A stretch of 64,000 nt of DNA from Hwanghaeella grinnelliae. Its GTDB lineage: Bacteria > Pseudomonadota > Alphaproteobacteria > UBA8366 > Aestuariispiraceae. Below the pieces are notes generated by a model. That model was not told the DNA's origin and ran no database searches. It saw only the letters and a list, made by a program, of their open reading frames with translations. The first letter of the stretch is position 1; every line of letters starts with the position of its first letter. The stretch covers positions 186,421 to 250,420 of the forward strand of contig NZ_SADE01000002.1 in NCBI RefSeq assembly GCF_004005845.1, in the 5' to 3' direction. Made by a program: the position numbers and the translations under genes. Below are positions 1-64,000 of this stretch, one piece after another.

Positions 1-163
1 TCCACGCAACCGCCTTATTCTGCACCCGCGAGGAGAAGATTGCGGATTCCAGGGGCTGGCACTATTGTGCGCCGCCGCTAGATACGGTGTTTTGAGGAAA
101 TAACCTCCGCCGGAGATGTACCGGGCACAGCAGCCCCATACAAGATTGGACAGTCGACCAGCG

Positions 164-1972
164 ATGACAGATATCGCCCGTATTCGTAACTTCGCAATTA
201 TCGCCCATATCGACCACGGGAAATCCACCCTGGCCGACCGGCTGATTCAGCTCTGCGGTGGTTTGACCAACCGCGAGATGAAGCAGCAGGTCCTCGATTC
301 GATGGATATCGAGCGTGAGCGCGGCATCACCATCAAAGCCCAGACCGTGCGCCTGAAATACACGGCCAAGGACGGGTTGGAATACACGATCAACCTGATC
401 GACACCCCCGGCCATGTGGATTTTTCCTATGAGGTTTCGCGCAGCCTGGCGGCCTGTGAAGGGTCGCTGCTGGTGGTCGATGCCAGCCAGGGCGTGGAAG
501 CGCAGACCTTGGCCAACGTCTACCTGGCGATCGAAAACAATCATGAGATCATTCCGGTCCTGAACAAGATCGATCTTCCGGCGGCAGAGCCCGAGCGTGT
601 GAAAACGCAGATCGAGGATGTGATCGGCATTGATGCCAGCGACGCGCTGGAAATCTCCGCCAAGACGGGTATGGGGATGGAAGCGGTCCTGGAGGCTATC
701 GTCACCAAACTGCCGCCGCCAAAAACGTCCGAAGAGCCTGACCCGAAGGTCCGCGCCCTGTTGGTCGACAGTTGGTACGACGCCTATCTAGGCGTTGTCG
801 CCCTGGTGCGCGTCCGTGACGGGGTGATTAAGAAGGGCCAAAAGCTGCGCATGATATCGACCGGGGCCGTTCACGAAGTGGACCGCGTCGGCGTTCTGAC
901 GCCAAAGGGTCTTGTCGTCGATCAGTTGAACCCAGGCGAAGTCGGCTTCATCACCGCAAACATCAAAGCCGTCGCGGACTGCAAGGTCGGGGATACGCTG
1001 ACCGAAGACCGGCGCCCAACCGACGAACCGCTACCCGGCTTCCAACCCTCGGTCCCGGTTGTGTTCTGTGGCCTGTTCCCGGTCGACAGTTCGGAATTCG
1101 AAACCCTGCGCGAAGCTTTGGGCAGACTGGCGCTGAACGATTCCAGCTTCCATTTCGAAATGGAGACTTCCGCGGCACTCGGTTTCGGTTTCCGATGCGG
1201 GTTTCTTGGCTTGTTGCATCTGGAGATCATCCAAGAGCGTTTGAGCCGCGAATTCGACCTGGACCTTATCTCGACCGCACCGTCCGTCGTCTACAGGATC
1301 CAACTGAACAACGGCAACACGATAGAACTGCACAATCCGGCGGACTATCCAGACCCGACTCACATCGAGAGTATCGAGGAGCCCTGGATCAAGGCGACCA
1401 TCATGGTGCCGGACGAGTTCCTTGGCCCGGTTCTAACGCTGTGTACGGAACGGCGCGGCGAACAAATCGAACTGACCTATGTCGGCTCACGGGCGATGGC
1501 GGTTTACCGCCTGCCGCTGAACGAAGTGGTGTTCGATTTCTACGACCGCTTAAAATCGATCAGCCGCGGCTATGCCTCCTTCGATTACGAGATCGACAGC
1601 TATAAGGAAGGCGATCTGGTCAAGGTATCGATCCTGATCAACGGCGACCCGGTCGATGCGCTTGCCATGATCGTTCACCGCTCCCAGGCGGATTTCCGCG
1701 GCCGCGCCATCTGCGGCCGGCTGAAGGATTTGATTCCCCGTCAGCTGTTCAAGGTCGCGCTTCAAGCTGCGATCGGCGGCAAGGTCATCGCCCGCGAGAC
1801 CATCGGCGCCTTGCGCAAGGACGTCACGGCCAAGTGCTATGGCGGGGACGTTTCCCGCAAACGGAAACTGCTTGAAAAGCAGAAGGAAGGGAAAAAGCGC
1901 ATGCGTCAGTTCGGCAAGGTCGACATCCCGCAATCCGCTTTCCTGGAAGCGCTGAAGATGGGTGACAATTGA
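164..1972 (+). CDS. lepA: Elongation factor 4 (LepA), ribosome back-translocase GTPase
   Basis: Translational GTPase of 602 residues, the usual LepA length, acting on the ribosome in the cytoplasm. The G-domain motifs are all visible: P-loop AHIDHGKST (residues 14-22), [18 protein letters not shown] and SAK. The EF4-specific C-terminal part is complete, with the Lys/Arg-rich tail around [19 protein letters not shown]. The reading frame is open from 116, but alignment with the family begins at [10 protein letters not shown], so I place the start at the ATG at 164. The gene stands alone on the plus strand and converges on the small membrane-protein gene after it. I see no defect in it. Confidence 0.97.
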
Positions 1973-2028
1973 CGGCCTGAGGATGAATCGCTGGTCGCCA
2001 AGCCGATCTTTCCGGCAGGCGACCGGCG

Positions 2029-2367
2029 CTATTCGCTTCGGAACGTGTGGCGCCGTTTCGGCCGGCGGCCGATCACGGACAGTAATCCACCCATCAACAT
2101 CAGGCCGATGAACAGCCACAGAATGCTTTCCCAAGCGGCCCTTTGCAGCAGATAGGGAACAATTGCGTTATCCCAGAACGCGGGCAGATGCAGATGCCGC
2201 TGTATGACCACCTGCGCCAGGTTCAAACTGCTTACGTCCAGCGAATACCATAATGCCCCGGCCGCTTTCGTGATGTCTTCGCCGGCTAACCAAAGCCAAA
2301 TGCCCAGCCCCAGAAAAACAAAGGCCAGGAGGAAGAACAGCCACTGGAAAAACCTCAATACTATCAT
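2029..2367 (-). CDS. Small inner-membrane protein, unknown function
   Basis: A 112-residue protein with two clear hydrophobic stretches: residues about 4-28 (rich in Phe, Leu and Trp) and about 80-100 (ending in LLSVIGRRP). The basic C-terminal tail RRPKRRHTF suggests a cytoplasmic end. The loop between the two segments would lie in the periplasm. I recognise no catalytic motif and cannot name a family with confidence. The gene converges on lepA, leaving 56 bases between the stops. A long, GC-rich open frame with a strong membrane profile supports a real gene, but no function can be assigned. Confidence 0.7.
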   Translation of the reverse strand: MIVLRFFQWLFFLLAFVFLGLGIWLWLAGEDITKAAGALWYSLDVSSLNLAQVVIQRHLHLPAFWDNAIVPYLLQRAAWESILWLFIGLMLMGGLLSVIGRRPKRRHTFRSE

Positions 2368-2707
2368 GTGGAATCCCGTACCCGCTTACTAACGCTCCCA
2401 CGAACAACGAGGCCGATGCCTTTCGGACATCCGCCTCGACCCTGCCCCCCCACGGCGGGTCTTTGCCTCCTTAAGGAAGCATCATTTCCAAAATAGTATC
2501 ATGGGGTTGGCAAAGATCAAAATTCTGGGCTGGACCGCCGTGAGCCTTCGCCTTCCGACAGCTGGAAACCGCCAAAATTGTCTTTCTTCCTTCTCCTCTC
2601 CAGGGAAAGGCCGAAACAATGCGCGGAAGGCTTGATCACCCCGTCGCTGTCGGTTAGGTTCCGCCGCCGTCGCGCGAGGCTTCGCCCTCGAAGCGCGTCT
2701 ACACCGG
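2368..2707. other. Intergenic stretch before tRNA-Ser
   Basis: About 340 bases lie between the start of the small membrane-protein gene and tRNA-Ser. Open frames across it are compositional or are antisense to the tRNA. The promoter of the minus-strand membrane-protein gene and that of the tRNA should both lie here, but I could not pick convincing -35/-10 boxes. A C-run near 2445-2451 is the only low-complexity stretch. I see no other element. Confidence 0.4.
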
Positions 2708-2797
2708 GGAGAGATGGCCGAGTGGTTTAAGGCGCACGCCTGGAAAGCGTGTTGGGGCGGAAGCCCCTCAGGGGTTCGAATCCCCTTCTCTCCGCCA
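2708..2797 (+). tRNA. tRNA-Ser (anticodon GGA)
   Basis: A class II tRNA of 90 nt including an encoded CCA. The acceptor stem pairs GGAGAGA (2708-2714) with the TCTCTCC-type 3' strand ending before discriminator G2794 and CCA 2795-2797. The anticodon stem CACGC/GCGTG (2735-2739, 2747-2751) encloses loop CTGGAAA, so the anticodon is GGA at 2742-2744, reading UCC and UCU. A long variable arm (TTGGGGCGGAAGCCCC) and a T arm GGGGTTCGAATCCCC complete the serine type. The reading frames crossing it are spurious. Confidence 0.97.
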
Positions 2798-2983
2798 CTA
2801 TTTCCAAGACATCGATGCAGCACCTTTCGGGGTCGCCATTTGCCTTCCGCACCAAGCGGTGGGCCGCAGCCGCTTTTGCACGCGCCTTCTCCGTCCGCTT
2901 CCCGGCCGAAAGCCGCATGAGCCGCCTGCTTACCCCTCGCATTCATCTAATTTAGCATCACCTGTTAACTTTATGGTAAGTCC

Positions 2984-4285
2984 ATGGGATTAGTGTTCCG
3001 AGACTGGGAACGCTCGGTCCCATTTCCACATGTGTCGTCAAAGGAACTCGTTAGAGCAATGCAAGCGGGTAGCGCTACGGTCGAAGCAACAGAGTCCCTA
3101 CCCTGGCAGGTCATGATCGTGGATGACGACAAGTCCGTTCACCAATCAACCCGGTTTGCCTTGGACGATTTCGAATTCGAGAACCGTGGGCTCGAACTGA
3201 CGAGCGCGTATTCCATCAAGGAAGCTCAGGAACTGCTCCGCAAACATCGGAACACGGCCGTCATCCTTTTGGATGTCGTCATGGAATCCGAAACGGCGGG
3301 GCTGGACTATGTACGTTGGGTGCGCAAAGAGCTTGCCAATAGCCGCGTCCGGATCGTTCTACGCACCGGACAGCCCGGTTATGCGCCGGAACTGGATGTC
3401 GTTCGGAATTTCGACATCAACGACTACCGTGAAAAGAGTCAGATGACGGTCAATAAGCTGACCGCCACATTGTATACGGCCCTTCGGTCCTTCCGGGACA
3501 TCATCCAGCTCGAAGACCAGTCCGAAAGGTTGCAGGGCGCGCTCGCCATGGCGGAAAAGGCCAATCAGGCGAAGACGAACTTCCTGGCGCATGTCAGCCA
3601 CGAGTTCAGAACCCCTCTGAACGGTATCATCGGCCTGTCCGAGATGATCGCCTTGGAGGCACTGGGGCCCATCGGAACGAGGAAGTACAGCGAATACGCC
3701 TGGGATATCGTCACTTCCGGACGGCACCTTCAGGAGATGGTTGAGCGTTTGCTCCGTTTCTCCGAAAGCGGCGGCAGCCGGCCGATTGTCCAAGAAGCAT
3801 TCGACCTGCGGGAATTGATTTCCAACCTGTCGGGCATCGGAAATACCGAATCGCTAACCACGCCGGTTAACGAGCCGGGCGCAGATGAGGGCGAGGGCGA
3901 CCAGCGCCCAGGCATGATGCTGCGTGCCGACAAGGAAGCCGTCCAGAGCATGGTTTCCAACCTGATTTCCAACGCAGTGCAGCACAATCCATCCGGATGT
4001 AGGGTCCGTGTGACCGCACGCCCAACCGATGACGGAGGCTTGGTTCTGACCGTAATCGACGATGGTATCGGGATCAGTGAAAGTCTTCTTGAGCAATTGG
4101 ACGGCTCACTTGCTGTACCCGACGACCCCTATGTCGCGGGGCGCGGCGGCTTGGGCCTAGGCCTGGTCATGACAAAATCCCTGATCGAAGCACATGGTGG
4201 CAGTTTGAAAATAGAATCATCCAACGGGAACGGGACCCGCGCCCAACTGATCTTTCCGCCGGGCAGCCTTACAAAAGTAAACTGA
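2984..4285 (+). CDS. Receiver-histidine kinase hybrid
   Basis: A soluble 433-residue protein with an N-terminal receiver domain followed by a histidine kinase core, the reverse of the common hybrid order. Receiver: acidic pocket VDDD (46-49), phospho-acceptor D97 in LLDVVM, and K151 in YREKSQ; this receiver resembles those usually found next to DUF3369. Kinase: H206 in HVSHEFRTPLNG, N box NLISNAVQHN (326-335), G1 VIDDGIGI and G2 GRGGLGLGL. There is no membrane segment, so its input is probably phosphate or a partner protein. An alternative ATG at 3059 (MQAGSATVEA) has AAAGGA upstream and would remove 25 unconserved residues. It is followed after 26 bases by a binding-protein gene and then a sensor kinase, as one operon. 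Partner identity is inferred. Confidence 0.88.
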   Translation: MGLVFRDWERSVPFPHVSSKELVRAMQAGSATVEATESLPWQVMIVDDDKSVHQSTRFALDDFEFENRGLELTSAYSIKEAQELLRKHRNTAVILLDVVMESETAGLDYVRWVRKELANSRVRIVLRTGQPGYAPELDVVRNFDINDYREKSQMTVNKLTATLYTALRSFRDIIQLEDQSERLQGALAMAEKANQAKTNFLAHVSHEFRTPLNGIIGLSEMIALEALGPIGTRKYSEYAWDIVTSGRHLQEMVERLLRFSESGGSRPIVQEAFDLRELISNLSGIGNTESLTTPVNEPGADEGEGDQRPGMMLRADKEAVQSMVSNLISNAVQHNPSGCRVRVTARPTDDGGLVLTVIDDGIGISESLLEQLDGSLAVPDDPYVAGRGGLGLGLVMTKSLIEAHGGSLKIESSNGNGTRAQLIFPPGSLTKVN

Positions 4286-4311
4286 CACACCAAACAAACC
4301 GGTGATTGAAA

Positions 4312-5430
4312 ATGATAAGACCCTCCTTGGATAGATTTGCCGTGCGTTCGTTTGCGCTCGCGGCCCTTGCCGTTTTGGCGGCCTGTGGGGATCCCGAGCC
4401 GATCAAGGTAGGAATCATCGTCGGCTTGACGGGACGGTCCGCCGATCTTGGCGAAGCGTCGCGCAATGCCGTGCAACTCGCTGCGGACGAAGTGAATCAG
4501 TCGGGCGGGATAAATGGCCGCCCGATCTCCCTCATCGCGCTTGACGACGAAGGCAAGCCGGAGGCCGCCGCGGCCGCGGTTCGGCGCGCCCATGAAGAGG
4601 GAGTCGTGGCGATTATCGGACCGAACCTCAGTTCAACCACGACCGGCATGCTGCCGGAAATCAACCGACTGGAAGTCATCACGATTTCGCCCACGGCTTC
4701 ATCTCTCGACTTCGTGGACATCGACGACTTCCTGTTCCGGATAAACTGGTCAACCCGGGAGAACGCGACGATATATGCGAAGCATTACCACAACATGGGT
4801 ATAAGGAATGTCGCCGCGGCCATCGACGCTAACAACCGCGCCTTTTCGGAAAGCTGGCTGAACGAATTCAAATCCGCATTCGAAGCACTGGGTGACGTTA
4901 CCGTCGTTTCCGACCTGTTCGACGCAAATTCGGACCAAGGCTATTCGAGCACGGCGCGTAAGCTTCTTGAGTCTCAACCCGATGCCGTTCTTTTGATCGC
5001 CAACAGTGTCGATACAGCCCAAATCACGCAGCAAATCCGAAAGTTGGACAAGCAGACTTTGATCGTCGCCGCGGAATGGGCCGCTTCCGAGCGGTTGCTG
5101 CAACTGGGTGGAAAGGCGATCGAAGGCATCGAAATGGTCCAATCCTATGATCGCAACAATCAGTCGGAACGGTACCTGGATTTCAAGAGCGCCTACTTCG
5201 AACGGTTCAAGCGCCTGCCCGGATATGCCAGCGTTGCGTCCTACGATGCCGCACTCATGCTATTCGCTGCTCTTCGGAAGGACGACGACCCGAAGACATT
5301 GAAGAAAAACCTGATTGGATTGCCTGTTATCGATGGTCTTCAGCAACCGCTCAAATTCAACAAATACGGTGACGCGGAACGGCGTGCCTTCTTCGTGACC
5401 GTACAGGATGGAAGCTTCGTCCAGCAATGA
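4312..5430 (+). CDS. Lipoprotein of the branched-chain amino-acid-binding (type 1 periplasmic) fold
   Basis: A 372-residue periplasmic ligand-binding protein of the LivJ/UrtA type, with the typical opening IKVGIIVGLTG followed by AVQLAADEVN and a substrate pocket near IGPNLSSTT. The N-terminus ends in lipobox LAAC (Cys25), so it should be a lipoprotein. The start is the ATG at 4312, with GGTGA six bases upstream; an in-frame TTG two codons earlier is less likely. No permease or ATPase genes flank it. It overlaps the downstream sensor kinase start (ATGA), which points to translational coupling and to a role as the ligand sensor for that kinase rather than in uptake. Compare TorT/TorS and LuxP/LuxQ, known pairs of binding protein and kinase. 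The ligand is unknown. Confidence 0.87.
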   Translation: MIRPSLDRFAVRSFALAALAVLAACGDPEPIKVGIIVGLTGRSADLGEASRNAVQLAADEVNQSGGINGRPISLIALDDEGKPEAAAAAVRRAHEEGVVAIIGPNLSSTTTGMLPEINRLEVITISPTASSLDFVDIDDFLFRINWSTRENATIYAKHYHNMGIRNVAAAIDANNRAFSESWLNEFKSAFEALGDVTVVSDLFDANSDQGYSSTARKLLESQPDAVLLIANSVDTAQITQQIRKLDKQTLIVAAEWAASERLLQLGGKAIEGIEMVQSYDRNNQSERYLDFKSAYFERFKRLPGYASVASYDAALMLFAALRKDDDPKTLKKNLIGLPVIDGLQQPLKFNKYGDAERRAFFVTVQDGSFVQQ

Positions 5431-7391
5431 GCCTAGTCAGGGAATTGCGGTTGAGAACGTCCGTCGTTCTTCTGCAATTCAGCACGATCATCATCACCTT
5501 GGCCGTGGTTGGTACGGCCTTGCTTACTTATGTCATCACTGAATTTTCCCGGGATAATTTGCTATACGCAACACGCGCCAGCGAAACCATGGCCAAGCGC
5601 GTGGAAGATTTCCTTGAGAGCTTGACGTTAGACGTACTCCTGATCGGCAAACACTATGAGACGCACCCCACTGCCGATATCAGCACGTTCCTTGAAGCGG
5701 CGCGAAGGAAGCGGTTCAGCGCCATTTTTATCGTCGGATCGGACGACATCCTGAAAGTGGCCAGCTTGTCCAGCGGCAACAAGGCCCGCGAAGCGGAATT
5801 GGGTGGCGTCGATCTTTCTTCCTATCCCCTTCTATCGGACGCCCGCGCGGCATCCCGGCCGACCTGGAGCGGTAAGCATATTTCCGCCATTACCGGTGAT
5901 GTGACAGTCGGCCTTGCGGTTCCCCTCACCAGTGGCGAAGCCGTTATCGTAGAGTTCCCGCTGAAAACCATTGTTGAGGTTGGCAATGTCTTTCGCGAGA
6001 AGGGCCATCTGGACTATTGGGTGATCGACAGCAAAGGCGAGGTCGTCGCCGATACGAGTGGCGTTCGGACCCAATTGATGAACCTGTCCAGTTTGGAGAT
6101 CGTTCAGGCCGGCTTTACAGGCGCCGAGCAACCGACACTCATGAATTTTCGCGGACAGAACTACACCGTATCGGCAACCTATTCCGAACAGCTCGGCTGG
6201 CTGTTCGTCGGCCGTGTTCCGGCTGGACTCGCAAACCCCGACTTGCGGGAAATTCTTTACACGGTTCTTGCTTTCGCATTGGGGACGGCGGTATTCGGGT
6301 TGTTGCTGGCCCCGATCTGGGCACGGCGGATTACCAAACCCGTGGGCACGCTGACGGAATTGGCAAGCCAGATTACGGCGGGTCAACGGCCGGTCCGTTG
6401 GCCGCGTGGGGCCATTCGTGAATTCAACACTTTGATCGACGACCTCAAAGCGATGTCCGACGCAATCTCGAAAAGAGAAGTGGAGTTGCGCGACCTCAAC
6501 GAAGGTCTTGAGTCCCGGGTCGAGGAGCGGACAAGAGAACTTATCCGCATCAACGATGACCTCAAGACAGCGATGGACGAGATCCAACAGGCAAGGGACG
6601 GACTAATCCAATCGGAGAAGACCGCGGCGCTTGGCCGGATGGTCGCGGGAATTTCCCATGAATTGAATACGCCGCTCGGGAACGGACGCATGGCTGTCAG
6701 CACCCTTGCGGCACGCCTGGAAACCTTCCGGGAGCGCGTCAACGACCCGGTCGACAAGAAGGACTTGGACAAGTTCCTGGAAACCGTCGGCATGAGTGTT
6801 GAAATTGCTGAGAACAATTTGGTCAGGGCCGGCAACCTGGTTCGCAGCTTCAAGGAAATCTCCGCCGACCGGACAGCGTCGCGCAGGCGCAAAGTGATTT
6901 TGAAAGAGCTGCTGGACGAAGTAACGCTGACATTGACACCGACTTTGAAACGAAGTCCGGTAACCTTGGAAGTCGATGTCCCCGGCACGATTTGGGTCGA
7001 CAGTTATCCCGGCGAGTTGGGACAGGTCATCACCAATCTGGTCGAGAACGCAATCGTCCATGCCTTCCACGGCAGGGAATCGGGCAGAATCGCGATCACG
7101 GCGGGCCATACATCGGAGGACTTCGTCACCATCGATCTTAGCGACGACGGTAACGGCATGACACCCGATGTCATCCGAAAGGCATTCGACCCGTTCTTTA
7201 CCACGGCACTCGGAAAAGGCGGAACCGGCCTGGGTCTTTACATCGTCCACCGCACTGTTGAAACGGTGCTTGGCGGAACGGTGACCCTGAAAAGCAAAGT
7301 CGGCAAAGGCACCGTATTCCAATTGAAAATACCGGTTCAGGCACCTGAAGCCGGCAATACCCCTTTTGGGGAAAATATGAAAGTGACTTAA
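5427..7391 (+). CDS. Membrane sensor histidine kinase with periplasmic domain, HAMP and coiled coil
   Basis: A 654-residue sensor kinase. TM1 lies at about 15-37, a periplasmic Cache-like domain at about 40-270, and TM2 at about 276-297 (ILYTVLAFALGTAVFGLLL). A HAMP domain follows (ITKPVGTLTELASQI), then a coiled coil (about 340-400). The kinase core has the phospho-acceptor H411 in GISHELNTPLGNG, N box NLVENAIVHAF, G1 DDGNGM and G2 GGTGLGLYIV. No receiver is attached; the receiver-kinase hybrid two genes upstream is the obvious phosphate acceptor. The gene starts inside the stop of the lipoprotein gene, so the two proteins are probably made together and interact in the periplasm. The motif order is of the type seen in four-helix CheA-independent kinases. 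The signal is not known. Confidence 0.9.
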   Translation: MSLVRELRLRTSVVLLQFSTIIITLAVVGTALLTYVITEFSRDNLLYATRASETMAKRVEDFLESLTLDVLLIGKHYETHPTADISTFLEAARRKRFSAIFIVGSDDILKVASLSSGNKAREAELGGVDLSSYPLLSDARAASRPTWSGKHISAITGDVTVGLAVPLTSGEAVIVEFPLKTIVEVGNVFREKGHLDYWVIDSKGEVVADTSGVRTQLMNLSSLEIVQAGFTGAEQPTLMNFRGQNYTVSATYSEQLGWLFVGRVPAGLANPDLREILYTVLAFALGTAVFGLLLAPIWARRITKPVGTLTELASQITAGQRPVRWPRGAIREFNTLIDDLKAMSDAISKREVELRDLNEGLESRVEERTRELIRINDDLKTAMDEIQQARDGLIQSEKTAALGRMVAGISHELNTPLGNGRMAVSTLAARLETFRERVNDPVDKKDLDKFLETVGMSVEIAENNLVRAGNLVRSFKEISADRTASRRRKVILKELLDEVTLTLTPTLKRSPVTLEVDVPGTIWVDSYPGELGQVITNLVENAIVHAFHGRESGRIAITAGHTSEDFVTIDLSDDGNGMTPDVIRKAFDPFFTTALGKGGTGLGLYIVHRTVETVLGGTVTLKSKVGKGTVFQLKIPVQAPEAGNTPFGENMKVT

Positions 7392-7398
7392 CCGCGGA

Positions 7399-8646
7399 TC
7401 AGCCGAGCGGCGCCCAAAAACACCGGACATGGTGAAAATAATCGAATTCGTCATCGACGCCGGAACGGCTGTAGATCATAAAATCCAGCCTTTGAAGAGC
7501 ACCGACCTGTTCCGCATCGGGTGGGTTCGCGGCAGTATCGAGGAAGAAACCGGTCGCCCGGCGCAGTGCGGCGGGGTCCTTCCGAAAGGCGGCAACCATC
7601 ATCGCCGCTTTCGCCAGGGCGTGCAGGGCAACACGCCGGACGGCACCCCAGCGCAGCGCCGGTCCCGCACGTAATGTTCCGAACAAGAACACGCCCGACA
7701 CCGCCAGACCGGCCAGCGCGATCACGCCCAGCACCGGACGCCCGTCACCGGCAGTCAAGGCCAGCGCATTCTTATTTTCCGCAAAACTCGCATACCCGAA
7801 TGGAGCGGCTTCCAGCTCCATCATCTCCATTTCCCTGGTTTCCGTATTGAGCCATGGGATCGTGTAATCGCGGATCACGCCGGGTTCCCCCGTGATCGGC
7901 CGCATTTCCCATGACCATGTCACTTTCGTAATCGGGCCCTTTTCGGTGAGGATCATTTCCCTTACCTCGGGCGGGGAAAAGGTTATCAGCCAATAGGCGC
8001 GCATCGGCGGTTGCGGCGGAATAAGTTCCGGCACGACGCCCAGGGCGGATAGCGTCACGGTGCGGACCACCGTGTCCCCATCCCCAAGGGTCGAGGGGTC
8101 GGCGCTCCACTCGTCGCTGTATTCAAGAAGCTTTGCCGAGAAAGGCCAGGCATCCGGTCCGCCGGGATAGGGCGCGATTGATAAGGTAATCGGCGCCGCT
8201 TCAATATTCATCTTGATGCGCCCGCCGGACCGCGGTTGCACGGTCAGTCGATGTACGAATGGACCAACTTTCAGGTCTCCGGCCTTTTTTGCAAACAGCG
8301 CGATCCGCCGGCGGAATACGCTCTTTTCCTTGCCGTCGACCTGCTCCCGGCTCCATTCGTCATTTTCGATTTGGACCCAATCGAATCCTTCGACGCGCGG
8401 TAGTTCCATTTTTTCCAGTGTAATGACGACATCGTACACACCGCGAATCGTCATCAGGATCATCTCACCGACAACGGGTTTCACGTCCGGATCGTCCAAT
8501 TCGATGAATAGTTCAGCCGTTCCTTCTTGCGTTTGCGCCTGGGCAGAGGCCGGCAGCAGCACACCGACGGCCAGAGTCAGGACGCAAAGGAATGACAGAA
8601 ACCGCGCAATGAGCATCGCGTTTCGGGTCACCATCCCTGCCCCCAT
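7399..8646 (-). CDS. batD: BatD-like protein, oxygen tolerance operon
   Basis: Last gene of the Bat operon. The 415-residue product has an N-terminal signal peptide ending near LLPASAQAQ, a large periplasmic beta-rich region typical of BatD (start TAELFIELDDPDVKPVVGEM), one transmembrane segment at about residues 308-328 (VLGVIALAGLAVSGVFLFG) and a cytoplasmic helical tail. Start choice is uncertain: ATG 8646, ATG 8634 (overlapping the previous stop as ATGGTGA) and ATG 8616 are in frame; 8634 fits translational coupling. BatD proteins are thought to act with the vWA proteins BatA and BatB in the envelope, with no defined chemistry. It converges on the sensor kinase gene with a 7-base gap. Confidence 0.8.
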   Translation of the reverse strand: MGAGMVTRNAMLIARFLSFLCVLTLAVGVLLPASAQAQTQEGTAELFIELDDPDVKPVVGEMILMTIRGVYDVVITLEKMELPRVEGFDWVQIENDEWSREQVDGKEKSVFRRRIALFAKKAGDLKVGPFVHRLTVQPRSGGRIKMNIEAAPITLSIAPYPGGPDAWPFSAKLLEYSDEWSADPSTLGDGDTVVRTVTLSALGVVPELIPPQPPMRAYWLITFSPPEVREMILTEKGPITKVTWSWEMRPITGEPGVIRDYTIPWLNTETREMEMMELEAAPFGYASFAENKNALALTAGDGRPVLGVIALAGLAVSGVFLFGTLRAGPALRWGAVRRVALHALAKAAMMVAAFRKDPAALRRATGFFLDTAANPPDAEQVGALQRLDFMIYSRSGVDDEFDYFHHVRCFWAPLG

Positions 8647-9254
8647 TCGCGAATGATCTGCCCAAGCCCCTTACGCCGATCGTATTCCGCTTCCAACCGC
8701 TTCTTCAGATATTCACCCGGTTCGTCTGATAAGGTCTCAAGCCATTCTTCGCTGGCAATGGTGCTGCGCGCTCGGGTCTTGCGGCGTACTTTGTATTGGT
8801 TGGCCAGGCCCGGCAGCACGGCATCTTCCGGATGTTGCTTGCGTCTAGCCGCCAGCGCGGCGATCCGCCCGGTCCCGCGCCCATCGCCGATGATGGGTAC
8901 CAGCAAGGCACCGACCGCATCGCGGTTCTCCTCCGCCTGCTTGTCCTCAGGCCGGGCGAAAAGAACCGCGTTGAAATAGGCGACCGAAAGCTTGTATTTG
9001 CCAGTGGCCGCCAAGGACAGCCCGCGGTTATAGGTCACCGATCGGCCTGCCTCCTCGAAGGCGGCGTCGGCCTCCGCATAGCGTCCCGCACGATACAGCG
9101 CGACGCCCTTGGCGCCCGGTTCCTCCAGCAGCTCGGCCGCCACCGAGGGCTGACCCAACAACAGGGCGATCTTGCCAAGGGAATGCGGGCCCGCAGCCCA
9201 CAGGCAGGCGGCACAAAGAGCGATCAGAAAAGGCAGGATCAAACGCCGCATCAT
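8628..9254 (-). CDS. Exported TPR-type protein of the Bat operon (BatC/BatE-like)
   Basis: A 208-residue protein with a signal sequence or membrane anchor (residues about 3-22, LILPFLIALCAACLWAAG) followed by two to three TPR-like helical repeats, for example GVALYRAGRYAEADAAFEEAG and YNRGLSLAATGKYKLSVAYFNAVL. Its position between the BatB-type and BatD genes matches the TPR gene seen in many Bat operons, where it is proposed to act as an assembly scaffold. The ATG overlaps the stop of the upstream vWA gene (ATGA), so translation is coupled. The C-terminal third is charged, ends in IIREWGQGW and has no recognised domain. Confidence 0.78.
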   Translation of the reverse strand: MMRRLILPFLIALCAACLWAAGPHSLGKIALLLGQPSVAAELLEEPGAKGVALYRAGRYAEADAAFEEAGRSVTYNRGLSLAATGKYKLSVAYFNAVLFARPEDKQAEENRDAVGALLVPIIGDGRGTGRIAALAARRKQHPEDAVLPGLANQYKVRRKTRARSTIASEEWLETLSDEPGEYLKKRLEAEYDRRKGLGQIIREWGQGW

Positions 9255-10204
9255 CGACCCCTTCGGAACAGAACAAGGGCCGGGATCATGGCGAGTATCA
9301 CCAGATACCGGCCCAAATCGTCGAACAGCAGCGGCGCCAGTTCGGACTTCGCCAGATATTCGGTGCGCGAGTCCTTCAACAGATCTGACAGGTCCGACAG
9401 TTCCTTCATACCGATGGCCAGTCCGCCACCGGCATCCGCCAATTGGTTTAGCGCCTTCTCGTCAGGCGGCGGCATCTCGGGATTGGCTTCGGCGATTTGT
9501 GCGTCAGGCGGAATGAAGATGGTCGATACACGGCCTCCCGCTTCGACAATGTCGAGAGTTTCCTGCAACGCCGCCGTGTTCATGCCGCCGCCATCCGTGA
9601 TCAGCACGATATCGCCGGATAGAATCCCTGCTTCCTGGAATAGGCCCCTGGCCATGCCGAGCGCACGTTCCGGCCGGCTGCCGACACTGGGCATCAGCTC
9701 AGCATCCAGGACCGCGATCGGTCCTTCCAGCGTAGCTGTATCGATGGTCATCGCGCTGACCAGGAAGGGGTCGCCGGTATAGAGGATAAGCCCCACCGGG
9801 CGCGCGCCGACCCGCTGCAGCAGATAGGCCGCCGCCGCTTGGGCGTCATCCAAACTGCCGCCCTTCGTGACCGATGGCGACATATCCATAAGCAGCATGA
9901 TGCCGTCGAGGTTTTGAAAGGACGGCGCATCGTCGTTCTGCCGTGCCGGCCCACTCAATGCGACGCAAAGCACAACGGCGGCCGCAAGCGGTGCCAGATG
10001 GCCCCAGCGCGATTGCGGATAGGCAACATGGCCTAGCTTAACCAAAACCGGCATCAGCGCCGTGTCGATCACCGCATTCCAACCGGCAAGACCACCGCGC
10101 TTGTGACGCAGCCAAAAGAAAAGAAGAATCAGGAACGGCAGGCCCACCAGCCAATAGGCACGGAGCAACCAGAAGTCCTGGAACAGTTCGTAGGTTCCGC
10201 TCAT
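9251..10204 (-). CDS. batB: vWA-domain membrane protein (BatB-like)
   Basis: A 317-residue protein with N-terminal transmembrane segments (WLVGLPFLILLFFWLRHK and a second near HLAPLAAAVVLCVALSG), a von Willebrand A domain with the metal-binding DxSxS motif in LLMDMSPSVTKGG, and a C-terminal transmembrane segment (YLVILAMIPALVLFRRG). This layout is typical of BatA/BatB. The start is the ATG at 10204, which overlaps the upstream stop by four bases; the longer frame to 10273 is just the tail of the previous gene read in another frame. It should sit in the inner membrane with the vWA domain facing the periplasm. I assign BatB rather than BatA from gene order only. Confidence 0.83.
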   Translation of the reverse strand: MSGTYELFQDFWLLRAYWLVGLPFLILLFFWLRHKRGGLAGWNAVIDTALMPVLVKLGHVAYPQSRWGHLAPLAAAVVLCVALSGPARQNDDAPSFQNLDGIMLLMDMSPSVTKGGSLDDAQAAAAYLLQRVGARPVGLILYTGDPFLVSAMTIDTATLEGPIAVLDAELMPSVGSRPERALGMARGLFQEAGILSGDIVLITDGGGMNTAALQETLDIVEAGGRVSTIFIPPDAQIAEANPEMPPPDEKALNQLADAGGGLAIGMKELSDLSDLLKDSRTEYLAKSELAPLLFDDLGRYLVILAMIPALVLFRRGR

Positions 10205-11157
10205 TCCGTTGTCCGATGCATGAAGGCGATGAAGACAGCCAGCAGAAGCGCCAAGGCTGCCGGCAGCATCCAATATTCGTGATGCACTTCCAGCGGCGGC
10301 TGCAGGGTCGGGCTTGGTTCCAATGCATCCAAGGCGTCCGCCACCGCGGTCAGATCGCTCATATTCTTGACGCGGAAACTTTGGCCGCCGCTTTCCTCGG
10401 CGACCTCACGCAGGGTTTTAGTATCGACCGCGTCCCGTGTTTTCGGCGCCGTCTCCAAATCGACGGGGCCAAGCGCAATGGTGTGGACGCGGATCCCATG
10501 TTCCTTGGCAAGTCCGGCCACGTCGATGGCCGAGACCGTGCCCTTGGTGTCGACCCCGTCGGACAACAGAATGACGACCCGGCTGGGCGCATCCGATTTC
10601 GACAACCGTTTCACCGCCAGACCCAACCCATCGCTGATCGCGGTCGAGCGACCGGATATACCGATGACCGCCTCTTGGATCGCGCGGGCGACCGCTACCG
10701 TGTCGAAGGTCAGCGGCGAGCCGAAATAAGCACGATCCCCGAAGATCACCAGACCGATCCGGTCGCCGACCCGGCGTCGGACGAAATGCGCGCCAACCTT
10801 CTGAACCGCTTGCAAGCGGGTGAGGTCCTGGCCGTCGAGATTGAAATCCTCCTTCTCCATACTGCCGGATAGATCGAGCGCCAGGACGATATCCCGGCCG
10901 GAAGACGGTATGGCGTCGCTGGTCCCCAGCATGCGCGGCCCGGCAAGCGCCACGACGAGCATGAGCCACAACAGCGAGGGCAGCGCCCGGCGTACATGTG
11001 TGGCGTAACCGATGCTGCCGATTTCCGCCATCGCGCCGGCAATGGCCGAGGGTACGAAGAACGCGCCGCTCTCTCGACGGCGCGGGGGCAACAGGAACCG
11101 CGCCAGGAAAGGCAGGGGCAGCAACATCAGGGCGAGAGGGTCGGCGAGGCTCCACAT
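10201..11157 (-). CDS. batA: vWA-domain membrane protein (BatA-like)
   Basis: A 318-residue protein with the BatA layout: an N-terminal hydrophobic hairpin (LADPLALMLLPLPFLARFLL, then ALPSLLWLMLVVALAGPRML), a vWA domain with intact MIDAS motif DLSGSM in VLALDLSGSMEKEDF plus the downstream T and D (GRSTAISDGLG, LLSDGVDT), and a C-terminal transmembrane segment (LPAALALLLAVFIAF). The start is ATG 11157, one base after the stop of the DUF4381 gene; 55 extra upstream codons in the same frame are not coding. The MIDAS suggests metal-dependent binding of partner proteins. It forms a tandem pair with the next vWA gene. Confidence 0.87.
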   Translation of the reverse strand: MWSLADPLALMLLPLPFLARFLLPPRRRESGAFFVPSAIAGAMAEIGSIGYATHVRRALPSLLWLMLVVALAGPRMLGTSDAIPSSGRDIVLALDLSGSMEKEDFNLDGQDLTRLQAVQKVGAHFVRRRVGDRIGLVIFGDRAYFGSPLTFDTVAVARAIQEAVIGISGRSTAISDGLGLAVKRLSKSDAPSRVVILLSDGVDTKGTVSAIDVAGLAKEHGIRVHTIALGPVDLETAPKTRDAVDTKTLREVAEESGGQSFRVKNMSDLTAVADALDALEPSPTLQPPLEVHHEYWMLPAALALLLAVFIAFMHRTTE

Positions 11158-11158
11158 G

Positions 11159-11548
11159 CTAGCCTCCCCGCTCTGCGGCCAAGCGCAGAATTTCCGCATC
11201 CAGGGCTTCAAGGTCGATATCTGCGTCCGGGCGATACAGATCCTGGCGCCAGGCGGGTTCGGTATCCTGTTCCTCGGCGGCCGACCGGCGCAATTCCGAC
11301 CAGAGCCGCACCTGCCGGACAAGCCTGTCAGACGCGGGCAATGCGCGGAACGAGTCGAGGTTTTGCGCGACCTGCTCGCGTTTGGTTAAACGGCGGGCCA
11401 GGAACGGCCGTAGCAGCAGATACAGAACGATGCCGAGCGCCAGACCAACGCCGAAGGCGGCGCAACCGTCCTGCCAGGTCAGGTCGGCGAATCCCGCGGG
11501 CAGGCGCGGCGGATGCAATTTGCTGACGATGTCAGACGGCGTCTGCAT
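11159..11548 (-). CDS. DUF4381-like membrane protein of the Bat operon
   Basis: A 129-residue protein starting MQTPSDIVSKLHPPRLP, with one transmembrane helix (about residues 26-50, CAAFGVGLALGIVLYLLLRPFLARRL) and a charged helical C-terminal part. Position between DUF58 and BatA genes, length and layout match DUF4381 members of gammaproteobacterial and alphaproteobacterial Bat operons. The start at 11548 lies inside the end of the DUF58 gene (17-base overlap); the 40 codons upstream in this frame belong to the overlap and look non-coding. Function unknown; probably an inner-membrane partner of the vWA proteins. The family call is from memory of layout, not from a search. Confidence 0.72.
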   Translation of the reverse strand: MQTPSDIVSKLHPPRLPAGFADLTWQDGCAAFGVGLALGIVLYLLLRPFLARRLTKREQVAQNLDSFRALPASDRLVRQVRLWSELRRSAAEEQDTEPAWRQDLYRPDADIDLEALDAEILRLAAERGG

Positions 11549-12428
11549 AAATCGCCCCCACCGTTTCTTCCAACACCGTATCGGCGTCGACGACCCTGAC
11601 CGTTGCCCCGGCATCGCGCAGGGCTTGGACACGCCTCTCCGCCGATGCCGCACCCTTTGTAAAGGCACCCCATTTCAGCGCACCATCTTCCGAAAAGTAC
11701 GGTAGATTTCTTTGCGGCGGATCCCGCTCGAATGCGTCCCTGATCAGGAAGATCTCTACACTCGCCAGCCGCAACAGGGGCCGAATAGCCTGTTCGACAA
11801 CATCGTCCCCATCGTCGAAGCCCGTCGTCAGAACCACGGTCGCCCCGCGCGGAACAAGTCGCGCGACACGGTCGATATGACTATCCAGGCCCGCACTTGG
11901 AACCCGGTCGCCGGACGCCAACCCTTCCAAAGCCTGACGATGCGCTTGGGCGAGCGACCCGGCGATGCGTACCATCGCCGTATCCCTTTCCCGCGGCGGC
12001 TGGAACATGGATTCACGATCGGAAAAAGCCAACAGCCCTACGCGTCCGCCGGCATATAAGCTGCGCCATCCGGCCAAGGCCGCCAATTCAGCTGCCAGAA
12101 CCGACCGTAGACGGTTTCTGGTTCCCCACAACATGGTGTGGCGGAAATCAACGACCAGCATGGCCGTGCGGTCCTGGTCTTCATGGAAGGTGCGCACATG
12201 CGGCTTACCGGTCCGGGCCGTGGCCATCGCATCCATATGCCGGATATCGTCGCCATCCGCATAGGGACGGATATCGCGGATATCCAATCCACTGCCGCGC
12301 TTTTTTCCGGCATGACTGCCCGGACGACCGGTCTCGGCGAGATGGGGCAAGGAGGATTGCGCCAACGCGCGGAGACGGATCAGCCGATCCGCATCGACCG
12401 ACGCGCCGGGATGGCCATGCCAGTCCAT
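11532..12428 (-). CDS. DUF58 protein of the Bat operon
   Basis: A 298-residue cytoplasmic protein with the DUF58 signature near residues 44-75 (GSGLDIRDIRPYADGDDIR followed by HMDAMATARTGKPHVRTF) and a vWA-like fold after it (RTAMLVVDFRHTMLWG). The last acidic residue of the usual vWA metal site is not obvious, as is common for DUF58. DUF58 genes nearly always follow moxR in this operon, 11 bases apart here, and are thought to be clients or adaptors of the MoxR ATPase. The 3' end overlaps the next gene. Biochemical role unknown. Confidence 0.87.
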   Translation of the reverse strand: MDWHGHPGASVDADRLIRLRALAQSSLPHLAETGRPGSHAGKKRGSGLDIRDIRPYADGDDIRHMDAMATARTGKPHVRTFHEDQDRTAMLVVDFRHTMLWGTRNRLRSVLAAELAALAGWRSLYAGGRVGLLAFSDRESMFQPPRERDTAMVRIAGSLAQAHRQALEGLASGDRVPSAGLDSHIDRVARLVPRGATVVLTTGFDDGDDVVEQAIRPLLRLASVEIFLIRDAFERDPPQRNLPYFSEDGALKWGAFTKGAASAERRVQALRDAGATVRVVDADTVLEETVGAIYADAV

Positions 12429-12439
12429 TGCCGTCGCTC

Positions 12440-13450
12440 CTAAAGCGGTTTCACATCATTGAGCAGCCGCGCAACGAGGCTGCGCGCCGTGTCGCCATTC
12501 GCCGTCGCGCGCCAGGTCGGAATGATCCGGTGCGCCAGAACGTCAGGCGCCAGGACCTGAACGTCTTCGGGCACGCCATAGTCGCGGCCATGTAAATAGG
12601 CGCGGGCGCGCACGGAAGCCGCCAGCGACAGCGTTCCGCGCGGTGAAACCGCGTGTTCGATTGCCTCGCTCACTTCGGGAACAGGCGAACCGTCGCGCGT
12701 CGCCATCACCAATCGGACGATGAAATCCTTCAACGCGGCGGAGAGGTGAACCGTCTCAACTTCTTTCCGGGCCGCCAGGATCGCATCCGAATTCGTCAAC
12801 GATGAGATCACCGCCGGCTGCGCCGCCTCACTCTCAACCAAATTCAGGATCGACATTTCCGTCACCGCATCCGGCAGGGTCAGCATCACATGCATCAGAA
12901 ACCTGTCGAGCTGCGCTTCGGGAAGGGGAAAGGTTCCTTCATGTTCAATGGAGTTCTGCGTCGCCACCACCATGAAACAGGGCGGCAGGGCCTGAGTAAC
13001 GCCACCGGCCGTGACCTGCCCTTCGGCCATCGCTTCCAGCAGGGCCGATTGAACCTTGGGCGGGGCGCGGTTGATTTCGTCCACCAGCACCAGCGCGTGG
13101 AAAATCGGACCCTTAACAAATTCGAAAACGCCCGTGTCGGGTCGAAAGACTTGGGTGCCGGTGACATCGGCCGGCATCAGATCGGGTGTGCATTGGATAC
13201 GCGCGAAACTACCCTCCAGGCCGGAGGCGAGCCGCTTAACCGCCCGCGTCTTTGCCAAGCCGGGCGGACCTTCGATCAGCAGATGACCGCCGGTCAACAA
13301 ACCGATCGCCAAACGCTCGACCATACCTTCATGACCGATCAGGCCGGCGCAGACATTCCCGACCAGATCATGTATCGGGCCCGCGGCATTCTGGTTGCTC
13401 GGCGGCGGCGCGGCGGAATCCGGCGCGCCGTTGGGTACGGAAGTATCCAA
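12440..13450 (-). CDS. MoxR-family AAA+ ATPase
   Basis: First gene of the seven-gene Bat operon, 336 residues. Walker A GPPGLAKT and Walker B VLVDEINRAPPKVQSALLEAMAEGQVT are intact, and the sensor region is VVATQNSIEHEGTFPLPEAQLDRF, which defines the MoxR branch. MoxR ATPases act as chaperones that mature or activate vWA-domain partners; two such partners are encoded downstream. The first 24 residues are low complexity (Pro, Ala, Asn) and could be trimmed, but the family core starts at HDLVGNVCAGLIGHE. The promoter should lie in the 245-base gap between this gene and the hydantoinase gene. Confidence 0.92.
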   Translation of the reverse strand: MDTSVPNGAPDSAAPPPSNQNAAGPIHDLVGNVCAGLIGHEGMVERLAIGLLTGGHLLIEGPPGLAKTRAVKRLASGLEGSFARIQCTPDLMPADVTGTQVFRPDTGVFEFVKGPIFHALVLVDEINRAPPKVQSALLEAMAEGQVTAGGVTQALPPCFMVVATQNSIEHEGTFPLPEAQLDRFLMHVMLTLPDAVTEMSILNLVESEAAQPAVISSLTNSDAILAARKEVETVHLSAALKDFIVRLVMATRDGSPVPEVSEAIEHAVSPRGTLSLAASVRARAYLHGRDYGVPEDVQVLAPDVLAHRIIPTWRATANGDTARSLVARLLNDVKPL

Positions 13451-13561
13451 CGTATTTCCTTCCCTGTTCCCGCCAATCTTCTTTTTCTATCTACGATGCG
13501 GCGGGGGTTTTAACCCAATCGGGACCGATCAGGCTGAATGCATACAATCTACCTTTCAGAC

Positions 13562-13586
13562 ATCGCCGGTTAGAGAAACCGGCGAT
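13562..13586. terminator. Perfect 10-bp hairpin downstream of the hydantoinase gene
   Basis: ATCGCCGGTT (13562-13571) and AACCGGCGAT (13577-13586) form a perfect 10-bp stem with a 5-nt loop. It lies between the hydantoinase stop and the moxR start, both on the minus strand. No U-run follows on either strand, so it is either a Rho-assisted or processing hairpin at the 3' end of the hydantoinase transcript or an operator upstream of moxR. The call is tentative. Confidence 0.4.
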
Positions 13587-13695
13587 TCAAGCAAGAGTAA
13601 TATCTTAACGGTGAACAGGAACACCGGCCAACACCGACTTTCGGACGAGAAGGCCAACGGAGCAAAGCCCCGTCGGCCGACCCGGTTTTGCTCAC

Positions 13696-16600
13696 TCACT
13701 CAGCCGCCGCGGCCGGACGCTGCGGGGTCAAGTCGAACCGATCGTCTGTCGCCCGTGCACCGGGATCGCGTTCCTCCGGCGGGCCGTACCCGCCACCGCC
13801 CGGCGTCAACATGATCAGGGCATCGCCCGCGGGCACGATCTGTTTCCCCATGCCGCGCAAGCGCTCGCCCGACCGCAGGGAGAGCTGCCCCGATGAGCCG
13901 ATCTCACCACCAGCCCGCCCGCGCGGCGGATTCTGGATCCGATCGAACAAGGCGAAAATGGCGAAAGGCGCGCTTTCCGCATGCTCGATCTCCATCGCCT
14001 GGCCCAGCCCGCCGCGGTACTTCCCTTCCCCGCCCGATCCGGCGCGGTATTCCTTGCGACGGAATATCACGGGGGCGATGGTTTCGGTGATTTCCACCGG
14101 GGTGCAGCGCACGCCCGATGGGAAAGCGGTAGCCGACAATCCGTCGCGGCCCGGGCGCGCGCCGGTGCCGCCCGAATGGAAGATCATCGCGGTGAAGGGC
14201 GTAGCGTCGCCATAATCCGCATCGCCGACGATGCCGTGCCCGCCGGACAACATCGGGTTCCACAACGAGGATGAACCTTCCGCCGGCGCGCAGCCCGGTT
14301 TCGCCTTATCCAGACACCCTAACACCACATCCGGCAGCATTTGACCCGTCACATGGCGGATATTCACCGCCGCCGGGCGCGGCGCGTTGAGGATACAGCC
14401 TTCCGGCGCGGTAACATGGATCGTTCCCAACGACCCTGCATTGTTCGGAACTTTCGGTCCGACAACGCAGCGCACCCCGAAGGAGGCATAGGCCTGGGTA
14501 TAGGTGAGCGGCACGTTGATGCCATAGGCGGACATCGCCGACGTGCCGTCGAAATCGACCTTCAGCCCATCCGCCTCGGTGGACAGTTTCGCCGTCAGGG
14601 TCAGCGGATGATCATAACCGTCGACGGTCATGCTGTTTTCATACACGCCTGACGGCAATTCCCGGATCGCGTCCAACATCGCCGCACGGGACGTATCGAT
14701 CACGTGGTCCGCGATTTCGGTGAGGTCGTCGAGGTCGAAATCCGCCATCATCTCATCAAGCCGGCGGCACCCGATCTCGTTACAGGTGGCAAGTGAATAA
14801 AGGTCGCCGACCACCTGGACCGGTTCGCGCACATTGGCGCGGACGATATCCATCAAGGGTTCGCTGACCGTCCCCTTGTCGAAGAACTTCATGATCGGGA
14901 TGCACAGGCCTTCTTCGAAGACCTGCCCGGCATCCGGCCCAAAGCCCCGGCCGCCGATATCGACGACATGGACCGTGGACGCGAAGAGCGCCACCGCCTT
15001 GCCCTTGCGGAAAGCCGGGGTCACGACCGTGAAGTCGAAAAGATGACCGGTACCCATCCAGGGGTCATTGGTCAAATAGACGTCCCCTTCGGCCATTGTC
15101 TCAATCGGGTATTTTTCGAGGAAGAAGTCGACGGAAGCGGCCATGGCGTTCACATGGCCCGGCGTGCCGGTAACGGCCTGGGCCAGCATGCGGCCATCCG
15201 TGTCGAAAATACCGGCCGACAGGTCCCCGGCCTCGCGGACGGAGGTGGAAAAGGCGGTGCGGATCAGGGCCTGGGCCTGTTCCTCCACGACAGAGATCAT
15301 CCGGTCCCAAACGACCTGACGGCGGATATCCTCGGCCAAATCACTGGCGGCCGCCCCTGCATCCGCGTCCCGGGTCAGGACAATATCGCCCATCGGGTTT
15401 ATTACGGCTGAAAAGCCGGATGGAACAATCGTCGTCGTCTGCTCTTCCACCAAGGCGGCCGGACCGGACAATTCGGCCCCGGCGGACAAATCCACGCGCC
15501 GATACAAACCCGCTTCCGCAGGCTTGTCCCCTCGTCCCGGCTGAAGCAGATCACGTACACCGTACGCGTCACCGGTTGAAACCTCCGCCGATTCGCTATT
15601 TGCAGAAAGAGACAACTGCGTTTCAGAGGGGGCGGAAAGGGTTAGGGTCCAGGTCAAAATCTCAACCTCCAGGCCTGGAACCACGCGCCCGTATTGTTCG
15701 CTGTACGCCTTTTCGAAAGCAGCATGCAACGCATCCGCATCAGATGCCTCAAACGGCCGATCCGGCAGGGAAACCTTGATTTCGTGTCCTTGCCCCACAT
15801 ACCGCATGAAAGCGTGCCGCTGCGTCACCAAATCGGCATCGGGTGCGCCGAGACGTACGACGACCTCAGCTTCCGCGTACATTTCGTCCATCAGTTCGTT
15901 TGCGCCAGACAGATCGAAGTCGGAAAGGCGCATATAGCGGCTGCGCACCACTTCGTACGCGACCGGGGCCAGCAGGAATCCGAAAGCGGAGCCCACCCCC
16001 GCATTGCCCGGAATGACGACCTTGTCGATGCCAAGTTTCTCCGCCACACGGGCGGCATGCAATGGGGCCGCACCGCCAAAGGCGATCATCGTGCGGTCCG
16101 CGATTTCCTTGCCGCGCTCAACCGCATGCACCCTGGCGGCCGAAGCCATATTCTCATCCACGATTTCGATCAGCCCCAATGCGGCGCCGGACGCGTCCAT
16201 GGACAAAGCGTCGCCCAAATCCCGCTTCATGGCGCCTTTGGCCGCCTCGACATCCAACTGCATGCTGCCGCCGGCAAAATCCTTCGGATCGATCCGGCCC
16301 AGCAGCAGGTTTGCGTCTGTGACCGTCGGTTTGTTTCCATCCCGGCCATAGCAGGCAGGGCCGGGATCCGCCCCCGCGCTTTCCGGACCGACCTGAATCC
16401 GGCCCAGGGCATCGACGGAGGCGATGGATCCGCCGCCAGCGCCGATTTCCACCATTTCGACCACGGGAATTTTCACCGGCAAACCGCTGCCCTTCATGAA
16501 ACGGTGGGTTCGGTCGACCTCGAAACTGCGGGACAACAATGGCTCCCCATCGTCGATCAGGCAGATCTTCGCGGTGGTGCCGCCCATATCGAAGGACAGA

Positions 16601-17454
16601 ACGCTATCCTCGCCCAAGGCTTTCGCGATCGCAGCGGCAAGGATCGCACCGCCCGCAGGCCCGGATTCCACCAGGCGGATCGGGAAGTCAGCCGCGGTCT
16701 TGGCGGTCACCAAGCTGCCCCCGCTGGTCATCATCAGGAACGGGCAGGTGAATCCGCGTTCGGCCAGCCTTTTGTCGAGGTCGGCCAGATAGCGCCCCAT
16801 CAGCGGCTTCACATAGGCATTTGCCACGGTGGTAGACTGGCGGTCGAATTCGCGGACCTCCGGGCAAACCTGGGCGGAAAGCGACAAGGGAAGGTCCGGA
16901 TAGGCCTTGGCGATGATTTCCGCGACGCGTTCCTCATGCGCCGGGTTCGCGTAGGCGTGAAGCAGGCCGATGGAAAGGCTTTCGATCCCTTCCGCCTCGA
17001 TCCTCGGCAACCACGCCTCGACACTTGCCTCGTCCAGCGGCGTCAGCACATTGCCGCGCCAGTCGAGCCGTTCGACAACCGGCCAACGCATGTCGCGCGT
17101 CGCCAAGGGCGCCGGGCGTTCGGCATAGAGATCATATTGGTCGAAACGGTTTTCGTAGGCGATTTCAAGGGAATCACGATGCCCTTCCGTCACGATCAGG
17201 GCGGTTTTCGCGCCTTTCCGTTCGATCAACGCATTGGTGGCCAGCGTCGTTCCGTGAATGATCAAATCCACCTGGCTGGGCGCAATCCCCGCCCGCTCCA
17301 GGACCGCATTGGCGCCGGTCATGAACCCATCTGCCGGATTTGAGGGCGTGGTCAGGACTTTCTGGGTCCAATGCCCCGACGGCGCCTCCAGGACAATATC
17401 CGTGAAGGTCCCGCCGATATCTACCGCCAAACGCACCCGGCTCTGCTCACCCAT
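13696..17454 (-). CDS. Fused hydantoinase A/B, 5-oxoprolinase-type ATP-dependent amidohydrolase
   Basis: A 1252-residue fusion of HyuA (residues about 1-700, ATP-binding start VDIGGTFTDIVLEA, DMGGTTAKICLI, GAGGGSIA) and HyuB (about 710-1240, opening WDRMISVVEEQAQALIRTAFS, with GDLSAGIFDTDG and NDPWMGTGH). Most bacteria encode the two halves separately; the fusion is the layout of eukaryotic 5-oxoprolinase and some proteobacterial paralogues. It would open a cyclic amide such as 5-oxoproline, hydantoin or N-methylhydantoin using ATP. The start at 17454 is preceded by AAAGGA nine bases upstream; 17 further codons to 17505 lack such a site. It stands alone with no transporter or regulator beside it, so the substrate is open. 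Confidence 0.9.
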   Translation of the reverse strand: MGEQSRVRLAVDIGGTFTDIVLEAPSGHWTQKVLTTPSNPADGFMTGANAVLERAGIAPSQVDLIIHGTTLATNALIERKGAKTALIVTEGHRDSLEIAYENRFDQYDLYAERPAPLATRDMRWPVVERLDWRGNVLTPLDEASVEAWLPRIEAEGIESLSIGLLHAYANPAHEERVAEIIAKAYPDLPLSLSAQVCPEVREFDRQSTTVANAYVKPLMGRYLADLDKRLAERGFTCPFLMMTSGGSLVTAKTAADFPIRLVESGPAGGAILAAAIAKALGEDSVLSFDMGGTTAKICLIDDGEPLLSRSFEVDRTHRFMKGSGLPVKIPVVEMVEIGAGGGSIASVDALGRIQVGPESAGADPGPACYGRDGNKPTVTDANLLLGRIDPKDFAGGSMQLDVEAAKGAMKRDLGDALSMDASGAALGLIEIVDENMASAARVHAVERGKEIADRTMIAFGGAAPLHAARVAEKLGIDKVVIPGNAGVGSAFGFLLAPVAYEVVRSRYMRLSDFDLSGANELMDEMYAEAEVVVRLGAPDADLVTQRHAFMRYVGQGHEIKVSLPDRPFEASDADALHAAFEKAYSEQYGRVVPGLEVEILTWTLTLSAPSETQLSLSANSESAEVSTGDAYGVRDLLQPGRGDKPAEAGLYRRVDLSAGAELSGPAALVEEQTTTIVPSGFSAVINPMGDIVLTRDADAGAAASDLAEDIRRQVVWDRMISVVEEQAQALIRTAFSTSVREAGDLSAGIFDTDGRMLAQAVTGTPGHVNAMAASVDFFLEKYPIETMAEGDVYLTNDPWMGTGHLFDFTVVTPAFRKGKAVALFASTVHVVDIGGRGFGPDAGQVFEEGLCIPIMKFFDKGTVSEPLMDIVRANVREPVQVVGDLYSLATCNEIGCRRLDEMMADFDLDDLTEIADHVIDTSRAAMLDAIRELPSGVYENSMTVDGYDHPLTLTAKLSTEADGLKVDFDGTSAMSAYGINVPLTYTQAYASFGVRCVVGPKVPNNAGSLGTIHVTAPEGCILNAPRPAAVNIRHVTGQMLPDVVLGCLDKAKPGCAPAEGSSSLWNPMLSGGHGIVGDADYGDATPFTAMIFHSGGTGARPGRDGLSATAFPSGVRCTPVEITETIAPVIFRRKEYRAGSGGEGKYRGGLGQAMEIEHAESAPFAIFALFDRIQNPPRGRAGGEIGSSGQLSLRSGERLRGMGKQIVPAGDALIMLTPGGGGYGPPEERDPGARATDDRFDLTPQRPAAAAE

Positions 17455-17652
17455 TACAATTCCTTTCGACACGGGGCGCCCCATTACAAACGACCGCCCT
17501 ACCAAAATACCAACATATCATCCGAAGCAGCATCACGATCGGCAACGGTCGGCAGGTGCCGTCCCGTCACCGTTCTGTGCGCTGCCCTGACTGTTGCATT
17601 CGAAGGCTTTCACCGACAAGGTTGAAGCATCGATTTTTCGCGAAAAGGACCG

Positions 17653-18486
17653 ATGATGAAAATCCGCTTGCTGCCGGTCGTGCGCTTCCTCGGCGTCGTT
17701 GGAGTTGCGCTCTTGGCCCATGCCGCCTTGACGCAGAAAACCAACGCCGCGGATATCGCGCTGCAGCCGCACCAGGCGCATTATCGGCTGGAAACAACGG
17801 AAATCCGCATGCCGGGCGCCAACGCGTCCCTTCCGGGCGAGTTTATCGTGCGGCTTCAGAAGCGCTGCACAGGCTGGGTTTTGCTGACACAGCTCACTTT
17901 GGGGCTTGAGGTCGCCAACGGCCAGATCCTCGAAATTCAGTCCATCGGCGCGGCGGAAGAATCTTTGGACGGCCGTTCGATGAACTTCGAGTCCACGCTT
18001 CGGATGAACAACGAGCTGATTGAATCCCTAAAGGGGAACGCCCGGTTGAACGCCGATGGCGGTGGGGTCGTCAATGTGACCGAACCCGGCCCTAAAACCC
18101 TTCCCCTGCCCAAGGATACGATCTTTTCCGTTTCCGCCTTTCACGAGACGGTCGGCAAGATCATGGCGGGCGAGAAAATCGTCAGCTACATCCTGTTCGA
18201 CGGCTCGACGCCCGAACCGATTCGGGGAACCGACGTTGTCGTAGGACCCGCCAAACCCATGGAAACACCGCCGGAAGGGGATGCGGACCTGATCGCAGGA
18301 CCGGGATGGCAGGTCGTCACCTCGTTCTACGGCCTGAACGATACGGATTCACACCCCCTGGTGACGAATACCGCGCATGTCTATGCCAATGGGATAACGA
18401 CACGGATTTCGCTGGATATCGGCCTGGCGGTAACTGAAGGAACCTTGACCTTGTTGCAAGGCCTGCCCGAACCTTCCTGTCCATAG
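17653..18486 (+). CDS. eipB: Cell-envelope integrity protein EipB (DUF1849)
   Basis: A 277-residue exported protein. The signal peptide covers about residues 1-32 (core FLGVVGVALLAHAALTQ, end NAA), followed by the DUF1849 start LQPHQAHYRLE and the conserved box RLQKRCTGW. The two cysteines, C72 and C276, match the disulfide known in Brucella EipB, which ties the C-terminus to the barrel. EipB forms a periplasmic beta-spiral needed for envelope integrity in alphaproteobacteria. The start is the first ATG of two at 17653 (ATGATGAAA), with AAAGGACC just upstream. It precedes the leucyl aminopeptidase gene by 88 bases. Confidence 0.88.
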   Translation: MMKIRLLPVVRFLGVVGVALLAHAALTQKTNAADIALQPHQAHYRLETTEIRMPGANASLPGEFIVRLQKRCTGWVLLTQLTLGLEVANGQILEIQSIGAAEESLDGRSMNFESTLRMNNELIESLKGNARLNADGGGVVNVTEPGPKTLPLPKDTIFSVSAFHETVGKIMAGEKIVSYILFDGSTPEPIRGTDVVVGPAKPMETPPEGDADLIAGPGWQVVTSFYGLNDTDSHPLVTNTAHVYANGITTRISLDIGLAVTEGTLTLLQGLPEPSCP

Positions 18487-18574
18487 AGTTTGTCGAGCTT
18501 AGAAACAGCCGGTCCGACCGATCACGTTTTACTTCTACATCTGTCCATCAACGTAAAAGCCCAGAGAACCCGCA

Positions 18575-19951
18575 ATGGATTGCTTCGCTTCGAAAGCCAA
18601 TAAATCGACTGTCACCCTGACCGCCGTTTCCGAGGACGGTTTCAAGGATTGGGTGGAAAAAAGGTCGGCCGCTGAGCAGCATTGGATCGACGCCAATGGG
18701 TTCAAGGCATCGCCCGGTTCCGTTCTGCTGTTGCCCGGTGAGGCGGGAAAGCCGGGTGAGGCACTGATTGGTGTTGCCAAGGACATGCCGGACAAGTGGA
18801 GCTGGGGGGCGGCCGCCGCACGCCTTCCGGAGGGACGTTATGATCTGCCGAAGGGCATGAAGACCGACCATGCGGAAGCGGCCGGCCTGGGCTGGGCCTT
18901 GGGCAGCTATCGTTTCGCCCGCTATGCCAAGAAGGGTGGCCCGGTTTCAAAATTGGTTCTGCCCACCCCCGCCATTAAGAAACGTGTCGAGGAAACCGCG
19001 AAGGCGCTCTATCTGGTGCGCGATCTGATCAACACGCCGGCCTCGGACATGGGACCCGGCGAATTGGCGCATGAAGCGCGGAAACTGGCCCGGCAATTCA
19101 AGTGCAAGATCGACATCACCGTCGGTGACGACCTTTTGTCCGAAAATTTCCCGATGGTGCATGCTGTCGGCAGGGCCTCAAGCCGCGCGCCGCGCCTGAT
19201 CGACATGAGCTGGGGCAAGACCAAACATCCCAAGGTCACGCTGATCGGCAAGGGCGTGTGTTTCGATTCCGGCGGGCTGGACCTGAAGACATCGGGCGGC
19301 ATGCTGATGATGAAAAAGGATATGGGCGGCGCGGCCCATGTGCTGGGGCTTGCGCATATGATCATGGCGGCGGACCTGCCGGTGCGCCTGCGGGTCTTGA
19401 TCCCGGCTGTGGAGAACAGCGTTTCCGGCGATGCTTTCCGCCCCTGGGATGTGCTTTCCACCCGGAAGGGCATCACGGTCGAAGTCGGCAATACCGACGC
19501 GGAAGGCCGGCTTGTCCTTGCCGACGCCATTACCGCCGCCCTGGAAGACGAGCCGGACCTGATGGTCGATTTCGCAACCCTGACCGGGGCTGCGCGCGTC
19601 GCGGTGGGCACGGAGATCGCCGCCTATTTCTGCGCCGACGACACCTTGGCCGGCGAATTGGAAACCGCTGCAAAGGGCGAGGACGATCCGGTCTGGCGTC
19701 TGCCCTTGCACCCATCCTATCGCAAGATGCTGGACAGCAAGATCGCCGATATCAGCAGCACCGGCAGCGGCGGCTATGCCGGGGCGACGACCGCCGCACT
19801 CTTCCTGCAGGAATTCGCGGGCAGCAAGACGCCCTGGATTCATTTCGACATCATGGCCTGGAACACCGCCACCCGTCCGGGCCGGCCGGAAGGGGGTGAG
19901 GCGATGGGCGTCCGCGCGATGTTCGAGGCGATCAAACAACGGTTCTCATAG
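18575..19951 (+). CDS. M17 family leucyl aminopeptidase
   Basis: A 458-residue cytosolic aminopeptidase. The family signature NTDAEGRLVLADA starts at residue 306 and carries metal ligands Asp and Glu; the other metal site residues lie in GKGVCFDSGGLDLK and DMGGAAHVLGLA, with the catalytic Lys in that first segment. M17 enzymes remove N-terminal residues, working as hexamers with two divalent metals. The length and the divergent N-terminal part fit the shorter PepB-like alphaproteobacterial branch rather than classical PepA. The start ATG 18575 has a weak ribosome site. The gene follows eipB on the same strand and precedes a MarR regulator after 170 bases. Confidence 0.92.
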   Translation: MDCFASKANKSTVTLTAVSEDGFKDWVEKRSAAEQHWIDANGFKASPGSVLLLPGEAGKPGEALIGVAKDMPDKWSWGAAAARLPEGRYDLPKGMKTDHAEAAGLGWALGSYRFARYAKKGGPVSKLVLPTPAIKKRVEETAKALYLVRDLINTPASDMGPGELAHEARKLARQFKCKIDITVGDDLLSENFPMVHAVGRASSRAPRLIDMSWGKTKHPKVTLIGKGVCFDSGGLDLKTSGGMLMMKKDMGGAAHVLGLAHMIMAADLPVRLRVLIPAVENSVSGDAFRPWDVLSTRKGITVEVGNTDAEGRLVLADAITAALEDEPDLMVDFATLTGAARVAVGTEIAAYFCADDTLAGELETAAKGEDDPVWRLPLHPSYRKMLDSKIADISSTGSGGYAGATTAALFLQEFAGSKTPWIHFDIMAWNTATRPGRPEGGEAMGVRAMFEAIKQRFS

Positions 19952-20121
19952 GGCGGCCCGAATCAAAGGTCAGCGACCGGCAATTCCCGGCCGTGCCCCT
20001 TGTCATTGATGGCGAGTCAATGGATAGTCGGGATATTCGGAACGGATACGAAACAATTTTGCCGACCCTTGCACCAATTTTGTGAGCATAAAGAGGGTCT
20101 TCGCATCAACCGCCAGCGATA

Positions 20122-20463
20122 GTGATGGAATTGACGCCCAATCAAGCCTTGGAAATCTGGCGCGGCGCCATAGTCGAAAGTGTCCGGCGCGATTCGCCCG
20201 ACCTTTCCGCCCGGCAAATGGCGGTGCTGACGACGGTCTATCTGCAACCTTCCCCGCATACGGTCCGCGGCCTGGCGGATTCCCTGAACGTTTCCAAACC
20301 CGCCGTAACCCGGGCGCTGGACAGGCTGTCGGAGCTGGGATTGGTGCGGCGCAAGCCGGATGAGGAAGACCGGCGGTCCGTCCTGATCCAACGGACGGTC
20401 AAGGGGTCGGTTTATCTGACGGAATTCGCCGAGTTGATCATCGAAGCGGCGAAAGCGGACTAG
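20122..20463 (+). CDS. Small MarR-family transcription regulator
   Basis: A 113-residue winged-helix protein. The DNA-binding part is clear: HTVRGLADSLNVSKPAVTRALDRLSELGLVRR (helix-turn-helix) followed by the wing KPDEEDRRSVLIQRT. The usual C-terminal dimerisation helix is short (AELIIEAAKAD). The start is GTG 20122 or ATG 20125; neither has a strong ribosome site. It converges on yejF with only 12 bases between stops, so it is not part of that operon. The target is unknown; the aminopeptidase gene upstream is on the same strand but separated by 170 bases. Confidence 0.83.
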   Translation: MMELTPNQALEIWRGAIVESVRRDSPDLSARQMAVLTTVYLQPSPHTVRGLADSLNVSKPAVTRALDRLSELGLVRRKPDEEDRRSVLIQRTVKGSVYLTEFAELIIEAAKAD

Positions 20464-20475
20464 CCTGCGCCTCCC

Positions 20476-22119
20476 CTACATGGCGACGACGCCCGATTCG
20501 ACCGCTTCCATCCGGAAGGCGGCCGCCATCAGCGCCTTGGTATAGGGTGTGTTCGGATTATCGAAGATATTCTCCGCCAAACCGTGTTCGACGACCCTGC
20601 CGTCGCGCATCACCAGCACCGTATCGGCCATGGCGCGCACGACTTTCAAATCGTGACTGATGAACATATAGGCCAGCTTGTAGCGTTCCTGCAGGTCTTT
20701 CAGCAGATCCACGATTTGCGCCTGAACCGACATATCCAGGGCGGATGTCGGCTCATCCAAGACAATGAAACGCGGTTTCAGGACCAGCGCCCGGGCGATG
20801 GCGATACGCTGTCGCTGTCCGCCTGAGAATTCGTGCGGATAGCGGTGGCGCGATTCAGGATCCAGGTTCACATCGCGCAGGGCATCGATCACCAGCTTTT
20901 CGCGCCCTTCCGCATCATCGCCCAAGTCATGCACCTTCAGGCCTTCCTCGACGATCTCACCAACCGACATGCGGGGGCTGAGGCTGCCATAAGGGTCCTG
21001 GAACACGACCTGCATTTCCCGCCGCAAGGGGCGAAGCTGCTTGTTGGACAGGCCGCGCAAATCCTGCCCCTCAAAGGCAATCGCCCCTTCGGATTGCTGC
21101 AGCCGAAGCAAGGCCATGCCCAGTGTCGTTTTGCCCGACCCGGATTCGCCGACAACGCCCAGCGTCTGCCCCTCGCGGATCGTCACGTCGATTCCGTCAA
21201 CGGCCTTGATATAGTCCACATTGCGCCGGAACACGCCGGACTTGATGGGGAACCAAACCTTCACCTGCTCACCGGACATGACGATCGGCGCCGTTTCCGG
21301 AACCGGGTCCTTCCGGCCCTTGGGCTGGGCCGCCAATAGCCGCTTGGTATACCCGTGCTGCGGATTGTCGAAGACATCGCCGGTGGCGCCTTGCTCGACA
21401 ATTCGTCCGTCATTCATCACGCAGACGCGGTCAGCGACACGGCGAACGATGCCCAGGTCATGGGTGATGAACAGCATCGCCATGCCCATCTTTTGCTGAA
21501 TATCCTGCAGCAGCTTCAGGATTTGCGCTTGGATCGTGACGTCGAGCGCCGTCGTCGGTTCGTCCGCGATCAGCAGTTCCGGGTCGTTGGCCAGCGCCAT
21601 GGCGATCATCACGCGCTGGCGCTGGCCGCCCGACAATTCGTGTGGGAAAGAGTTCAGGCGTTTCTCCGGATCGCGAATGCCGACGAGGTCCATCAATTCC
21701 AGAACGCGCGGGCGCGCCTCGGTGATCGACAATCCCTTATGGATGAGCAGCGGTTCGCGAATTTGCTTCTCTACCGTGTGCAGCGGATTGAGAGAGGTCA
21801 TCGGTTCCTGAAAAATCATGGAAATACGGTTGCCGCGCACCTTCCGCAGGTCGGGCTCCGTCGCCGCCATCAATTCGGCCCCGCCGAAGGTGATGGAGCC
21901 GGATGGGTGATAGGCGGCGGGATAAGGCAGCAATTGCAGGATCGACAAGGCCGTGACTGATTTGCCGGACCCGGATTCACCAACCAGCGCCAGCGTCTCC
22001 CCCTTGTCCAGATCGAAGGAGACGTTGCGTACCGCTTCCACATCCCCGTCGGATCCACGGAAACTCACCGAAAGATCGGCAATCGAAAGCAAGGGGCCGC
22101 TTGTTGAGGCGTCGGTCAT
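20476..22119 (-). CDS. yejF: Dual ATPase of the Yej peptide ABC importer
   Basis: A 547-residue protein with two tandem ABC ATPase domains. The first has Walker A GESGSGKSVTAL and signature LSGGQRQRVMIAMAL; the second has GESGSGKTTLGM and FSGGQRQRIAIARAL. Each is followed by an oligopeptide-transporter C-terminal box. The tandem layout, with the permease and binding protein genes upstream, is that of YejF in the yejABEF system, which imports peptides and, in enterobacteria, microcin C. It is the last gene of the operon, 37 bases after yejE. Nothing is missing in either nucleotide-binding site. Confidence 0.93.
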   Translation of the reverse strand: MTDASTSGPLLSIADLSVSFRGSDGDVEAVRNVSFDLDKGETLALVGESGSGKSVTALSILQLLPYPAAYHPSGSITFGGAELMAATEPDLRKVRGNRISMIFQEPMTSLNPLHTVEKQIREPLLIHKGLSITEARPRVLELMDLVGIRDPEKRLNSFPHELSGGQRQRVMIAMALANDPELLIADEPTTALDVTIQAQILKLLQDIQQKMGMAMLFITHDLGIVRRVADRVCVMNDGRIVEQGATGDVFDNPQHGYTKRLLAAQPKGRKDPVPETAPIVMSGEQVKVWFPIKSGVFRRNVDYIKAVDGIDVTIREGQTLGVVGESGSGKTTLGMALLRLQQSEGAIAFEGQDLRGLSNKQLRPLRREMQVVFQDPYGSLSPRMSVGEIVEEGLKVHDLGDDAEGREKLVIDALRDVNLDPESRHRYPHEFSGGQRQRIAIARALVLKPRFIVLDEPTSALDMSVQAQIVDLLKDLQERYKLAYMFISHDLKVVRAMADTVLVMRDGRVVEHGLAENIFDNPNTPYTKALMAAAFRMEAVESGVVAM

Positions 22120-22156
22120 TCGGTCATCTCACTTACGCACCATCATTCATGAACTT

Positions 22157-23215
22157 TCAATCGTGCACTTTTCTGGGATCGAAGGCGTCCCGCACAGCCT
22201 CGCCAATAAACACCAGCAAGGTCAACATAACACCGACCGTGACGAAGGCAGTTATGCCGAGCCAGGGGGCCTGCAGATTTTCCTTCCCCTGTTTGAGCAA
22301 CTCACCCAATGAGGGCGAACCGGGCGGCAATCCGAAACCAAGGAAGTCCAGGGACGCCAGCGATACGACCGCACCGCTCAAGACGAAGGGAAGATAGGTC
22401 AGCGTCGCCACCATCGCATTGGGCAGGATATGGCGCACCATGATCACGATGTTGGAAACGCCGAGCGCGCGGGACGCCTTCACGAAGTCCAGGTTCCGGG
22501 CACGCAACGTTTCCGCCCGCACCAGGCCGACCAGCGCCGTCCAGCCGAAGGCGACCATGATCGCCAACAGCCACCAAAATGTGGGCGTCACGATGCTGGC
22601 CAGGATGATCAACAGATAAAGCGTCGGCAGGCTGGTCCAAATCTCGATGAATCGCTGGCCCAGCAGATCGTACATCCCGCCGAAGAAGCCCTGGCTGAGC
22701 CCCGCCGTGATCCCAATCGCACTGCTGACGGCGACGAAGGCCAGGCCGAAAAGGACGGAGATGCGAAACCCATAGATTGTCCGCGCGACGACGTCCCGCG
22801 CCTGATCGTCCGTTCCCAGCCAATGCTTCGAGTCGGGCGGCGTTGGGGCCGGTTCGGTCAGGTCCAATACCGCGCTGTTGTAGCTGTATTTGACCAGCGG
22901 CCAGATCATCCAACCCTTTTCATTAATCAGGGATTGGACTTCAGGGTCCTTGTATTCGGCTTCCGTTTCGAAGAAGCCGCCATATTCCGTCTCCGGCACC
23001 GATTGAAGGACCGGGACGTAATAGCTGCCGTCGAAGGAAACCAGGATCGGCTTGTCGTTGGCAATGAACTCCGCGAACAGGGACAAGACGAACAGGGTCA
23101 TGAAGATCCAGAAGGACCACCAGCCACGCCGGTTCGCGCGAAACGCGCCGAGCCGCCGTTGGGTTACCGGCGATAGCCTGAACGGACGGGTCTTTTTCGG
23201 TTCCGCCAGGGTCAT
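22157..23215 (-). CDS. yejE: Yej peptide ABC importer, permease E
   Basis: A 352-residue inner-membrane permease. The first helix (residues about 31-51, GWWSFWIFMTLFVLSLFAEF) is followed by a long periplasmic insert (about 55-125, including NSAVLDLTEPAPTPPDSKHW) typical of YejE and absent from most DppC proteins. The permease core starts at GTDDQARDVVARTIYGFRIS and has the EAA loop near RARNLDFVKASRALGVSN. The start codon immediately follows the stop of yejB with no gap, so translation is coupled. With YejB it forms the channel that YejF drives. Confidence 0.92.
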   Translation of the reverse strand: MTLAEPKKTRPFRLSPVTQRRLGAFRANRRGWWSFWIFMTLFVLSLFAEFIANDKPILVSFDGSYYVPVLQSVPETEYGGFFETEAEYKDPEVQSLINEKGWMIWPLVKYSYNSAVLDLTEPAPTPPDSKHWLGTDDQARDVVARTIYGFRISVLFGLAFVAVSSAIGITAGLSQGFFGGMYDLLGQRFIEIWTSLPTLYLLIILASIVTPTFWWLLAIMVAFGWTALVGLVRAETLRARNLDFVKASRALGVSNIVIMVRHILPNAMVATLTYLPFVLSGAVVSLASLDFLGFGLPPGSPSLGELLKQGKENLQAPWLGITAFVTVGVMLTLLVFIGEAVRDAFDPRKVHD

Positions 23216-24316
23216 CTATCGCGCCTCGAAATCGATCCGGGGATCGATGACCGTGTAGGTGATATCGTTGACCAGGTTCAGGACCAACCCGATCAGCGTG
23301 AAGAAATACAAGGTCGCGAACATCACCGGGTAATCGCGGTCGATCGCTGCCTGAAAACCGAGCAGGCCGAGCCCGTCCAGAGAGAAGATCACCTCGGTCA
23401 GCAAGGCGCCGGTGAAGAGGATTCCGATAAAGGCGGAGGGGAACCCGGCGATAACGATCAGCATCGCGTTCCGGAAGACATGGCCGTAAAGCACCGCGTT
23501 CTTGGTCAGTCCCTTGGCGCGGGCCGTGATGACATAGTGTTTCCGGATTTCCTCTAGGAAGCTGTTCTTGGTCAGCATGGTGAGGGTCGCGAAGGCGGAA
23601 ATGACCAGCGAGGTTACCGGTAAGACCATGTGCCAGAGATAATCAAGGATCTGCTCCCCGGTCGACATCTGGTCCCAGTTTTCCGACACCAGACCGCGTA
23701 GCGGGAACCAGTCCAGATACCGTCCACCCGCAAAGACCACGATGAGCAGCACGGCGAAAAGGAAAGAAGGCACCGCATAGCCGATGATGATCGCCGTGCT
23801 GGTCCACATGTCGAACCGCGTGCCGTCGCGCACCGCCTTGGCAATACCGAGCGGGATACAGATCAGATAGGTTAGAAAGGTCGTCCACAGGCCGAGCGAG
23901 ATGGAAACCGGCATTTTGTCGAGGACGAGATCGACGACACGGCGGTCCTGGAAATAACTTTCCCCGAAATCGAAGGTCAGATAATTGCCCATCATTATCA
24001 GGAACCGTTCGTGCAACGGTTTGTCGAACCCGAATTGCTTTTCCAGCTTGGCGATGAATTCCGGGTCCAACCCCCGGGCGCCGCGATAGCGCGACTGCTC
24101 CCCCTGCCCGCCGGATTGACCCGACCCGGCCGCGAAATCGCCGCCCGCCCCTTCGGTGACCCGTGACAAGGCGCCAACCGCCGTGCCTTCGATCTGCGCC
24201 AGAATGCGTTCCACCGGTCCGCCGGGGGCAGCCTGGATGATCAGGAAGCTCAGCAGCATGACCCCGAAGAGTGTCGGGATGATCAACAGCAGCCGTCGGA
24301 TGATATAGGCCAGCAC
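23216..24316 (-). CDS. yejB: Yej peptide ABC importer, permease B
   Basis: A 366-residue DppB-type permease. It starts [20 protein letters not shown], the usual first helix, and has the periplasmic loop with [24 protein letters not shown] and the EAA loop near [21 protein letters not shown]. Residues about 50-75 hold a Gly/Gln/Ser-rich insertion ([20 protein letters not shown]) that ordinary DppB lacks but YejB proteins often carry in this loop. It follows yejA after 40 bases and abuts yejE. The membrane partner is YejE. Confidence 0.93.
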
Positions 24317-24356
24317 GGTTCTTCCGCCGTTCGTTATGCCAGATCGGGATGGGCGA

Positions 24357-26228
24357 TCAGTTGCCCTTGCCGCGGGTCAAGGCGGCATCCTTTTCAGGGT
24401 CGATCCACCAAGTGTCGGACGTCACGCCCCGTTTTGGGATGATATCCGGCAAGCCGAAACGGTTCCAATAGGCAAGCCGATCGGCTTCGCCGTGAAACAT
24501 CGGGATCATGAAGAAATTCCAGAGCAACACCCTGTCCAGCGCGCGGGTCCGGGTGATAAGGCTTTCCCGATCCGGCGCCGCGATCAGCAATTCGACCAAT
24601 TCGTCGATCGCCGGGTCGGTTATGCCCATCAGGTTCCGACTGCCTTCCCGCGCGGCCGATGCCGATCCCCAATATTCACGCTGTTCGTTGCCGGGCGAGA
24701 CCGACTGTCCAAACACGGTGACCATCATGTCGAAATCGAAGGTTTCTGTCAGGCGCCTGTATTGCGCGTCATCGACGACCCGGATCGTCGCCTTGATGCC
24801 GAGCCGTTCAAGGCTGCGCACCAGGGCTTGGCTGTGCGGTTCAAGCTGGGGAGACCGCAGCAAGATCTCGAAAGCGAAAACCTCGCCGGTATCGTTATTG
24901 GTCAGAACCCTGTTCTTGATGCTCCAGCCCGCGTCCTTCAGCAGCATCGCCGCCTTTTTCAGGTTGTCGCGATTATTGCCGCTGCCATCCGTCTTCGGCG
25001 GAACGAATTCTTCGGTGAAGACACGGTCGGGTATCTGGCCGCGATAGGGATCGAGGATTTCCAATTCCGCCTCGGAAGGCAGGCCGGTCGACCCCAGTTC
25101 ATGATTGTCGAAATAACTGTCGGTGCGCTTATAGGCCCCGTACATGATGGTTTTGTTCACCCATTCGAAATCCCAGGCATAGGTCAGCGCCTCGCGCACC
25201 CGGATATCCTGGAACAGCGGCTTGCGCAGATTGAAGGCGAAGCCCTGCATCGGCGCGACACGCTCATTGGGGAAATCCTTCTTCACGATATCGCCCGATT
25301 TGACCGCGGGAATGTCGAAAGCCGTGGCCCATTCCTTGGCGCTGTTTTCCCGCCAAATATCGATGGCGCCCGCCTTGAAGGCTTCCCGCGAGATGGTGCG
25401 GTCGCGGTAAAAGTCATAGCGTATGGTCTGGAAATTATCGAAACCGCGGTTCACGGGCAGATCCCGTCCCCAATAATCCTCGACCCTTTCCAGGGTCAGC
25501 GACCGTCCCGGATCGACCTTGGATATCCGATACGGGCCCGATCCCAAAGGCGGGTCCAGCGTCGTCTGGTCGAAGGCGCGGTCCGCGTAATAGTGCTTCG
25601 GCAAGACCATCAGTTCGGAGAGAATGAGGGGCATTTCCTTGTTCTCACCGGGATAGAGTATGAAACGCACCGTGCGGTCGTCAGGCGTCTCCACTTTCTC
25701 CACAGCGGCGTAGTAGTACTGATAACTGGGACTGCCTTTTTCACGCAGCGTGTTGAAGGTCCAGGCGACGTCCTCCGCCGTGATCGGCTGGCCGTCGTGG
25801 AAGCGCGCCTCTGGGCGCAGTTTGAATTCGACCCAGGATTCGTCCGCCGGCACCTCGATGGTTTCGGCGACAAGACCGTAAACGGCGCTATCCTCGTCAC
25901 CGACCTGTTTCATCAGCGTGTCGTAGATGGCGGCCGTTTGAAACGCGGCGTTGCCCTTGATGATGAAAGGGTTGAGGGAATCGAAGGTCCCTGCCCCTTC
26001 CTGGATCACGAGGCCGCCCTTCGGCGCATCCGGATTGGCGTAGTCGAGATGTTTGAAATCGGCGGGGTATTTCAGCGCATGATTCAAAGCGAAACCATGG
26101 GACGGGCCGTTCGTTCCCGACGCGGCCGCCCCGCCCGCCATACCGACCATTCCTACAACGACAACCACGGCGCCAATAACATGGCGCCAGCCTGCAGCAC
26201 CTGTAAGACCCGTCATGACTACAGTCAT
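24357..26228 (-). CDS. yejA: Yej peptide ABC importer, periplasmic binding protein
   Basis: A 623-residue solute-binding protein of family 5 (OppA/DppA-like). The signal peptide covers residues 1 to about 37 (hydrophobic core [20 protein letters not shown]). The mature part opens with [29 protein letters not shown], split here as the typical YejA start, and contains the family motifs AEDVAWTFN and [13 protein letters not shown]. It is the first gene of yejABEF, so the promoter should lie in the 200-base gap before it. Substrates of YejA include short peptides and peptide antibiotics; the specific ligand here cannot be told from sequence. The long plus-strand frame on the opposite strand is a GC shadow. 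Confidence 0.92.
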
Positions 26229-26428
26229 CCGATCGTTAATGAACCCGCTCCTTTTGGCCGGGGCTTTGTCGGCTGCCGGTTCGTCCCCGCAGCCGATTCG
26301 GCCCCATGTACCTTATCTTGTCACTAATGAAGATCGACGGCACCGGCAATCAAGCCTTGCCATAAAAATGCCTCATTCCCAACCCCCGCTTGCGGCCCAA
26401 CCATGTCTGGATGGTCCTTGTGGGTTCG

Positions 26429-27220
26429 TCAGCCCGCCGCCCCCAAAATCGCGACGGCCGGCGCATGCACGCTTTCAGCCGCAGCGCCCAGGAAGGTGTC
26501 GCCCGAGGTCAGCGTCAGCGGGTCGCCCGACCAAGTGGTCGCCACCCCGCCCGCGGCCCGGATGATCGGCGCCAAGGCCATATAATCGTAGGGTTTCAAT
26601 CCGCATTCCACGTGCAGATCCACGCAACCGCTGGCAATCAGGCCGGTGGAATAACAATCCCCACCATAGCGCGGCAGGTCCACTTGGCCGTATAGCTGAT
26701 AGAAAGCATCCCGCCGGGCCTCGGTATTGAACAGGTCAGGGGCGGTCGTATAAAGCCTCGCCCGGTCCAATCCACCGCAATCGCGCGTCCCGACCGGATT
26801 CCCGTTGAACGTCGTGCCATGGCCCAGTGCGCCGAGCCATCGTTCCTTCAGAATCGGCTGATCCAATACGCCCAGGACCGGCACGCCCCGATCCGCCAAG
26901 GCGATCAGCGTGCCGAAAACAGGCATGCCGGCAATAAAGGCGCGGGTGCCGTCGATTGGATCCAGGACCCAGACATAGCGGGCATCAAGGCGGACCTGAC
27001 CGTGTTCCTCGCCATAAATACCGTGGTCCGGGTAGCGGTCCTCGATCAAGGCGCGGATGACGGATTCCGCTTCCCTATCCGCGATCGTCACGGGGCTTTC
27101 ATCCTGTTTGGCGATCACGTCGAAGGGTGTGCGGAAATACCGGGCAACGACGTCCCGGGCGGCATCGGCCAATTCGTTCGCGAAGCCGATAAATTCTTCA
27201 GCAACCGTTTCGTCGGGCAT
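26429..27220 (-). CDS. hisN: Inositol-monophosphatase family phosphatase, probably histidinol-phosphatase HisN
   Basis: A 263-residue Mg-dependent phosphatase. The metal-binding motifs are complete: GIYGEEHG (Glu), WVLDPIDGTRAF (the DPIDGT signature) and a C-terminal YGGDCYSTGLIASG segment that matches HisN-type enzymes better than SuhB. HisN dephosphorylates L-histidinol phosphate in alphaproteobacteria and actinobacteria. It is not next to other his genes, so the substrate call rests on family resemblance; a general inositol monophosphatase remains possible. A hairpin terminator for the upstream cytochrome gene ends 19 bases before its start, so it must have its own promoter or depend on read-through. 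Confidence 0.83.
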   Translation of the reverse strand: MPDETVAEEFIGFANELADAARDVVARYFRTPFDVIAKQDESPVTIADREAESVIRALIEDRYPDHGIYGEEHGQVRLDARYVWVLDPIDGTRAFIAGMPVFGTLIALADRGVPVLGVLDQPILKERWLGALGHGTTFNGNPVGTRDCGGLDRARLYTTAPDLFNTEARRDAFYQLYGQVDLPRYGGDCYSTGLIASGCVDLHVECGLKPYDYMALAPIIRAAGGVATTWSGDPLTLTSGDTFLGAAAESVHAPAVAILGAAG

Positions 27221-27239
27221 AGGCCTTCCCCGTCACGAA

Positions 27240-27263
27240 AAGGGCGGCCCCATGGCCGCCCTT
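27240..27263 (-). terminator. Rho-independent terminator after the cytochrome c gene
   Basis: AAGGGCGGCC (27240-27249) and GGCCGCCCTT (27254-27263) form a perfect 10-bp stem with a CCAT-type tetraloop. Read on the minus strand, the stem ends in CCCTTTTCGTG, giving the U-run. It lies 25 bases past the cytochrome c stop and just upstream of hisN. Confidence 0.85.
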
Positions 27264-27287
27264 CCAAATTCAGTCCAGTCCGACGCC

Positions 27288-27833
27288 TTACGGCAGCGGA
27301 ACCGGATTATCGCTCAACGTCCGCAGATAGGCGATCAGATCGGCGCGATCCTGGGTCTTTTTCAGACCGTTAAACGACATGGCCGTACCGGAAATGAAAT
27401 CCTTCGGCTTGTAGAGGAAGTGATTCAGGTCCTCGTAGGTCCATTCGCCACCCTTTTCCTTCATGCCGTCGGAATATTTGGTGTAACCGTCATGGCTGGC
27501 CTTGGCGTTACCGACCACGCCGTAAAGTCCCGGACCCACGCCGTTCGCTCCGCCTTTTTCGAACTTGTGGCAGGAGGCGCATTTCTTGGTCAGCTTTTCA
27601 CCCTTCGCGATATCGGCGGAGGCCAAAAGCGGCACAATCGGTTCCGGCCCGGTCTCTTCAACCGGCGCGGCGCCGCCGGCGCCTTCCTGAACCTCGATCA
27701 CGAAAGCATTCTCTACAGGAGTGCTCGGATGATAAACGAAACTGGAAATGAATCCCGCGGTCATGGCGATCAGCCCAGCCGTCAAAACGGCGGCGGCGAC
27801 CTTGTTGATCATAAGCGGATCTTCGTCATGCAT
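27288..27833 (-). CDS. Membrane-anchored cytochrome c (CycM-like)
   Basis: A 181-residue class I cytochrome c. An uncleaved N-terminal helix (VAAAVLTAGLIAMTAGFISS, residues about 13-32) anchors it in the inner membrane. A Pro/Ala/Glu-rich linker follows, then the haem site CASCHKFEKGG and the axial Met in GTAMSFNGLKK. The organisation matches CycM, which passes electrons from the bc1 complex to a terminal oxidase. It is divergent from kdsB across a 278-base gap, an arrangement common in alphaproteobacteria. ATG at 27833 or an internal ATG (MINKVAAAV) could be the start; the latter places the helix at the N-terminus. Confidence 0.9.
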   Translation of the reverse strand: MHDEDPLMINKVAAAVLTAGLIAMTAGFISSFVYHPSTPVENAFVIEVQEGAGGAAPVEETGPEPIVPLLASADIAKGEKLTKKCASCHKFEKGGANGVGPGLYGVVGNAKASHDGYTKYSDGMKEKGGEWTYEDLNHFLYKPKDFISGTAMSFNGLKKTQDRADLIAYLRTLSDNPVPLP

Positions 27834-28111
27834 AGCGTAATCCCCAAACGCTCCGTGTGGCTCATGCCCTCATAGCATGCCACAGGTGATTGAATCCGGG
27901 ACATCCTGGCCGGGATCCGCCCGCGCAAGCGAGCCTTGCCCCACCCGTATCTTTTCCCCGGTGTCTTTGGGGTATATCGTGTCGTCACGCGCGAATCAAC
28001 CGCGCGAAATCAACAGTCTAGCCTTCGGAAACCGGGTAGCCCCGGCATCTCCCAGGCGCCGCGGCACCAGCAGCCCCCGCGTATACAACCAAAGTGGAAC
28101 CCGAACCCTCC

Positions 28112-28840
28112 ATGAACCCTATTGTTCTCATCCCCGCCCGCCTCGCCGCCTCGCGCTTTCCCAACAAGCCTTTGGCGGATATTCACGGCAAACCCATGAT
28201 CGTTCACTGCGTCGAACGGGCGCAGGAAGCCGATCTCGGCCCGGTCTGGGTGGCTGCCGGGGACCGGGAAATCGTCGATGCTGTGGAACAAGCGGGCGGC
28301 AAAGCCGTGCTGACCGATCCGGATCATCCGTCCGGGTCCGATCGAATCTGGGAGGCCGCCTGCAAAATCGACCCGGACGGCAAACACGACGTGATCGTTA
28401 ACATGCAGGGCGACCTGCCCGCGATGGAACCCGGCATCCTGCGTGCCGTGACCGATCCCTTGGCCGACCCACAGGTGGATATCGGCACATCGGTCGCCAT
28501 CATCACCGACCCGGAAGACCGGGATAATCCCAATGTGGTCAAAGCCATTGCCGGCTTCCCCGACGGCGCCCGTCAAGCGCGGGCCCTGGCCTTCACCCGC
28601 GCGACCGCGCCATGGGGCGATGGGCCGCTATACTATCATTTCGGCATCTATACCTATCGACGCAGCGCTTTGGAGCGATTCGTCGCCTTGCCGCCCGGCG
28701 TGCTGGAAAAGCGCGAAAAGCTGGAACAGATGCGGGCCCTGGAGGCCGGCATGCGGATAGACGCGGTTTTGATCGACACGATCCCGTTGACCGTGGATAC
28801 GCCGGAAGACCTTGCACCGGTCCTGGACGTTCTGGGATAG
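28112..28840 (+). CDS. kdsB: 3-deoxy-manno-octulosonate cytidylyltransferase (CMP-Kdo synthetase)
   Basis: A 242-residue enzyme that activates Kdo with CTP for lipid A-core synthesis in the cytoplasm. Family features: N-terminal nucleotide-binding IPARLAASRFPNKPL, the acceptor segment HPSGSDRIWEAA, Asp-containing NMQGDLPAM, and YHFGIYTYRR. The start is ATG 28112 (MNPIVLIPARL); the GTG at 28094 in frame would add six unconserved residues. It lies divergent from the cytochrome c gene and is followed after nine bases by an ACT-domain gene. Confidence 0.95.
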   Translation: MNPIVLIPARLAASRFPNKPLADIHGKPMIVHCVERAQEADLGPVWVAAGDREIVDAVEQAGGKAVLTDPDHPSGSDRIWEAACKIDPDGKHDVIVNMQGDLPAMEPGILRAVTDPLADPQVDIGTSVAIITDPEDRDNPNVVKAIAGFPDGARQARALAFTRATAPWGDGPLYYHFGIYTYRRSALERFVALPPGVLEKREKLEQMRALEAGMRIDAVLIDTIPLTVDTPEDLAPVLDVLG

Positions 28841-28849
28841 GCGCGGCAG

Positions 28850-29245
28850 ATGGGCGCCACCGTGGACTTACGGCTTCTGGAAGGATTCTATGCGGTCAGC
28901 TTCCTGCCGCCGGACAGCGCCGTGCCGAACTGGGTTACGGAAAAAGAACCGGAAGGCGGTTTCGTGAATGTCAGTTTCTGCAACGACGAGATTTCCATCG
29001 TCACACCGGCCGACAGAGTGCCCGACGGGGTTGAAACGGATAAGGGCTGGCGCGCCTTGAAACTGACCGGGGCCTTCGCGTTCGACCAACCGGGGATCGT
29101 CCTGTCGGTCGTTCGCCCGATTTCCGAAGCCGAATTGGGCGTTTTCGTCGTCTCAACCTTCCACCGGGACTATCTGCTGGTCCGGTCGGAAAGTCTGGAG
29201 AAAGCCCAGGCACTGTTGACCGAAGCCGGCCACCGCTGGGCGTGA
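28850..29245 (+). CDS. ACT-domain protein (CASTOR/ACT_7-like)
   Basis: A 131-residue protein that looks like two small ACT-type lobes: an N-terminal half with FYAVSFLPPDSAVPNWV and VSFCNDEISIVTP, and a C-terminal half WRALKLTGAFAFDQPGIV plus ISEAELGVFVVSTFHRDYLLV, which is the amino-acid-binding type of sequence found in ACT_7 and CASTOR proteins. It would be a small soluble regulator or sensor of an amino acid. It follows kdsB by nine bases. Many alphaproteobacteria have the prephenate dehydratase gene here; I see none, so the usual cluster is altered. The ligand is unknown. Confidence 0.78.
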   Translation: MGATVDLRLLEGFYAVSFLPPDSAVPNWVTEKEPEGGFVNVSFCNDEISIVTPADRVPDGVETDKGWRALKLTGAFAFDQPGIVLSVVRPISEAELGVFVVSTFHRDYLLVRSESLEKAQALLTEAGHRWA

Positions 29246-29285
29246 CCCGTCGGGGGCCGTTTTAGGGCGGGTGCGCCCCGTGTGG

Positions 29286-30626
29286 TTAGTTCGCCAATGC
29301 GTTGGAGGCCAGCAAAGAGTCCTTCCAGCCGTTGAATTTCTCCACGTACTGCGCCCAGACCGTGTCGAAGCTCTTGTCCTGCTCGGTGTCGACGGTGATC
29401 GTCGCGGTCATGCCGGCCCGCAGAGCCGGCCGGTCGCCGAATTCCAGTATTTCGATTCGAACCGGCAGGCGCTGAACCACCTTTACCCAGTTCCCCGACG
29501 CATTCTGAGGCGGCAGGACGGCAAATTCCGCGCCGGTCGCCGGACTGATGCTGCCAATCGTCGCAGGCCAGACAACACCCGGGAAGGCATCGATTTCGAC
29601 TTCCACAGGCTGACCTTCCCGCATATGGGTCAATTTCGTTTCCTTCAGGTTCGCCTCGACCCAAATCCCTTCCGTCGAAATGATGCCGAAGACCGGGTCA
29701 CCTTCCTCCACCCATTCGCCTGACTGAAGACGCATCTGACTGACGATGCCGTCATGAGGGGCCGAGATTTCCGTGAATTCCAGCTTCAGTTGGGCTTGGT
29801 GAAGTTCTGCTTCCGCCTCCATATAAAGCGGGTGAAGTTCCACGGCCTTCAGCGGGTCTCCGCCCAGACTGGCCAAGACCGTCTGGCTTTTCTGGCGCAA
29901 GGTGTTCACGGCCTGCTTCGCGGTCATCAATTCGAATTGCGCGTCGTCCAGACTGACGCGGGTCGCCACCCCCCGGCTGGCCAAGGCCTGTTGGCGTTCG
30001 AATTCGGAGTTGAAATAGGCGACACGCTCATTCGCTTCTTCGATTTCCGCCTGGACCTGCCTGAATTCAGCCCGGCGGCGGGCTATTTCCTGGCGCGCGC
30101 CATCCAGTTTGGCTTCCGCCTGGTCGACGGCAATCTGATGCGGCCGGGCGTTCAATCGGAACAGGACATCGCCACGTTTCACATGTTCGTTGTCGGATAC
30201 AAGGACATCCACGACGCGCCCATCGATCGACGGGCTGATCGTGATGATCTCCGACTTCACATAAGCGTTCTCGGTCGAAATATATTGTCCCGAGGTCATG
30301 TACCAATAGGCACCGGCCAGCACGACACAGATCGGCACCGCCAACAGCAGCAGGGCGCGGGTCGTGCGCCGCATGAAGCGGCGGATGGGTTTCTTCGGTG
30401 CTGTGGTTTCGCCCGTCCCACCTTGCGACGGAGCTTCAGGTGCACGGGTTTCCGCGGGCTTCGTATCCTTCGCCTGGGCCCCGCCCTCGTTGGCGGGTTC
30501 CGCGTGTGCAGTCGCCGTCGCTTCGGGCGCTGGGGCCGCCGGCGCGATCGCCGGACGGGCATCCTGCTGCGGGTGCGGGCGGTTGGGGCCGGTCGGCATT
30601 TCACGCTGGGCTGCTTGGTCGCTCAT
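29286..30626 (-). CDS. EmrA/HlyD-type membrane fusion protein
   Basis: A 446-residue periplasmic adaptor. Residues 1-85 are a cytoplasmic low-complexity stretch rich in Pro, Ala and Glu; a transmembrane helix lies at about 90-112 (LLLLAVPICVVLAGAYWYM). The biotinyl-lipoyl half-motifs follow (IDGRVVDVLVSDNEHVKRGDV and ISAPHDGIVSQMRLQSGEWV), with a coiled-coil hairpin between them. The family partners an EmrB MFS pump, but the next gene on this strand after the stop is absent: the neighbouring gene is on the other strand and converges on it. It follows the MarR gene by 11 bases, so both should be co-transcribed. Any pump partner must be encoded elsewhere. Confidence 0.87.
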   Translation of the reverse strand: MSDQAAQREMPTGPNRPHPQQDARPAIAPAAPAPEATATAHAEPANEGGAQAKDTKPAETRAPEAPSQGGTGETTAPKKPIRRFMRRTTRALLLLAVPICVVLAGAYWYMTSGQYISTENAYVKSEIITISPSIDGRVVDVLVSDNEHVKRGDVLFRLNARPHQIAVDQAEAKLDGARQEIARRRAEFRQVQAEIEEANERVAYFNSEFERQQALASRGVATRVSLDDAQFELMTAKQAVNTLRQKSQTVLASLGGDPLKAVELHPLYMEAEAELHQAQLKLEFTEISAPHDGIVSQMRLQSGEWVEEGDPVFGIISTEGIWVEANLKETKLTHMREGQPVEVEIDAFPGVVWPATIGSISPATGAEFAVLPPQNASGNWVKVVQRLPVRIEILEFGDRPALRAGMTATITVDTEQDKSFDTVWAQYVEKFNGWKDSLLASNALAN

Positions 30627-30637
30627 CTTTTCGCCCC

Positions 30638-31138
30638 CTAGTCGTCGCCGGCCATGGCGATCGGCTCATCACGGCCAAGCGCCAACATATTGCCTTTGAT
30701 CTTCAAAAGCGTGTCCACGAACCGGTCCTGTTCCGCGCGATCGATCCCGGCCATGGCGCTTTCGCGCACGCTCGCGCCAATTCCACGCAGGGTGACCATC
30801 AGGTCCAAAACCTCACCCGTCAGATAGACCCGGCGGATGCGCCTGTCCTGGGAATCCGATTCCCGCCGAACCCAGCCCTTTTCCTCCAGCTTGTCGAGCA
30901 AGCGGCCCATCGTCGCGCGTTCCACTTCGCACTGATCCGCAAGCTCCGTCTGGGTCGCGCCTTCATAGGCATAGACGAAGTTCAGCACCCACCATTGCGA
31001 GCGGGTCAATTGCAAGGCCCGGCTGCGCCGGTCGAACTCGGCGCGCATCAACCGCGCGACATCGTGCAGCAGAAATCCGAAGTTCCGGTCCAAATCGGAC
31101 CGGTCGGTGAAATCGGGTTTTGAACGTTCACGATCCAT
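30638..31138 (-). CDS. MarR-family regulator of the EmrA-type gene
   Basis: A 166-residue regulator with the MarR core: RSQWWVLNFVYAYEGATQTELADQCEVERATMGRLLDKLEEKGWVRR (helix-turn-helix, quoted in part) and wing ESDSQDRRIRRVYLT. Start ATG 31138; a TTG three codons earlier is less likely. It precedes the efflux adaptor gene by 11 bases. MarR proteins of this layout usually repress their own operon and release DNA when a phenolic or drug-like ligand binds. The AT-rich inverted repeat at 31225-31258 lies about 90 bases upstream and is a candidate operator. Confidence 0.88.
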   Translation of the reverse strand: MDRERSKPDFTDRSDLDRNFGFLLHDVARLMRAEFDRRSRALQLTRSQWWVLNFVYAYEGATQTELADQCEVERATMGRLLDKLEEKGWVRRESDSQDRRIRRVYLTGEVLDLMVTLRGIGASVRESAMAGIDRAEQDRFVDTLLKIKGNMLALGRDEPIAMAGDD

Positions 31139-31224
31139 GCGGTGCAATTCCCTTTAACCCGCAGCCTCGCCGCCGGCGGCAAAACTCGAGCACGGGCCAA
31201 GATTTCGCGGTATTTTTGTTGCAT

Positions 31225-31258
31225 AGCTTACAATTGCGTAGACTATAATTGCAAAGCT
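31225..31258. promoter_or_regulatory. Candidate MarR operator: AT-rich inverted repeat
   Basis: In a GC-rich window this 34-base stretch is AT-rich and has nested inverted repeats: AGCTT (31225-31229) with AAGCT (31254-31258), and CAATT (31231-31235) with AATTG (31247-31251). The two centres differ by half a base. It sits in the 252-base divergent gap between the marR-emrA operon and the enolase-superfamily gene. MarR proteins commonly bind such dyads near the promoter they control. No biochemical support can be read from sequence. Confidence 0.45.
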
Positions 31259-31390
31259 GACAGATTCCAAGAACCGGTTTTCCCTTGCGGGACAACGGTG
31301 AACAGACTCAAAATCGGGCTATTCAGGAAGTGCGGTCACAAGAACCGCATCGGACGGCAGGGCCGTCATACAGGGTGGGAGATTGCCGAC

Positions 31391-32590
31391 ATGCGGATTA
31401 CGTCCATTGAGACGCTTTGGCTGAACGAATTCTCGAACGTTCTTTGGGTCCTGATCCATACGGACGAAGGCATTACGGGCCTTGGCGAGACGTTTTCCGG
31501 GTCGAAAGCGGTCGAAGCCTTCATCCATGAAACCGCCGCATTGAAATTGATCGGGCAAGACCCGATGCGGATCGAACATCTGAACCGGGAGCTTCTGACC
31601 TATGTCGGTTTTTCCGGCCAGGGTGCCGAAGAGCGCGGGCGGTCAGCCATCGACATCGCCCTGTGGGATCTGTTCGGAAAGGTCGTGAACCAGCCGGTAT
31701 ACCAGCTATTGGGCGGGCTGTGCCGGGACAAGGTGCGGACCTACAATACCTGTGCCGGTTACAAATATGTCCGCAACCGCCCGACCTGGGGCACCGATGA
31801 TTGGGGGCTAGAGCAAAAGAGCGAGGGTCCCTACGAGGACCTCGACGCCTTCCTGAACAATGCCGACGAGCTGGCCCACAGCCTGCTGGAACAAGGCATC
31901 ACCGGCATGAAGATCTGGCCCTTCGATACCGCCGCCGTGAAGAACAATGGCTATGACATATCCTCAGCCGATCTGAACGCCGCCCTCGTCCCGTTCGAAA
32001 AGATCCGCAAGGCCGTCGGCGACAAGATGGACATTCATGTCGAACTGCATTCGCTTTGGCGACTGCCAGGTATCTTGAAGGTCGTGAAGGCGTTGGAACC
32101 CTTCGATCCTTATTGGATTGAAGATCCGATCCGCATGGATGGGTTCGACGACCTTCGCACCCTGTCGGAAAGAACCTCCGCGCCGATTTGCGCCAGTGAG
32201 ACGCTGGGCACGATCCGCGACTTCCGCAGCCTGATGGAAGCGCAATGCGCCCATATCGTCATGCCCGATGTCGGCTGGTGCGGCGGAATCACCGAAACCA
32301 AGAAGATCGCCGCCATCGCGGAAGCCTATCAACGCCCGGTCGCGCCGCATGATTGCCAGGGACCGGTGGTGCTTGCCGCTTCCGTCCACATGTCCTTGGC
32401 CCTGCCGAACGTGCTGGTTCAGGAATCGGTCCGGGCCTTCTATGACGGTTGGTATGGTGAATTGGTGGATACGGTTCCGCGGCCAACAAACGGCTTTTTC
32501 CTACCGCCGGAAGGCCCGGGCCTGGGCCTGAACCTGTTGCCGGAACTATGGACCCGCGACGACGCCAACCGGAAAGTTACCGACGCCTAA
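31391..32590 (+). CDS. Enolase-superfamily dehydratase (mandelate racemase/muconate lactonizing type)
   Basis: A 399-residue enzyme with the enolase-superfamily fold, two metal ligands readable as Glu in WIEDP and Glu in CASETLG, a third acidic position in DIHVELHSLW, and a likely catalytic His in PVAPHDCQGPV. The second-strand lysine position reads MKIWPFD, as in sugar-acid dehydratases of the galactonate/mannonate branch. It would remove water from a sugar acid to give a 2-keto-3-deoxy acid. The start is ATG 31391 (MRITSIETLW); 83 codons upstream in frame are not coding. It begins a cluster with a DapA-fold lyase and a flavin dehydrogenase, which suits sugar-acid breakdown. The substrate is not determined. 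Confidence 0.88.
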   Translation: MRITSIETLWLNEFSNVLWVLIHTDEGITGLGETFSGSKAVEAFIHETAALKLIGQDPMRIEHLNRELLTYVGFSGQGAEERGRSAIDIALWDLFGKVVNQPVYQLLGGLCRDKVRTYNTCAGYKYVRNRPTWGTDDWGLEQKSEGPYEDLDAFLNNADELAHSLLEQGITGMKIWPFDTAAVKNNGYDISSADLNAALVPFEKIRKAVGDKMDIHVELHSLWRLPGILKVVKALEPFDPYWIEDPIRMDGFDDLRTLSERTSAPICASETLGTIRDFRSLMEAQCAHIVMPDVGWCGGITETKKIAAIAEAYQRPVAPHDCQGPVVLAASVHMSLALPNVLVQESVRAFYDGWYGELVDTVPRPTNGFFLPPEGPGLGLNLLPELWTRDDANRKVTDA

Positions 32591-32702
32591 CCAACCGAAA
32601 AAATGATTGGGGCCGACGGAAAGACAACGGATATGTAGGGGATCATTCCCGCAAAAACCCCGAGCTTCGACGCCAAGGACGATATCGACGTCGGCGGGGC
32701 GT

Positions 32703-33203
32703 TCAAAGTTCCCGCTGCATATAGATCGTGTCGAGCCAGCGGTCGAACTTGTAGCCGACATTCTTCAAGACGCCCGCATACATGAAGCCACAAGCTTTGT
32801 GCACGCCGATCGAGCCCGCATTCTCGATATCGCCGATCACGGCGATGATCTGTTTGAACCCGCCGGCACGGGCGTCTTCGATCACCGCGGAAAGCAGCGA
32901 CCGGCCAAGCCCACGGCCTTGCGCGGACGGGTCGACATAGATTGAATCCTCAAGCGTGAACCGATAGCCGGGTCTAGGCCGGAACCAATCCGCGAAGGCA
33001 TACCCGACGACCACGCCATTGTCGTCGGCGACGCGGAACGGAAGCTTCTGCTCCACGATCCGCTCTATTCGCGATGTGATTTCCTCCATGCTAGGCGGTT
33101 CCAGGGCGAAACTGGCCGTGCCGGTTTCAACCGCATGCGCGTGGATCCTATGGATCGCGCCGGCGTCCGCCGCCGATCCCGGACGAACCGTAAACCCCGC
33201 CAT
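32703..33203 (-). CDS. GNAT acetyltransferase (phosphinothricin/methionine sulfoximine type)
   Basis: A 166-residue GNAT enzyme. The acetyl-CoA-binding motif is DPSAQGRGLGRSLLSAVIE, and the flanking IHAHAVETGTASFALEPPS with SIGVHKACGF matches the Pat/MnaT branch that acetylates phosphinothricin, methionine sulfoximine or related amino acids. The C-terminus DRWLDTIYMQREL is the usual end of the family. The start is ATG 33203, two bases after the DapA-like stop on the same strand, so it is the last gene of a minus-strand run with the DapA-like gene. Role relative to sugar-acid genes is unclear. Confidence 0.87.
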   Translation of the reverse strand: MAGFTVRPGSAADAGAIHRIHAHAVETGTASFALEPPSMEEITSRIERIVEQKLPFRVADDNGVVVGYAFADWFRPRPGYRFTLEDSIYVDPSAQGRGLGRSLLSAVIEDARAGGFKQIIAVIGDIENAGSIGVHKACGFMYAGVLKNVGYKFDRWLDTIYMQREL

Positions 33204-33205
33204 CG

Positions 33206-34111
33206 TCAGAAAGCCCCCAATTCACCCGCGTAGCGTTTCAGCCATTCCAGCCCGTGCGGCGTGGGTTGCTGGGCCGGGGCGCGGTCATGGACCCGGTCCA
33301 GGGAAAGCCCCATCCGCAAGGCGGTAATCCGCTTTCCGTAGCACAAGAAGTTCTGCACGGACTGCATACAGAAGATGATGACCGGCAGGATTTCCCGGTA
33401 GATGGCTTCCATATCCTCGACCCGCCCATCCTCGAATGCCGTGTACAGGTCGATCTGCCGGTCGAAGCAGTCAGGGGCCGGAATCATGCCGACGCAGCCG
33501 CCGCGCAAGTTGTCGGGAAATTCCAATCCGCCGCGCCCATTCAATACGCGGAAGACACCGTCGGTCGCATCGACCAGACCGGCGATTTCGATGGCAGGGC
33601 CTTCGCCCTTCAACAGGGCGACATTGGGATGGTTCCGATTCAGCGTCTTGAGCCCATCGATCGACAGGCCCACGCCGATATAGGCGGCAGCGTTCTGAAT
33701 GGCGACAGGGATGGAGACCTTTTCCGCGACACTGCCGAAGAACCGAACATATTCCGCTTCCGGCAACCCACCGACCGGCGGCGGCTGCAGGATGACGAAG
33801 TCGACACCGAGGGCATCCGCCGCCTTGGCGAAATCCGCCTGCCCCTCGACCGTCGGCTCCGCGATGGTGATCGCTATGGGGCAGGCACCCGCCACATCTT
33901 CGACCAGCCATTCCATTACTTGCCGGCGTTCGGCGGTCGATAGCTTGGTGACTTCCGTCGCCAAGCCCAGGGCCGCTATCCCATGCGGATTGTGTTTCAC
34001 ACAAGCCAGGGTCTGCCGCCGCATCAGGTCGCGGTCGAGTTTTCCCTGTTCGTCGAAAAAGGCATAGAGGATCGGGTAGACGCCCCGAACCTGCGACGGA
34101 TCGATGCCCAT
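33206..34111 (-). CDS. DapA-fold lyase/aldolase (dihydrodipicolinate synthase family)
   Basis: A 301-residue TIM-barrel enzyme of the DapA superfamily, starting at ATG 34111 behind a strong Shine-Dalgarno run (GGGGGAAAGG). The Schiff-base Lys is K168 in VALLKGEGP. The usual catalytic Tyr (YN motif) is replaced by Gln139-Asn140 in VAIQNAAAY, as in paralogues other than true DapA. A sugar-acid aldolase or dehydratase is therefore more likely than lysine synthesis. It lies between the flavin dehydrogenase gene (33 bases away) and the acetyltransferase gene on the same strand, so the three probably form one operon. Specific substrate unknown. Confidence 0.84.
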   Translation of the reverse strand: MGIDPSQVRGVYPILYAFFDEQGKLDRDLMRRQTLACVKHNPHGIAALGLATEVTKLSTAERRQVMEWLVEDVAGACPIAITIAEPTVEGQADFAKAADALGVDFVILQPPPVGGLPEAEYVRFFGSVAEKVSIPVAIQNAAAYIGVGLSIDGLKTLNRNHPNVALLKGEGPAIEIAGLVDATDGVFRVLNGRGGLEFPDNLRGGCVGMIPAPDCFDRQIDLYTAFEDGRVEDMEAIYREILPVIIFCMQSVQNFLCYGKRITALRMGLSLDRVHDRAPAQQPTPHGLEWLKRYAGELGAF

Positions 34112-34144
34112 GACCTTTCCCCCCCTCTCAAGCAATCCCGACGG

Positions 34145-35548
34145 TCAGGCCGGCAAAACCTTGCCCGGATTCATGATGCCTTCGGGGTCCAACGCATTCT
34201 TGATCATGCGCATCACGCTGACCGCTTCGCCGTGTTCCGCTTCCAGGAACTTCCGCTTGCCGGACCCGATCCCATGTTCACCGGTACAGGTTCCATCGAC
34301 CGCGAGGGCTTTGTAGACGAGCTGCTTGTTGTGCTCTTCCGCCTTGGCCAATTCCTCGGGATTGTTGGGGTCGACGACATAGCCGATGTGGAAATTGCCG
34401 TCGCCCACATGGCCGACAATGGTGCCAACGATGCCTTGTTCGTCCATCGTGGTTTTTGCATCGGCGATGATCTCGGCCAAATGCGAAATCGGGACGCAGA
34501 CATCGGTCGACCAGACCTCACAGCCCGGACGAAGCGACTTGGTGGCGTAATGGCAATTATGCCGGGCCGTCCATAAGGCGTTCCGATCTTCCTGCTTGGT
34601 CGCGAATTTAAAATTCTCACCGCCGAAATCCGCCGCGATGGCCTGAACGGTTTCCGCCTGCTCCTTCACGCCTGCTTCGGACCCGTGGAATTCGAAGAAC
34701 AGGTGATCGGAAACATCGAAACCTTCCAGTTTGGAATAGTTGATGCAGGCCCCCATCATTTCCTTGGAGACAAGCTCAACCCGCGCGACCGGAACACCCG
34801 ACTGGATCGTCAGGATCGTCGTATTTACCGCGTCTTCCAGGCTGGGAAACGCGCAGACGGCCGCGGATGTGGCCTCCGGCACGCCATAGACCTTCACGGT
34901 CAGTTCCGTGATGATACCGAGCGTTCCTTCCGACCCAACGAAAAGCCGGGTCAGGTCATAACCCGCCGATGACTTCTTAGCCCGACGCGCCGTTTTGATG
35001 ACGCGTCCGTCGGCCAGGACGGCCGTCAGGTTCAGGACGTTTTCACGCATCGTGCCATAGCGCACCGCGTTGGTTCCCGACGCCCGCGTCGCCGCCATCC
35101 CGCCAAGCGAGGCATCGGCGCCCGGATCGATCGGGAAGAACAGCCCCGTGTCGCGCAGATATTCGTTCAACTGCTTGCGCGTGACACCCGCCTGCACCGT
35201 GACGTCGAGGTCTTCGGCGTTCACTTTGATAATCTCGTTCATTTCGGAAACATCGATGCATACGCCGCCGAAAGGCGCGGTGATGTGCCCTTCCAGCGCG
35301 GTACCGGTTCCGAACGCGATAATCGGTGCGTTGAACTTGGCGCAGATCTTGACCGCTTTCGAGACGTCATCGGTCGAGCGGGCAAAAACCACGGCATCCG
35401 GCGGTTCGCCCTTGTGATAGCTTTCGTCGTTGCCATGGCGCTCAAGCACAGCGGCCGAGGTCGACACTTGATCGCCGAAGGCTTCCGTCAATTCAGCAAT
35501 CAAACTGCCGGTATCGGTTTCGGCGAGCCGCGCCGTTACTGAAGCCAT
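34145..35548 (-). CDS. FAD-linked oxidase, D-lactate dehydrogenase/GlcD type
   Basis: A 467-residue flavoprotein. The FAD-binding domain contains GADASLGGMAATRASGTNAVRYG and VGSEGTLGIITELTVKVYG, which are typical of the Dld/LDHD and GlcD branch; the C-terminal substrate domain has the conserved VGHVGDGNFHIGYV and HGIGSGKRKFLEAEH. Such enzymes oxidise a 2-hydroxy acid to a 2-keto acid and pass electrons to a quinone or cytochrome c. It heads the minus-strand run with the DapA-like lyase and acetyltransferase genes, and diverges from the hydratase gene. A hydroxy-acid step in the same pathway is the natural inference. Confidence 0.9.
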   Translation of the reverse strand: MASVTARLAETDTGSLIAELTEAFGDQVSTSAAVLERHGNDESYHKGEPPDAVVFARSTDDVSKAVKICAKFNAPIIAFGTGTALEGHITAPFGGVCIDVSEMNEIIKVNAEDLDVTVQAGVTRKQLNEYLRDTGLFFPIDPGADASLGGMAATRASGTNAVRYGTMRENVLNLTAVLADGRVIKTARRAKKSSAGYDLTRLFVGSEGTLGIITELTVKVYGVPEATSAAVCAFPSLEDAVNTTILTIQSGVPVARVELVSKEMMGACINYSKLEGFDVSDHLFFEFHGSEAGVKEQAETVQAIAADFGGENFKFATKQEDRNALWTARHNCHYATKSLRPGCEVWSTDVCVPISHLAEIIADAKTTMDEQGIVGTIVGHVGDGNFHIGYVVDPNNPEELAKAEEHNKQLVYKALAVDGTCTGEHGIGSGKRKFLEAEHGEAVSVMRMIKNALDPEGIMNPGKVLPA

Positions 35549-35726
35549 ATCATATTCCTTTTTCTGAAAGCGGTCGTGGCCCTGCCCGGGGCGCTGAGAT
35601 AGCGTGCTTTCCGGGAACGTCCTTCCGACCGAGTGCGTTTCCTTTTATTCCTTATACAATAGCATCAGAAATGCGCCTGCCAACGGGCCAGCTTGAGTCC
35701 AATATGTACTTCGGGGGAAAACATCC

Positions 35727-36515
35727 ATGGACGTAACGACATTGTCGGAAGCCGCAAACGCCTTGGCCAACGCGCGCATTTCGGCAAAAGCGCTGGATCG
35801 CCTGCCGATGGAACCCGAATCCGTCGATCTGGATACCGCCTATCGGATTCAGGACCTGCTGCATGAGCGCCTGACGGACCGGTTCGGCCCAATGCGGGGC
35901 CATAAGATCGGGTGCACGACAAAAGTCATGCAGGAATATCTGAAAATCGATCACCCTTGTGCCGGTATGGTACCGGCCGCGATGGTTCATGAAGGTACTG
36001 GCCGCTTCAAACGGGCCGAGTTGGTGCGCCCTGGGATCGAATGCGAAATCGCGGTCGCCCTCGCCAAAGACCTGCCTGCCCGCGCAGAAGGATATGACCG
36101 CATCTCGGCCGCTCAAGCCGTCGCCGGCGCCATGGCCAGCATCGAATTGGTGGACGAACGGTGGACCGATTTTCGGGAAAGGCCGACATCCTCCCTCGTC
36201 GCCGACGATTTCTTCAACGCGGGCTGTGTGTTCAGCACGCCGGTCGATCTCGATCCCTTGGCCATGGACAGCTTGACCGGGCGGCTGCGCATCAACGGCA
36301 AACTGATCGGCGAAGGCATCGGCCGTGACATTCTGGGCCATCCGATGGATGCGCTTGCCTGGCTGGCGGAATTCCGAGCGGGTCGGGGCCAGCTCCTGAA
36401 AGCCGGCGAATTCGTGACCTTGGGCAGTATCGTCAAAACCAAATGGATCGAAGCGGGAGATGAGGTCGTGACCGAAATCGACGGGTTGGGTGTCGCAACG
36501 CTGATCGTGGAATAA
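35727..36515 (+). CDS. 2-keto-4-pentenoate hydratase-type enzyme (MhpD/fumarylacetoacetase fold)
   Basis: A 262-residue member of the hydratase branch of the fumarylacetoacetate hydrolase superfamily. Recognisable segments are the early AYRIQDLLHERLT, the metal-binding region RPGIECEIAVALAKDLP and the later AVAGAMASIELVDERW. These enzymes add water to 2-oxopent-4-enoate in aromatic meta-cleavage routes, or decarboxylate related keto acids. No other meta-cleavage genes are here; beside the sugar-acid cluster a role on a keto acid from that route is possible. It converges on cueR with nine bases between stops. Confidence 0.87.
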   Translation: MDVTTLSEAANALANARISAKALDRLPMEPESVDLDTAYRIQDLLHERLTDRFGPMRGHKIGCTTKVMQEYLKIDHPCAGMVPAAMVHEGTGRFKRAELVRPGIECEIAVALAKDLPARAEGYDRISAAQAVAGAMASIELVDERWTDFRERPTSSLVADDFFNAGCVFSTPVDLDPLAMDSLTGRLRINGKLIGEGIGRDILGHPMDALAWLAEFRAGRGQLLKAGEFVTLGSIVKTKWIEAGDEVVTEIDGLGVATLIVE

Positions 36516-36524
36516 CCGGTCCGG

Positions 36525-36911
36525 CTAGTGCGCCAGGTCTTCCAGGATCGGGCAGTCCGGGCGGTCGTCCCCGTGGCATTGACTGACCAAGGTTTCCAGG
36601 GTCGAGCGCATTTGCTCCAACTCCTCGATCTTCGCGACGATCCTGTCGATGTGCTGCCGGGCCACTGCTTTCACATCCGCGCTCGACCGGTTCTTGTCCT
36701 GATACAGCGACAACAGCACCGCGCAATCCTTGACCGAAAAGCCCAGGTCGCGAGCGCGTTTCAGGAAGCTTAGCGTATGAACATCGGCTTCGCTGTAGGA
36801 CCGGTAACCCGCCGCCGTCCGCCCCGCCGGTGCGATCAGACCTGTTTCCTCGTAATACCGGATGGTCTTGGCCGGAAGGCCCGACTTCTTGGCGGCTTCC
36901 CCGATATTCAT
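36525..36911 (-). CDS. cueR: Copper-responsive MerR regulator CueR
   Basis: A 128-residue MerR regulator. The winged-helix part starts MNIGEAAKKSGLPAKTIRYYEETGL, given here in two parts as the family signature; the metal-binding loop has C112 and C120 in the exact C-x7-C spacing of E. coli CueR, and residue 77 is Ser, the feature that separates monovalent-copper sensors from divalent-metal MerR sensors. It should bind Cu(I), Ag(I) or Au(I) and activate copA. Its ATG overlaps the copA stop (ATGA), so it is co-transcribed with copA and controls its own operon. The copA promoter has the matching 19-bp-spaced operator. Confidence 0.96.
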   Translation of the reverse strand: MNIGEAAKKSGLPAKTIRYYEETGLIAPAGRTAAGYRSYSEADVHTLSFLKRARDLGFSVKDCAVLLSLYQDKNRSSADVKAVARQHIDRIVAKIEELEQMRSTLETLVSQCHGDDRPDCPILEDLAH

Positions 36912-39163
36912 GGATTGGCCCTCCCCCTCGTTTCCAGCCGGCCCATTTCGTCCAACCGTGGGCGCCACCCGCGCAACAGCAGTGCATTTGTGACGACGCA
37001 GACGGAACTCAACGCCATGGCCGCGCCCGCGATGCCGGGGCTGAGATATCCAAGCGCCGCCAGCGGAATGCCGACCGTATTATAGGCGAAGGCCCAGAAC
37101 AGGTTCTGGCGGATCTTGGCCAGGGTGCGTTCCGATATCTCCAAGGCGGCCGGCGCAAGGCGCGGATCGTCCCGCAGCAGCGTTATGCCGGCGGAATTGA
37201 CGGCCACGTCGGATCCACCGCCCATGGCAATGCCGAGACTTGCCGCGGCTAGCGCCGGAGCATCGTTGATGCCATCACCGACCATGGCGACGGACCGGCC
37301 TTGTTTCTGCATTTCCACAATTTCAGCGGCCTTGTCTTCCGGGCTGACTTCCGCGACCACCGCGTCAATGCCAACCAGACCGGCGACCCGTTCCGATTCA
37401 CGCTTTGTATCGCCCGAAAGCAAAGTGACCGACCGGCCCGAGGCATGCAGCGCGGCGACGGCCGCCACCGCCTTGTCGCGAATGCGGTCGACGATATCGA
37501 CGCGGGCGACGCAGACACCGTCCACGGCGAGCCAGACATGGGTGCCGACATCCTCCTCTTCGCTCCAATTGCCAAGAGCCTCTGGAAGGGCGATGCCTTC
37601 GACGTCTAACAGCGCCGGCTTACCGATCAGGACCGGCTTGCCGTCGACTGTCGCCGCGACGCCCTGGCCGGTAACGGACCGGAAATCCGTTGCTTGGAGC
37701 GCGGCTTGGGACGGGTTGACCGGTAGGTCCTGAAAGGCCCTGGCCAGCGGATGATTGTTTTGGCGCTGCACGGCAATTGCCGCGGCCAGGGCGAAACCGT
37801 CTTCCTTACCCCCGGCCCAGGCGATGTGGCGCACGGTGGGCTGACCCGCCGTCAAGGTTCCGGTCTTGTCGAAGACGACGGTGTCGATGCGCCCGGCGCG
37901 CTCAAGCGAGGTGACATCGCCAACCAGAATGCCGTTCCGCGCGGCGGCCCCCAGCCCCGCTGCGATGGCGGCGGGGGCGGCGAGTCCCAAGGCGCAGGGG
38001 CAGGCAATAACCAGGACCGAGACGGCGGCGACGACGGCGGATTCGACACCCGGGCCGAAGACCATCCAACCCAGAAAGGTGAGCGCCGCGATCGCGACGA
38101 TCGTGGGCACAAAGATCGCGCTGATCCGGTCGACCAGTTTTTGCACCGGCGCCTTTTCCGCCTGTGCGGCACGGACCAGGTCGGCGATCTTGGCGAGCCG
38201 CGTGTCCTTGCCGATCTGCGTCGCGCGGATCGTCAAAAGACCGGTCAGGTTGGTGGACCCGGCGATGACCGATGCGCCAACCGCCGCCGTCACAGGCATG
38301 CTTTCGCCGGTCAGCATGCTTTCATCGATATCGGCCGTGCCTTCGGTGATTTCGCCATCGACCGGCAAGGCTTCACCCGGCCGTACCCGTATCAAATCAC
38401 CAACCGCGACGCGTGTGATGGGGACATCCTTTTCGCCCTCCGCCGTCACCAGCCGGGCGCGGGCCGGGCGCAAGGCAAGCAGGGCCTGCAATGCGCTGGT
38501 TGCCCTATGCTTGGCGCGGGCTTCCAGATATTTGCCGAGAAGGACGAGCGTGATGACCACCGCCGCCCCTTCGAAATACAGCGATCCACGCGCCGCATCC
38601 CCCAACGTCACCGTCAGATAAGTGCTGTAGAGAAAGGCCGTCGTGGTGCCCAACGCGACCAGGACATCCATATTCCCGACCCCACCGCGCAGGCTGGCCC
38701 AGGCGCCGCGATAGAACCGCCAGCCGATGACGAATTGAACCGGCGCGGCGAGGGCCAGTTGAATCCAGGGCGTCACGTGGACCGATACGCCGAAAGGCAT
38801 CAACAGCATTTCCGCCATAAGCGGCAGCGTCAGCAGCGCCGAGGCGATACACAGGTAAAGAACCGTCTTGTCTTCGGACGGGCCGCCCTTGGCGACCTGG
38901 TCGGCGAATTGAGCGCCGAAACCGGCTTGTTCCGTCGCAAAAGTGATCGTGTCGGCATTGATACCGTCGGACGCCTCCACCCGCGCGCTTTCCAGCGCGA
39001 AGTTGACGGTTGCGAGCGACACGCCCGGGACCGCGTTCAACGATTTTTCAAGCCGCGCCGCGCATCCGGCGCAGGACATGCCGCTGACACCGAACTCGAA
39101 GACGGTTGTCTTCTCCGCTTCGGGAAGGGTGGCGGACGAGAATTGGGCGGTCGCTTCGGACAT
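36908..39163 (-). CDS. copA: Copper-exporting P1B-type ATPase
   Basis: A 751-residue Cu(I) exporter. One N-terminal metal-binding domain has GMSCAGC (C31 and C34); the transmembrane metal site is CPC in VIACPCALGLAAP; the P-type signature DKTGTLT holds the phosphorylated Asp, and HP motif QNNHPLA and GDGINDAPALAAA are intact. The enzyme pumps Cu(I) out of the cytoplasm at ATP cost. I place the start at ATG 39163 (MSEATAQF), which has AAAGGA 10 bases upstream; seven codons further upstream are also open. The promoter at 39187-39217 and the co-transcribed cueR make this a self-contained copper resistance unit. Confidence 0.96.
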   Translation of the reverse strand: MSEATAQFSSATLPEAEKTTVFEFGVSGMSCAGCAARLEKSLNAVPGVSLATVNFALESARVEASDGINADTITFATEQAGFGAQFADQVAKGGPSEDKTVLYLCIASALLTLPLMAEMLLMPFGVSVHVTPWIQLALAAPVQFVIGWRFYRGAWASLRGGVGNMDVLVALGTTTAFLYSTYLTVTLGDAARGSLYFEGAAVVITLVLLGKYLEARAKHRATSALQALLALRPARARLVTAEGEKDVPITRVAVGDLIRVRPGEALPVDGEITEGTADIDESMLTGESMPVTAAVGASVIAGSTNLTGLLTIRATQIGKDTRLAKIADLVRAAQAEKAPVQKLVDRISAIFVPTIVAIAALTFLGWMVFGPGVESAVVAAVSVLVIACPCALGLAAPAAIAAGLGAAARNGILVGDVTSLERAGRIDTVVFDKTGTLTAGQPTVRHIAWAGGKEDGFALAAAIAVQRQNNHPLARAFQDLPVNPSQAALQATDFRSVTGQGVAATVDGKPVLIGKPALLDVEGIALPEALGNWSEEEDVGTHVWLAVDGVCVARVDIVDRIRDKAVAAVAALHASGRSVTLLSGDTKRESERVAGLVGIDAVVAEVSPEDKAAEIVEMQKQGRSVAMVGDGINDAPALAAASLGIAMGGGSDVAVNSAGITLLRDDPRLAPAALEISERTLAKIRQNLFWAFAYNTVGIPLAALGYLSPGIAGAAMALSSVCVVTNALLLRGWRPRLDEMGRLETRGRANP

Positions 39164-39186
39164 AGGGTTGGTATCCTTTCCCATCC

Positions 39187-39217
39187 CATATAGGGTTTCC
39201 AGTTACTGGAAGGTCAA
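39187..39217 (-). promoter_or_regulatory. CueR-type copA promoter and operator
   Basis: On the minus strand TTGACC (39217-39212) is followed by a 19-bp spacer and then TATATG (39192-39187) as -35 and -10. The spacer holds the dyad TTCCAGT-A-ACTGGAA (39211-39197), seven-base arms around one base. The overlong 19-bp spacing and this palindrome are the hallmarks of MerR-family promoters that CueR untwists upon copper binding. It lies 24 bases upstream of the copA start. Confidence 0.93.
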
Positions 39218-39364
39218 GGGCAAGGTGCTGGGTTTTGCCGTCGAATCCTTCATAGTCACGAAAAGCACCGGCGAAGAGCCTCTCGAATTCCAACTTTAGA
39301 ATTCTGGGCCAGACGATAGACTGAACAGCACCGTATCGGCAGAGGTTGAGGGCTAAGGCAACCT

Positions 39365-40366
39365 ATGGGAATCGACAAGAAACCGCTGGCCATCACCATG
39401 GGCGATCCGTCCGGTATCGGGCCCGAGATCGTGGTCAAGACATTGGTCGACCGCGTCGTCGACCGGCCGGTGGTCGTGATCGGCGACCCCGCGGTGATCG
39501 AACGGGCCATCGACATCACCGGCGCGGCCCTGTCATGCCGCATTCTCGATCGGCTGGGCGATTTCGACGATGCCGGGATCGGAACCACGATCGATATCCT
39601 GCCCGCCGTGGACATGTCGGAACCGCCCAAATTCGGGGTTGTTTCCGCCGCCAGCGGCAAGGCCGCCTATGATGCCGTGATTGCCGCCATCGACCTTGCC
39701 AAGACGGGCGAGATCGCCGGAATAGTGACCGCCCCCTTGCACAAGGAAGCCATGTCGGCGGCCGGCATCCGCTATCCGGGGCATACGGAAGTCCTGGCAG
39801 ACAAAGGGGGCGCGGAACGCGTCGCCATGATGCTGGCCAATGACGAATTGCGTACCGTTCTGGTAACGATCCATTGTTCCTTGCGCGATGCGATAGAACG
39901 CGCGGATTTCGACGCCCAGCTGGCGGCCATCCGGTTGGCGCATGAAGGATGCCTGGCCCTTGGCATAGAAAAGCCCCGCATCGCGGTTGCCGGTTTGAAC
40001 CCGCATGCGGGCGAAGGCGGATTGTTCGGGCAGGAGGAGATTGAGATCATCTCGCCCGCCATTCGCGCCGCGGTCGCCGAAAACATGGACGTCACCGGCC
40101 CCTGGCCGGGCGATACGGTTTTCATGCAAGCCCGGCAGGGTCGGTTCGACATCGTCGTCGCACAATACCACGATCAAGGTTTGATCCCGGTAAAGTATAT
40201 GGGGATAGAGAAAGGCGTGAATGTCACCCTGGGCCTGCCCTTCATTCGCACAAGCCCGGACCACGGCACCGCCTTCGACATCGCGGGGACGGGAACGGCC
40301 GATGCGGAAAGCCTTCGAACGGCCCTGCGCTATGCCGCGCGCATGGCCGATGCCCGTGTGTTGTAG
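39365..40366 (+). CDS. pdxA: PdxA-family 4-hydroxythreonine-4-phosphate dehydrogenase
   Basis: A 333-residue metal-dependent dehydrogenase. Family motifs: ITMGDPSGIGPEIVVK near the start, VTAPLHKEAM with YPGHTEVLA (first metal His region) and VAQYHDQGLIPVKYMG (second metal His). PdxA acts in pyridoxal phosphate synthesis, while PdxA2 paralogues act on 4-phospho-erythronate or threonate in sugar-acid catabolism. No pdxJ or ksgA/surA is beside it, as would be normal for biosynthetic PdxA, and an unusual TIM-barrel gene follows 17 bases later, so a PdxA2-type role is possible. Residues that would settle the two cannot be read without alignment. Confidence 0.88.
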   Translation: MGIDKKPLAITMGDPSGIGPEIVVKTLVDRVVDRPVVVIGDPAVIERAIDITGAALSCRILDRLGDFDDAGIGTTIDILPAVDMSEPPKFGVVSAASGKAAYDAVIAAIDLAKTGEIAGIVTAPLHKEAMSAAGIRYPGHTEVLADKGGAERVAMMLANDELRTVLVTIHCSLRDAIERADFDAQLAAIRLAHEGCLALGIEKPRIAVAGLNPHAGEGGLFGQEEIEIISPAIRAAVAENMDVTGPWPGDTVFMQARQGRFDIVVAQYHDQGLIPVKYMGIEKGVNVTLGLPFIRTSPDHGTAFDIAGTGTADAESLRTALRYAARMADARVL

Positions 40367-40383
40367 GGGAGTCGCAGGCTGAG

Positions 40384-41079
40384 ATGGCACTGACCTTCAT
40401 CTTCATGTTGACCCATAACGACCGGACCGTTGCCGACGCGAGGGACCGCCTGGAAGATGTCTTGGCCGGCGGGTGCCGGCATATCGGCTTCAAGGATGTG
40501 GGTCTGCCCTTCGACGAACTCACCCGCCTGTCCCATGACATCAAATCGGCCGGCGGCACCGTCTATCTGGAAGTCGTGAGTTTGAACCGGGAAAGCGAAT
40601 TGACGTCGGCCAAGGCGGCCTTGGGTTTTGAAGTGGATTACCTGCTGGGAGGGACACGCGCGGCGGACGTCGCCCCGCTTCTGCACGGCACACCGATCCA
40701 ATATTTCCCCTTCCCCGGCAGGATCGTCGGACATCCCAGCGTGCTGGAAGGTGACGCGGCGGAAATAGCGGCCAGCGCCCGGGACCTCGCCGCTCGCGAC
40801 GATGTGCATGGCCTGGACCTGCTTGCCTATCGCTATGCCGGTGATGTGCCAAGCTTGATGAAGCAAGTCTGCGATGCGGCGGGGAAGCCCGTCATCATGG
40901 CGGGCAGCATCGACGGGGAGCAGAAGATCGCCGATGTCGGCGCCGCCGGCGCATTGGGGTTCACTGTCGGAACCGCCGCTTTCGACAACCGGTTTCCCGC
41001 AGCCGCGCCCGGCCTGCGCGGACAGGTCGAAGCGATCGGCGCACTGGCCGGAAAATATGGCGGCGGCATCGCCGCCTAG
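40384..41079 (+). CDS. Uncharacterised TIM-barrel protein linked to pdxA
   Basis: A 231-residue soluble protein with the hydrophobic-strand pattern of a (beta/alpha)8 barrel: start LTFIFMLTHNDRTV, then HIGFKDVGLP, VYLEVVSLN, VDYLLGG and a phosphate-binding-like C-terminal pair AGSIDGEQKIADVGAAGALGFTVGTAAF. The last part resembles HisA, NanE and GlpP-type barrels, but I do not recognise the family. It lies 17 bases after pdxA on the same strand, so the two are probably one operon. Its stop overlaps that of the convergent acyl-CoA synthetase gene within the palindrome CTAG. Catalytic residues cannot be named from this sequence alone. Confidence 0.75.
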   Translation: MALTFIFMLTHNDRTVADARDRLEDVLAGGCRHIGFKDVGLPFDELTRLSHDIKSAGGTVYLEVVSLNRESELTSAKAALGFEVDYLLGGTRAADVAPLLHGTPIQYFPFPGRIVGHPSVLEGDAAEIAASARDLAARDDVHGLDLLAYRYAGDVPSLMKQVCDAAGKPVIMAGSIDGEQKIADVGAAGALGFTVGTAAFDNRFPAAAPGLRGQVEAIGALAGKYGGGIAA

Positions 41080-42722
41080 GCGTGGCCGTATTCAAGGTCG
41101 CGTAAATCGCGCCGCCGGATCTTTCCGGTAACGGTCTTGGGAAGCTCATCGGCAAAGACAATCTTGCGGGGGTATTTGTAGGGTGCGGTCGATGCTTTCA
41201 CGAAATCCTGCAGTTCCTTGATGAGGGTGTCGTCCGCTTGAAACCCGGCATTCAAAACCACATAAGCGCAAACGATCTCACCCCGGTCGGGATCGGGACT
41301 GCCGACGACCGCGGATTCCTGCACGGCGGGATGTTCGATCAAGGCATTTTCCACCTCCATCGGCCCGATGCGATACCCGGCGGACCCGATGACGTCATCG
41401 TCCCGGCCCTCGTAGAACAGATAGCCGTCCGCATCACAGCGTGCCCGATCACCCGTGACGAACCAGTCCGTTCCGTCGATTTTCACGATGCTGGCCGCCG
41501 TCCTGTCCGCGTCCCGCCAATAGCCCAGCATGACCTGTGGGTTCGGCAGCTTCATCGCCAGCCGACCCGGTTGATCGGTTGCCGCCAAGCCATCTCCGTC
41601 ATCGGCCAATACCGCCATCTCAACACCCGGCAAGGGTCGCCCCATGGAGCCCGGCTTGACGGCCATTGACGGATAATTCAGGACCGTCATCAGGGTTTCC
41701 GTTTGCCCATACCCATCAAGCAGTTGCGCCCCGGTCAGGTCCTTCCAGCGGGTGACGACTTCCGGGTTCACGGATTCCCCCGCCGACACGGTAAGCCGCA
41801 GCGCGGGCAACCCAGCCGCCGGTGGTTCCTCGCCGATCAGGCGGCGCAATTCAGTGGCCGCCGCACAAAATACCGAAACATTGTATTTTTCCAGAATCCC
41901 GAAACGTTTCGCCGGTTCGAAAGGGCCATCGTAGAAAAGCGCCGTCGCCCCGCAACTCCAAGGGCCGAACAGAATGCTTGTCCCGGCCTTGCTCCAGCCA
42001 GTATCGGCGGTACACCAGATTGTGTCGCCCGGCCGTAGGTCAAGCCAATACCAGGCGGACCCACGCCACGTATAAAGTGCCCGCGCGCCATGGGCGACGC
42101 CCTTGGGATTACCCGTGGAGCCTGAGGTGTAATAGAGGATGGCCGGATCGTCGATCGCCACGGAAACTGGATCGAACACATCGCTCGCGGCCTCCATTTC
42201 CTTTTCATAGGACGACCACCCGGCCGGCGCGGCATCCCCGCTACAGACCGCCAAGCGTAGCGCCAGCGGCCGGTCCGGATCGATCTTGCCACAGTTCTCA
42301 AGCGTGGTGATAACGCCCTTCGCCTCGCTATGGTCGAAACGATAGTCCAAATCTTTCTGCGTCAACATGGTGATGCAGGGAATCGGGATCACGCCCAATT
42401 TCGTGCAGGCAACGATTGCGATCTGCCATTCGGGAATCCGCGGCAGGACGACAAGGATGCGGTCGCCTTTCTCCAACCCAGCGGCTTTTAGTACAGTCGC
42501 AAGCTTGTTGGTCAGCGCGGCGATATCCGCATAGGTGTAGCGCGCTTCCGCCCCTTCGGCGTTGCACCAGATCAGCGCAAGCCTTTCGGGATCCCGGGCC
42601 CAAACATCCACGACATCGCCGCCGAAATTGAAGGTCTTGGGTATTTCCCACTCGAACGCCGCGTGAGTCTTTTCGTAGTCCTTCATGCGGTCCGGTACGG
42701 GGACGGCTTTCTCGACCATCAT
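41076..42722 (-). CDS. Acyl-CoA synthetase (AMP-forming)
   Basis: A 548-residue member of the ANL superfamily. Motifs present: P-loop-like YYTSGSTGNPKGVAHG (A3), DGYGQTE (A5), VTGDRARCDADGYLFYEGR (A7) and GKIRRRDLRDLE with the catalytic Lys (A10). The sequence resembles medium-chain or aryl/acyl CoA ligases close to acetyl-CoA synthetase. It would activate a carboxylic acid as its acyl-AMP and then its CoA ester. The gene follows the phosphotransferase gene after 12 bases on the same strand; the pair recalls the LvaE/LvaA step of levulinate breakdown in Pseudomonas. Substrate unknown. Confidence 0.9.
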   Translation of the reverse strand: MMVEKAVPVPDRMKDYEKTHAAFEWEIPKTFNFGGDVVDVWARDPERLALIWCNAEGAEARYTYADIAALTNKLATVLKAAGLEKGDRILVVLPRIPEWQIAIVACTKLGVIPIPCITMLTQKDLDYRFDHSEAKGVITTLENCGKIDPDRPLALRLAVCSGDAAPAGWSSYEKEMEAASDVFDPVSVAIDDPAILYYTSGSTGNPKGVAHGARALYTWRGSAWYWLDLRPGDTIWCTADTGWSKAGTSILFGPWSCGATALFYDGPFEPAKRFGILEKYNVSVFCAAATELRRLIGEEPPAAGLPALRLTVSAGESVNPEVVTRWKDLTGAQLLDGYGQTETLMTVLNYPSMAVKPGSMGRPLPGVEMAVLADDGDGLAATDQPGRLAMKLPNPQVMLGYWRDADRTAASIVKIDGTDWFVTGDRARCDADGYLFYEGRDDDVIGSAGYRIGPMEVENALIEHPAVQESAVVGSPDPDRGEIVCAYVVLNAGFQADDTLIKELQDFVKASTAPYKYPRKIVFADELPKTVTGKIRRRDLRDLEYGHA

Positions 42723-42734
42723 CCAACCTCCCTT

Positions 42735-43796
42735 TTAATCTACCCGGCCTTGGGCGATGTCATGGGTAAACGTCAGCAGATCCTCGGCGAGCGATCCGAA
42801 TTCCGCAAATTTGGGATCCATCGTTCCGCCTTCACGCCAACGCCGGTGGAGCTGCGCGAAAACCACCGCCAAGCGGAATTGCCCCAACACCCGCTGGAAG
42901 ATGAAATCCGACAAATCCCGGCCCGATGCTTCGGCATAGGCTTCCATCGCCTCCGCCCTTGTCGGAAAGCCGGGGGCGGCGGTCGGCATCTGGTTCAGCT
43001 TGTGCATGACTTGGGGGTCGTTCGGTTCCGTCCAATAGGCGAGCGTGACGGCCAGATCGAACAGGGGGTCGCCACGGGTTCCCATGTCCCAGTCCAGGAC
43101 CGCGACCGGGTCCAGGCCGTCCCTGTCAAGGATCACATTGTCCAATTTGAAATCATTGTGGATCAGCGACACGGCGTGATCCGGCGGCACACGGTCCCGC
43201 AGCCACCCGCAGACCTCGTCCACCAAACCTGGGGCATCCTCGCCCCAGGCGAGATGGGCGCGTTTCGACCACCCCTCGATTGTCCGTCCGAGGAACCCTT
43301 CCGGTTTGCCAAGCCCGTCCAGGCCGACAGCGGCAGGATCGACGCCGTGCAAATCCGCGAGCACATCCATCAACCGCAGACCAATGCGCCGACGGTCGGG
43401 TTCCGCGATATCCTCCGGCACGTCGCCGCCGATCACGCGGCCCTCGCGATAGTCCATGATGAAGAACGGCGCACCGATGACCTCGGGATCGCTACAGGCG
43501 TGACGACACCGCGGCGCCAGCGGGAATTCCTTCCACAGATTGGACAGGATTCCGCTTTCCCGCCCCATGTCGTTCGCCCCCGGCGGAATAGGGCCGAGCG
43601 GCGGACGGCGCAGCACCATCGCCTTCCCGTCCACATGGATCAAAAAATTGAGATTGCCGAAGCCGGCGGCGAACTGCCGCGGCGGGTGGTCCTTCAGGTC
43701 CAGCACCATACCCTGGCCGGACAGATAATCGGCCAAGCGCGCCCAGTCCTGATCCTGCTGTTCCGACGCCGATTTTAATGAGGGCCCTGTCTCCAT
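42735..43796 (-). CDS. APH-fold phosphotransferase (ACAD10/LvaA-like kinase)
   Basis: A 353-residue kinase of the aminoglycoside phosphotransferase fold. The catalytic Asp lies in VSLIHNDFKLDNVILD (Brenner motif) and the metal-binding Asp in AVLDWDMGTRGDPLFDLA. The overall sequence matches the branch fused to acyl-CoA dehydrogenase in ACAD10/11, or standing alone as LvaA, which phosphorylates 4-hydroxyacyl-CoA. The gene pairs with an acyl-CoA synthetase here, which fits that branch rather than drug resistance. The start ATG 43796 has AAAGGG three bases upstream; seven further codons to 43817 are open but lack a clear ribosome site. Confidence 0.85.
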   Translation of the reverse strand: METGPSLKSASEQQDQDWARLADYLSGQGMVLDLKDHPPRQFAAGFGNLNFLIHVDGKAMVLRRPPLGPIPPGANDMGRESGILSNLWKEFPLAPRCRHACSDPEVIGAPFFIMDYREGRVIGGDVPEDIAEPDRRRIGLRLMDVLADLHGVDPAAVGLDGLGKPEGFLGRTIEGWSKRAHLAWGEDAPGLVDEVCGWLRDRVPPDHAVSLIHNDFKLDNVILDRDGLDPVAVLDWDMGTRGDPLFDLAVTLAYWTEPNDPQVMHKLNQMPTAAPGFPTRAEAMEAYAEASGRDLSDFIFQRVLGQFRLAVVFAQLHRRWREGGTMDPKFAEFGSLAEDLLTFTHDIAQGRVD

Positions 43797-43949
43797 TCGC
43801 CCTTTCCATCCCTGCACAGACGCAATTGCGTGTTCTTTTTCTTGTCCTAAAAGGGTGCATGCGAGTGTGCCCCTGTCAAAGGCGGAGTCGTTACATATCT
43901 TTTTCAGGGAACGTCATAATGGACGCGCGCGAAGGAAGGGACCCGACCG

Positions 43950-44846
43950 ATGAACAACAACGAACCGAAAACCGACCTGCCTGCTGGGATAGAGATGGTC
44001 ATCGCGCCCAGGACCAGCGATATCGGGTCCTTCGAGGTGCAGCGCCTGCTTCCCCATCGCCGGCGGCGCATGGTCGGCCCCTTCATTTTCGCGGACCGAA
44101 TGGGCCCATCCATGCTCGGCCCCTCCAACCCGCTGGAGGTCAGGCCACACCCGCATATCGGCTTGTCGACCGTCACTTATCTTTTCGACGGGGAAATCGT
44201 GCACCGGGATAGCCTTGGTTTCGAACAAACGATAAGACCCGGCGCGGTCAACCTGATGATCGCCGGGCGCGGCATCGTGCATTCGGAGCGCAGCGATCCC
44301 AAGGCGCTGGAAGAAGGCATCAACCTGTTCGGCATGCAAATCTGGATGGCCCTGCCGCATGCGCTTGAGGAGACCGATCCCGCCTTCATTAACTATGGCG
44401 CGGCAGATCTTCCGGCGGTTACCGAAAATGGCGCGACCGTCAGACTGGTGGCCGGGTCCTTCCGGGGTGAGACCTCCCCCGTCGAAACCGCAACGGAAGC
44501 GGTCTATGCCGATATCACCCTGCCCAGCGAAACGCGCATAACGATCCCGGCGGACTATGAGGAGCGTGCGCTCTATCCCGTCTTCGGCTCGGTCGAGATC
44601 CGCGGCACGGCGGTCGAGCCCGGGGAGTTGCTGGTTCTGGTTCCGGGGCAGGAGATCACGGTCCGCGCCCTTCAAGACGCGCGGCTTGTCCTGCTGGGCG
44701 GGGAGCCGATGGACGGGCCGCGTCACGTCTGGTGGAACCTCGTCTCCTCCAGCAAGGAGCGGATCGAACAAGCCAAGGAGGAGTGGAAATCGGGGCTTTT
44801 CCCGAAGGTCCCGGGCGACGACGACTTCATTCCACTGCCGGAGTGA
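43950..44846 (+). CDS. Pirin family protein
   Basis: A 298-residue bicupin. The first cupin has the metal ligands H67 and H69 in RPHPHIGLSTVTYLFDGE and H111 with E113 in AGRGIVHSE, which is the pirin signature. Bacterial pirins include quercetin dioxygenases and regulatory binding proteins; the second cupin lacks an obvious metal site. The start is ATG 43950 after AGGAAGG. It diverges from the kinase gene and its last 20 bases overlap the 3' end of the LysR gene on the other strand. Function in vivo is unknown. Confidence 0.9.
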   Translation: MNNNEPKTDLPAGIEMVIAPRTSDIGSFEVQRLLPHRRRRMVGPFIFADRMGPSMLGPSNPLEVRPHPHIGLSTVTYLFDGEIVHRDSLGFEQTIRPGAVNLMIAGRGIVHSERSDPKALEEGINLFGMQIWMALPHALEETDPAFINYGAADLPAVTENGATVRLVAGSFRGETSPVETATEAVYADITLPSETRITIPADYEERALYPVFGSVEIRGTAVEPGELLVLVPGQEITVRALQDARLVLLGGEPMDGPRHVWWNLVSSSKERIEQAKEEWKSGLFPKVPGDDDFIPLPE

Positions 44847-45723
44847 GGTAGCTCAGCAGCCGTTTGGTGACGGGGTTGTCGACGCCCGCGCTGGGCCACA
44901 CCGCATGAACCGGCATCGTCTCCATCCGCCAGTCGGGCAGAAGTTGGACCAAGTCCCCCGCCGCGACGGCGCTTGCAACATAGTGCGCCGGCGGGGACGA
45001 AATCGCCGCCCCAAGCCGGGTCAAATCCAACATCGCCTCGATGCTGTTTACGGTCAGGTTGCCGGCCTGCTCTACGGTAACCGGCTTGCCGCCCGGCCGC
45101 GTGAAGGTCCGCCGCGGCGCCAGCTTGGCGAATTTCACCCAGGGCAGAGCGCGAAGGTCGGACGGAAACCGGATCGGTTTGTGAGCGCGCAGAAACTCCG
45201 GCGAACAGACCAGGATGCGCGGCATGTCCCAGACCAGCCGGCATTTCAGCGCCGAGTCCACCATGCGCCCCGCCCGCAGGGCGAGGTCGAAACGCTCGGC
45301 GATCAAGTCCTCCATCCGGTCGGCATAGACAAGGTCCAGCGCCACCCGGGGATTTTCGCGATGAAACCGCACGATATCTGCCGTCAGCGCCGAATGCGCC
45401 AGGGAGGAGGTGACCGCAATTCTCAGCGTTCCGCTCAACCCCGATTCAATCTGTTTCGCGGCTTGGAAACCGCTCTCCGCCGCGTCCTTCATGGCGAGTG
45501 CCGCGTTGAAGAGTTCCTCCCCCGCCTCCGTCAACGTCATCTTCCGCGTCGACCGATACAGCAGCGCAGTGCCGAGTTCCTTTTCCAGCGCCTTCACATG
45601 ATAGCTCGCCGCCGAGGGCGTCATGTCGAGGCGGCGCGCGGCCTCCCTGAAGCCGCCCGCGCGGACGACATAGGCGAAAATTGAAAGAGATTTCAAACGG
45701 TCCGGATTCATTGTGTAATTCAT
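44827..45723 (-). CDS. LysR-family transcription regulator
   Basis: A 298-residue LysR regulator. The N-terminal helix-turn-helix reads SIFAYVVRAGGFREAARRLDM then TPSAASYHVKALEKELGTAL, followed by the effector-binding domain (residues about 90-290). It starts at ATG 45723 or ATG 45711 (MNPDRLKSL). The 3' end runs 20 bases into the convergent pirin gene. It is divergent from the LysE-type exporter gene by 86 bases, so regulation of that exporter by this protein, as with LysG/LysE and ArgP/ArgO, is the natural hypothesis. Confidence 0.92.
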   Translation of the reverse strand: MNYTMNPDRLKSLSIFAYVVRAGGFREAARRLDMTPSAASYHVKALEKELGTALLYRSTRKMTLTEAGEELFNAALAMKDAAESGFQAAKQIESGLSGTLRIAVTSSLAHSALTADIVRFHRENPRVALDLVYADRMEDLIAERFDLALRAGRMVDSALKCRLVWDMPRILVCSPEFLRAHKPIRFPSDLRALPWVKFAKLAPRRTFTRPGGKPVTVEQAGNLTVNSIEAMLDLTRLGAAISSPPAHYVASAVAAGDLVQLLPDWRMETMPVHAVWPSAGVDNPVTKRLLSYLTPAVE

Positions 45724-45809
45724 TCGAACAATCTGTGTGATTGTATCAGTCTACTGCTGTGGGTGGCGGATGACTAGATTGGCGCAAACCATGATCAGGA
45801 AATATCCCC

Positions 45810-46406
45810 ATGCCGCCGATCTTCGCCATGTGCGCCTTCGCGCTGACTCTCTCTATCTCGCCCGGCCCGGTGAATGTCCTGACCCTCTCGACCGGGCTGA
45901 ACCACGGCGCCCGACGGGCTCTGCCTTTCGTCAGTGGCGCGACGATCAGCTTCACCTTACTGCTTCTGGCGATTGGGCTGGGGCTCGGCGCGGTGGCTGA
46001 AAGCCTGGGCCGCGCTTTCGACCTGCTGGCTATCGCCGGCGCCGGGTTGATCGCCTGGTTCGGCTTTAAGCTGGCCACCGCGACCGGCAGCCTGTCGACG
46101 GAGGAAGCGCCGATCCCCGGGTTCTGGCGCGGCGTCATGCTTCAGGTCCTGAACCCCAAGGCCTGGGGCGCCTGCATCGCCGCCATCGCCATCTTTGAAC
46201 TGCAGGAAGCCCCCGCACATCTGGCAATTTTCGTCTGCCTTTACGGTGTGATCTGCTTTTTCGGCATCGGCAGTTGGGCCTTCTTCGGCCAGCAGGTGAA
46301 ACGCTTCCTGATCACGTCGAACCGGCTACGCGTTTTCAACATTGCCCTCGGCCTGTCACTGATCGTCTTGGCCATCACATTGTTGTGGCGGTCGCTGCTG
46401 ACATGA
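45810..46406 (+). CDS. LysE family amino-acid exporter
   Basis: A 198-residue inner-membrane exporter with about six hydrophobic segments. The family start is typical: FALTLSISPGPVNVLTLSTGLNHGARRAL. Later helices include TISFTLLLLAIGLGLGAVA, GAGLIAWFGFKLA, the WGACIAAIAIFELQ segment with PKAW before it, and a last helix FNIALGLSLIVLAITLLW. LysE and RhtB proteins export basic or neutral amino acids and analogues. It is divergent from the LysR gene. The hairpin after it serves the opposite strand. The substrate cannot be told from sequence. Confidence 0.9.
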   Translation: MPPIFAMCAFALTLSISPGPVNVLTLSTGLNHGARRALPFVSGATISFTLLLLAIGLGLGAVAESLGRAFDLLAIAGAGLIAWFGFKLATATGSLSTEEAPIPGFWRGVMLQVLNPKAWGACIAAIAIFELQEAPAHLAIFVCLYGVICFFGIGSWAFFGQQVKRFLITSNRLRVFNIALGLSLIVLAITLLWRSLLT

Positions 46407-46407
46407 A

Positions 46408-46433
46408 AAGGGCGGGTCCGGAGACCCGCCCTT
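46408..46433 (-). terminator. Terminator of the aldehyde dehydrogenase gene
   Basis: AAGGGCGGGTC (46408-46418) and GACCCGCCCTT (46423-46433) form a perfect 11-bp stem with loop CGGA. On the minus strand the stem runs into CCCTTTTCATG, giving the U-run. It lies 25 bases past the aldehyde dehydrogenase stop and directly behind the LysE stop, where it may also slow plus-strand transcripts. Confidence 0.88.
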
Positions 46434-46458
46434 AGGCACTCAGATTGTCACGGGCTGC

Positions 46459-47892
46459 TTACCAGCCGCTGACCGCTTTGACTTCCAGATAATCTTCCAG
46501 GCCCCAGACGCCGCCTTCGCGGCCGTTGCCGGACATCTTGTAGCCGCCGAAAGCGCTGCCGGCCGCTTGGCCCGCGCCGTTGATGTGGACCATGCCGGCA
46601 CGCAGCTTGCGGGCAATGCGATGGGCGCGGTCCTGATCGCCGGTCTGCAGATAGGCGGCCAAGCCATAAGGCGTGTCGTTGGCGACCGCGATGGCTTCTT
46701 CCTCATCCGCGACCGGGATCATGGCCAGAACCGGGCCGAAGATTTCTTCCCGCGCGATGGTCATGTCGTTGTTCACGTCGGTGAAGATCGTCGGGCGGAC
46801 ATAGTAGCCGCGGTTGAAGCCTTCGGGACGGCCGGTACCGCCGGCGGCGAGTGTCGCGCCTTCGTCGATGCCCTTCTGGATCAGGTCCTGGACCTTGTCG
46901 AACTGCATCTGGGAAACCAGCGGGCCGATATGGCGACCTTCCTCGGCCGGGTTGCCGACGCTGGCCTTGCCGGCGGTGGCGACGGCGATCTCGACCGCCT
47001 GATCATAGACTGACTTCTCCACGATCATCCGCGTCGGCGCGTTGCAGGACTGTCCGGTGTTGTTGAAGCAATGGATGACGCCGCGCTTCACGGCCTTTTC
47101 CAAGTCCGCATCCGCCAGCACGATGTTCGGCGACTTCCCGCCCAGTTCCAGCGTCACGCGCTTGACCGTATCGGCGGCCGCCTTGGCGACGGCAGTGCCG
47201 GCGCGGGTGGAGCCGGTGAAGGACATCATGTCCACATCCGGATGCACGGAAAGCGCCGCGCCGACCGTCGGACCATCGCCGTTCACCAGGTTGAAGACGC
47301 CTTTCGGGAAGCCGGCTTCGTCGATCATTTCCGCGAAGAGCAGGGAGGACATCGGCGCAATTTCCGACGGCTTCAGCACAACGGTGCAGCCCGCCGCCAG
47401 GGCGGGAATGACCTTCAGCGTGACCTGGTTCATCGGCCAGTTCCACGGCGTGATCAGGCCGCAGACGCCGATCGGTTCATAGACGATATGTTCTTCCGGC
47501 ACCTCCGGCTTCAGGTCGCGCTCGAAGGTGAAACCTTCCAGCGTTTCGATGAAGGCCTTGATATGGCCGTAACCGGCGCCGACCTGGGCAGCGCTGGAAA
47601 GCGACATCGGCGCGCCCATTTCGTTGGAGATCGCTTCGGCCATCTCATTCCAGCGTTTCTTATAGATGTCCTTCAGCTTGTTCAGCAGCGCTAGGCGTTC
47701 TTCCTTGGAAGACCAGCCCCAGGTCTGGAACGCGTCCTTCGCAGCAGCGACCGCCTTGTCGACATCGGCCTGGGAGCCCAACGAGATCGTCGCGAAGGCC
47801 TGTTCGTTGGCCGGATTGATGACTTCCATTTCATTCGGTGTCGCAGGGGCGACCCAGGCGCCGTTGATGTAAAAATCGGTCTTGCGTTCCAT
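46459..47892 (-). CDS. NAD(P)-dependent aldehyde dehydrogenase
   Basis: A 477-residue aldehyde dehydrogenase. The general-base Glu lies in TLELGGKSPNIVLADAD, the nucleophile Cys in FNNTGQSCNAPTRMI, and the C-terminal EEIFGPVLAMIPV is standard. Early YINGAWVAP is also typical. It would oxidise an aldehyde to a carboxylic acid in the cytoplasm. A terminator follows it, and neither neighbour is on the same transcript, so it stands alone. I cannot name the substrate. The sequence MNQVTLKVIPALAAGCTVVL is a standard cofactor-binding part and nothing is missing. Confidence 0.93.
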   Translation of the reverse strand: MERKTDFYINGAWVAPATPNEMEVINPANEQAFATISLGSQADVDKAVAAAKDAFQTWGWSSKEERLALLNKLKDIYKKRWNEMAEAISNEMGAPMSLSSAAQVGAGYGHIKAFIETLEGFTFERDLKPEVPEEHIVYEPIGVCGLITPWNWPMNQVTLKVIPALAAGCTVVLKPSEIAPMSSLLFAEMIDEAGFPKGVFNLVNGDGPTVGAALSVHPDVDMMSFTGSTRAGTAVAKAAADTVKRVTLELGGKSPNIVLADADLEKAVKRGVIHCFNNTGQSCNAPTRMIVEKSVYDQAVEIAVATAGKASVGNPAEEGRHIGPLVSQMQFDKVQDLIQKGIDEGATLAAGGTGRPEGFNRGYYVRPTIFTDVNNDMTIAREEIFGPVLAMIPVADEEEAIAVANDTPYGLAAYLQTGDQDRAHRIARKLRAGMVHINGAGQAAGSAFGGYKMSGNGREGGVWGLEDYLEVKAVSGW

Positions 47893-48155
47893 AGTTATCC
47901 CTTTCCGAAAGGCCCGTCGAAGCAGGCGTTCCGCTGATTGAAAGTCTTGGGATTCGGCCTTGTCCGCCCGTTGGCTCCGCCTGCGCGGACCGACTAGCGG
48001 CTTCTGCCTTTATCCCCTTGGGGTGAGTTGATCGCTGACCTTCCAAGTGATGTCAAACCCGGCGATCCGCAAGAGGAACCGGATACCGATACCGCACAGG
48101 CCCAAGTCTGTATCACGTGCCCAACTTGGCGGCCGATCGGACACCGGCAATGTCT

Positions 48156-48623
48156 TTAACGGTTGGCGGCGGAAAAATCCCGCGCTGCGCGGTGGGCGTC
48201 GCTGTTGCCGCTCAAGAACGGTTTATAGGCCATGTCTTCGACCATGATATGGTTGATCAGCCAGTCGCGCAGATACAGGACGAGATCCTCCAGCAGGTCG
48301 CCGTCGCTGCCGGCTTCGAAACGGGCGGCCATGTCCGTCATTTCCTCGATAAAATCCACATGCTGCGGGTGATGCCCCGCAAGACCGGGATAGTCCGCGG
48401 CCCTCATCGCATGTTCCTCGCGCGCGAAATGGACGCGCATGAACTGACTGAGGGCGCGAAAGCCCAGCGTCAGGGCGGCACGGGTGTCGCCGTCGTCGTG
48501 CAGTGCCTCACCAAGGCGATTGAGGATGGAAATCAACCCCTTGTGGTCGTCGTCCAACTGGGCGACACCGACGGACATTTCGTCCTTCCAGATGATGGGC
48601 TTCCATATGCCATCGACCATCAC
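48156..48623 (-). CDS. Bacteriohemerythrin
   Basis: A 155-residue four-helix O2-binding protein. All seven diiron ligands appear in the right spacing: H27 in DDDHKG, H65 and E69 in RVHFAREE, H84 and H88 in GHHPQHVDF, H125 and D130 in NHIMVEDM. The family opening IIWKDEMSVGVAQLDDDH is typical. Bacteriohemerythrins store or carry oxygen or protect oxygen-sensitive enzymes; there is no attached signalling domain here. It stands alone, with a 263-base gap to the aldehyde dehydrogenase start on the same strand. Confidence 0.95.
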   Translation of the reverse strand: MMVDGIWKPIIWKDEMSVGVAQLDDDHKGLISILNRLGEALHDDGDTRAALTLGFRALSQFMRVHFAREEHAMRAADYPGLAGHHPQHVDFIEEMTDMAARFEAGSDGDLLEDLVLYLRDWLINHIMVEDMAYKPFLSGNSDAHRAARDFSAANR

Positions 48624-48746
48624 GCCCTCCCCGTTTTTTTTCGAGCTGGTTCCGCCCCTTCGATTCCACCACGGAAAATATGAAACCGTAGCGCGTCCTG
48701 CCTTGACTCACATCAAGCGGTGCAGATGCGGCTGCCCCTGTGGGGT

Positions 48747-49793
48747 TCAGGCGGCGCGGATATCCTTCGCCGGCGGCAGCCAGTCGCGCAGATGACAGAT
48801 AAATTCTGCGACAATTCTGTTGGGCGACAATTCTTCCCGCCTGGCATGCGCCGCGGCCTTGGCCGACAGTTCGGCCCATGCGGCCTTATCCGCCATCATT
48901 TTGTTCAGGCAGGCGGACCAGGCATCAATGTCGTCCGGCGGCAGCAAAACACCGCCGTCGCCGACTGCTTCCGGCAACCCGCCATGATCGCTCGCCAAAA
49001 CCGGGATGCCGCTGATCTGCGCTTCCGACACGACCCTGCCCCATGGTTCTTTCCATCGGCTTGGCACCAGAAGAATCCGTGTCCGCGCATAAACGTTCCG
49101 CATGTCCTCGACACGCGGATGCCACAGAATATTGCCCTCGGCGGAGGCGCGCGCCTTAAGGATGGCCAATTGCCGGGGCGGTAGAGTCCACCCCTCAACA
49201 AACAGGAAAGTCAGGTCGCGATGGCGCGCGGCCAGATCGAATGCCAGCCCGACGCCTTTAACCGGGACAGGATTGATGAGGGTGACCATCCCGCCATTCG
49301 GCGCGACCGCGTAATCCTGCCGCAGGAAGATATTCGGAAGAAAATGCGCCTCGACGCCTATGCGTTTGCGGACCTTTTCCGCGACGAAACGGGAACAGGT
49401 AAGCACCCCGACCGGGGCATGATCCGTCCCGTCCAAAAGCGCATGGAGTAGCGAGAAACCTATGTCACGCTGATAGATGACGATGGGGATGCCAAGCGCC
49501 CCAAACTGCCGGGCGAGGTCCGCCGACGCGCCGGCCGAGAGGATGGCGACATCCGGCGCGAATTCCGAAACCAGTGCGGGCACCGCCGCAACCGGGTCCG
49601 CCGACCGGTCGATCGTATAGCGGTACGGGTCGGTTTCGGTGGGCACAATCCCAGCGTCGCCAGCCCGGCCGCACAGAATGTGAACTGCGGCGCCGTTCGT
49701 CGCCAACAGGTCCGCAAGATGATGGGTGCTGACCGCGGCCCCGGTCATCCGTTGTGGAAAACCCGGCCTTTCGCCGGCAAACAGTATTCGCAT
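48747..49793 (-). CDS. GT4-like glycosyltransferase
   Basis: A 348-residue glycosyltransferase of the GT-B fold. The N-terminal half starts RILFAGERPGFPQRMTGAAVSTHHLADLL, in two segments, and the C-terminal donor-binding half has the family pattern RILLVPSRWKEPWGRVVSEAQ then GIPVLASDHGGLPEAVGDGG. The start is ATG 49793 (MRILFAGER); 13 codons to 49832 extend into unrelated sequence. No other polysaccharide genes flank it, so its acceptor is not inferable. It follows the TRAP permease gene by 61 bases on the same strand. Confidence 0.87.
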   Translation of the reverse strand: MRILFAGERPGFPQRMTGAAVSTHHLADLLATNGAAVHILCGRAGDAGIVPTETDPYRYTIDRSADPVAAVPALVSEFAPDVAILSAGASADLARQFGALGIPIVIYQRDIGFSLLHALLDGTDHAPVGVLTCSRFVAEKVRKRIGVEAHFLPNIFLRQDYAVAPNGGMVTLINPVPVKGVGLAFDLAARHRDLTFLFVEGWTLPPRQLAILKARASAEGNILWHPRVEDMRNVYARTRILLVPSRWKEPWGRVVSEAQISGIPVLASDHGGLPEAVGDGGVLLPPDDIDAWSACLNKMMADKAAWAELSAKAAAHARREELSPNRIVAEFICHLRDWLPPAKDIRAA

Positions 49794-49853
49794 GCGCCCT
49801 ACGCCGTCCCCGTGCCACCCCCCAGTGAGCATCGAGTTGCCATTATTCCACAG

Positions 49854-51173
49854 TTAGACGGCTGGCCCCAGCACCAAATCCGGCAGACCGGTGGCGAGGC
49901 CCGGAAACAGGCAGAGGATGACGATGGCCAGCACCATGCACAACACATAGGGCATGGACCCGACCAGGATGGTCTTCAGGGGAATATCCGGGGCGATGCC
50001 GTTGATGACATATAGGTTCAACCCGACCGGTGGGGAAATCAGCCCGATTTCCATATTGATGGTCAGGACCACGGCGAACCAATAGGGATCGAACCCCGCG
50101 GAGATCACGATGGGCAGCAGGATCGGCGCCGACATCAGAATGACCGCGACCGGCGGCAGGAAGAAGCCTGCGACCAGCAGGAAGAGGTTGATGCAAATCA
50201 TCAATACCCAGCGGTTCACATCCAGCGTGCCGATCCACTCCGCGATGGATTGCGTGATAAACAGACTGGACAGCATATAGGAGAACACGCCCGCCGCCGC
50301 GATGATGAACAGGATCATCACGCTTTCACGGGTCGAATCCCGCAAGACGACCCACAAGGCCTTCAGGTTCCAAAGCCTGTAGATCACGATCGCCACGCCA
50401 AGGCACAGCAGCGCACCGACGGCCGCCGTTTCCGACGGTGTCGCATAGCCGCCATACATCGCGACCAGTACGCCCAGGATGATCGCCAGGAAGGGTAGGA
50501 CCCGCGGCAGAATCGCCAGCTTCTGCGCCAGCGTATAGGTCCCTGACCGCATTAACGTCTCAACCGACCCATAGCGCCAGGTGCTGTAGATCGACCAGGC
50601 CATGAACAGGCCGACAAGCACCATCCCCGGCACGACGCCCGCCAGGAACAGGCGACCGATGGATGTTTCCGTCGCGATCCCATAGACGATCATGGTGACG
50701 GACGGGGGAATGAGAATGCCGAGCGTGCCGCCCGCCGCAATCGAGCCCGCCGCGACCCCGTCCGGATAGCCCCGCTTGCGCATTTCGGGGATACCCATCT
50801 TGCCGATCGCAGCGCAGGTCGCCGGCGAAGAACCGGACATCGCGGCGAACAGGGCGCAGGCCCCCAGATTGGAAATCACCAACCCGCCGGGTACGCGCGT
50901 CAGCCAACGGTCCAGCGCTTCGTACAGGTCCGCGCCGGCCCTGGTCGAGGCAATCGACGCCCCCATGATGATGAACATGGGTATCGACAGAAGCGCGAAA
51001 TTGTCGAGCTTTCCGAAAAAGATTTCCGGCATCAGTTCCAGCGACCGGAACCCGTCGAAGATCAGCAGGAACCCGGCGGCGACGATCAGCAGACCGTTCG
51101 CAACCGAGACACCGGAGAACAAGACGAGGATGGTGACGACCGCAACCGTCGCGCCAAGAAGCAGTGGGTCCAT
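49854..51173 (-). CDS. TRAP transporter large permease (DctM type)
   Basis: A 439-residue membrane protein with about 12 hydrophobic segments, the usual length for DctM. Typical segments are GASIASTRAGADLYEALDRWLTRVPGG, AAMSGSSPATCAAIGKMGIPEM and GGTLGILIPPSVTMIVYG. It carries the Na-driven import channel for an organic acid or related solute. Its ATG overlaps the DctQ-type stop by one base (TGATG), so the two are coupled. With the binding protein upstream it completes a tripartite ATP-independent transporter. Confidence 0.94.
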   Translation of the reverse strand: MDPLLLGATVAVVTILVLFSGVSVANGLLIVAAGFLLIFDGFRSLELMPEIFFGKLDNFALLSIPMFIIMGASIASTRAGADLYEALDRWLTRVPGGLVISNLGACALFAAMSGSSPATCAAIGKMGIPEMRKRGYPDGVAAGSIAAGGTLGILIPPSVTMIVYGIATETSIGRLFLAGVVPGMVLVGLFMAWSIYSTWRYGSVETLMRSGTYTLAQKLAILPRVLPFLAIILGVLVAMYGGYATPSETAAVGALLCLGVAIVIYRLWNLKALWVVLRDSTRESVMILFIIAAAGVFSYMLSSLFITQSIAEWIGTLDVNRWVLMICINLFLLVAGFFLPPVAVILMSAPILLPIVISAGFDPYWFAVVLTINMEIGLISPPVGLNLYVINGIAPDIPLKTILVGSMPYVLCMVLAIVILCLFPGLATGLPDLVLGPAV

Positions 51174-51724
51174 CAGTGGTGATCCTCAAGGCTCAATTTT
51201 CGGTCCAAGCCGGCGAGGACCGCGAACAGGTCAACACAAAGCTGGATGAGATAGATCAGGAATCCGATGGGCATGGCTGCATAGGGAATCCAGAGCCGCA
51301 CGCCCCAGACCGTGTCGGATTTCCAATTCCGGCTGAACGCGACATGCCAAAGGTCGTATCCGTAATACAACATCAGGGCGACAACGACGATGCCGGCCGC
51401 CAGGGTAAAGGCGATCAGGCCGCGTCGGAACCGCTTGGGCAGGGCCAGGGGCAATAGATCAACGGACACATGCCCGCGCAGCCGTTGCACATAGGGCAGG
51501 CCCAACAGGGTGGCGGTGACCATCAGATAGACGACCGCTTCGGTCTGCCAAATCGTCGAATGGTTCAGGATACTGCGCACAAAAATCATCTGGCAGGTGA
51601 TCATGACGGACGCCACGATCATCGCCGCCGCGATCCAACCGCACAGGGTCGACAAAGCATCGGCCGCGCGTATCACGGGATGCCGGCGCCCGGCGCCACG
51701 CATGTCGGAGGGGGTGTCAGTCAT
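51173..51724 (-). CDS. TRAP transporter small permease (DctQ type)
   Basis: A 183-residue membrane protein with four hydrophobic segments: LCGWIAAAMIVASVMITCQM, TEAVVYLMVTATLLGLPYV, GLIAFTLAAGIVVVALML and YAAMPIGFLIYLIQLCVDLFA. The pattern and the motif near GHVSVDLLPLALP are those of DctQ. It supports the large permease in Na-driven uptake. The start ATG 51724 follows the binding-protein stop by 85 bases. A hydrophilic N-terminal stretch of about 25 residues precedes the first helix. Confidence 0.9.
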   Translation of the reverse strand: MTDTPSDMRGAGRRHPVIRAADALSTLCGWIAAAMIVASVMITCQMIFVRSILNHSTIWQTEAVVYLMVTATLLGLPYVQRLRGHVSVDLLPLALPKRFRRGLIAFTLAAGIVVVALMLYYGYDLWHVAFSRNWKSDTVWGVRLWIPYAAMPIGFLIYLIQLCVDLFAVLAGLDRKLSLEDHH

Positions 51725-51809
51725 ACCCTAACCTATTTCGGTGGAAATAATGTCGGGTCGCGCGACGGGCCGACAGGGACAAAACCCTGCCGGCCACGCT
51801 GCACACCGA

Positions 51810-52799
51810 TTACTCGACGGAAAGCGCCATATCCAACAGCTTCTGGCCGTCGGGGACATTCTCGACGAAGTTCTTATAGGAAGACTTCTTGGCAATCTCA
51901 CGCCATGCGTTGAACTCGTCCTGCGTCATGTTCGCGATCTCGACGCCCGCCTTCTTGAAGACCTCGACAGAGGCTGCATCCTGCTTCTTGGCTTCTTCCA
52001 AGTAGTAGGCTTGTGCCTTTGCGGCGCCGGCATCGATTGCCGCGCGCTGCGCGTCGTTCAATTCCTCATACGCGGTCTTGTTCATCAACAGCGGCTGATA
52101 CATGAACCACAGGGCGACATCAGCGGCCGGCGTATAGCACTTCACTTGCTCATAAATCCGATAGGACACGAAGGAGGAGGACGAGGTATTTGCCGCCTGC
52201 AGCACACCGGTCTGCATCGCGTTATAGATTTCGGACGAGGCCATGGAAGCAATCGACGCCCCCGCCGCGGCCAGCATCTGTTCGAAGGCCTTGCCCGCCG
52301 CGCGGGTCTGCAGGCCGGCGACGTCTTCCGGCTTGGTGATGCATTTGTCCTTGCCGACGAAACCGCCCGCCAGATAGCCGTGAACGACAACGCGGACATC
52401 GTCTTCGGCCATCAGTTTTTCAAGCTCACCCATGAAGGGCGAGTCGTTCAGGCGCGCCGCATGATCGTGGTTCTTCACCAGGCCCGGCATTAGGGTCAGG
52501 TTGAATTCCGGGCGTTGCCCGCCGGCATAGGACAGCGGAAAGACGGTCATATCCAGTTGGCCGCGTGACAGGGGCTTGTACTGTTCCCGCGGCTTGAAGA
52601 GCGATTTGGACGGGAAAATCTTGATGGTCAGATCGACATCCGCCGCCGCGACTTCGTCGGCGACGATCTGGGCAACTTTGTGCCGAACGTCCGAGGTGGA
52701 CCATTGATGGGACAGACGAAGTTCCGTCGCCGAAGCGGACGCGGAAACGCCGACGGCGAAACCGACAGCCGCAAAGGCGGCTAAAGCCTTGAATTTCAT
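51810..52799 (-). CDS. TRAP transporter solute-binding protein (DctP type)
   Basis: A 329-residue periplasmic protein with signal peptide (residues 1 to about 25, ALAAFAAVGFAVGVSASASA), then TELRLSHQWSTSDVRHKVAQI and the family core with FPSKSLFKPREQYKPLSRGQLDMTVFPLSYAGG. The conserved Arg that contacts the ligand carboxylate lies in the GLQTRAAGKAFEQML segment. It should bind a carboxylate such as a sugar acid. It is the first gene of the TRAP operon and diverges from NIPSNAP, fuconolactonase-type and epimerase genes, which suits uptake of a uronate or aldonate. Confidence 0.92.
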   Translation of the reverse strand: MKFKALAAFAAVGFAVGVSASASATELRLSHQWSTSDVRHKVAQIVADEVAAADVDLTIKIFPSKSLFKPREQYKPLSRGQLDMTVFPLSYAGGQRPEFNLTLMPGLVKNHDHAARLNDSPFMGELEKLMAEDDVRVVVHGYLAGGFVGKDKCITKPEDVAGLQTRAAGKAFEQMLAAAGASIASMASSEIYNAMQTGVLQAANTSSSSFVSYRIYEQVKCYTPAADVALWFMYQPLLMNKTAYEELNDAQRAAIDAGAAKAQAYYLEEAKKQDAASVEVFKKAGVEIANMTQDEFNAWREIAKKSSYKNFVENVPDGQKLLDMALSVE

Positions 52800-53044
52800 T
52801 ATTTCCTCCCAGGGAAGCGGTTTGGTTTTTATTGCGTGTTATCCGCACATGGAAGCATCCGACCTGCACACAAGGCAATACTTTTGTACCGCGCCGATCA
52901 ATTGAGAGGGTGCGCAGGCCGTTCGGAAATGCCGCCAGGAAATATTGTGTTTCCGCAACCCGCACGGGGCTGGCTTGCCTTCAACCGAAATCACCCCGAC
53001 ACTTTCAGGCAAACAAAACACGACTGAATCAGGGGAAGCGCAAA

Positions 53045-53362
53045 ATGGCGATCTATGAATTGCGGACCTACACGCTGCAGACCGGCAAAATGGCCGAAGC
53101 GACCGAATACTACCAAACCTATGGCTGGCCTGCGCTGTCGAAACATCCGGACCGGTTGATCGGCTATTTCACCGGCGATGTCGGGGCCCTCAACAAGATC
53201 GTCCATCTTTGGAAATTCGAGGACGATGCCGACCGCCGCGCTTTCTGGAAAGGCGTCTATGACGACCCCGACTTCATGGTATTTGCGGGCAAGTTCCGCC
53301 CCTTGATCCAAACCCAGGAAAACCAGCTCATGCTCTCCGCCCCATGGGGCCCGACGCCCTAA
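53045..53362 (+). CDS. NIPSNAP-family protein
   Basis: A 105-residue protein. The family signature starts at residue 3 with IYELRTYTLQTGKMAEATEYY and continues with VGALNKIVHLWKFEDDADR. The start is ATG 53045, behind GGGGAAGCG. NIPSNAP proteins are ferredoxin-like dimers related to dimeric alpha-beta barrels; the bacterial ones are often found in catabolic operons, but the reaction is not known. It precedes the amidohydrolase gene by 59 bases. The longer open frame to 52832 is not supported by family length. Confidence 0.88.
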   Translation: MAIYELRTYTLQTGKMAEATEYYQTYGWPALSKHPDRLIGYFTGDVGALNKIVHLWKFEDDADRRAFWKGVYDDPDFMVFAGKFRPLIQTQENQLMLSAPWGPTP

Positions 53363-53421
53363 GGCAGCGCCCGTTGACGGCCTTCAAAGCCGACACCAAA
53401 CGCAGAAACGGAGATGACAGA

Positions 53422-54339
53422 ATGAGCGACCCAATCAAGATCGTCGACGCCCATCATCACCTGTGGGACCTCGACCAAAACTATTATCCCTGGCTTTCGG
53501 ATATGCCGGAGGAGCATTTCTTCCTGGGCAATTACGACGCCCTGAAAGAGAACTTCATGCCCGACGACTACCGGGCCGAAACGGCCGGCTACAACGTCGT
53601 CGCGACCGTGCATGTGGACGCGGAATGGGACCGCGACGCGCAGGCGGCGGAAACCGCTTGGCTGCATGAGGTCGCCGAGGAACACGGCATGCCGAACGCG
53701 GTGGTCGGCCATGTCTGGCTGGCCAAGCCAAATTGCGAGGACGTGTTGGCGGACCATTGCCAATACCCGATGATGCGCGGCATCCGTTCCAAACCCGTCA
53801 CTTCCCTGTCACCGGACAAGGCCCATACGGTCTTGGGCGAGCCGGGCAGCATGCAGGACCCAAACTGGCTGGCGGGCTATGCGCTGCTGCACGAATTCGG
53901 CCTGACCTACGATCTGCGTGTTCCCCATTGGCACCTGCCGGAAGCCGCCGACGTCGCCGCCAAGTTCCCCGAAATACCGGTTGTGCTGAACCATACGGGC
54001 TTTCCCTGGGACCGCAGCGAGGACGGATTGAAGGCCTGGCGGGAAAACATGCGGATCATCGCCGAGGCGCCGCAGGTGATGGTGAAGATCTCCGAACTCG
54101 GCCTGAAGGACGCGCCCTGGCGGCTTGAGGACAACCGGCGTGTGGTGCTGGAGGCGATCGAGATTTTCGGTATCGAGCGTTGCATGTTCGCCAGCAACCT
54201 GCCCGTCTGCCGGCTGCGCGCGAATTTCAAGACCATCGCCGACGGCATCATGGACATCGTCAAGGACTTCCCCCGCGAGGAACAGGAAATGCTGTTCAGC
54301 GGAAACGCCGCCGGCTTCTATCAGTTGGATATCGACTAG
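53422..54339 (+). CDS. Amidohydrolase-2 family, L-fuconolactonase-type hydrolase
   Basis: A 305-residue metal-dependent hydrolase. Its start IVDAHHHLWDLDQNYYPWL carries the HxH-type motif and the HHLWD signature of L-fuconolactonases and 2-pyrone-4,6-dicarboxylate lactonases; later VVLNHTGFPWDRS and MFASNLPVC supply the remaining metal and active-site positions. It would open a lactone of a sugar acid or dicarboxylate. The start is ATG 53422. It sits with NIPSNAP and diverges from the TRAP transporter, consistent with a sugar-acid route. Confidence 0.9.
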   Translation: MSDPIKIVDAHHHLWDLDQNYYPWLSDMPEEHFFLGNYDALKENFMPDDYRAETAGYNVVATVHVDAEWDRDAQAAETAWLHEVAEEHGMPNAVVGHVWLAKPNCEDVLADHCQYPMMRGIRSKPVTSLSPDKAHTVLGEPGSMQDPNWLAGYALLHEFGLTYDLRVPHWHLPEAADVAAKFPEIPVVLNHTGFPWDRSEDGLKAWRENMRIIAEAPQVMVKISELGLKDAPWRLEDNRRVVLEAIEIFGIERCMFASNLPVCRLRANFKTIADGIMDIVKDFPREEQEMLFSGNAAGFYQLDID

Positions 54340-54358
54340 GCCGGCTTGGGAAGGCGCA

Positions 54359-55321
54359 TCACGTCTTCCCGTAATCGCTGCCTTGCAGCCAGGCGTGATA
54401 TTGGCGGATGCCGTCGCGGATATCGGCGAAGGCGGGGTCGAAACCCAGTTCCGCCTTGGCGCGGGTCGTGTCCAGCGGCGCGCCCCGGGGCACCGCCTTG
54501 CCCGGGCCGAGCGTGACGCCGGGTTTGGTTCCCAGATGATCCGCCACGAAATCGACCACATCGCCCAATCGCACGGCAACGCCGCTGGTGATGTTGTAAA
54601 TCCGGCTTTCGGTGGGCAGCGCACGATAGGCCTTCACGATGCCCTGGGCCGTGTCGAAGACATGGGTGAAATCCAGCAATTGGTCGGCCCCGCTGTCATT
54701 GCTCAGCCCCGTCACCCCGTCCAAGGGGCAGAATGCCCAGCGATAGATCGGGAACATGCCCTCGGGCCGCCGACCCGGGCCATAGACGAAATAGACGCGG
54801 GTGCAGACCGTCTGCATCCCATAGGTGTCACCGTATTTCAGGACCAATTCCTCGCCCGCCAATTTCGACGCGCCGTAGAGATCGCTGGGGGTCGGGCAGT
54901 CGCTCTCCTTCATCGGCCCCTCGCGCGTGCCATAGACCGCGCCGGAAGAGATGAAGGTGAATTTCTTCACATCGTGGGTGCGCGCCGCTTCCAGCACATT
55001 GACCGTTCCCATGATGTTGAGTTCGAGGAAATGACGGGGCCGTTGCGTGAATGCCGGCACACCGGCAATGGACGCAATATGGATCACGCCGTCGATCCGG
55101 CCGGCGTATTTTTCAAACAAGGCATCCACCGTGCCCGCATCGGTCACGTCGCCCGCCTCCCGGCTGATCTTGGCGGCATGGGCCTTCAGCTCGTCGGTCG
55201 CCAAACGGTCGAAATCGGGCATATCGCGGTCGAAGGCGATGACCTCCTCGCCTTCCTCCAGCAGCTTTGTCGCCACCCACATCCCGATATGACCCAACGC
55301 CCCCGTTACCAAAACCGCCAT
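54359..55321 (-). CDS. NAD-dependent sugar epimerase/dehydratase (extended SDR)
   Basis: A 320-residue extended SDR. The nucleotide-binding motif is TGALGHIGMWVATKL, with catalytic Ser in FISSGAVYG and YxxxK in YGASKLAGEEL. It starts at ATG 55321 and ends 19 bases from the convergent fuconolactonase-type gene. Enzymes of this type convert NDP-sugars or dehydrogenate uronates and sugar acids; the neighbourhood makes the latter attractive. The substrate domain has no diagnostic motif I know. Confidence 0.92.
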   Translation of the reverse strand: MAVLVTGALGHIGMWVATKLLEEGEEVIAFDRDMPDFDRLATDELKAHAAKISREAGDVTDAGTVDALFEKYAGRIDGVIHIASIAGVPAFTQRPRHFLELNIMGTVNVLEAARTHDVKKFTFISSGAVYGTREGPMKESDCPTPSDLYGASKLAGEELVLKYGDTYGMQTVCTRVYFVYGPGRRPEGMFPIYRWAFCPLDGVTGLSNDSGADQLLDFTHVFDTAQGIVKAYRALPTESRIYNITSGVAVRLGDVVDFVADHLGTKPGVTLGPGKAVPRGAPLDTTRAKAELGFDPAFADIRDGIRQYHAWLQGSDYGKT

Positions 55322-55389
55322 TTTCGCCCCCTGCTAGTCGTTATTTCGGCAATGGTATGCGCGGCGGGAAGGAAAAGAAAAGGCCCGGA

Positions 55390-56109
55390 CTAGTCGGCCG
55401 CTTCCTCAATCGGGCGAACGTCCCGCGAACGGTTCGCCGCCCTCAGTTTTCGTCCGATATCCGACGCGAAGGCAGCATTGAGGGCGGACCGGACTTCGGA
55501 ATACTGTCCGTAAAGCTGCCGAAGCCGGCCGGTACCTATGCAAAAATATCTGCTGGGTTTGGTCGTCGTCACCGAAGCCGTCGCAGGATCGCCGGACAGG
55601 CACGTGACCTCACCGATCAGGCTGCCTTCACCGCACATCCCGACACGTCGGCCATCCAGGATCGCCTCGGCCTCCCCGCTCGCCAAATAGATCAACTCGG
55701 TAACCGGTTGGTCTTCAATCACAAGGTTCGTGCCGACCGGGGCATCAACCCAAACACCACTATCCAGCAGCCGGCGTGCAGTCTGCTTGGGCATAGAGGG
55801 AAATTTGCTTTCAATGAACGCGGTTTCTTCCGGCGTCAGTTTGACCCGGGACGCGATCCAGTAGAGGCGGCATATGCCGATAATGCTCAAGACAATCCAA
55901 AACACCTGGATCAGTGCCGAGGAAAGATTGAATTGTGCCGCAAGGCTGAACAACACACAGGACGAGGCCGCTAAATTGAGCAATGAATATCGATAGGAAT
56001 GGCCTGCAATAAAGCCAAGCTGCAATGCCGCATAGGCCGTGACATACAGACCGACCCCGACAAGCCCGACGGCCGAGAATAGATTGGCCGAAAAAAGATC
56101 AACATCCAC
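55390..56109 (-). CDS. Membrane protein with cyclic-nucleotide-binding domain
   Basis: A 239-residue protein with three N-terminal hydrophobic segments (about residues 10-32, 42-58 and 64-84; for example VGLVGVGLYVTAYAALQLG) of the CBU_0592 type, followed by a cNMP-binding jelly-roll domain (residues about 112-210) with LIYLASGEAEAILDGRRVG and GEGSLIGEVTCLSG. The Arg that normally contacts the cyclic phosphate (RTA) is not seen after GEVTCLSGDPATASV, so nucleotide binding is doubtful. The start is GTG 56109, with AAAGGA eight bases upstream. Three 11-bp repeats lie just in front of it. Confidence 0.83.
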   Translation of the reverse strand: MDVDLFSANLFSAVGLVGVGLYVTAYAALQLGFIAGHSYRYSLLNLAASSCVLFSLAAQFNLSSALIQVFWIVLSIIGICRLYWIASRVKLTPEETAFIESKFPSMPKQTARRLLDSGVWVDAPVGTNLVIEDQPVTELIYLASGEAEAILDGRRVGMCGEGSLIGEVTCLSGDPATASVTTTKPSRYFCIGTGRLRQLYGQYSEVRSALNAAFASDIGRKLRAANRSRDVRPIEEAAD

Positions 56110-56118
56110 GGCGTACGT

Positions 56119-56151
56119 CCTTTATATGGCCTTTAAATGGCCTTTATATGG
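56119..56151. repeat. Three tandem 11-bp repeats before the cNMP-binding gene
   Basis: The unit CCTTTATATGG occurs at 56119-56129 and 56141-56151, with CCTTTAAATGG at 56130-56140. Read on the minus strand each copy gives CCATATAAAGG, so each holds an AAAGG Shine-Dalgarno-like core; the copy nearest the GTG start provides the ribosome site. An 11-bp period is close to one helical turn, so a protein-binding array is also possible. Confidence 0.85.
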
Positions 56152-56597
56152 CTGGCCGTAGCAGGGCCTACCGGAACGGTCCTGCGCCGCGCCCCGGCCG
56201 GCCGCCTTCAATCGTCATCCCCCCTCCCCGCCTTCTTCTGCGCGGTATTATGTTCCGTCAACCCTTGAATCGAAAAGCCCCGCCTTCCGACCCTGACAAA
56301 TCCGCCGATCGCAATGACCGGCATTGCCAAAGGTTTGGTAGTTATGTCCCTGCATCTCGGCTGGTGGCGCCTGTTTGAAAGCCGGGCAGCCTATCAATCG
56401 GCAATTTCGTATCGCCTAATGCAAATGTGATGTTAGATATGCTTTAGCCCCGCATTCGGCGCCGCAATTCAGTCGACCGTCGATCAAAACAGAACAAAGG
56501 TTTCCGTTTCTTGCTTTGGCAGCGTGTCTTAGACCTGAACGATGAGGGTGGCCGACGGCTTGGCGAAACGCGCGGTCGGGACCGGAAATCTTTCGAG
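56152..56597. other. Intergenic region between cNMP-binding gene and unknown gene
   Basis: About 450 bases between the repeat block and the start of the plus-strand unknown gene. It is less GC-rich than its surroundings in 56400-56500, where a plus-strand promoter for the unknown gene might lie. The frame of that gene is open from 56511, so part of this stretch could be coding if an earlier start is used. I see no RNA gene or hairpin with a U-run. Confidence 0.35.
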
Positions 56598-57503
56598 ATG
56601 GCTGAATTACCGGCCGAGGACGGCAAGCCGTCGGGGTGGACGAATATCAATGCCTATCGCCAGTTTCTCGCCAACGAAGACCGTGTCCTAGGGTTTGTCC
56701 ATCACGTCCGCGCGTTGTTTTATCCGGACTCCCATGCGCTGAGCCTTGATCAGGCGCGGGTACTCTCTTGCGGTATCACCTGCGTGCCGGAATATCTGCT
56801 CTACCGGCACCGGCTGGGATGGAATGACCGGCTTCCCGAGTTCATAGCGGCCGCCGTCAAATCGTTCGCGGGCATGAACAAGCTGCTGTATTGGTGCACG
56901 GCCCAAAATATCATGATGCAGAACAGTGCCTTGACCGCCAATCCGGACGTGCTGTTGGCGGCGGCGCGAACCAATGACCTTTTTTGGGATCACGACGAAC
57001 GCTGCCCTATCAGCCGCACCAAGTTCCTGGAGGTTGCCGATGTTTTTTGCGCGCCATCGGTCGCGCCGGAAGAGCCGCCGTTCGATCTGCATGGGCTTAA
57101 CGACTATGCGGTTGTTGCGGATCGTTATCTAAACTGTTCCATGGCGCGGTTCCATCTTGCCATGGCGCTTGTGGAAGCTTGCGAAGCCGATCCACAGGCA
57201 TTGTACGCCACCAACACAAAGGCAAAAATCCTCAATTATCTGGAGCATTTTTCGGATGAAAAAGCGACATCGCAGCTTCAGCGCAAGGATGCTCTAGACT
57301 TGGATATGCCTGAGCTGTGGCTCCGGGTTAACCGTCTTTGCCGAGCGGAGATGGAGCGCACCGAATGCGCGCTGAATGCAATGTTTCCCGAACAGCCCTG
57401 CGCGTTTGAGGGCGAGGAGATCGCCGACAATCTTGTCGAAACGCCATTCGACCGGCTTGCCGCCCTGGCGGAGCAAGACCCTCCGCAGCCGTCGACGAGA
57501 TAG
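56598..57503 (+). CDS. Protein of unknown function
   Basis: A 301-residue, apparently soluble protein with no signal peptide or membrane segment. Recognisable character: many His, Cys and aromatic residues (for example FVHHVRALFYPDSHALSL, CGITCVPEYLLYRH, MNKLLYWCTAQNIMMQ) and a mainly helical pattern. I do not recognise the family. ATG 56598 (MAELPAEDGK) is the start I prefer; an open frame to 56511 gives an Arg-rich extension that looks non-coding. It converges on the first VPxPA-CTERM gene with a shared terminator between. Codon use is less GC-biased than that of the metabolic genes. Confidence 0.65.
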   Translation: MAELPAEDGKPSGWTNINAYRQFLANEDRVLGFVHHVRALFYPDSHALSLDQARVLSCGITCVPEYLLYRHRLGWNDRLPEFIAAAVKSFAGMNKLLYWCTAQNIMMQNSALTANPDVLLAAARTNDLFWDHDERCPISRTKFLEVADVFCAPSVAPEEPPFDLHGLNDYAVVADRYLNCSMARFHLAMALVEACEADPQALYATNTKAKILNYLEHFSDEKATSQLQRKDALDLDMPELWLRVNRLCRAEMERTECALNAMFPEQPCAFEGEEIADNLVETPFDRLAALAEQDPPQPSTR

Positions 57504-57581
57504 CATCGCTTGTAGAAGCAAGCCCGTTGGGCGGGGCGATACGGGCGGAACAGAGAGGTGGCCGCGCGATAGAGTGGACAA

Positions 57582-57609
57582 GAAAAGGCCCGCCGAAGCG
57601 GGCCTTTTC
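57582..57609. terminator. Bidirectional hairpin terminator
   Basis: GAAAAGGCCCGC and GCGGGCCTTTTC (57582-57593 and 57598-57609) form a 12-bp stem with tetraloop CGAA. The A-run and T-run lie in the stem ends, so it can terminate both the unknown gene from the left and the VPxPA-CTERM gene from the right. Its sequence is nearly the same as the terminators at 58662-58681 and 62558-62585. Confidence 0.88.
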
Positions 57610-57633
57610 GAAAAGATCGTTCAATAAGCGCGG

Positions 57634-58476
57634 TCAGGCGGATTGGCTGCGCCGACGGCGGATCAAGAACAGCCCGCCAAACGCACCGAACAACAGCGGC
57701 AAAGCGGCCGGGACGGGAACAGCAGAAATATCACCCGCGATGCCGGACAGGTACCAGCCCGACTCACCCTCCCCTTCGGAGACGGTCGCCACCAGCGCGA
57801 ATTGTTCGCCCACAAAGGCGGTGTCGAAGACAACGAAATCATCAGACGCAAGGTCGCCACTGCCCAAGAGCGCGCCAAAGGCGACGCCATCGAAGGCATA
57901 GAGTTCCCAGCCCCCGCAGGTGTTGCCTGAACTATCGCATCCATGATGATCGCCGCCGGCAAAGTCGAAACCGGCCAAGCTTACGGTCTGGTTGAATGAC
58001 AGGGACAAGAACTGATTGAAGCCGACGCCTGAATTCACCTGCTCTTCAGTGGAGCTGTCGTCGTGTTCGACACCAATTCCGTGATGGTGTCGTCCACCCC
58101 AGATATCTTCAACAATATCGACCCCGGTCAAAAGGGAGGTTGAATTGGTTTGTTGGTCGGTCAACAGAACCCCGCCGGTCACGGTCAGACCCGTACCCAC
58201 CGCCGCTGAATTATCGGCCCGGATCGCTTCACCAAAAGTGAAGCTCGTTCCGCGGATATCGCCGCTCGTCGGACTGGACCCATTGGGGAAATGGCGGTTC
58301 TGGTAACTTCCGCCGGAGAAGTTCTTGTCGCCATTAAAGTTGTAAAACCAGCTTCCAGCCACGCCGGGATCATTTACAAACCCGGAATTCAGGCCACCGA
58401 TCGTTGCGGCACCCGCCGCATTCGCAAACAGCGCCACGCCTGCCGCAACAACAGCGCCTCTTAATAAAGACCGCAT
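57634..58476 (-). CDS. VPxPA-CTERM exported protein with His/Asp-rich loop
   Basis: A 280-residue exported protein. The signal peptide covers residues 1-24 (LLRGAVVAAGVALFANAAGA). The C-terminus has the sorting signal VPVPAALPLL, a hydrophobic stretch and RRRRSQSA. The middle resembles other PEP-CTERM proteins of unknown function. Two loops look metal-binding: HHHGIGVEHDD (130-140) and DHHGCDSSGNTC (176-187), whose C180 and C187 could form a disulfide. It starts at ATG 58476 after GGGAGA. Sorting would require an exosortase/archaeosortase-type enzyme elsewhere. A TTGACA box at 58544-58539 may be its -35. Confidence 0.85.
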   Translation of the reverse strand: MRSLLRGAVVAAGVALFANAAGAATIGGLNSGFVNDPGVAGSWFYNFNGDKNFSGGSYQNRHFPNGSSPTSGDIRGTSFTFGEAIRADNSAAVGTGLTVTGGVLLTDQQTNSTSLLTGVDIVEDIWGGRHHHGIGVEHDDSSTEEQVNSGVGFNQFLSLSFNQTVSLAGFDFAGGDHHGCDSSGNTCGGWELYAFDGVAFGALLGSGDLASDDFVVFDTAFVGEQFALVATVSEGEGESGWYLSGIAGDISAVPVPAALPLLFGAFGGLFLIRRRRSQSA

Positions 58477-58649
58477 TTCAATTCTCCCCGGCTGCAAATT
58501 GCTATTTGCTTATAAATAGCTCAACTCTGAACACACCGTGTCAACGCGCCTCCGTAAATGCAGCGACATTGTTGACAGCGGTTATGAATTACAATGGCCT
58601 CATCTATGTCCTTTTTGCGTCGATCTACATCACGGTCGAATGCCGATCC

Positions 58650-58681
58650 CTGAAAAAGAAAAGGCCCGCCGAAGCGGACCT
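58650..58681 (-). terminator. Terminator of the second VPxPA-CTERM gene
   Basis: AGGCCCGC (58662-58669) and GCGGACCT (58674-58681) pair with one mismatch around loop CGAA. On the minus strand the stem is followed by TTTCTTTTTC. It ends 43 bases past the stop at 58724. The sequence is a degraded copy of the hairpin at 57582-57609. Confidence 0.75.
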
Positions 58682-58723
58682 CTCCTGCATGTTTGGCAGT
58701 CTGGCTATTTGGCAGGCTGGCTA

Positions 58724-59416
58724 TCAAGCTGCGAAACGACGGCGTCCGAGCATGAAAAGCGCCCCAATCCCCGAGATCAACAAAGGCAGGGCCGCCGGCA
58801 CCGGCACAACGGTAAGGGGGGGCTCTCCCTGACCCGGATCTCCATCATCGATCAAGATCTGAGTAACCTCCGTGATCGTGCCCAAGCCCAGCAAAGCGCT
58901 CCCATTCTCGTTGCCGGCAATGATCGCGGACTGGACGCCAATCCCCAAGGTCAGCAACCCGAACTGCAAACCGAACTTACCGCCGACAAACAGTGCAAGG
59001 GGGTTTTCGACATACTCGGCCAGATTCAGGGTTTCCAAAATATTGAGCGTCACATCGGAAATGTTGTCCGATGATATTGGGTTCGATTCGGTCGCAACGG
59101 CGAAATCCGGCGCATCCAAAGAAATGATGTAGTCGGTTGCAAGCGAGTCGACGAATGTTTCACCACCGATGGAAAAACCCTGGGAAACGACTGCGAGCGG
59201 GATATCGCCATCAAGACGAGTTGGATCGGGATCCACAGCGTCATAGTCTATCGTGAAAAAGTACGTTCCCTGCTGACCGCCGAATGCAGCGAAATCTCCG
59301 GACGCGATGTCTGCCGTGAACTCTCCCGAGTAGCGCAAAGTGACTGCGCCGGCCTCAGAAACCGAAAACAATGCAACGCACGCCGTGAATACGGCGAGTA
59401 AATTTCTCCCCAACAT
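58724..59416 (-). CDS. VPxPA-CTERM exported protein, paralogue A
   Basis: A 230-residue exported protein. Residues 1-24 form the signal peptide (NLLAVFTACVALFSVSEAGA). The mature start VTLRYSGEFTADIASGDFAAF and later FTIDYDAVDPDP match the paralogue at 62611-63300 (ITLRYSGDFTVD and YDIDFDNPDPDP). The C-terminus is VPVPAALPLLISGIGALFMLGRRRFAA, the sorting signal with membrane helix and basic tail. The start is ATG 59416, with GGGGG six bases upstream. A role on the cell surface or in an extracellular matrix is inferred from the family only. Confidence 0.87.
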   Translation of the reverse strand: MLGRNLLAVFTACVALFSVSEAGAVTLRYSGEFTADIASGDFAAFGGQQGTYFFTIDYDAVDPDPTRLDGDIPLAVVSQGFSIGGETFVDSLATDYIISLDAPDFAVATESNPISSDNISDVTLNILETLNLAEYVENPLALFVGGKFGLQFGLLTLGIGVQSAIIAGNENGSALLGLGTITEVTQILIDDGDPGQGEPPLTVVPVPAALPLLISGIGALFMLGRRRFAA

Positions 59417-59779
59417 CAGTACCCCCGAAAGTAAAACCAAAAACTTGTAGTGACTTGTTGCAGTCGGCCGTCAATTACATTGCAGAAAATGAGTTGTACA
59501 GTGTTCACTCAGCTTTTTTGAACAGCTGTTTACATCTTGACCGAATGCGACACCGTCCGGTTTGTGAGATAATTATTTTATAATGCCAGACTTATGGAAA
59601 TAAGGCGGGCGCGGGAAATTGGAAGACCCGCCGAGGCGGGCTTTTCCGGCCGTATTGGCCGCCGGGGCGGCGCGCACGCCCACACCTTTAAGGAAGACGG
59701 AGTTGAACGCGCTGCATCGCCCGGTTGGGTAACGAACCGCCTACCGCCTCCAAACCGCAAAAGCCCTGCGGTGCGTTTG
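59417..59779. other. AT-rich gap between two VPxPA-CTERM genes
   Basis: About 360 bases. It holds the promoter of the minus-strand gene starting at 59416, in a stretch of lower GC near 59440-59580, and a short hairpin at 59627-59640 behind the next gene. No protein-coding frame in it has a family resemblance. The AT-rich part continues the pattern seen before each gene of this cluster. Confidence 0.45.
59627..59640. terminator. Short hairpin, probable terminator for the large CTERM gene
   Basis: CCCGCC (59627-59632) pairs with GGCGGG (59635-59640). A T-run (CTTTTCC) follows on the plus strand; the minus strand has only TCTTCC. It lies about 140 bases past the stop at 59780, so its use as a minus-strand terminator is uncertain. 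Confidence 0.5.
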
Positions 59780-61822
59780 TCAGGCCGCGGCCTTTCGGCC
59801 GAAGCGACGTACCGCGACGAGAATGAACAAGCCGGCCGCTGCCAGGGGAAGCCCGGCGGGGATCGGCACCTGTGAGACGGTTTCCGTGGCCGACAGGCGC
59901 AGGGCTTGTTCGCCGCCGGACAGTGCGAAGATCGAGGTCTCCCACTTCAACCCGTCGGCGAGTTCGGCGTCCGTGAAGTCGAATATGAAATCCAGAATGT
60001 TGATCGACCCGAAACTGTTGGCGACGATCAGATCGAAAAAGACCCCGGCACCGGCCTCGAACCCACCGAAATAATCGACATCGAAGATCGTACCAGCGGC
60101 GAGCGTCGCCGCCCCGGTCACGGCGATTTGGTCATAATCGATACCGGCGGCCGTGCCGCCCAGTTCGAATTCCAGCGACGTGCCGCCGAGGATGTCCAAG
60201 TCACCGGCAACGCTGAGCAGGCCCGGCGAATTGCCCGCCGCGATCGTCGCCCCGCTAACCGAAACATTGCCTTCCAACAAACCGCTACCGCCGAGCGTTC
60301 CGCCTTCGATGGCGATTTGCTGCTGCGACAAGGTGCCGTCAACTGTCAGTCTGCCGGCTGTTTGTGTATAGGTGCCGGTACCGTTGAACACCGACCCATT
60401 TGCAATTTGGACAGCCCCAGAATTTGCAAACGCTCCATCATTGGTGATCGTACCGTTGTTGATAAAACTCGCTTCCTTGTTTTCCGACGCGCCTTTGACG
60501 GTCAGGTTACCGTTGTTGGTCATCGTCTGGGCTACTGGCTGACCTCTCCTCACGCTATTGACTATTTCCAGACCGTCTTCGAACGTTAGAGTCTCGCCGT
60601 CGTTGCCGGCGGCCACAGTCGTATCAGGACCGGAAAAAGTAACCTTGTTCCGGACGACCCCACTACCGCCGATGGTAGAATCCCGAACGACAATGCCTTC
60701 GTCAGCAGACAGCGTTCCGTCGACCGTCAGGTTTGATTCCTTAAGAGCAAGAAACTTCGTTCCGGCTTCAAAGACCGATCCGGCTAACAGATGGACCGTT
60801 CCAAGAATACTGCTAAATCTACCATCTAGCCGAACGGTCCCCTCGTTGATGAAATTGCCATCATCCGTCGAGCTAAAATCACCTTCAATGACGACCGAAT
60901 TGGACTGGTTTATAAAGTGACTACGGCTCGTTTCTATTGACCCTTTTATGGTCAGAGGACCGTCCGTTAAAATGACCGATTCTAGGTCGTCAGTGTCACG
61001 TACTATGATATCTCTCGCAACTGTTCCACTACCACCGAACGTGCCTCCAAAAAATTCGAAAGATCTGGCGAATCCTTCTTGCAATGACATGGTGCCGTCA
61101 AAGGTCGTCGTGCCTGAAAATTGAGTGTAACCACCGCTACCGGTGAGCACCGAGCCAGCTTCCAGAACCATGTCACCTTTGTTGCGGAGGATAAAGTTGT
61201 TGGTGAAAATACCAGGGCCCTGACCTTCATTACCCTTATTGACGAATAGTCCGAGGTTTTCGAAGATGGAAACATTCTCAATTATGCCTGAATTGAGGAA
61301 CACCCCGCCGCTTTCGACGGTGAACGTGTTGTGGGTCACCCCTGTCTTTTCGTTGGTGACCAACCCTCTATTCTCGAATTGGCCGGCTTGAACAAACGTC
61401 CCACGATTGATGACTGTGCCCTTGTTCTGGACGTTGGTGAAAATGGAACCATTTTGCGTGAAATGATCTTCATTGATCAAAGTGCCTTCATTGTTGAAGG
61501 GCACAGAACTTTCAACAGGTGCTGTCGCCGTCGCCGTGGCGCCTTCCGCAATTGTGGACTCTTCACCGGTTAGTTCGACCGGTAGAGTCTCAAAAAGTTC
61601 ACAACCCGCTTCCGTAGGAAGCAAACAAAACTGGTTGATGTTTACAGCTTCACCGGTGCCCACATTCAGATTAAGCGGAACCGCCATCGCGCCTGTCGAC
61701 GCAACGGCCATCGATGCGCCGGCGAGCGCAACGCCCAGCGAGATGGTTCGAATGGTTCCTACGATTTCGGCGCGCAGGGTCGTGCGCAGATTGCGGTCAG
61801 GCAGCATCTTGATTTTCCCCAT
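59780..61822 (-). CDS. Large beta-helical VPxPA-CTERM surface protein
   Basis: A 680-residue exported protein. The signal region is long (about residues 20-48, ISLGVALAGASMAVASTGAMA). Two blocks (about 105-250 and 425-510) are rows of Asn/Gly/Thr repeats such as NNEGTLINEDHF, NKGTVINRGTFV and NNGTITNDGAFANSG, which suggest a right-handed beta-helix like those of autotransporters. A later segment (LDILGGTSLEFELGGTA, VDYFGGFEAGAGVFFDLI) matches autotransporter-associated repeats of PEP-CTERM proteins. The C-terminus is VPIPAGLPLAAAGLFIL with tail RRFGRKAAA. No beta-barrel domain is present, so it is not a classical autotransporter. The start is ATG 61822 or 61807. Confidence 0.85.
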   Translation of the reverse strand: MGKIKMLPDRNLRTTLRAEIVGTIRTISLGVALAGASMAVASTGAMAVPLNLNVGTGEAVNINQFCLLPTEAGCELFETLPVELTGEESTIAEGATATATAPVESSVPFNNEGTLINEDHFTQNGSIFTNVQNKGTVINRGTFVQAGQFENRGLVTNEKTGVTHNTFTVESGGVFLNSGIIENVSIFENLGLFVNKGNEGQGPGIFTNNFILRNKGDMVLEAGSVLTGSGGYTQFSGTTTFDGTMSLQEGFARSFEFFGGTFGGSGTVARDIIVRDTDDLESVILTDGPLTIKGSIETSRSHFINQSNSVVIEGDFSSTDDGNFINEGTVRLDGRFSSILGTVHLLAGSVFEAGTKFLALKESNLTVDGTLSADEGIVVRDSTIGGSGVVRNKVTFSGPDTTVAAGNDGETLTFEDGLEIVNSVRRGQPVAQTMTNNGNLTVKGASENKEASFINNGTITNDGAFANSGAVQIANGSVFNGTGTYTQTAGRLTVDGTLSQQQIAIEGGTLGGSGLLEGNVSVSGATIAAGNSPGLLSVAGDLDILGGTSLEFELGGTAAGIDYDQIAVTGAATLAAGTIFDVDYFGGFEAGAGVFFDLIVANSFGSINILDFIFDFTDAELADGLKWETSIFALSGGEQALRLSATETVSQVPIPAGLPLAAAGLFILVAVRRFGRKAAA

Positions 61823-61909
61823 TTATAGGCTGTTGCAATGCAAAACAAACATGCCCAAGGAGAAAATGACCCGGTCAATCCGCTTACGGATTTGTCCCAA
61901 CCGACCTAG

Positions 61910-61938
61910 ATTCTACACAAACATATAAATTCTGTTCA
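61910..61938 (-). promoter_or_regulatory. Candidate promoter of the large CTERM gene
   Basis: On the minus strand TGAACA (61938-61933) and TAGAAT (61915-61910) are 17 bp apart, in an AT-rich island 88 bases upstream of the start. The match to sigma-70 consensus is moderate. It is followed upstream by an inverted repeat at 61954-61977. Confidence 0.4.
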
Positions 61939-61953
61939 CACTTCGTTGACACT

Positions 61954-61977
61954 TGATTGTTGGTTTATTAACAATCA
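61954..61977. promoter_or_regulatory. Inverted repeat in the AT-rich island
   Basis: TGATTGTT (61954-61961) and AACAATCA (61970-61977) are perfect inverted copies separated by eight bases. The dyad lies just upstream of the candidate promoter of the large CTERM gene, where an activator or repressor site would be expected. No family can be named. Confidence 0.4.
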
Positions 61978-62346
61978 GTTAGCCAACTTTATTAGTTTAT
62001 CATGTATTTCTGAAATTTGGCAATAGCGTACCGGTCGGATCGCGTGGTAAGCGCGTTTGAGCCAAAGACATTAAACGCGCGATCATACCTCAGTCCATGG
62101 CCACACGTGACGGTAAAGGCGTCAAAGACGAATGGGCTCGCAGGCCCCGGCCACCCGACCTATGCGAAGAAAGCCAAGGCCGCAGATGCCGCCGCCACCC
62201 GTCTCAATGGAAAGAAAAGATGGTGCCCCCAGAGGGGCAAAGTTTGAACGCGCCAGAGTTCACAAGGCCGAATGGCCGCCCGAGCTTATGCGAGGAAAGC
62301 CAAGGCCGCGGATGCGGCCGCCCGGCGATTGAGGGTTATGAAAAGA
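61978..62346. other. Gap upstream of the large CTERM gene, with a duplicated tRNA flank
   Basis: The left part is AT-rich and without features; from about 62140 to the tRNA it is made of two related copies of a GC-rich unit, described as a repeat. Open frames here translate the repeat and the antisense of the tRNA (RWCPRGDSNS-like), so they are not genes. Confidence 0.5.
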
Positions 62347-62356
62347 TGGTGCCCCC
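62161..62356. repeat. Two copies of a 70-bp unit, 126 bp apart, ending in tRNA-Leu
   Basis: Copy 1 (62161-62230) and copy 2 (62287-62356) both begin TATGCGA(A/G)GAAAGCCAAG, diverge in the middle and both end GAAAAGATGGTGCCCCC or nearly so. Copy 2 ends inside tRNA-Leu (its CCA and acceptor strand), so copy 1 carries a remnant of the tRNA 3' end. The period is 126 bp. Similarity extends some way upstream of each copy. Confidence 0.8.
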
Positions 62357-62433
62357 GGGGAGACTCGAACTCCCACTTCCGTAAGGAAAACAGATTTTGA
62401 GTCTGTCGCGTCTACCAGTTCCGCCACAGGGGC
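62347..62433 (-). tRNA. tRNA-Leu (anticodon CAA)
   Basis: A class II tRNA of 87 nt, minus strand, with encoded CCA (62349-62347). The acceptor stem starts GCCCCTG at 62433. The anticodon stem ACAGA/TCTGT encloses loop CTCAAAA, so the anticodon is CAA at 62399-62397 (reads UUG). The D arm contains TGGCGGAACTGGTAGACG, and the T arm is GGGAGTTCGAGTCTCCC. The variable arm (TTTTCCTTACGGAAG) is long, as expected for leucine. Confidence 0.97.
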
Positions 62434-62557
62434 ACTCAAAAGGCCGGGGCGCGGTTCGGATTACCGAATACGGCGCCGGGAGGGGTCTAATAGCTTTCCG
62501 GGCGCGGGCGGTCAATCCGTCTGTTCGGGGCAACGGTGGAAAACAGGCGTTCAGCGA

Positions 62558-62585
62558 AAAAAGGCCCGCGCAGGCGGGCCTTTTT
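62558..62585 (-). terminator. Terminator of the fourth VPxPA-CTERM gene
   Basis: AAAAAGGCCCGC (62558-62569) and GCGGGCCTTTTT (62574-62585) form a 12-bp stem with loop GCAG; the minus strand leaves with TTTTTCGCTG. It lies 25 bases past the stop at 62611. The arms are nearly those of the terminator at 57582-57609. Confidence 0.9.
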
Positions 62586-62610
62586 CATCAAAACCGCGCC
62601 AACGGCCGGG

Positions 62611-63300
62611 TCAGGCGTTACGCCGCCGCCGAAGGATCAGGAATCCGCAGAGCCCGGACAGCAGAAGCGGCAGGGCGGCCGGGACCGGCACCGAGGTGAC
62701 CGGATTTCCCCCGTTACCCGTATCGGGGTCGGTCTGCTCGGTCACCACATCGATGCTCGTCAGGGCTCCTTCAAGCGCCATAAGACCTTCCAACGTGTCG
62801 AACGTGCCAAACGTAGCGACAATCGACACGAGCGAGCCCTCGCCAAACAGGAAAAGGCCCTCAGCAAAACCGAAATTTCCGTCGGTCAGGGGGTTGGCAA
62901 TCAAAGCTTCCGGATCGTAGTCGGTGAAGATTGCAAAAAAGATATCGGGAAAGCCCGGCGACGTCTTCGCCAAGATGTTGAACCCATTCCCCGAACCGAA
63001 GTTGATCTCAAGATCATTGACCGACGTATCCGTGTAGGTTTGCCCGCCGAGTGTAATACTGCGCGCCACAACGGCATTGGGAATGATTCCGGCCACACCC
63101 GAGGGATCGGGATCCGGATTATCGAAATCGATGTCGTAGAAGAACGACCCCGCTGTACCCAGCAATGGAGCGGCCGTTCCGACCGCCTGATCGACCGTGA
63201 AATCCCCGCTGTAGCGGAGTGTAATGGCCGATGCCTGTTTTGTGGCGAAACAGCCGATTGCCGTTACCACCGCGATGGCGAAAATAGACCTCATCTTCAT
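62611..63300 (-). CDS. VPxPA-CTERM exported protein, paralogue B
   Basis: A 229-residue exported protein. The signal peptide is residues 1-24 (IFAIAVVTAIGCFATKQASA). The mature part opens ITLRYSGDFTVDQAVGTAA and has FYDIDFDNPDPDPSG, close to the paralogue at 58724-59416. A long acidic linker (TEQTDPDTGNGGNPV) precedes VPVPAALPLLLSGLCGFLILRRRRNA. The start is ATG 63300 (MKMRSIFA). As for the other three, surface placement needs an exosortase that is not in the window. Function is unknown. Confidence 0.87.
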   Translation of the reverse strand: MKMRSIFAIAVVTAIGCFATKQASAITLRYSGDFTVDQAVGTAAPLLGTAGSFFYDIDFDNPDPDPSGVAGIIPNAVVARSITLGGQTYTDTSVNDLEINFGSGNGFNILAKTSPGFPDIFFAIFTDYDPEALIANPLTDGNFGFAEGLFLFGEGSLVSIVATFGTFDTLEGLMALEGALTSIDVVTEQTDPDTGNGGNPVTSVPVPAALPLLLSGLCGFLILRRRRNA

Positions 63301-63346
63301 GGAAACCCCCTAGACGACGCCGTTTACGCAATACGACTCGCCCCCC

Positions 63347-63377
63347 GTAAAACAAAAAAGCGCGGCCCAGGCCGCGC
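63347..63377 (-). terminator. Strong hairpin with U-run upstream of the fourth CTERM gene
   Basis: GCGCGGCC (63360-63367) and GGCCGCGC (63370-63377) are perfect arms around CA. On the minus strand it is followed by CTTTTTTGTTTTAC. It lies between the aminotransferase stop and the CTERM start, so it isolates the CTERM gene from upstream transcription. Confidence 0.8.
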
Positions 63378-63426
63378 AGGAGGGTTTCTACTGCACTCAA
63401 TCTATTTGGATAGCAATAGATGGATA

Positions 63427-63442
63427 ATTAACACGCGTTAAT
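63427..63442. promoter_or_regulatory. Palindrome in the intergenic region
   Basis: ATTAAC (63427-63432) and GTTAAT (63437-63442) are perfect inverted copies around ACGC. A 6-bp-arm palindrome in an AT-rich spot could be an operator. It lies outside any gene and upstream of the terminator at 63347-63377. Confidence 0.3.
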
Positions 63443-63482
63443 AGTAGCGTTGACGTAAGTTCCTTTGGCACCTGCAAAAGCG

Positions 63483-63511
63483 ACAACGCCCGTGCGTCGC
63501 ACAGGCGTTGT
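63483..63511. terminator. Hairpin after the aminotransferase gene
   Basis: ACAACGCC-C-GTGC (63483-63495) pairs with GCAC-A-GGCGTTGT (63499-63511) with one internal mismatch and a three-base loop. A T-run follows on the plus strand (TTTTCTTC) and a weaker one on the minus strand (CGCTTTTGC). It is 25 bases past the aminotransferase stop. Confidence 0.6.
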
Positions 63512-63536
63512 TTTCTTCAATTAAGTCGTTTTTGGG

Positions 63537-64000
63537 TCAGGCGGCGTTCCGGGCCCTGCCCTCAATGACCCCGGCGAGGCGTTGAACCGCCTCGGCTATG
63601 GTCGCTTCCGGCACATTGGTGAAGTTGAGGCGCATCGTATTGTGGGCCGGGTTCATGGCATAGAACACATCGCCCGGCACAATAGCGACGCGGGCATCAG
63701 CCGCGCGTTGGAAAATGTCGTGTGCGTCGGTGCCTTCCGGGAGTGTTACCCAGACGAACATGCCACCTTCCGGCCGGGTCCAGGTCACGCCGGCCGGCAT
63801 TTCCGCTTCAAGCGCCGCCAACATGGCGTCCCGCCGGATGCGATACAGGTCCCGCGCGCGCTCAGACGTCTCCGCCTCAACCCCCGTTTCGATCAGATGC
63901 AGGGCCGCGTATTGCGTCAACGGGCTGGTGCACAGATCGAGCCCCTGTTTGGAGATAATCAGCCCATGCAACAAGCGCTGCGGCACGACCATCCAGCCCA
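63537..64000 (-). CDS. PLP-dependent aminotransferase, class I/II (3' end only)
   Basis: The C-terminal part (about 154 residues) of a PLP-dependent aminotransferase; the 5' end lies beyond the window. The visible segment includes CTSPLTQYAALHLIETG, a domain-closing PEGGMFVWVTLPEGTDAHDIF, and RLNFTNVPEATIAEAVQRLAG with the Arg that binds the substrate carboxylate. The pattern fits the 2-aminoadipate/MocR-type aminotransferase branch (LysN-like). The PLP Lys is not in the window. It ends in front of a hairpin. Confidence 0.88.
   Translation of the reverse strand, partial: GWMVVPQRLLHGLIISKQGLDLCTSPLTQYAALHLIETGVEAETSERARDLYRIRRDAMLAALEAEMPAGVTWTRPEGGMFVWVTLPEGTDAHDIFQRAADARVAIVPGDVFYAMNPAHNTMRLNFTNVPEATIAEAVQRLAGVIEGRARNAA

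Follow-up and report, generated by a model that had tools for sequence, protein, structure and literature searches.

A LivJ-type lipoprotein and a Cache-domain histidine kinase as probable inputs of a phosphorelay with an exchangeable output

Three adjacent genes of Hwanghaeella grinnelliae probably encode a phosphorelay in which a periplasmic binding protein (PBP) and a Cache-type membrane kinase (HK) signal to a receiver with an exchangeable output, here a second histidine kinase. The genes lie on the forward strand of the window, the 64,000-nucleotide stretch of DNA analysed here. PBP would bind a small ligand in the periplasm, dock on the double Cache domain of HK and set HK activity in the way LuxP acts on LuxQ. 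HK would then autophosphorylate at H411 and transfer the phosphoryl group to D97 in the receiver encoded next door. This receiver forms the input part of a probable response regulator with an interchangeable output, which is a DUF3369-GGDEF-EAL module in relatives and a second histidine kinase in this locus. Once phosphorylated, D97 may activate or inhibit the second kinase in its autophosphorylation at H206, and this kinase would in turn phosphorylate a response regulator from another locus, perhaps of DivK or PleD type. Comparison across loci shows conservation of the trio, coupling of PBP to the sensor, pairing of receiver and kinase core, and exchange of the output.

The trio comprises a receiver-first hybrid kinase of the REC-HisKA-HATPase type (2984-4285, 433 aa), the LivJ-fold (Peripla_BP_6) lipoprotein PBP (4306-5430, 374 aa) and the membrane sensor kinase HK (5427-7391, 654 aa). 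The open reading frames, the lipobox LAAC, the residues D97, H206 and H411, and the ATGA stop/start overlap of the PBP and HK genes (5427-5430, forward strand) are all as given in the preliminary description of this DNA. The PBP gene starts with TTG, and an alternative ATG lies two codons further in, at 4312. The order hybrid-PBP-HK was found in four other contigs in which the receiver is visible (L051, L052, L053 and L062), with both the hybrid and the kinase split over frames in L051, and also in L054 and L055, which are cut by contig ends. Because this order recurs in other contigs, the arrangement is not due to chance. As far as a narrow search of open-licence papers shows, the trio is undescribed in the literature.

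PBP belongs to the Peripla_BP_6/LivJ type by both profile and fold. The Pfam profile covers nearly its full length (residues 32-369, E = 3e-56, 191.8 bits against a cut-off of 31.7), and its predicted model (pLDDT 92.4) superposes best on 3td9 among solved structures (Z 45.4, rmsd 1.8 over 337 residues). The lipid-site cysteine of the lipobox, C27, is present in 38 of the 39 orthologues, and the remaining one, L064, is split over frames; membrane anchoring would presumably be on the inner side. Pocket positions S109, T130, S132, N233 and E257 are kept in 37-38 of the 39 orthologues. Three of them, S109 (38/39), S132 (37/39) and E257 (38/39), were equated by hand with the amino-acid anchors of LivJ, which we take to be S79, T102 and E226. 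The pocket may thus be of amino-acid type, and the protein probably serves as the ligand-sensing subunit.

The absence of a transporter, a claim of the preliminary description, holds in the first 14,000 positions of the window and close to the gene in relatives. Queries with LivH, two BPD_transp_2 permeases and one ABC ATPase found no transporter genes in positions 1-14000. Among 36 orthologue loci, four of which extend less than 1.5 kb upstream, none has a match to a permease or an ABC ATPase closer than 1.5 kb to PBP; such genes lie at this distance in 19 of 27 other LivJ-like loci. The preliminary description had named permease or ATPase genes beside the lipoprotein in relatives as grounds for refuting its reading, and these counts do not bear that out. 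Over this distance PBP lacks the setting of an ABC importer subunit, in which permease and ATPase genes stand beside the binding protein, as with LivJ and LivHMGF. Within 6 kb, a permease or ATPase match was found in five of the 36 loci, 14 of which have under 6 kb of sequence to one side. In three Nisaea loci an ABC operon follows at a distance of 3 to 7 kb downstream, and in the one tested (L048) this operon carries its own Bmp binding protein.

These counts bear on a simpler reading, in which PBP is an ordinary transporter binding protein, with its permease elsewhere, between two unrelated kinases, and HK senses directly through its Cache domain. The LivJ fold and amino-acid-type pocket would fit such a role, as would the distant Nisaea operons, the small ligands that Cache domains are described as typically binding (PMC8694187), and the 18 of 36 orthologues that have no kinase beside them and retain an intact pocket. 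However, this reading is quite improbable given the empty 1.5-kb neighbourhoods, the gene order kept in alphaproteobacterial as well as Dechloromonas/Azonexus/Accumulibacter contigs, and the association of PBP with one kind of sensor.

This association can be followed in gene content and in sequence divergence. A kinase lies directly downstream of PBP in the other 18 orthologue loci. A sensor profile built from PBP-linked kinases, in class searches that scored at most five candidates per genome, matched in four of 385 sampled genomes of the class, the window's own included, and PBP adjoins the match in all four; PBP itself occurs in five of the 385. Among 14 loci, distances between PBPs correlate with those between periplasmic domains (r 0.85; partial 0.75 given the core, with 0 of 5000 permutations as high) and less with those between kinase cores (r 0.68; partial 0.36, 22 of 5000 permutations). 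Genes of one operon also co-vary because they share their descent. Without L056 the coefficients are 0.89 and 0.74, so that the sensor-specific excess is moderate, with few and related sequences behind it. L056 itself shares 62% identity with L064 in PBP and 66% in the sensor but only 22% in the core, which is of the HisKA-HATPase-REC-Hpt type and lacks an adjacent gene for the usual type of receiver. PBP and the sensor thus stay paired where the kinase core differs, and by sequence comparison PBP follows the sensor more than the core. Together with the lack of transporter genes, these patterns favour the earlier proposal that the lipoprotein serves the membrane kinase.

The lone orthologues indicate that PBP can have a use without HK. 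Seventeen of them are Thalassospira-type loci in which PBP stands at one conserved site. A search of G011 with whole HK gave no partner kinase at E = 1e-20, the lone-PBP genomes G011, G743 and G746 gave no sensor-profile match at E = 1e-5, and in G307 there were only two partial matches (E = 2e-7 and 3e-7).

The periplasmic part of HK models as a double Cache domain. The predicted model of residues 1-358 has a pLDDT of 84.6, and its periplasmic portion (about residues 32-277) compares with double Cache crystal structures at Z 16-19; LuxQ is not among the 50 matches listed. By profile the assignment is weak, since dCache_1 scores 25.5 bits (E = 1e-5) against a family cut-off of 45; homologues score 46.3 (L056), 40.5 (L062) and 20.4 bits (L065). 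In the kinase core, HATPase is clear and HisKA falls just below its cut-off (26.8 against 26.9 bits). H411 lies in the motif AGISHELNTP, and an HE[LM]NTP box occurs in 17 of 18 kinases examined, HK among them.

The predicted fold of the sensor also bears on which known system offers the better precedent. The preliminary description had named both TorT/TorS and LuxP/LuxQ. LuxP is a ribose-type binding protein without a lipid anchor, and LuxQ ends in its own receiver, whereas the window encodes a lipoprotein of LivJ type and a receiver on a protein of its own. What the Vibrio pair shares with the trio is a periplasmic binding protein that acts via a membrane kinase with a double PDC (Cache-like) domain, as described in PMC8534201, and HK is predicted to have such a domain. 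TorT/TorS of Escherichia coli likewise combines a binding protein with a sensor kinase, but the periplasmic domain of TorS is described as all-helical (PMC8534201). Given the double Cache predicted for HK, LuxP/LuxQ is therefore the closer functional model.

A Cache domain may contribute to sensing in its own right. PBP and the Cache domain could each sense a compound, or PBP could pass its ligand to the Cache domain, a reading that is possible but on the unlikely side. It finds a parallel in PDB 5ERE (Dret_0059 of Desulfohalobium retbaense), where a PBP-superfamily fold and a double Cache, separate proteins in the window, are fused in one chain; PMC8694187 lists it as a dCache that binds cytosine. 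The same fusion of the two folds also speaks for the preferred reading, in which PBP docks on the Cache domain. D129, W147 and S153 are invariant in 15 aligned sensors, and in Nisaea L048 the Bmp-type ABC operon downstream of the PBP and HK genes is accompanied by a gene for cytosine deaminase, which hints at a pyrimidine as a candidate ligand. Against this stands the lack of a detected sequence relation between the Cache parts of 5ERE and window-type sensors. A sequence search of solved structures with the Nisaea sensor alone gave nothing meaningful and did not find 5ERE, and profile A6 of the Cache part had KinD as its best match (E = 0.0005), with 5ERE not listed.

Sensing through PBP and HK, the preferred reading, would be relayed by a receiver that is shared with a different class of proteins. 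The hybrid receiver and some residues beyond it are 38-47% identical to REC-DUF3369-GGDEF-EAL proteins in the same gene position in seven relatives. Pfam confirmed the GGDEF-EAL output in all seven loci. In these outputs GGDEF is degenerate and the EAL motifs are intact in six of seven, so the DUF3369-GGDEF-EAL module of the relatives is most likely a c-di-GMP phosphodiesterase. This suggests that the sensor was kept while the output was exchanged between GGDEF-EAL and a kinase. The PBPs of the kinase-output loci form one group in the PBP tree (support 91/94). An order of change with GGDEF-EAL first and the kinase later is favoured but not proven, because the outgroup branch, at 3.4 changes per column, leaves the root of that tree uncertain.

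The receiver also tends to accompany a particular kinase core. In five of nine other receiver loci of seven genomes, it adjoins a core with the box HE[IM][NR]TP; Pfam covered seven of the ten receiver proteins, the other three being L112, L113 and L117. From the kinase side, such a receiver is next door in only two of seven loci chosen by similarity to HK, and three HEINTP-box kinases (L094, L097 and L098) lack one. The pairing on the receiver side supports the earlier suggestion that HK may phosphorylate D97.

In the hybrid, an N-terminal receiver with an acceptor aspartate precedes a kinase with a phospho-acceptor histidine, the layout of REC-kinases of the CheS3/ExsG type. Pfam places Response_reg at residues 43-131, HisKA at 196-261 and HATPase at 316-426; D97 is the receiver acceptor, the motifs VDDD, LRTGQPG and DYREKS are present, and H206 lies within SHEFRTP. 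CheS3 of Rhodospirillum centenum and ExsG are likewise receiver-first soluble kinases, but of HWE type, whereas the hybrid belongs to the HisKA kinases and its receiver is of the kind found in DUF3369 proteins. REC-DUF3369-GGDEF-EAL and REC-DUF3369-HD regulators have such a receiver and, for several of them, a kinase-core neighbour of the same kind; HisKA-HATPase in the hybrid takes the place of their DUF3369 and c-di-GMP domains. According to PMC3868531, CheA3 phosphorylates a CheS3 receiver, which changes output to CheY3, and in ExsG the inactive state is favoured by receiver phosphorylation (PMC3899027). Because receiver phosphorylation regulates the kinase in both, phosphate need not move from D97 to H206, and by analogy D97 probably regulates the hybrid's kinase rather than handing phosphate to H206.

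It is distinctly unlikely that the hybrid serves as a phosphate sink, or as a true relay from H206 to D97 or from D97 to a phosphotransferase, in place of a regulated second kinase. CheA3, which works in one pathway with CheS3, has a tethered receiver that has been proposed to be a sink (PMC3868531). However, the hybrid receiver stands before the kinase, as in CheS3 and ExsG and unlike a C-terminal sink receiver, and its type elsewhere drives c-di-GMP-type outputs. We infer that the hybrid acts as response regulator to the membrane kinase and has the second kinase as its output. The earlier interpretation thus stands in part: a dedicated, transporter-less PBP and transfer from HK to D97 are retained, as is a further regulator encoded elsewhere, whereas LuxP/LuxQ is preferred to TorT/TorS as a model, and regulation through D97 to a D97-to-H206 relay.

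The hybrid's best NCBIfam models are PdhS (121.8 bits) and DivJ (119.7 bits), far below the equivalog cut-offs of 2000 and 1000, and it does not qualify as an equivalog of either of these kinases, which act on DivK. In a kinase tree of 36 rows, whose bootstrap is not fully settled, its kinase part and four other REC-kinases form one clade (support 99/98), nested in a wide set of paralogues of the genome whose order is poorly resolved, so no downstream partner can be named. The genome has a PleD gene above the model cut-off, with a single-domain receiver, presumed DivK, just upstream, and PleD adjoins a sister kinase and REC-DUF3369-HD pair. This neighbourhood is only a suggestive hint to the downstream regulator. 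A more far-reaching scheme, speculative and unlikely in full, would have an obligate LivJ-type sensing subunit and a DivJ/PdhS-like output in place of a phosphodiesterase feed a nutrient signal into a DivK/PleD cell-cycle-type network, with the Nisaea receptor reading a pyrimidine and controlling its uptake and deamination.

Other solute-binding proteins also signal by acting on receptors. In NspS/MbaA of Vibrio cholerae, as in the trio, a binding protein has a signalling role, there towards c-di-GMP; NspS acts on the c-di-GMP enzyme directly, without kinase and receiver. Activation by a binding protein is described for about 10 kinases (PMC9602780), and a review names SBP_bac_3 as the only member of the PBP clan studied in c-di-GMP networks (PMC8846402). 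With the trio, binding-protein-dependent kinase sensing would come to include a protein of LivJ type that is connected, in relatives, to c-di-GMP. The lone Thalassospira PBP at its conserved site raises the question of what role a receptor subunit has without its kinase. Across the family, the natural exchange of parts shows what belongs together: PBP pairs with the Cache sensor and the receiver pairs with the kinase core, while the output domain is free to vary.

The three genes form one run on the forward strand, and ORF calling placed them where the preliminary description had put them, with its residues D97, H206 and H411 also correct. By ORF and Pfam analysis, a Response_reg-HisKA-HATPase hybrid (2984-4285) is followed after 20 bases by a Peripla_BP_6 lipoprotein (PBP; 4306-5430), which shares an ATGA overlap with a membrane kinase (HK; 5427-7391) bearing weak dCache_1, weak HisKA and clear HATPase matches. 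Upstream of the trio is a tRNA-Ser gene; downstream, the first long ORF (7399-8646) runs on the opposite strand. By eye, the reverse-strand stretch 7399-13450 resembles an aerotolerance operon, encoding VWA-domain and MoxR-type ATPase proteins.

The preliminary description had the lipoprotein working without a transporter and named permease or ATPase neighbours in relatives as what would speak against this. Four queries (LivH, two BPD_transp_2 permeases and one ABC ATPase) found no match in window positions 1-14000, and none in the 1.5 kb to either side of the PBP frame at 36 orthologue loci, four of which (L052, L054, L055, L060) have less than 1.5 kb of sequence upstream. The same queries matched, up to 1.5 kb a side, at 19 of 27 other LivJ-like loci. 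Widening to 6 kb gave transporter matches at five of the 36 (L057, L059, L060, L051, L069), a count in which 14 loci offer under 6 kb of flanking sequence on one side or both. The orthologue loci number at least 36, from a single, non-exhaustive genome_contigs scan with one peptide pattern. The PBP is rare: including the window's genome, it occurs in 5/385 genomes of the class at E 1e-40 and, at 1e-70, in 3/43 genomes of the order and 5/398 of a phylum sample.

Sorting by tblastn and Pfam revealed four arrangements, with a kinase directly downstream of the PBP at 18 of the 36 loci. Six carry a kinase-output hybrid, PBP and HK (L051, with hybrid and kinase both split over frames; L052; L053; L062; and L054 and L055, where contig ends cut the locus and leave the receiver out of view). 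Seven pair PBP and HK with REC-DUF3369-GGDEF-EAL, in Thalassospira mesophila (L063), Dechloromonas (L065, L066), Accumulibacter (L069), Azonexus (L081), Rhodocyclaceae (L084) and a record labelled Verrucomicrobia (L083). Five have PBP and kinase without an adjacent receiver gene (Nisaea L057, L059 and L060; L064; and L056, whose kinase includes a REC and an Hpt of its own). The remaining 18 have a lone PBP: L058 and 17 Thalassospira or Thalassospira-like loci (L061, L067, L068, L070-L080, L082, L085, L086). In a further class genome, G168, a contig end cuts the PBP-HK pair and a hybrid match is absent. The titles of L058 (Mesoflavibacter) and L083 do not fit their PBPs' placement among alphaproteobacterial or Accumulibacter-type sequences, and both contigs are probably mislabelled or misbinned.

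At the Thalassospira-type lone loci, the PBP is preceded in 17/17 by the same CDP-alcohol-type gene (identified by eye) and followed in 16/17 by the same 115-residue gene. The same holds in T. mesophila, where the PBP at this site sits between its regulator and kinase genes. This leaves two histories: loss of both neighbours around a PBP that stayed, or their addition. In 19 lone copies the five pocket positions are unchanged, except for E257G in one, the second Nisaea PBP, and a PBP on its own must serve some other purpose.

Several comparisons tie the PBP to the periplasmic sensor of HK. The AlphaFold model of the PBP (pLDDT 92.4) matches LivK/LivJ structures (3td9, Z 45.4). That of HK residues 1-358 (pLDDT 84.6) matches double Cache crystal structures in its periplasmic part (Tlp3 6w3s, Z 19.1, rmsd 2.9 over 230), beneath a top-ranked integrative chemoreceptor model (Z 21.0 at rmsd 7.3). 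Structure 5ERE matches the periplasmic model over residues 351-593 (Z 18.6), and the PBP profile detects a PBP in its residues 4-315 (E 4.5e-12); 5ERE thus unites both folds in one natural chain. A sensor profile found 4/385 class genomes at E 1e-25, all four with an adjoining PBP, although its construction from PBP-linked kinases and the scoring of at most five candidates per genome both favour such kinases. Among the five PBP genomes, only G307 lacks the sensor, and its locus matches Thalassospira L078. Across 14 loci, PBP distances correlate with those of the periplasmic part (r 0.85; 0.75 as a partial correlation controlling for the core, 0/5000 permutations as high) more than with those of the kinase core (r 0.68; partial 0.36, 22/5000), suggesting that the PBP belongs with the sensor domain. 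L056 (4173-6881) encodes a PBP-linked Cache kinase with a different core type, HisKA-HATPase-REC-Hpt; relative to L064, identity is 62% in the PBP, 66% in the sensor and 22% in the core. It is a natural core swap that retained PBP and sensor, and the 3 kb covered upstream includes no adjacent gene for a receiver of the usual type.

The receiver, in turn, seems to go with the HK-type core. The window's receiver carries LRTGQPG; ten receivers of its type occur across seven genomes at E 1e-5, window included, and a kinase resembling the HK core adjoins six: the window's and L095, L099, L114, L115 and L116 (HEINTP in four of these five, HEMRTP in one). No such kinase adjoins the other four: L111, L113, L117 and L112, the last of which lies close to the end of its contig. 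Viewed from the kinase side, such a receiver occurs at two of seven loci chosen by HK similarity, and the HEINTP kinases L094, L097 and L098 have none adjoining. L098 (1608-5345) encodes a kinase of 1246 aa in which a phosphonate-type binding protein is fused ahead of PAS domains, with a core related to that of HK. In the window's genome, L095 (3613-8715) holds a PAS kinase and REC-DUF3369-HD pair of the window's receiver/kinase-core type. Converging on the pair is a PleD gene, upstream of which lies a presumed DivK. In L099 (5217-7997) a PAS kinase precedes a REC-HisKA-HATPase hybrid and there is no binding protein, which places a kinase and REC-kinase pair apart from any PBP.

Where Pfam was run, receiver outputs comprise HisKA-HATPase, DUF3369-HD, DUF3369-EAL (some with GGDEF, some lacking it) and a lone DUF3369. 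All seven GGDEF-EAL loci have a degenerate GGDEF motif (e.g., AGDAFA), and EALxRW and DDFGTG are intact at six (L083 has EALMRW but DPFGTD); this output is likely a c-di-GMP phosphodiesterase. In a tree of 39 PBPs and three outgroups, those from kinase-output loci group together (91/94) and those from GGDEF-EAL loci fall into two groups, which favours the GGDEF-EAL form as the older, with the root unsure. A 36-row tree unites the kinase parts of five REC-kinases, PBP-less L099 among them, in a single clade (99/98); the REC-kinase thus appears to have arisen once in this sample and is not tied to PBP systems.

Within the hybrid, phosphorylated D97 probably regulates H206 autophosphorylation, and phosphate transfer from D97 to H206 would not be required. 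The analogy is with two proteins that likewise place the receiver ahead of the kinase: CheA3 phosphorylates a CheS3 receiver, altering CheS3 output to CheY3 (PMC3868531), and receiver phosphorylation moves ExsG into its inactive state (PMC3899027). Among NCBIfam models the hybrid scores best with PdhS and DivJ, though far below their cut-offs, and its HisKA segment resembles many paralogues in the genome; DivK/PleD as downstream regulator is therefore a guess, with a PleD gene present in the genome.

When the PBP is mapped by hand onto LivJ, residues S79, T102 and E226 of LivJ presumably correspond to PBP S109, S132 and E257. Among 39 PBPs, S109 is conserved in 38, S132 in 37, E257 in 38 and N233 in 37, consistent with an amino-acid-like ligand. 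Against this stand hints of a pyrimidine. An ABC operon follows PBP-HK at three Nisaea loci; at L048, the annotated one (5105-15561), PBP-HK, an ABC transporter with a Bmp-type binding protein, cytosine deaminase (761 bits; cut-off 438) and the second PBP form one run, suggesting a pyrimidine-responsive version. In E. coli, the residues at +2 and +3 past the lipid Cys govern the choice of membrane; these are often acidic in the PBP family, the window's being G-D, and by that rule they point weakly to anchoring in the inner membrane. The other hint is 5ERE, listed as a cytosine-binding dCache in a table of PMC8694187.

The trio is a real, conserved two-component system that probably depends on its binding protein, acting through a putative contact, ligand and phosphate flow. 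Its output has been exchanged, and sequence comparison supports the architecture well.
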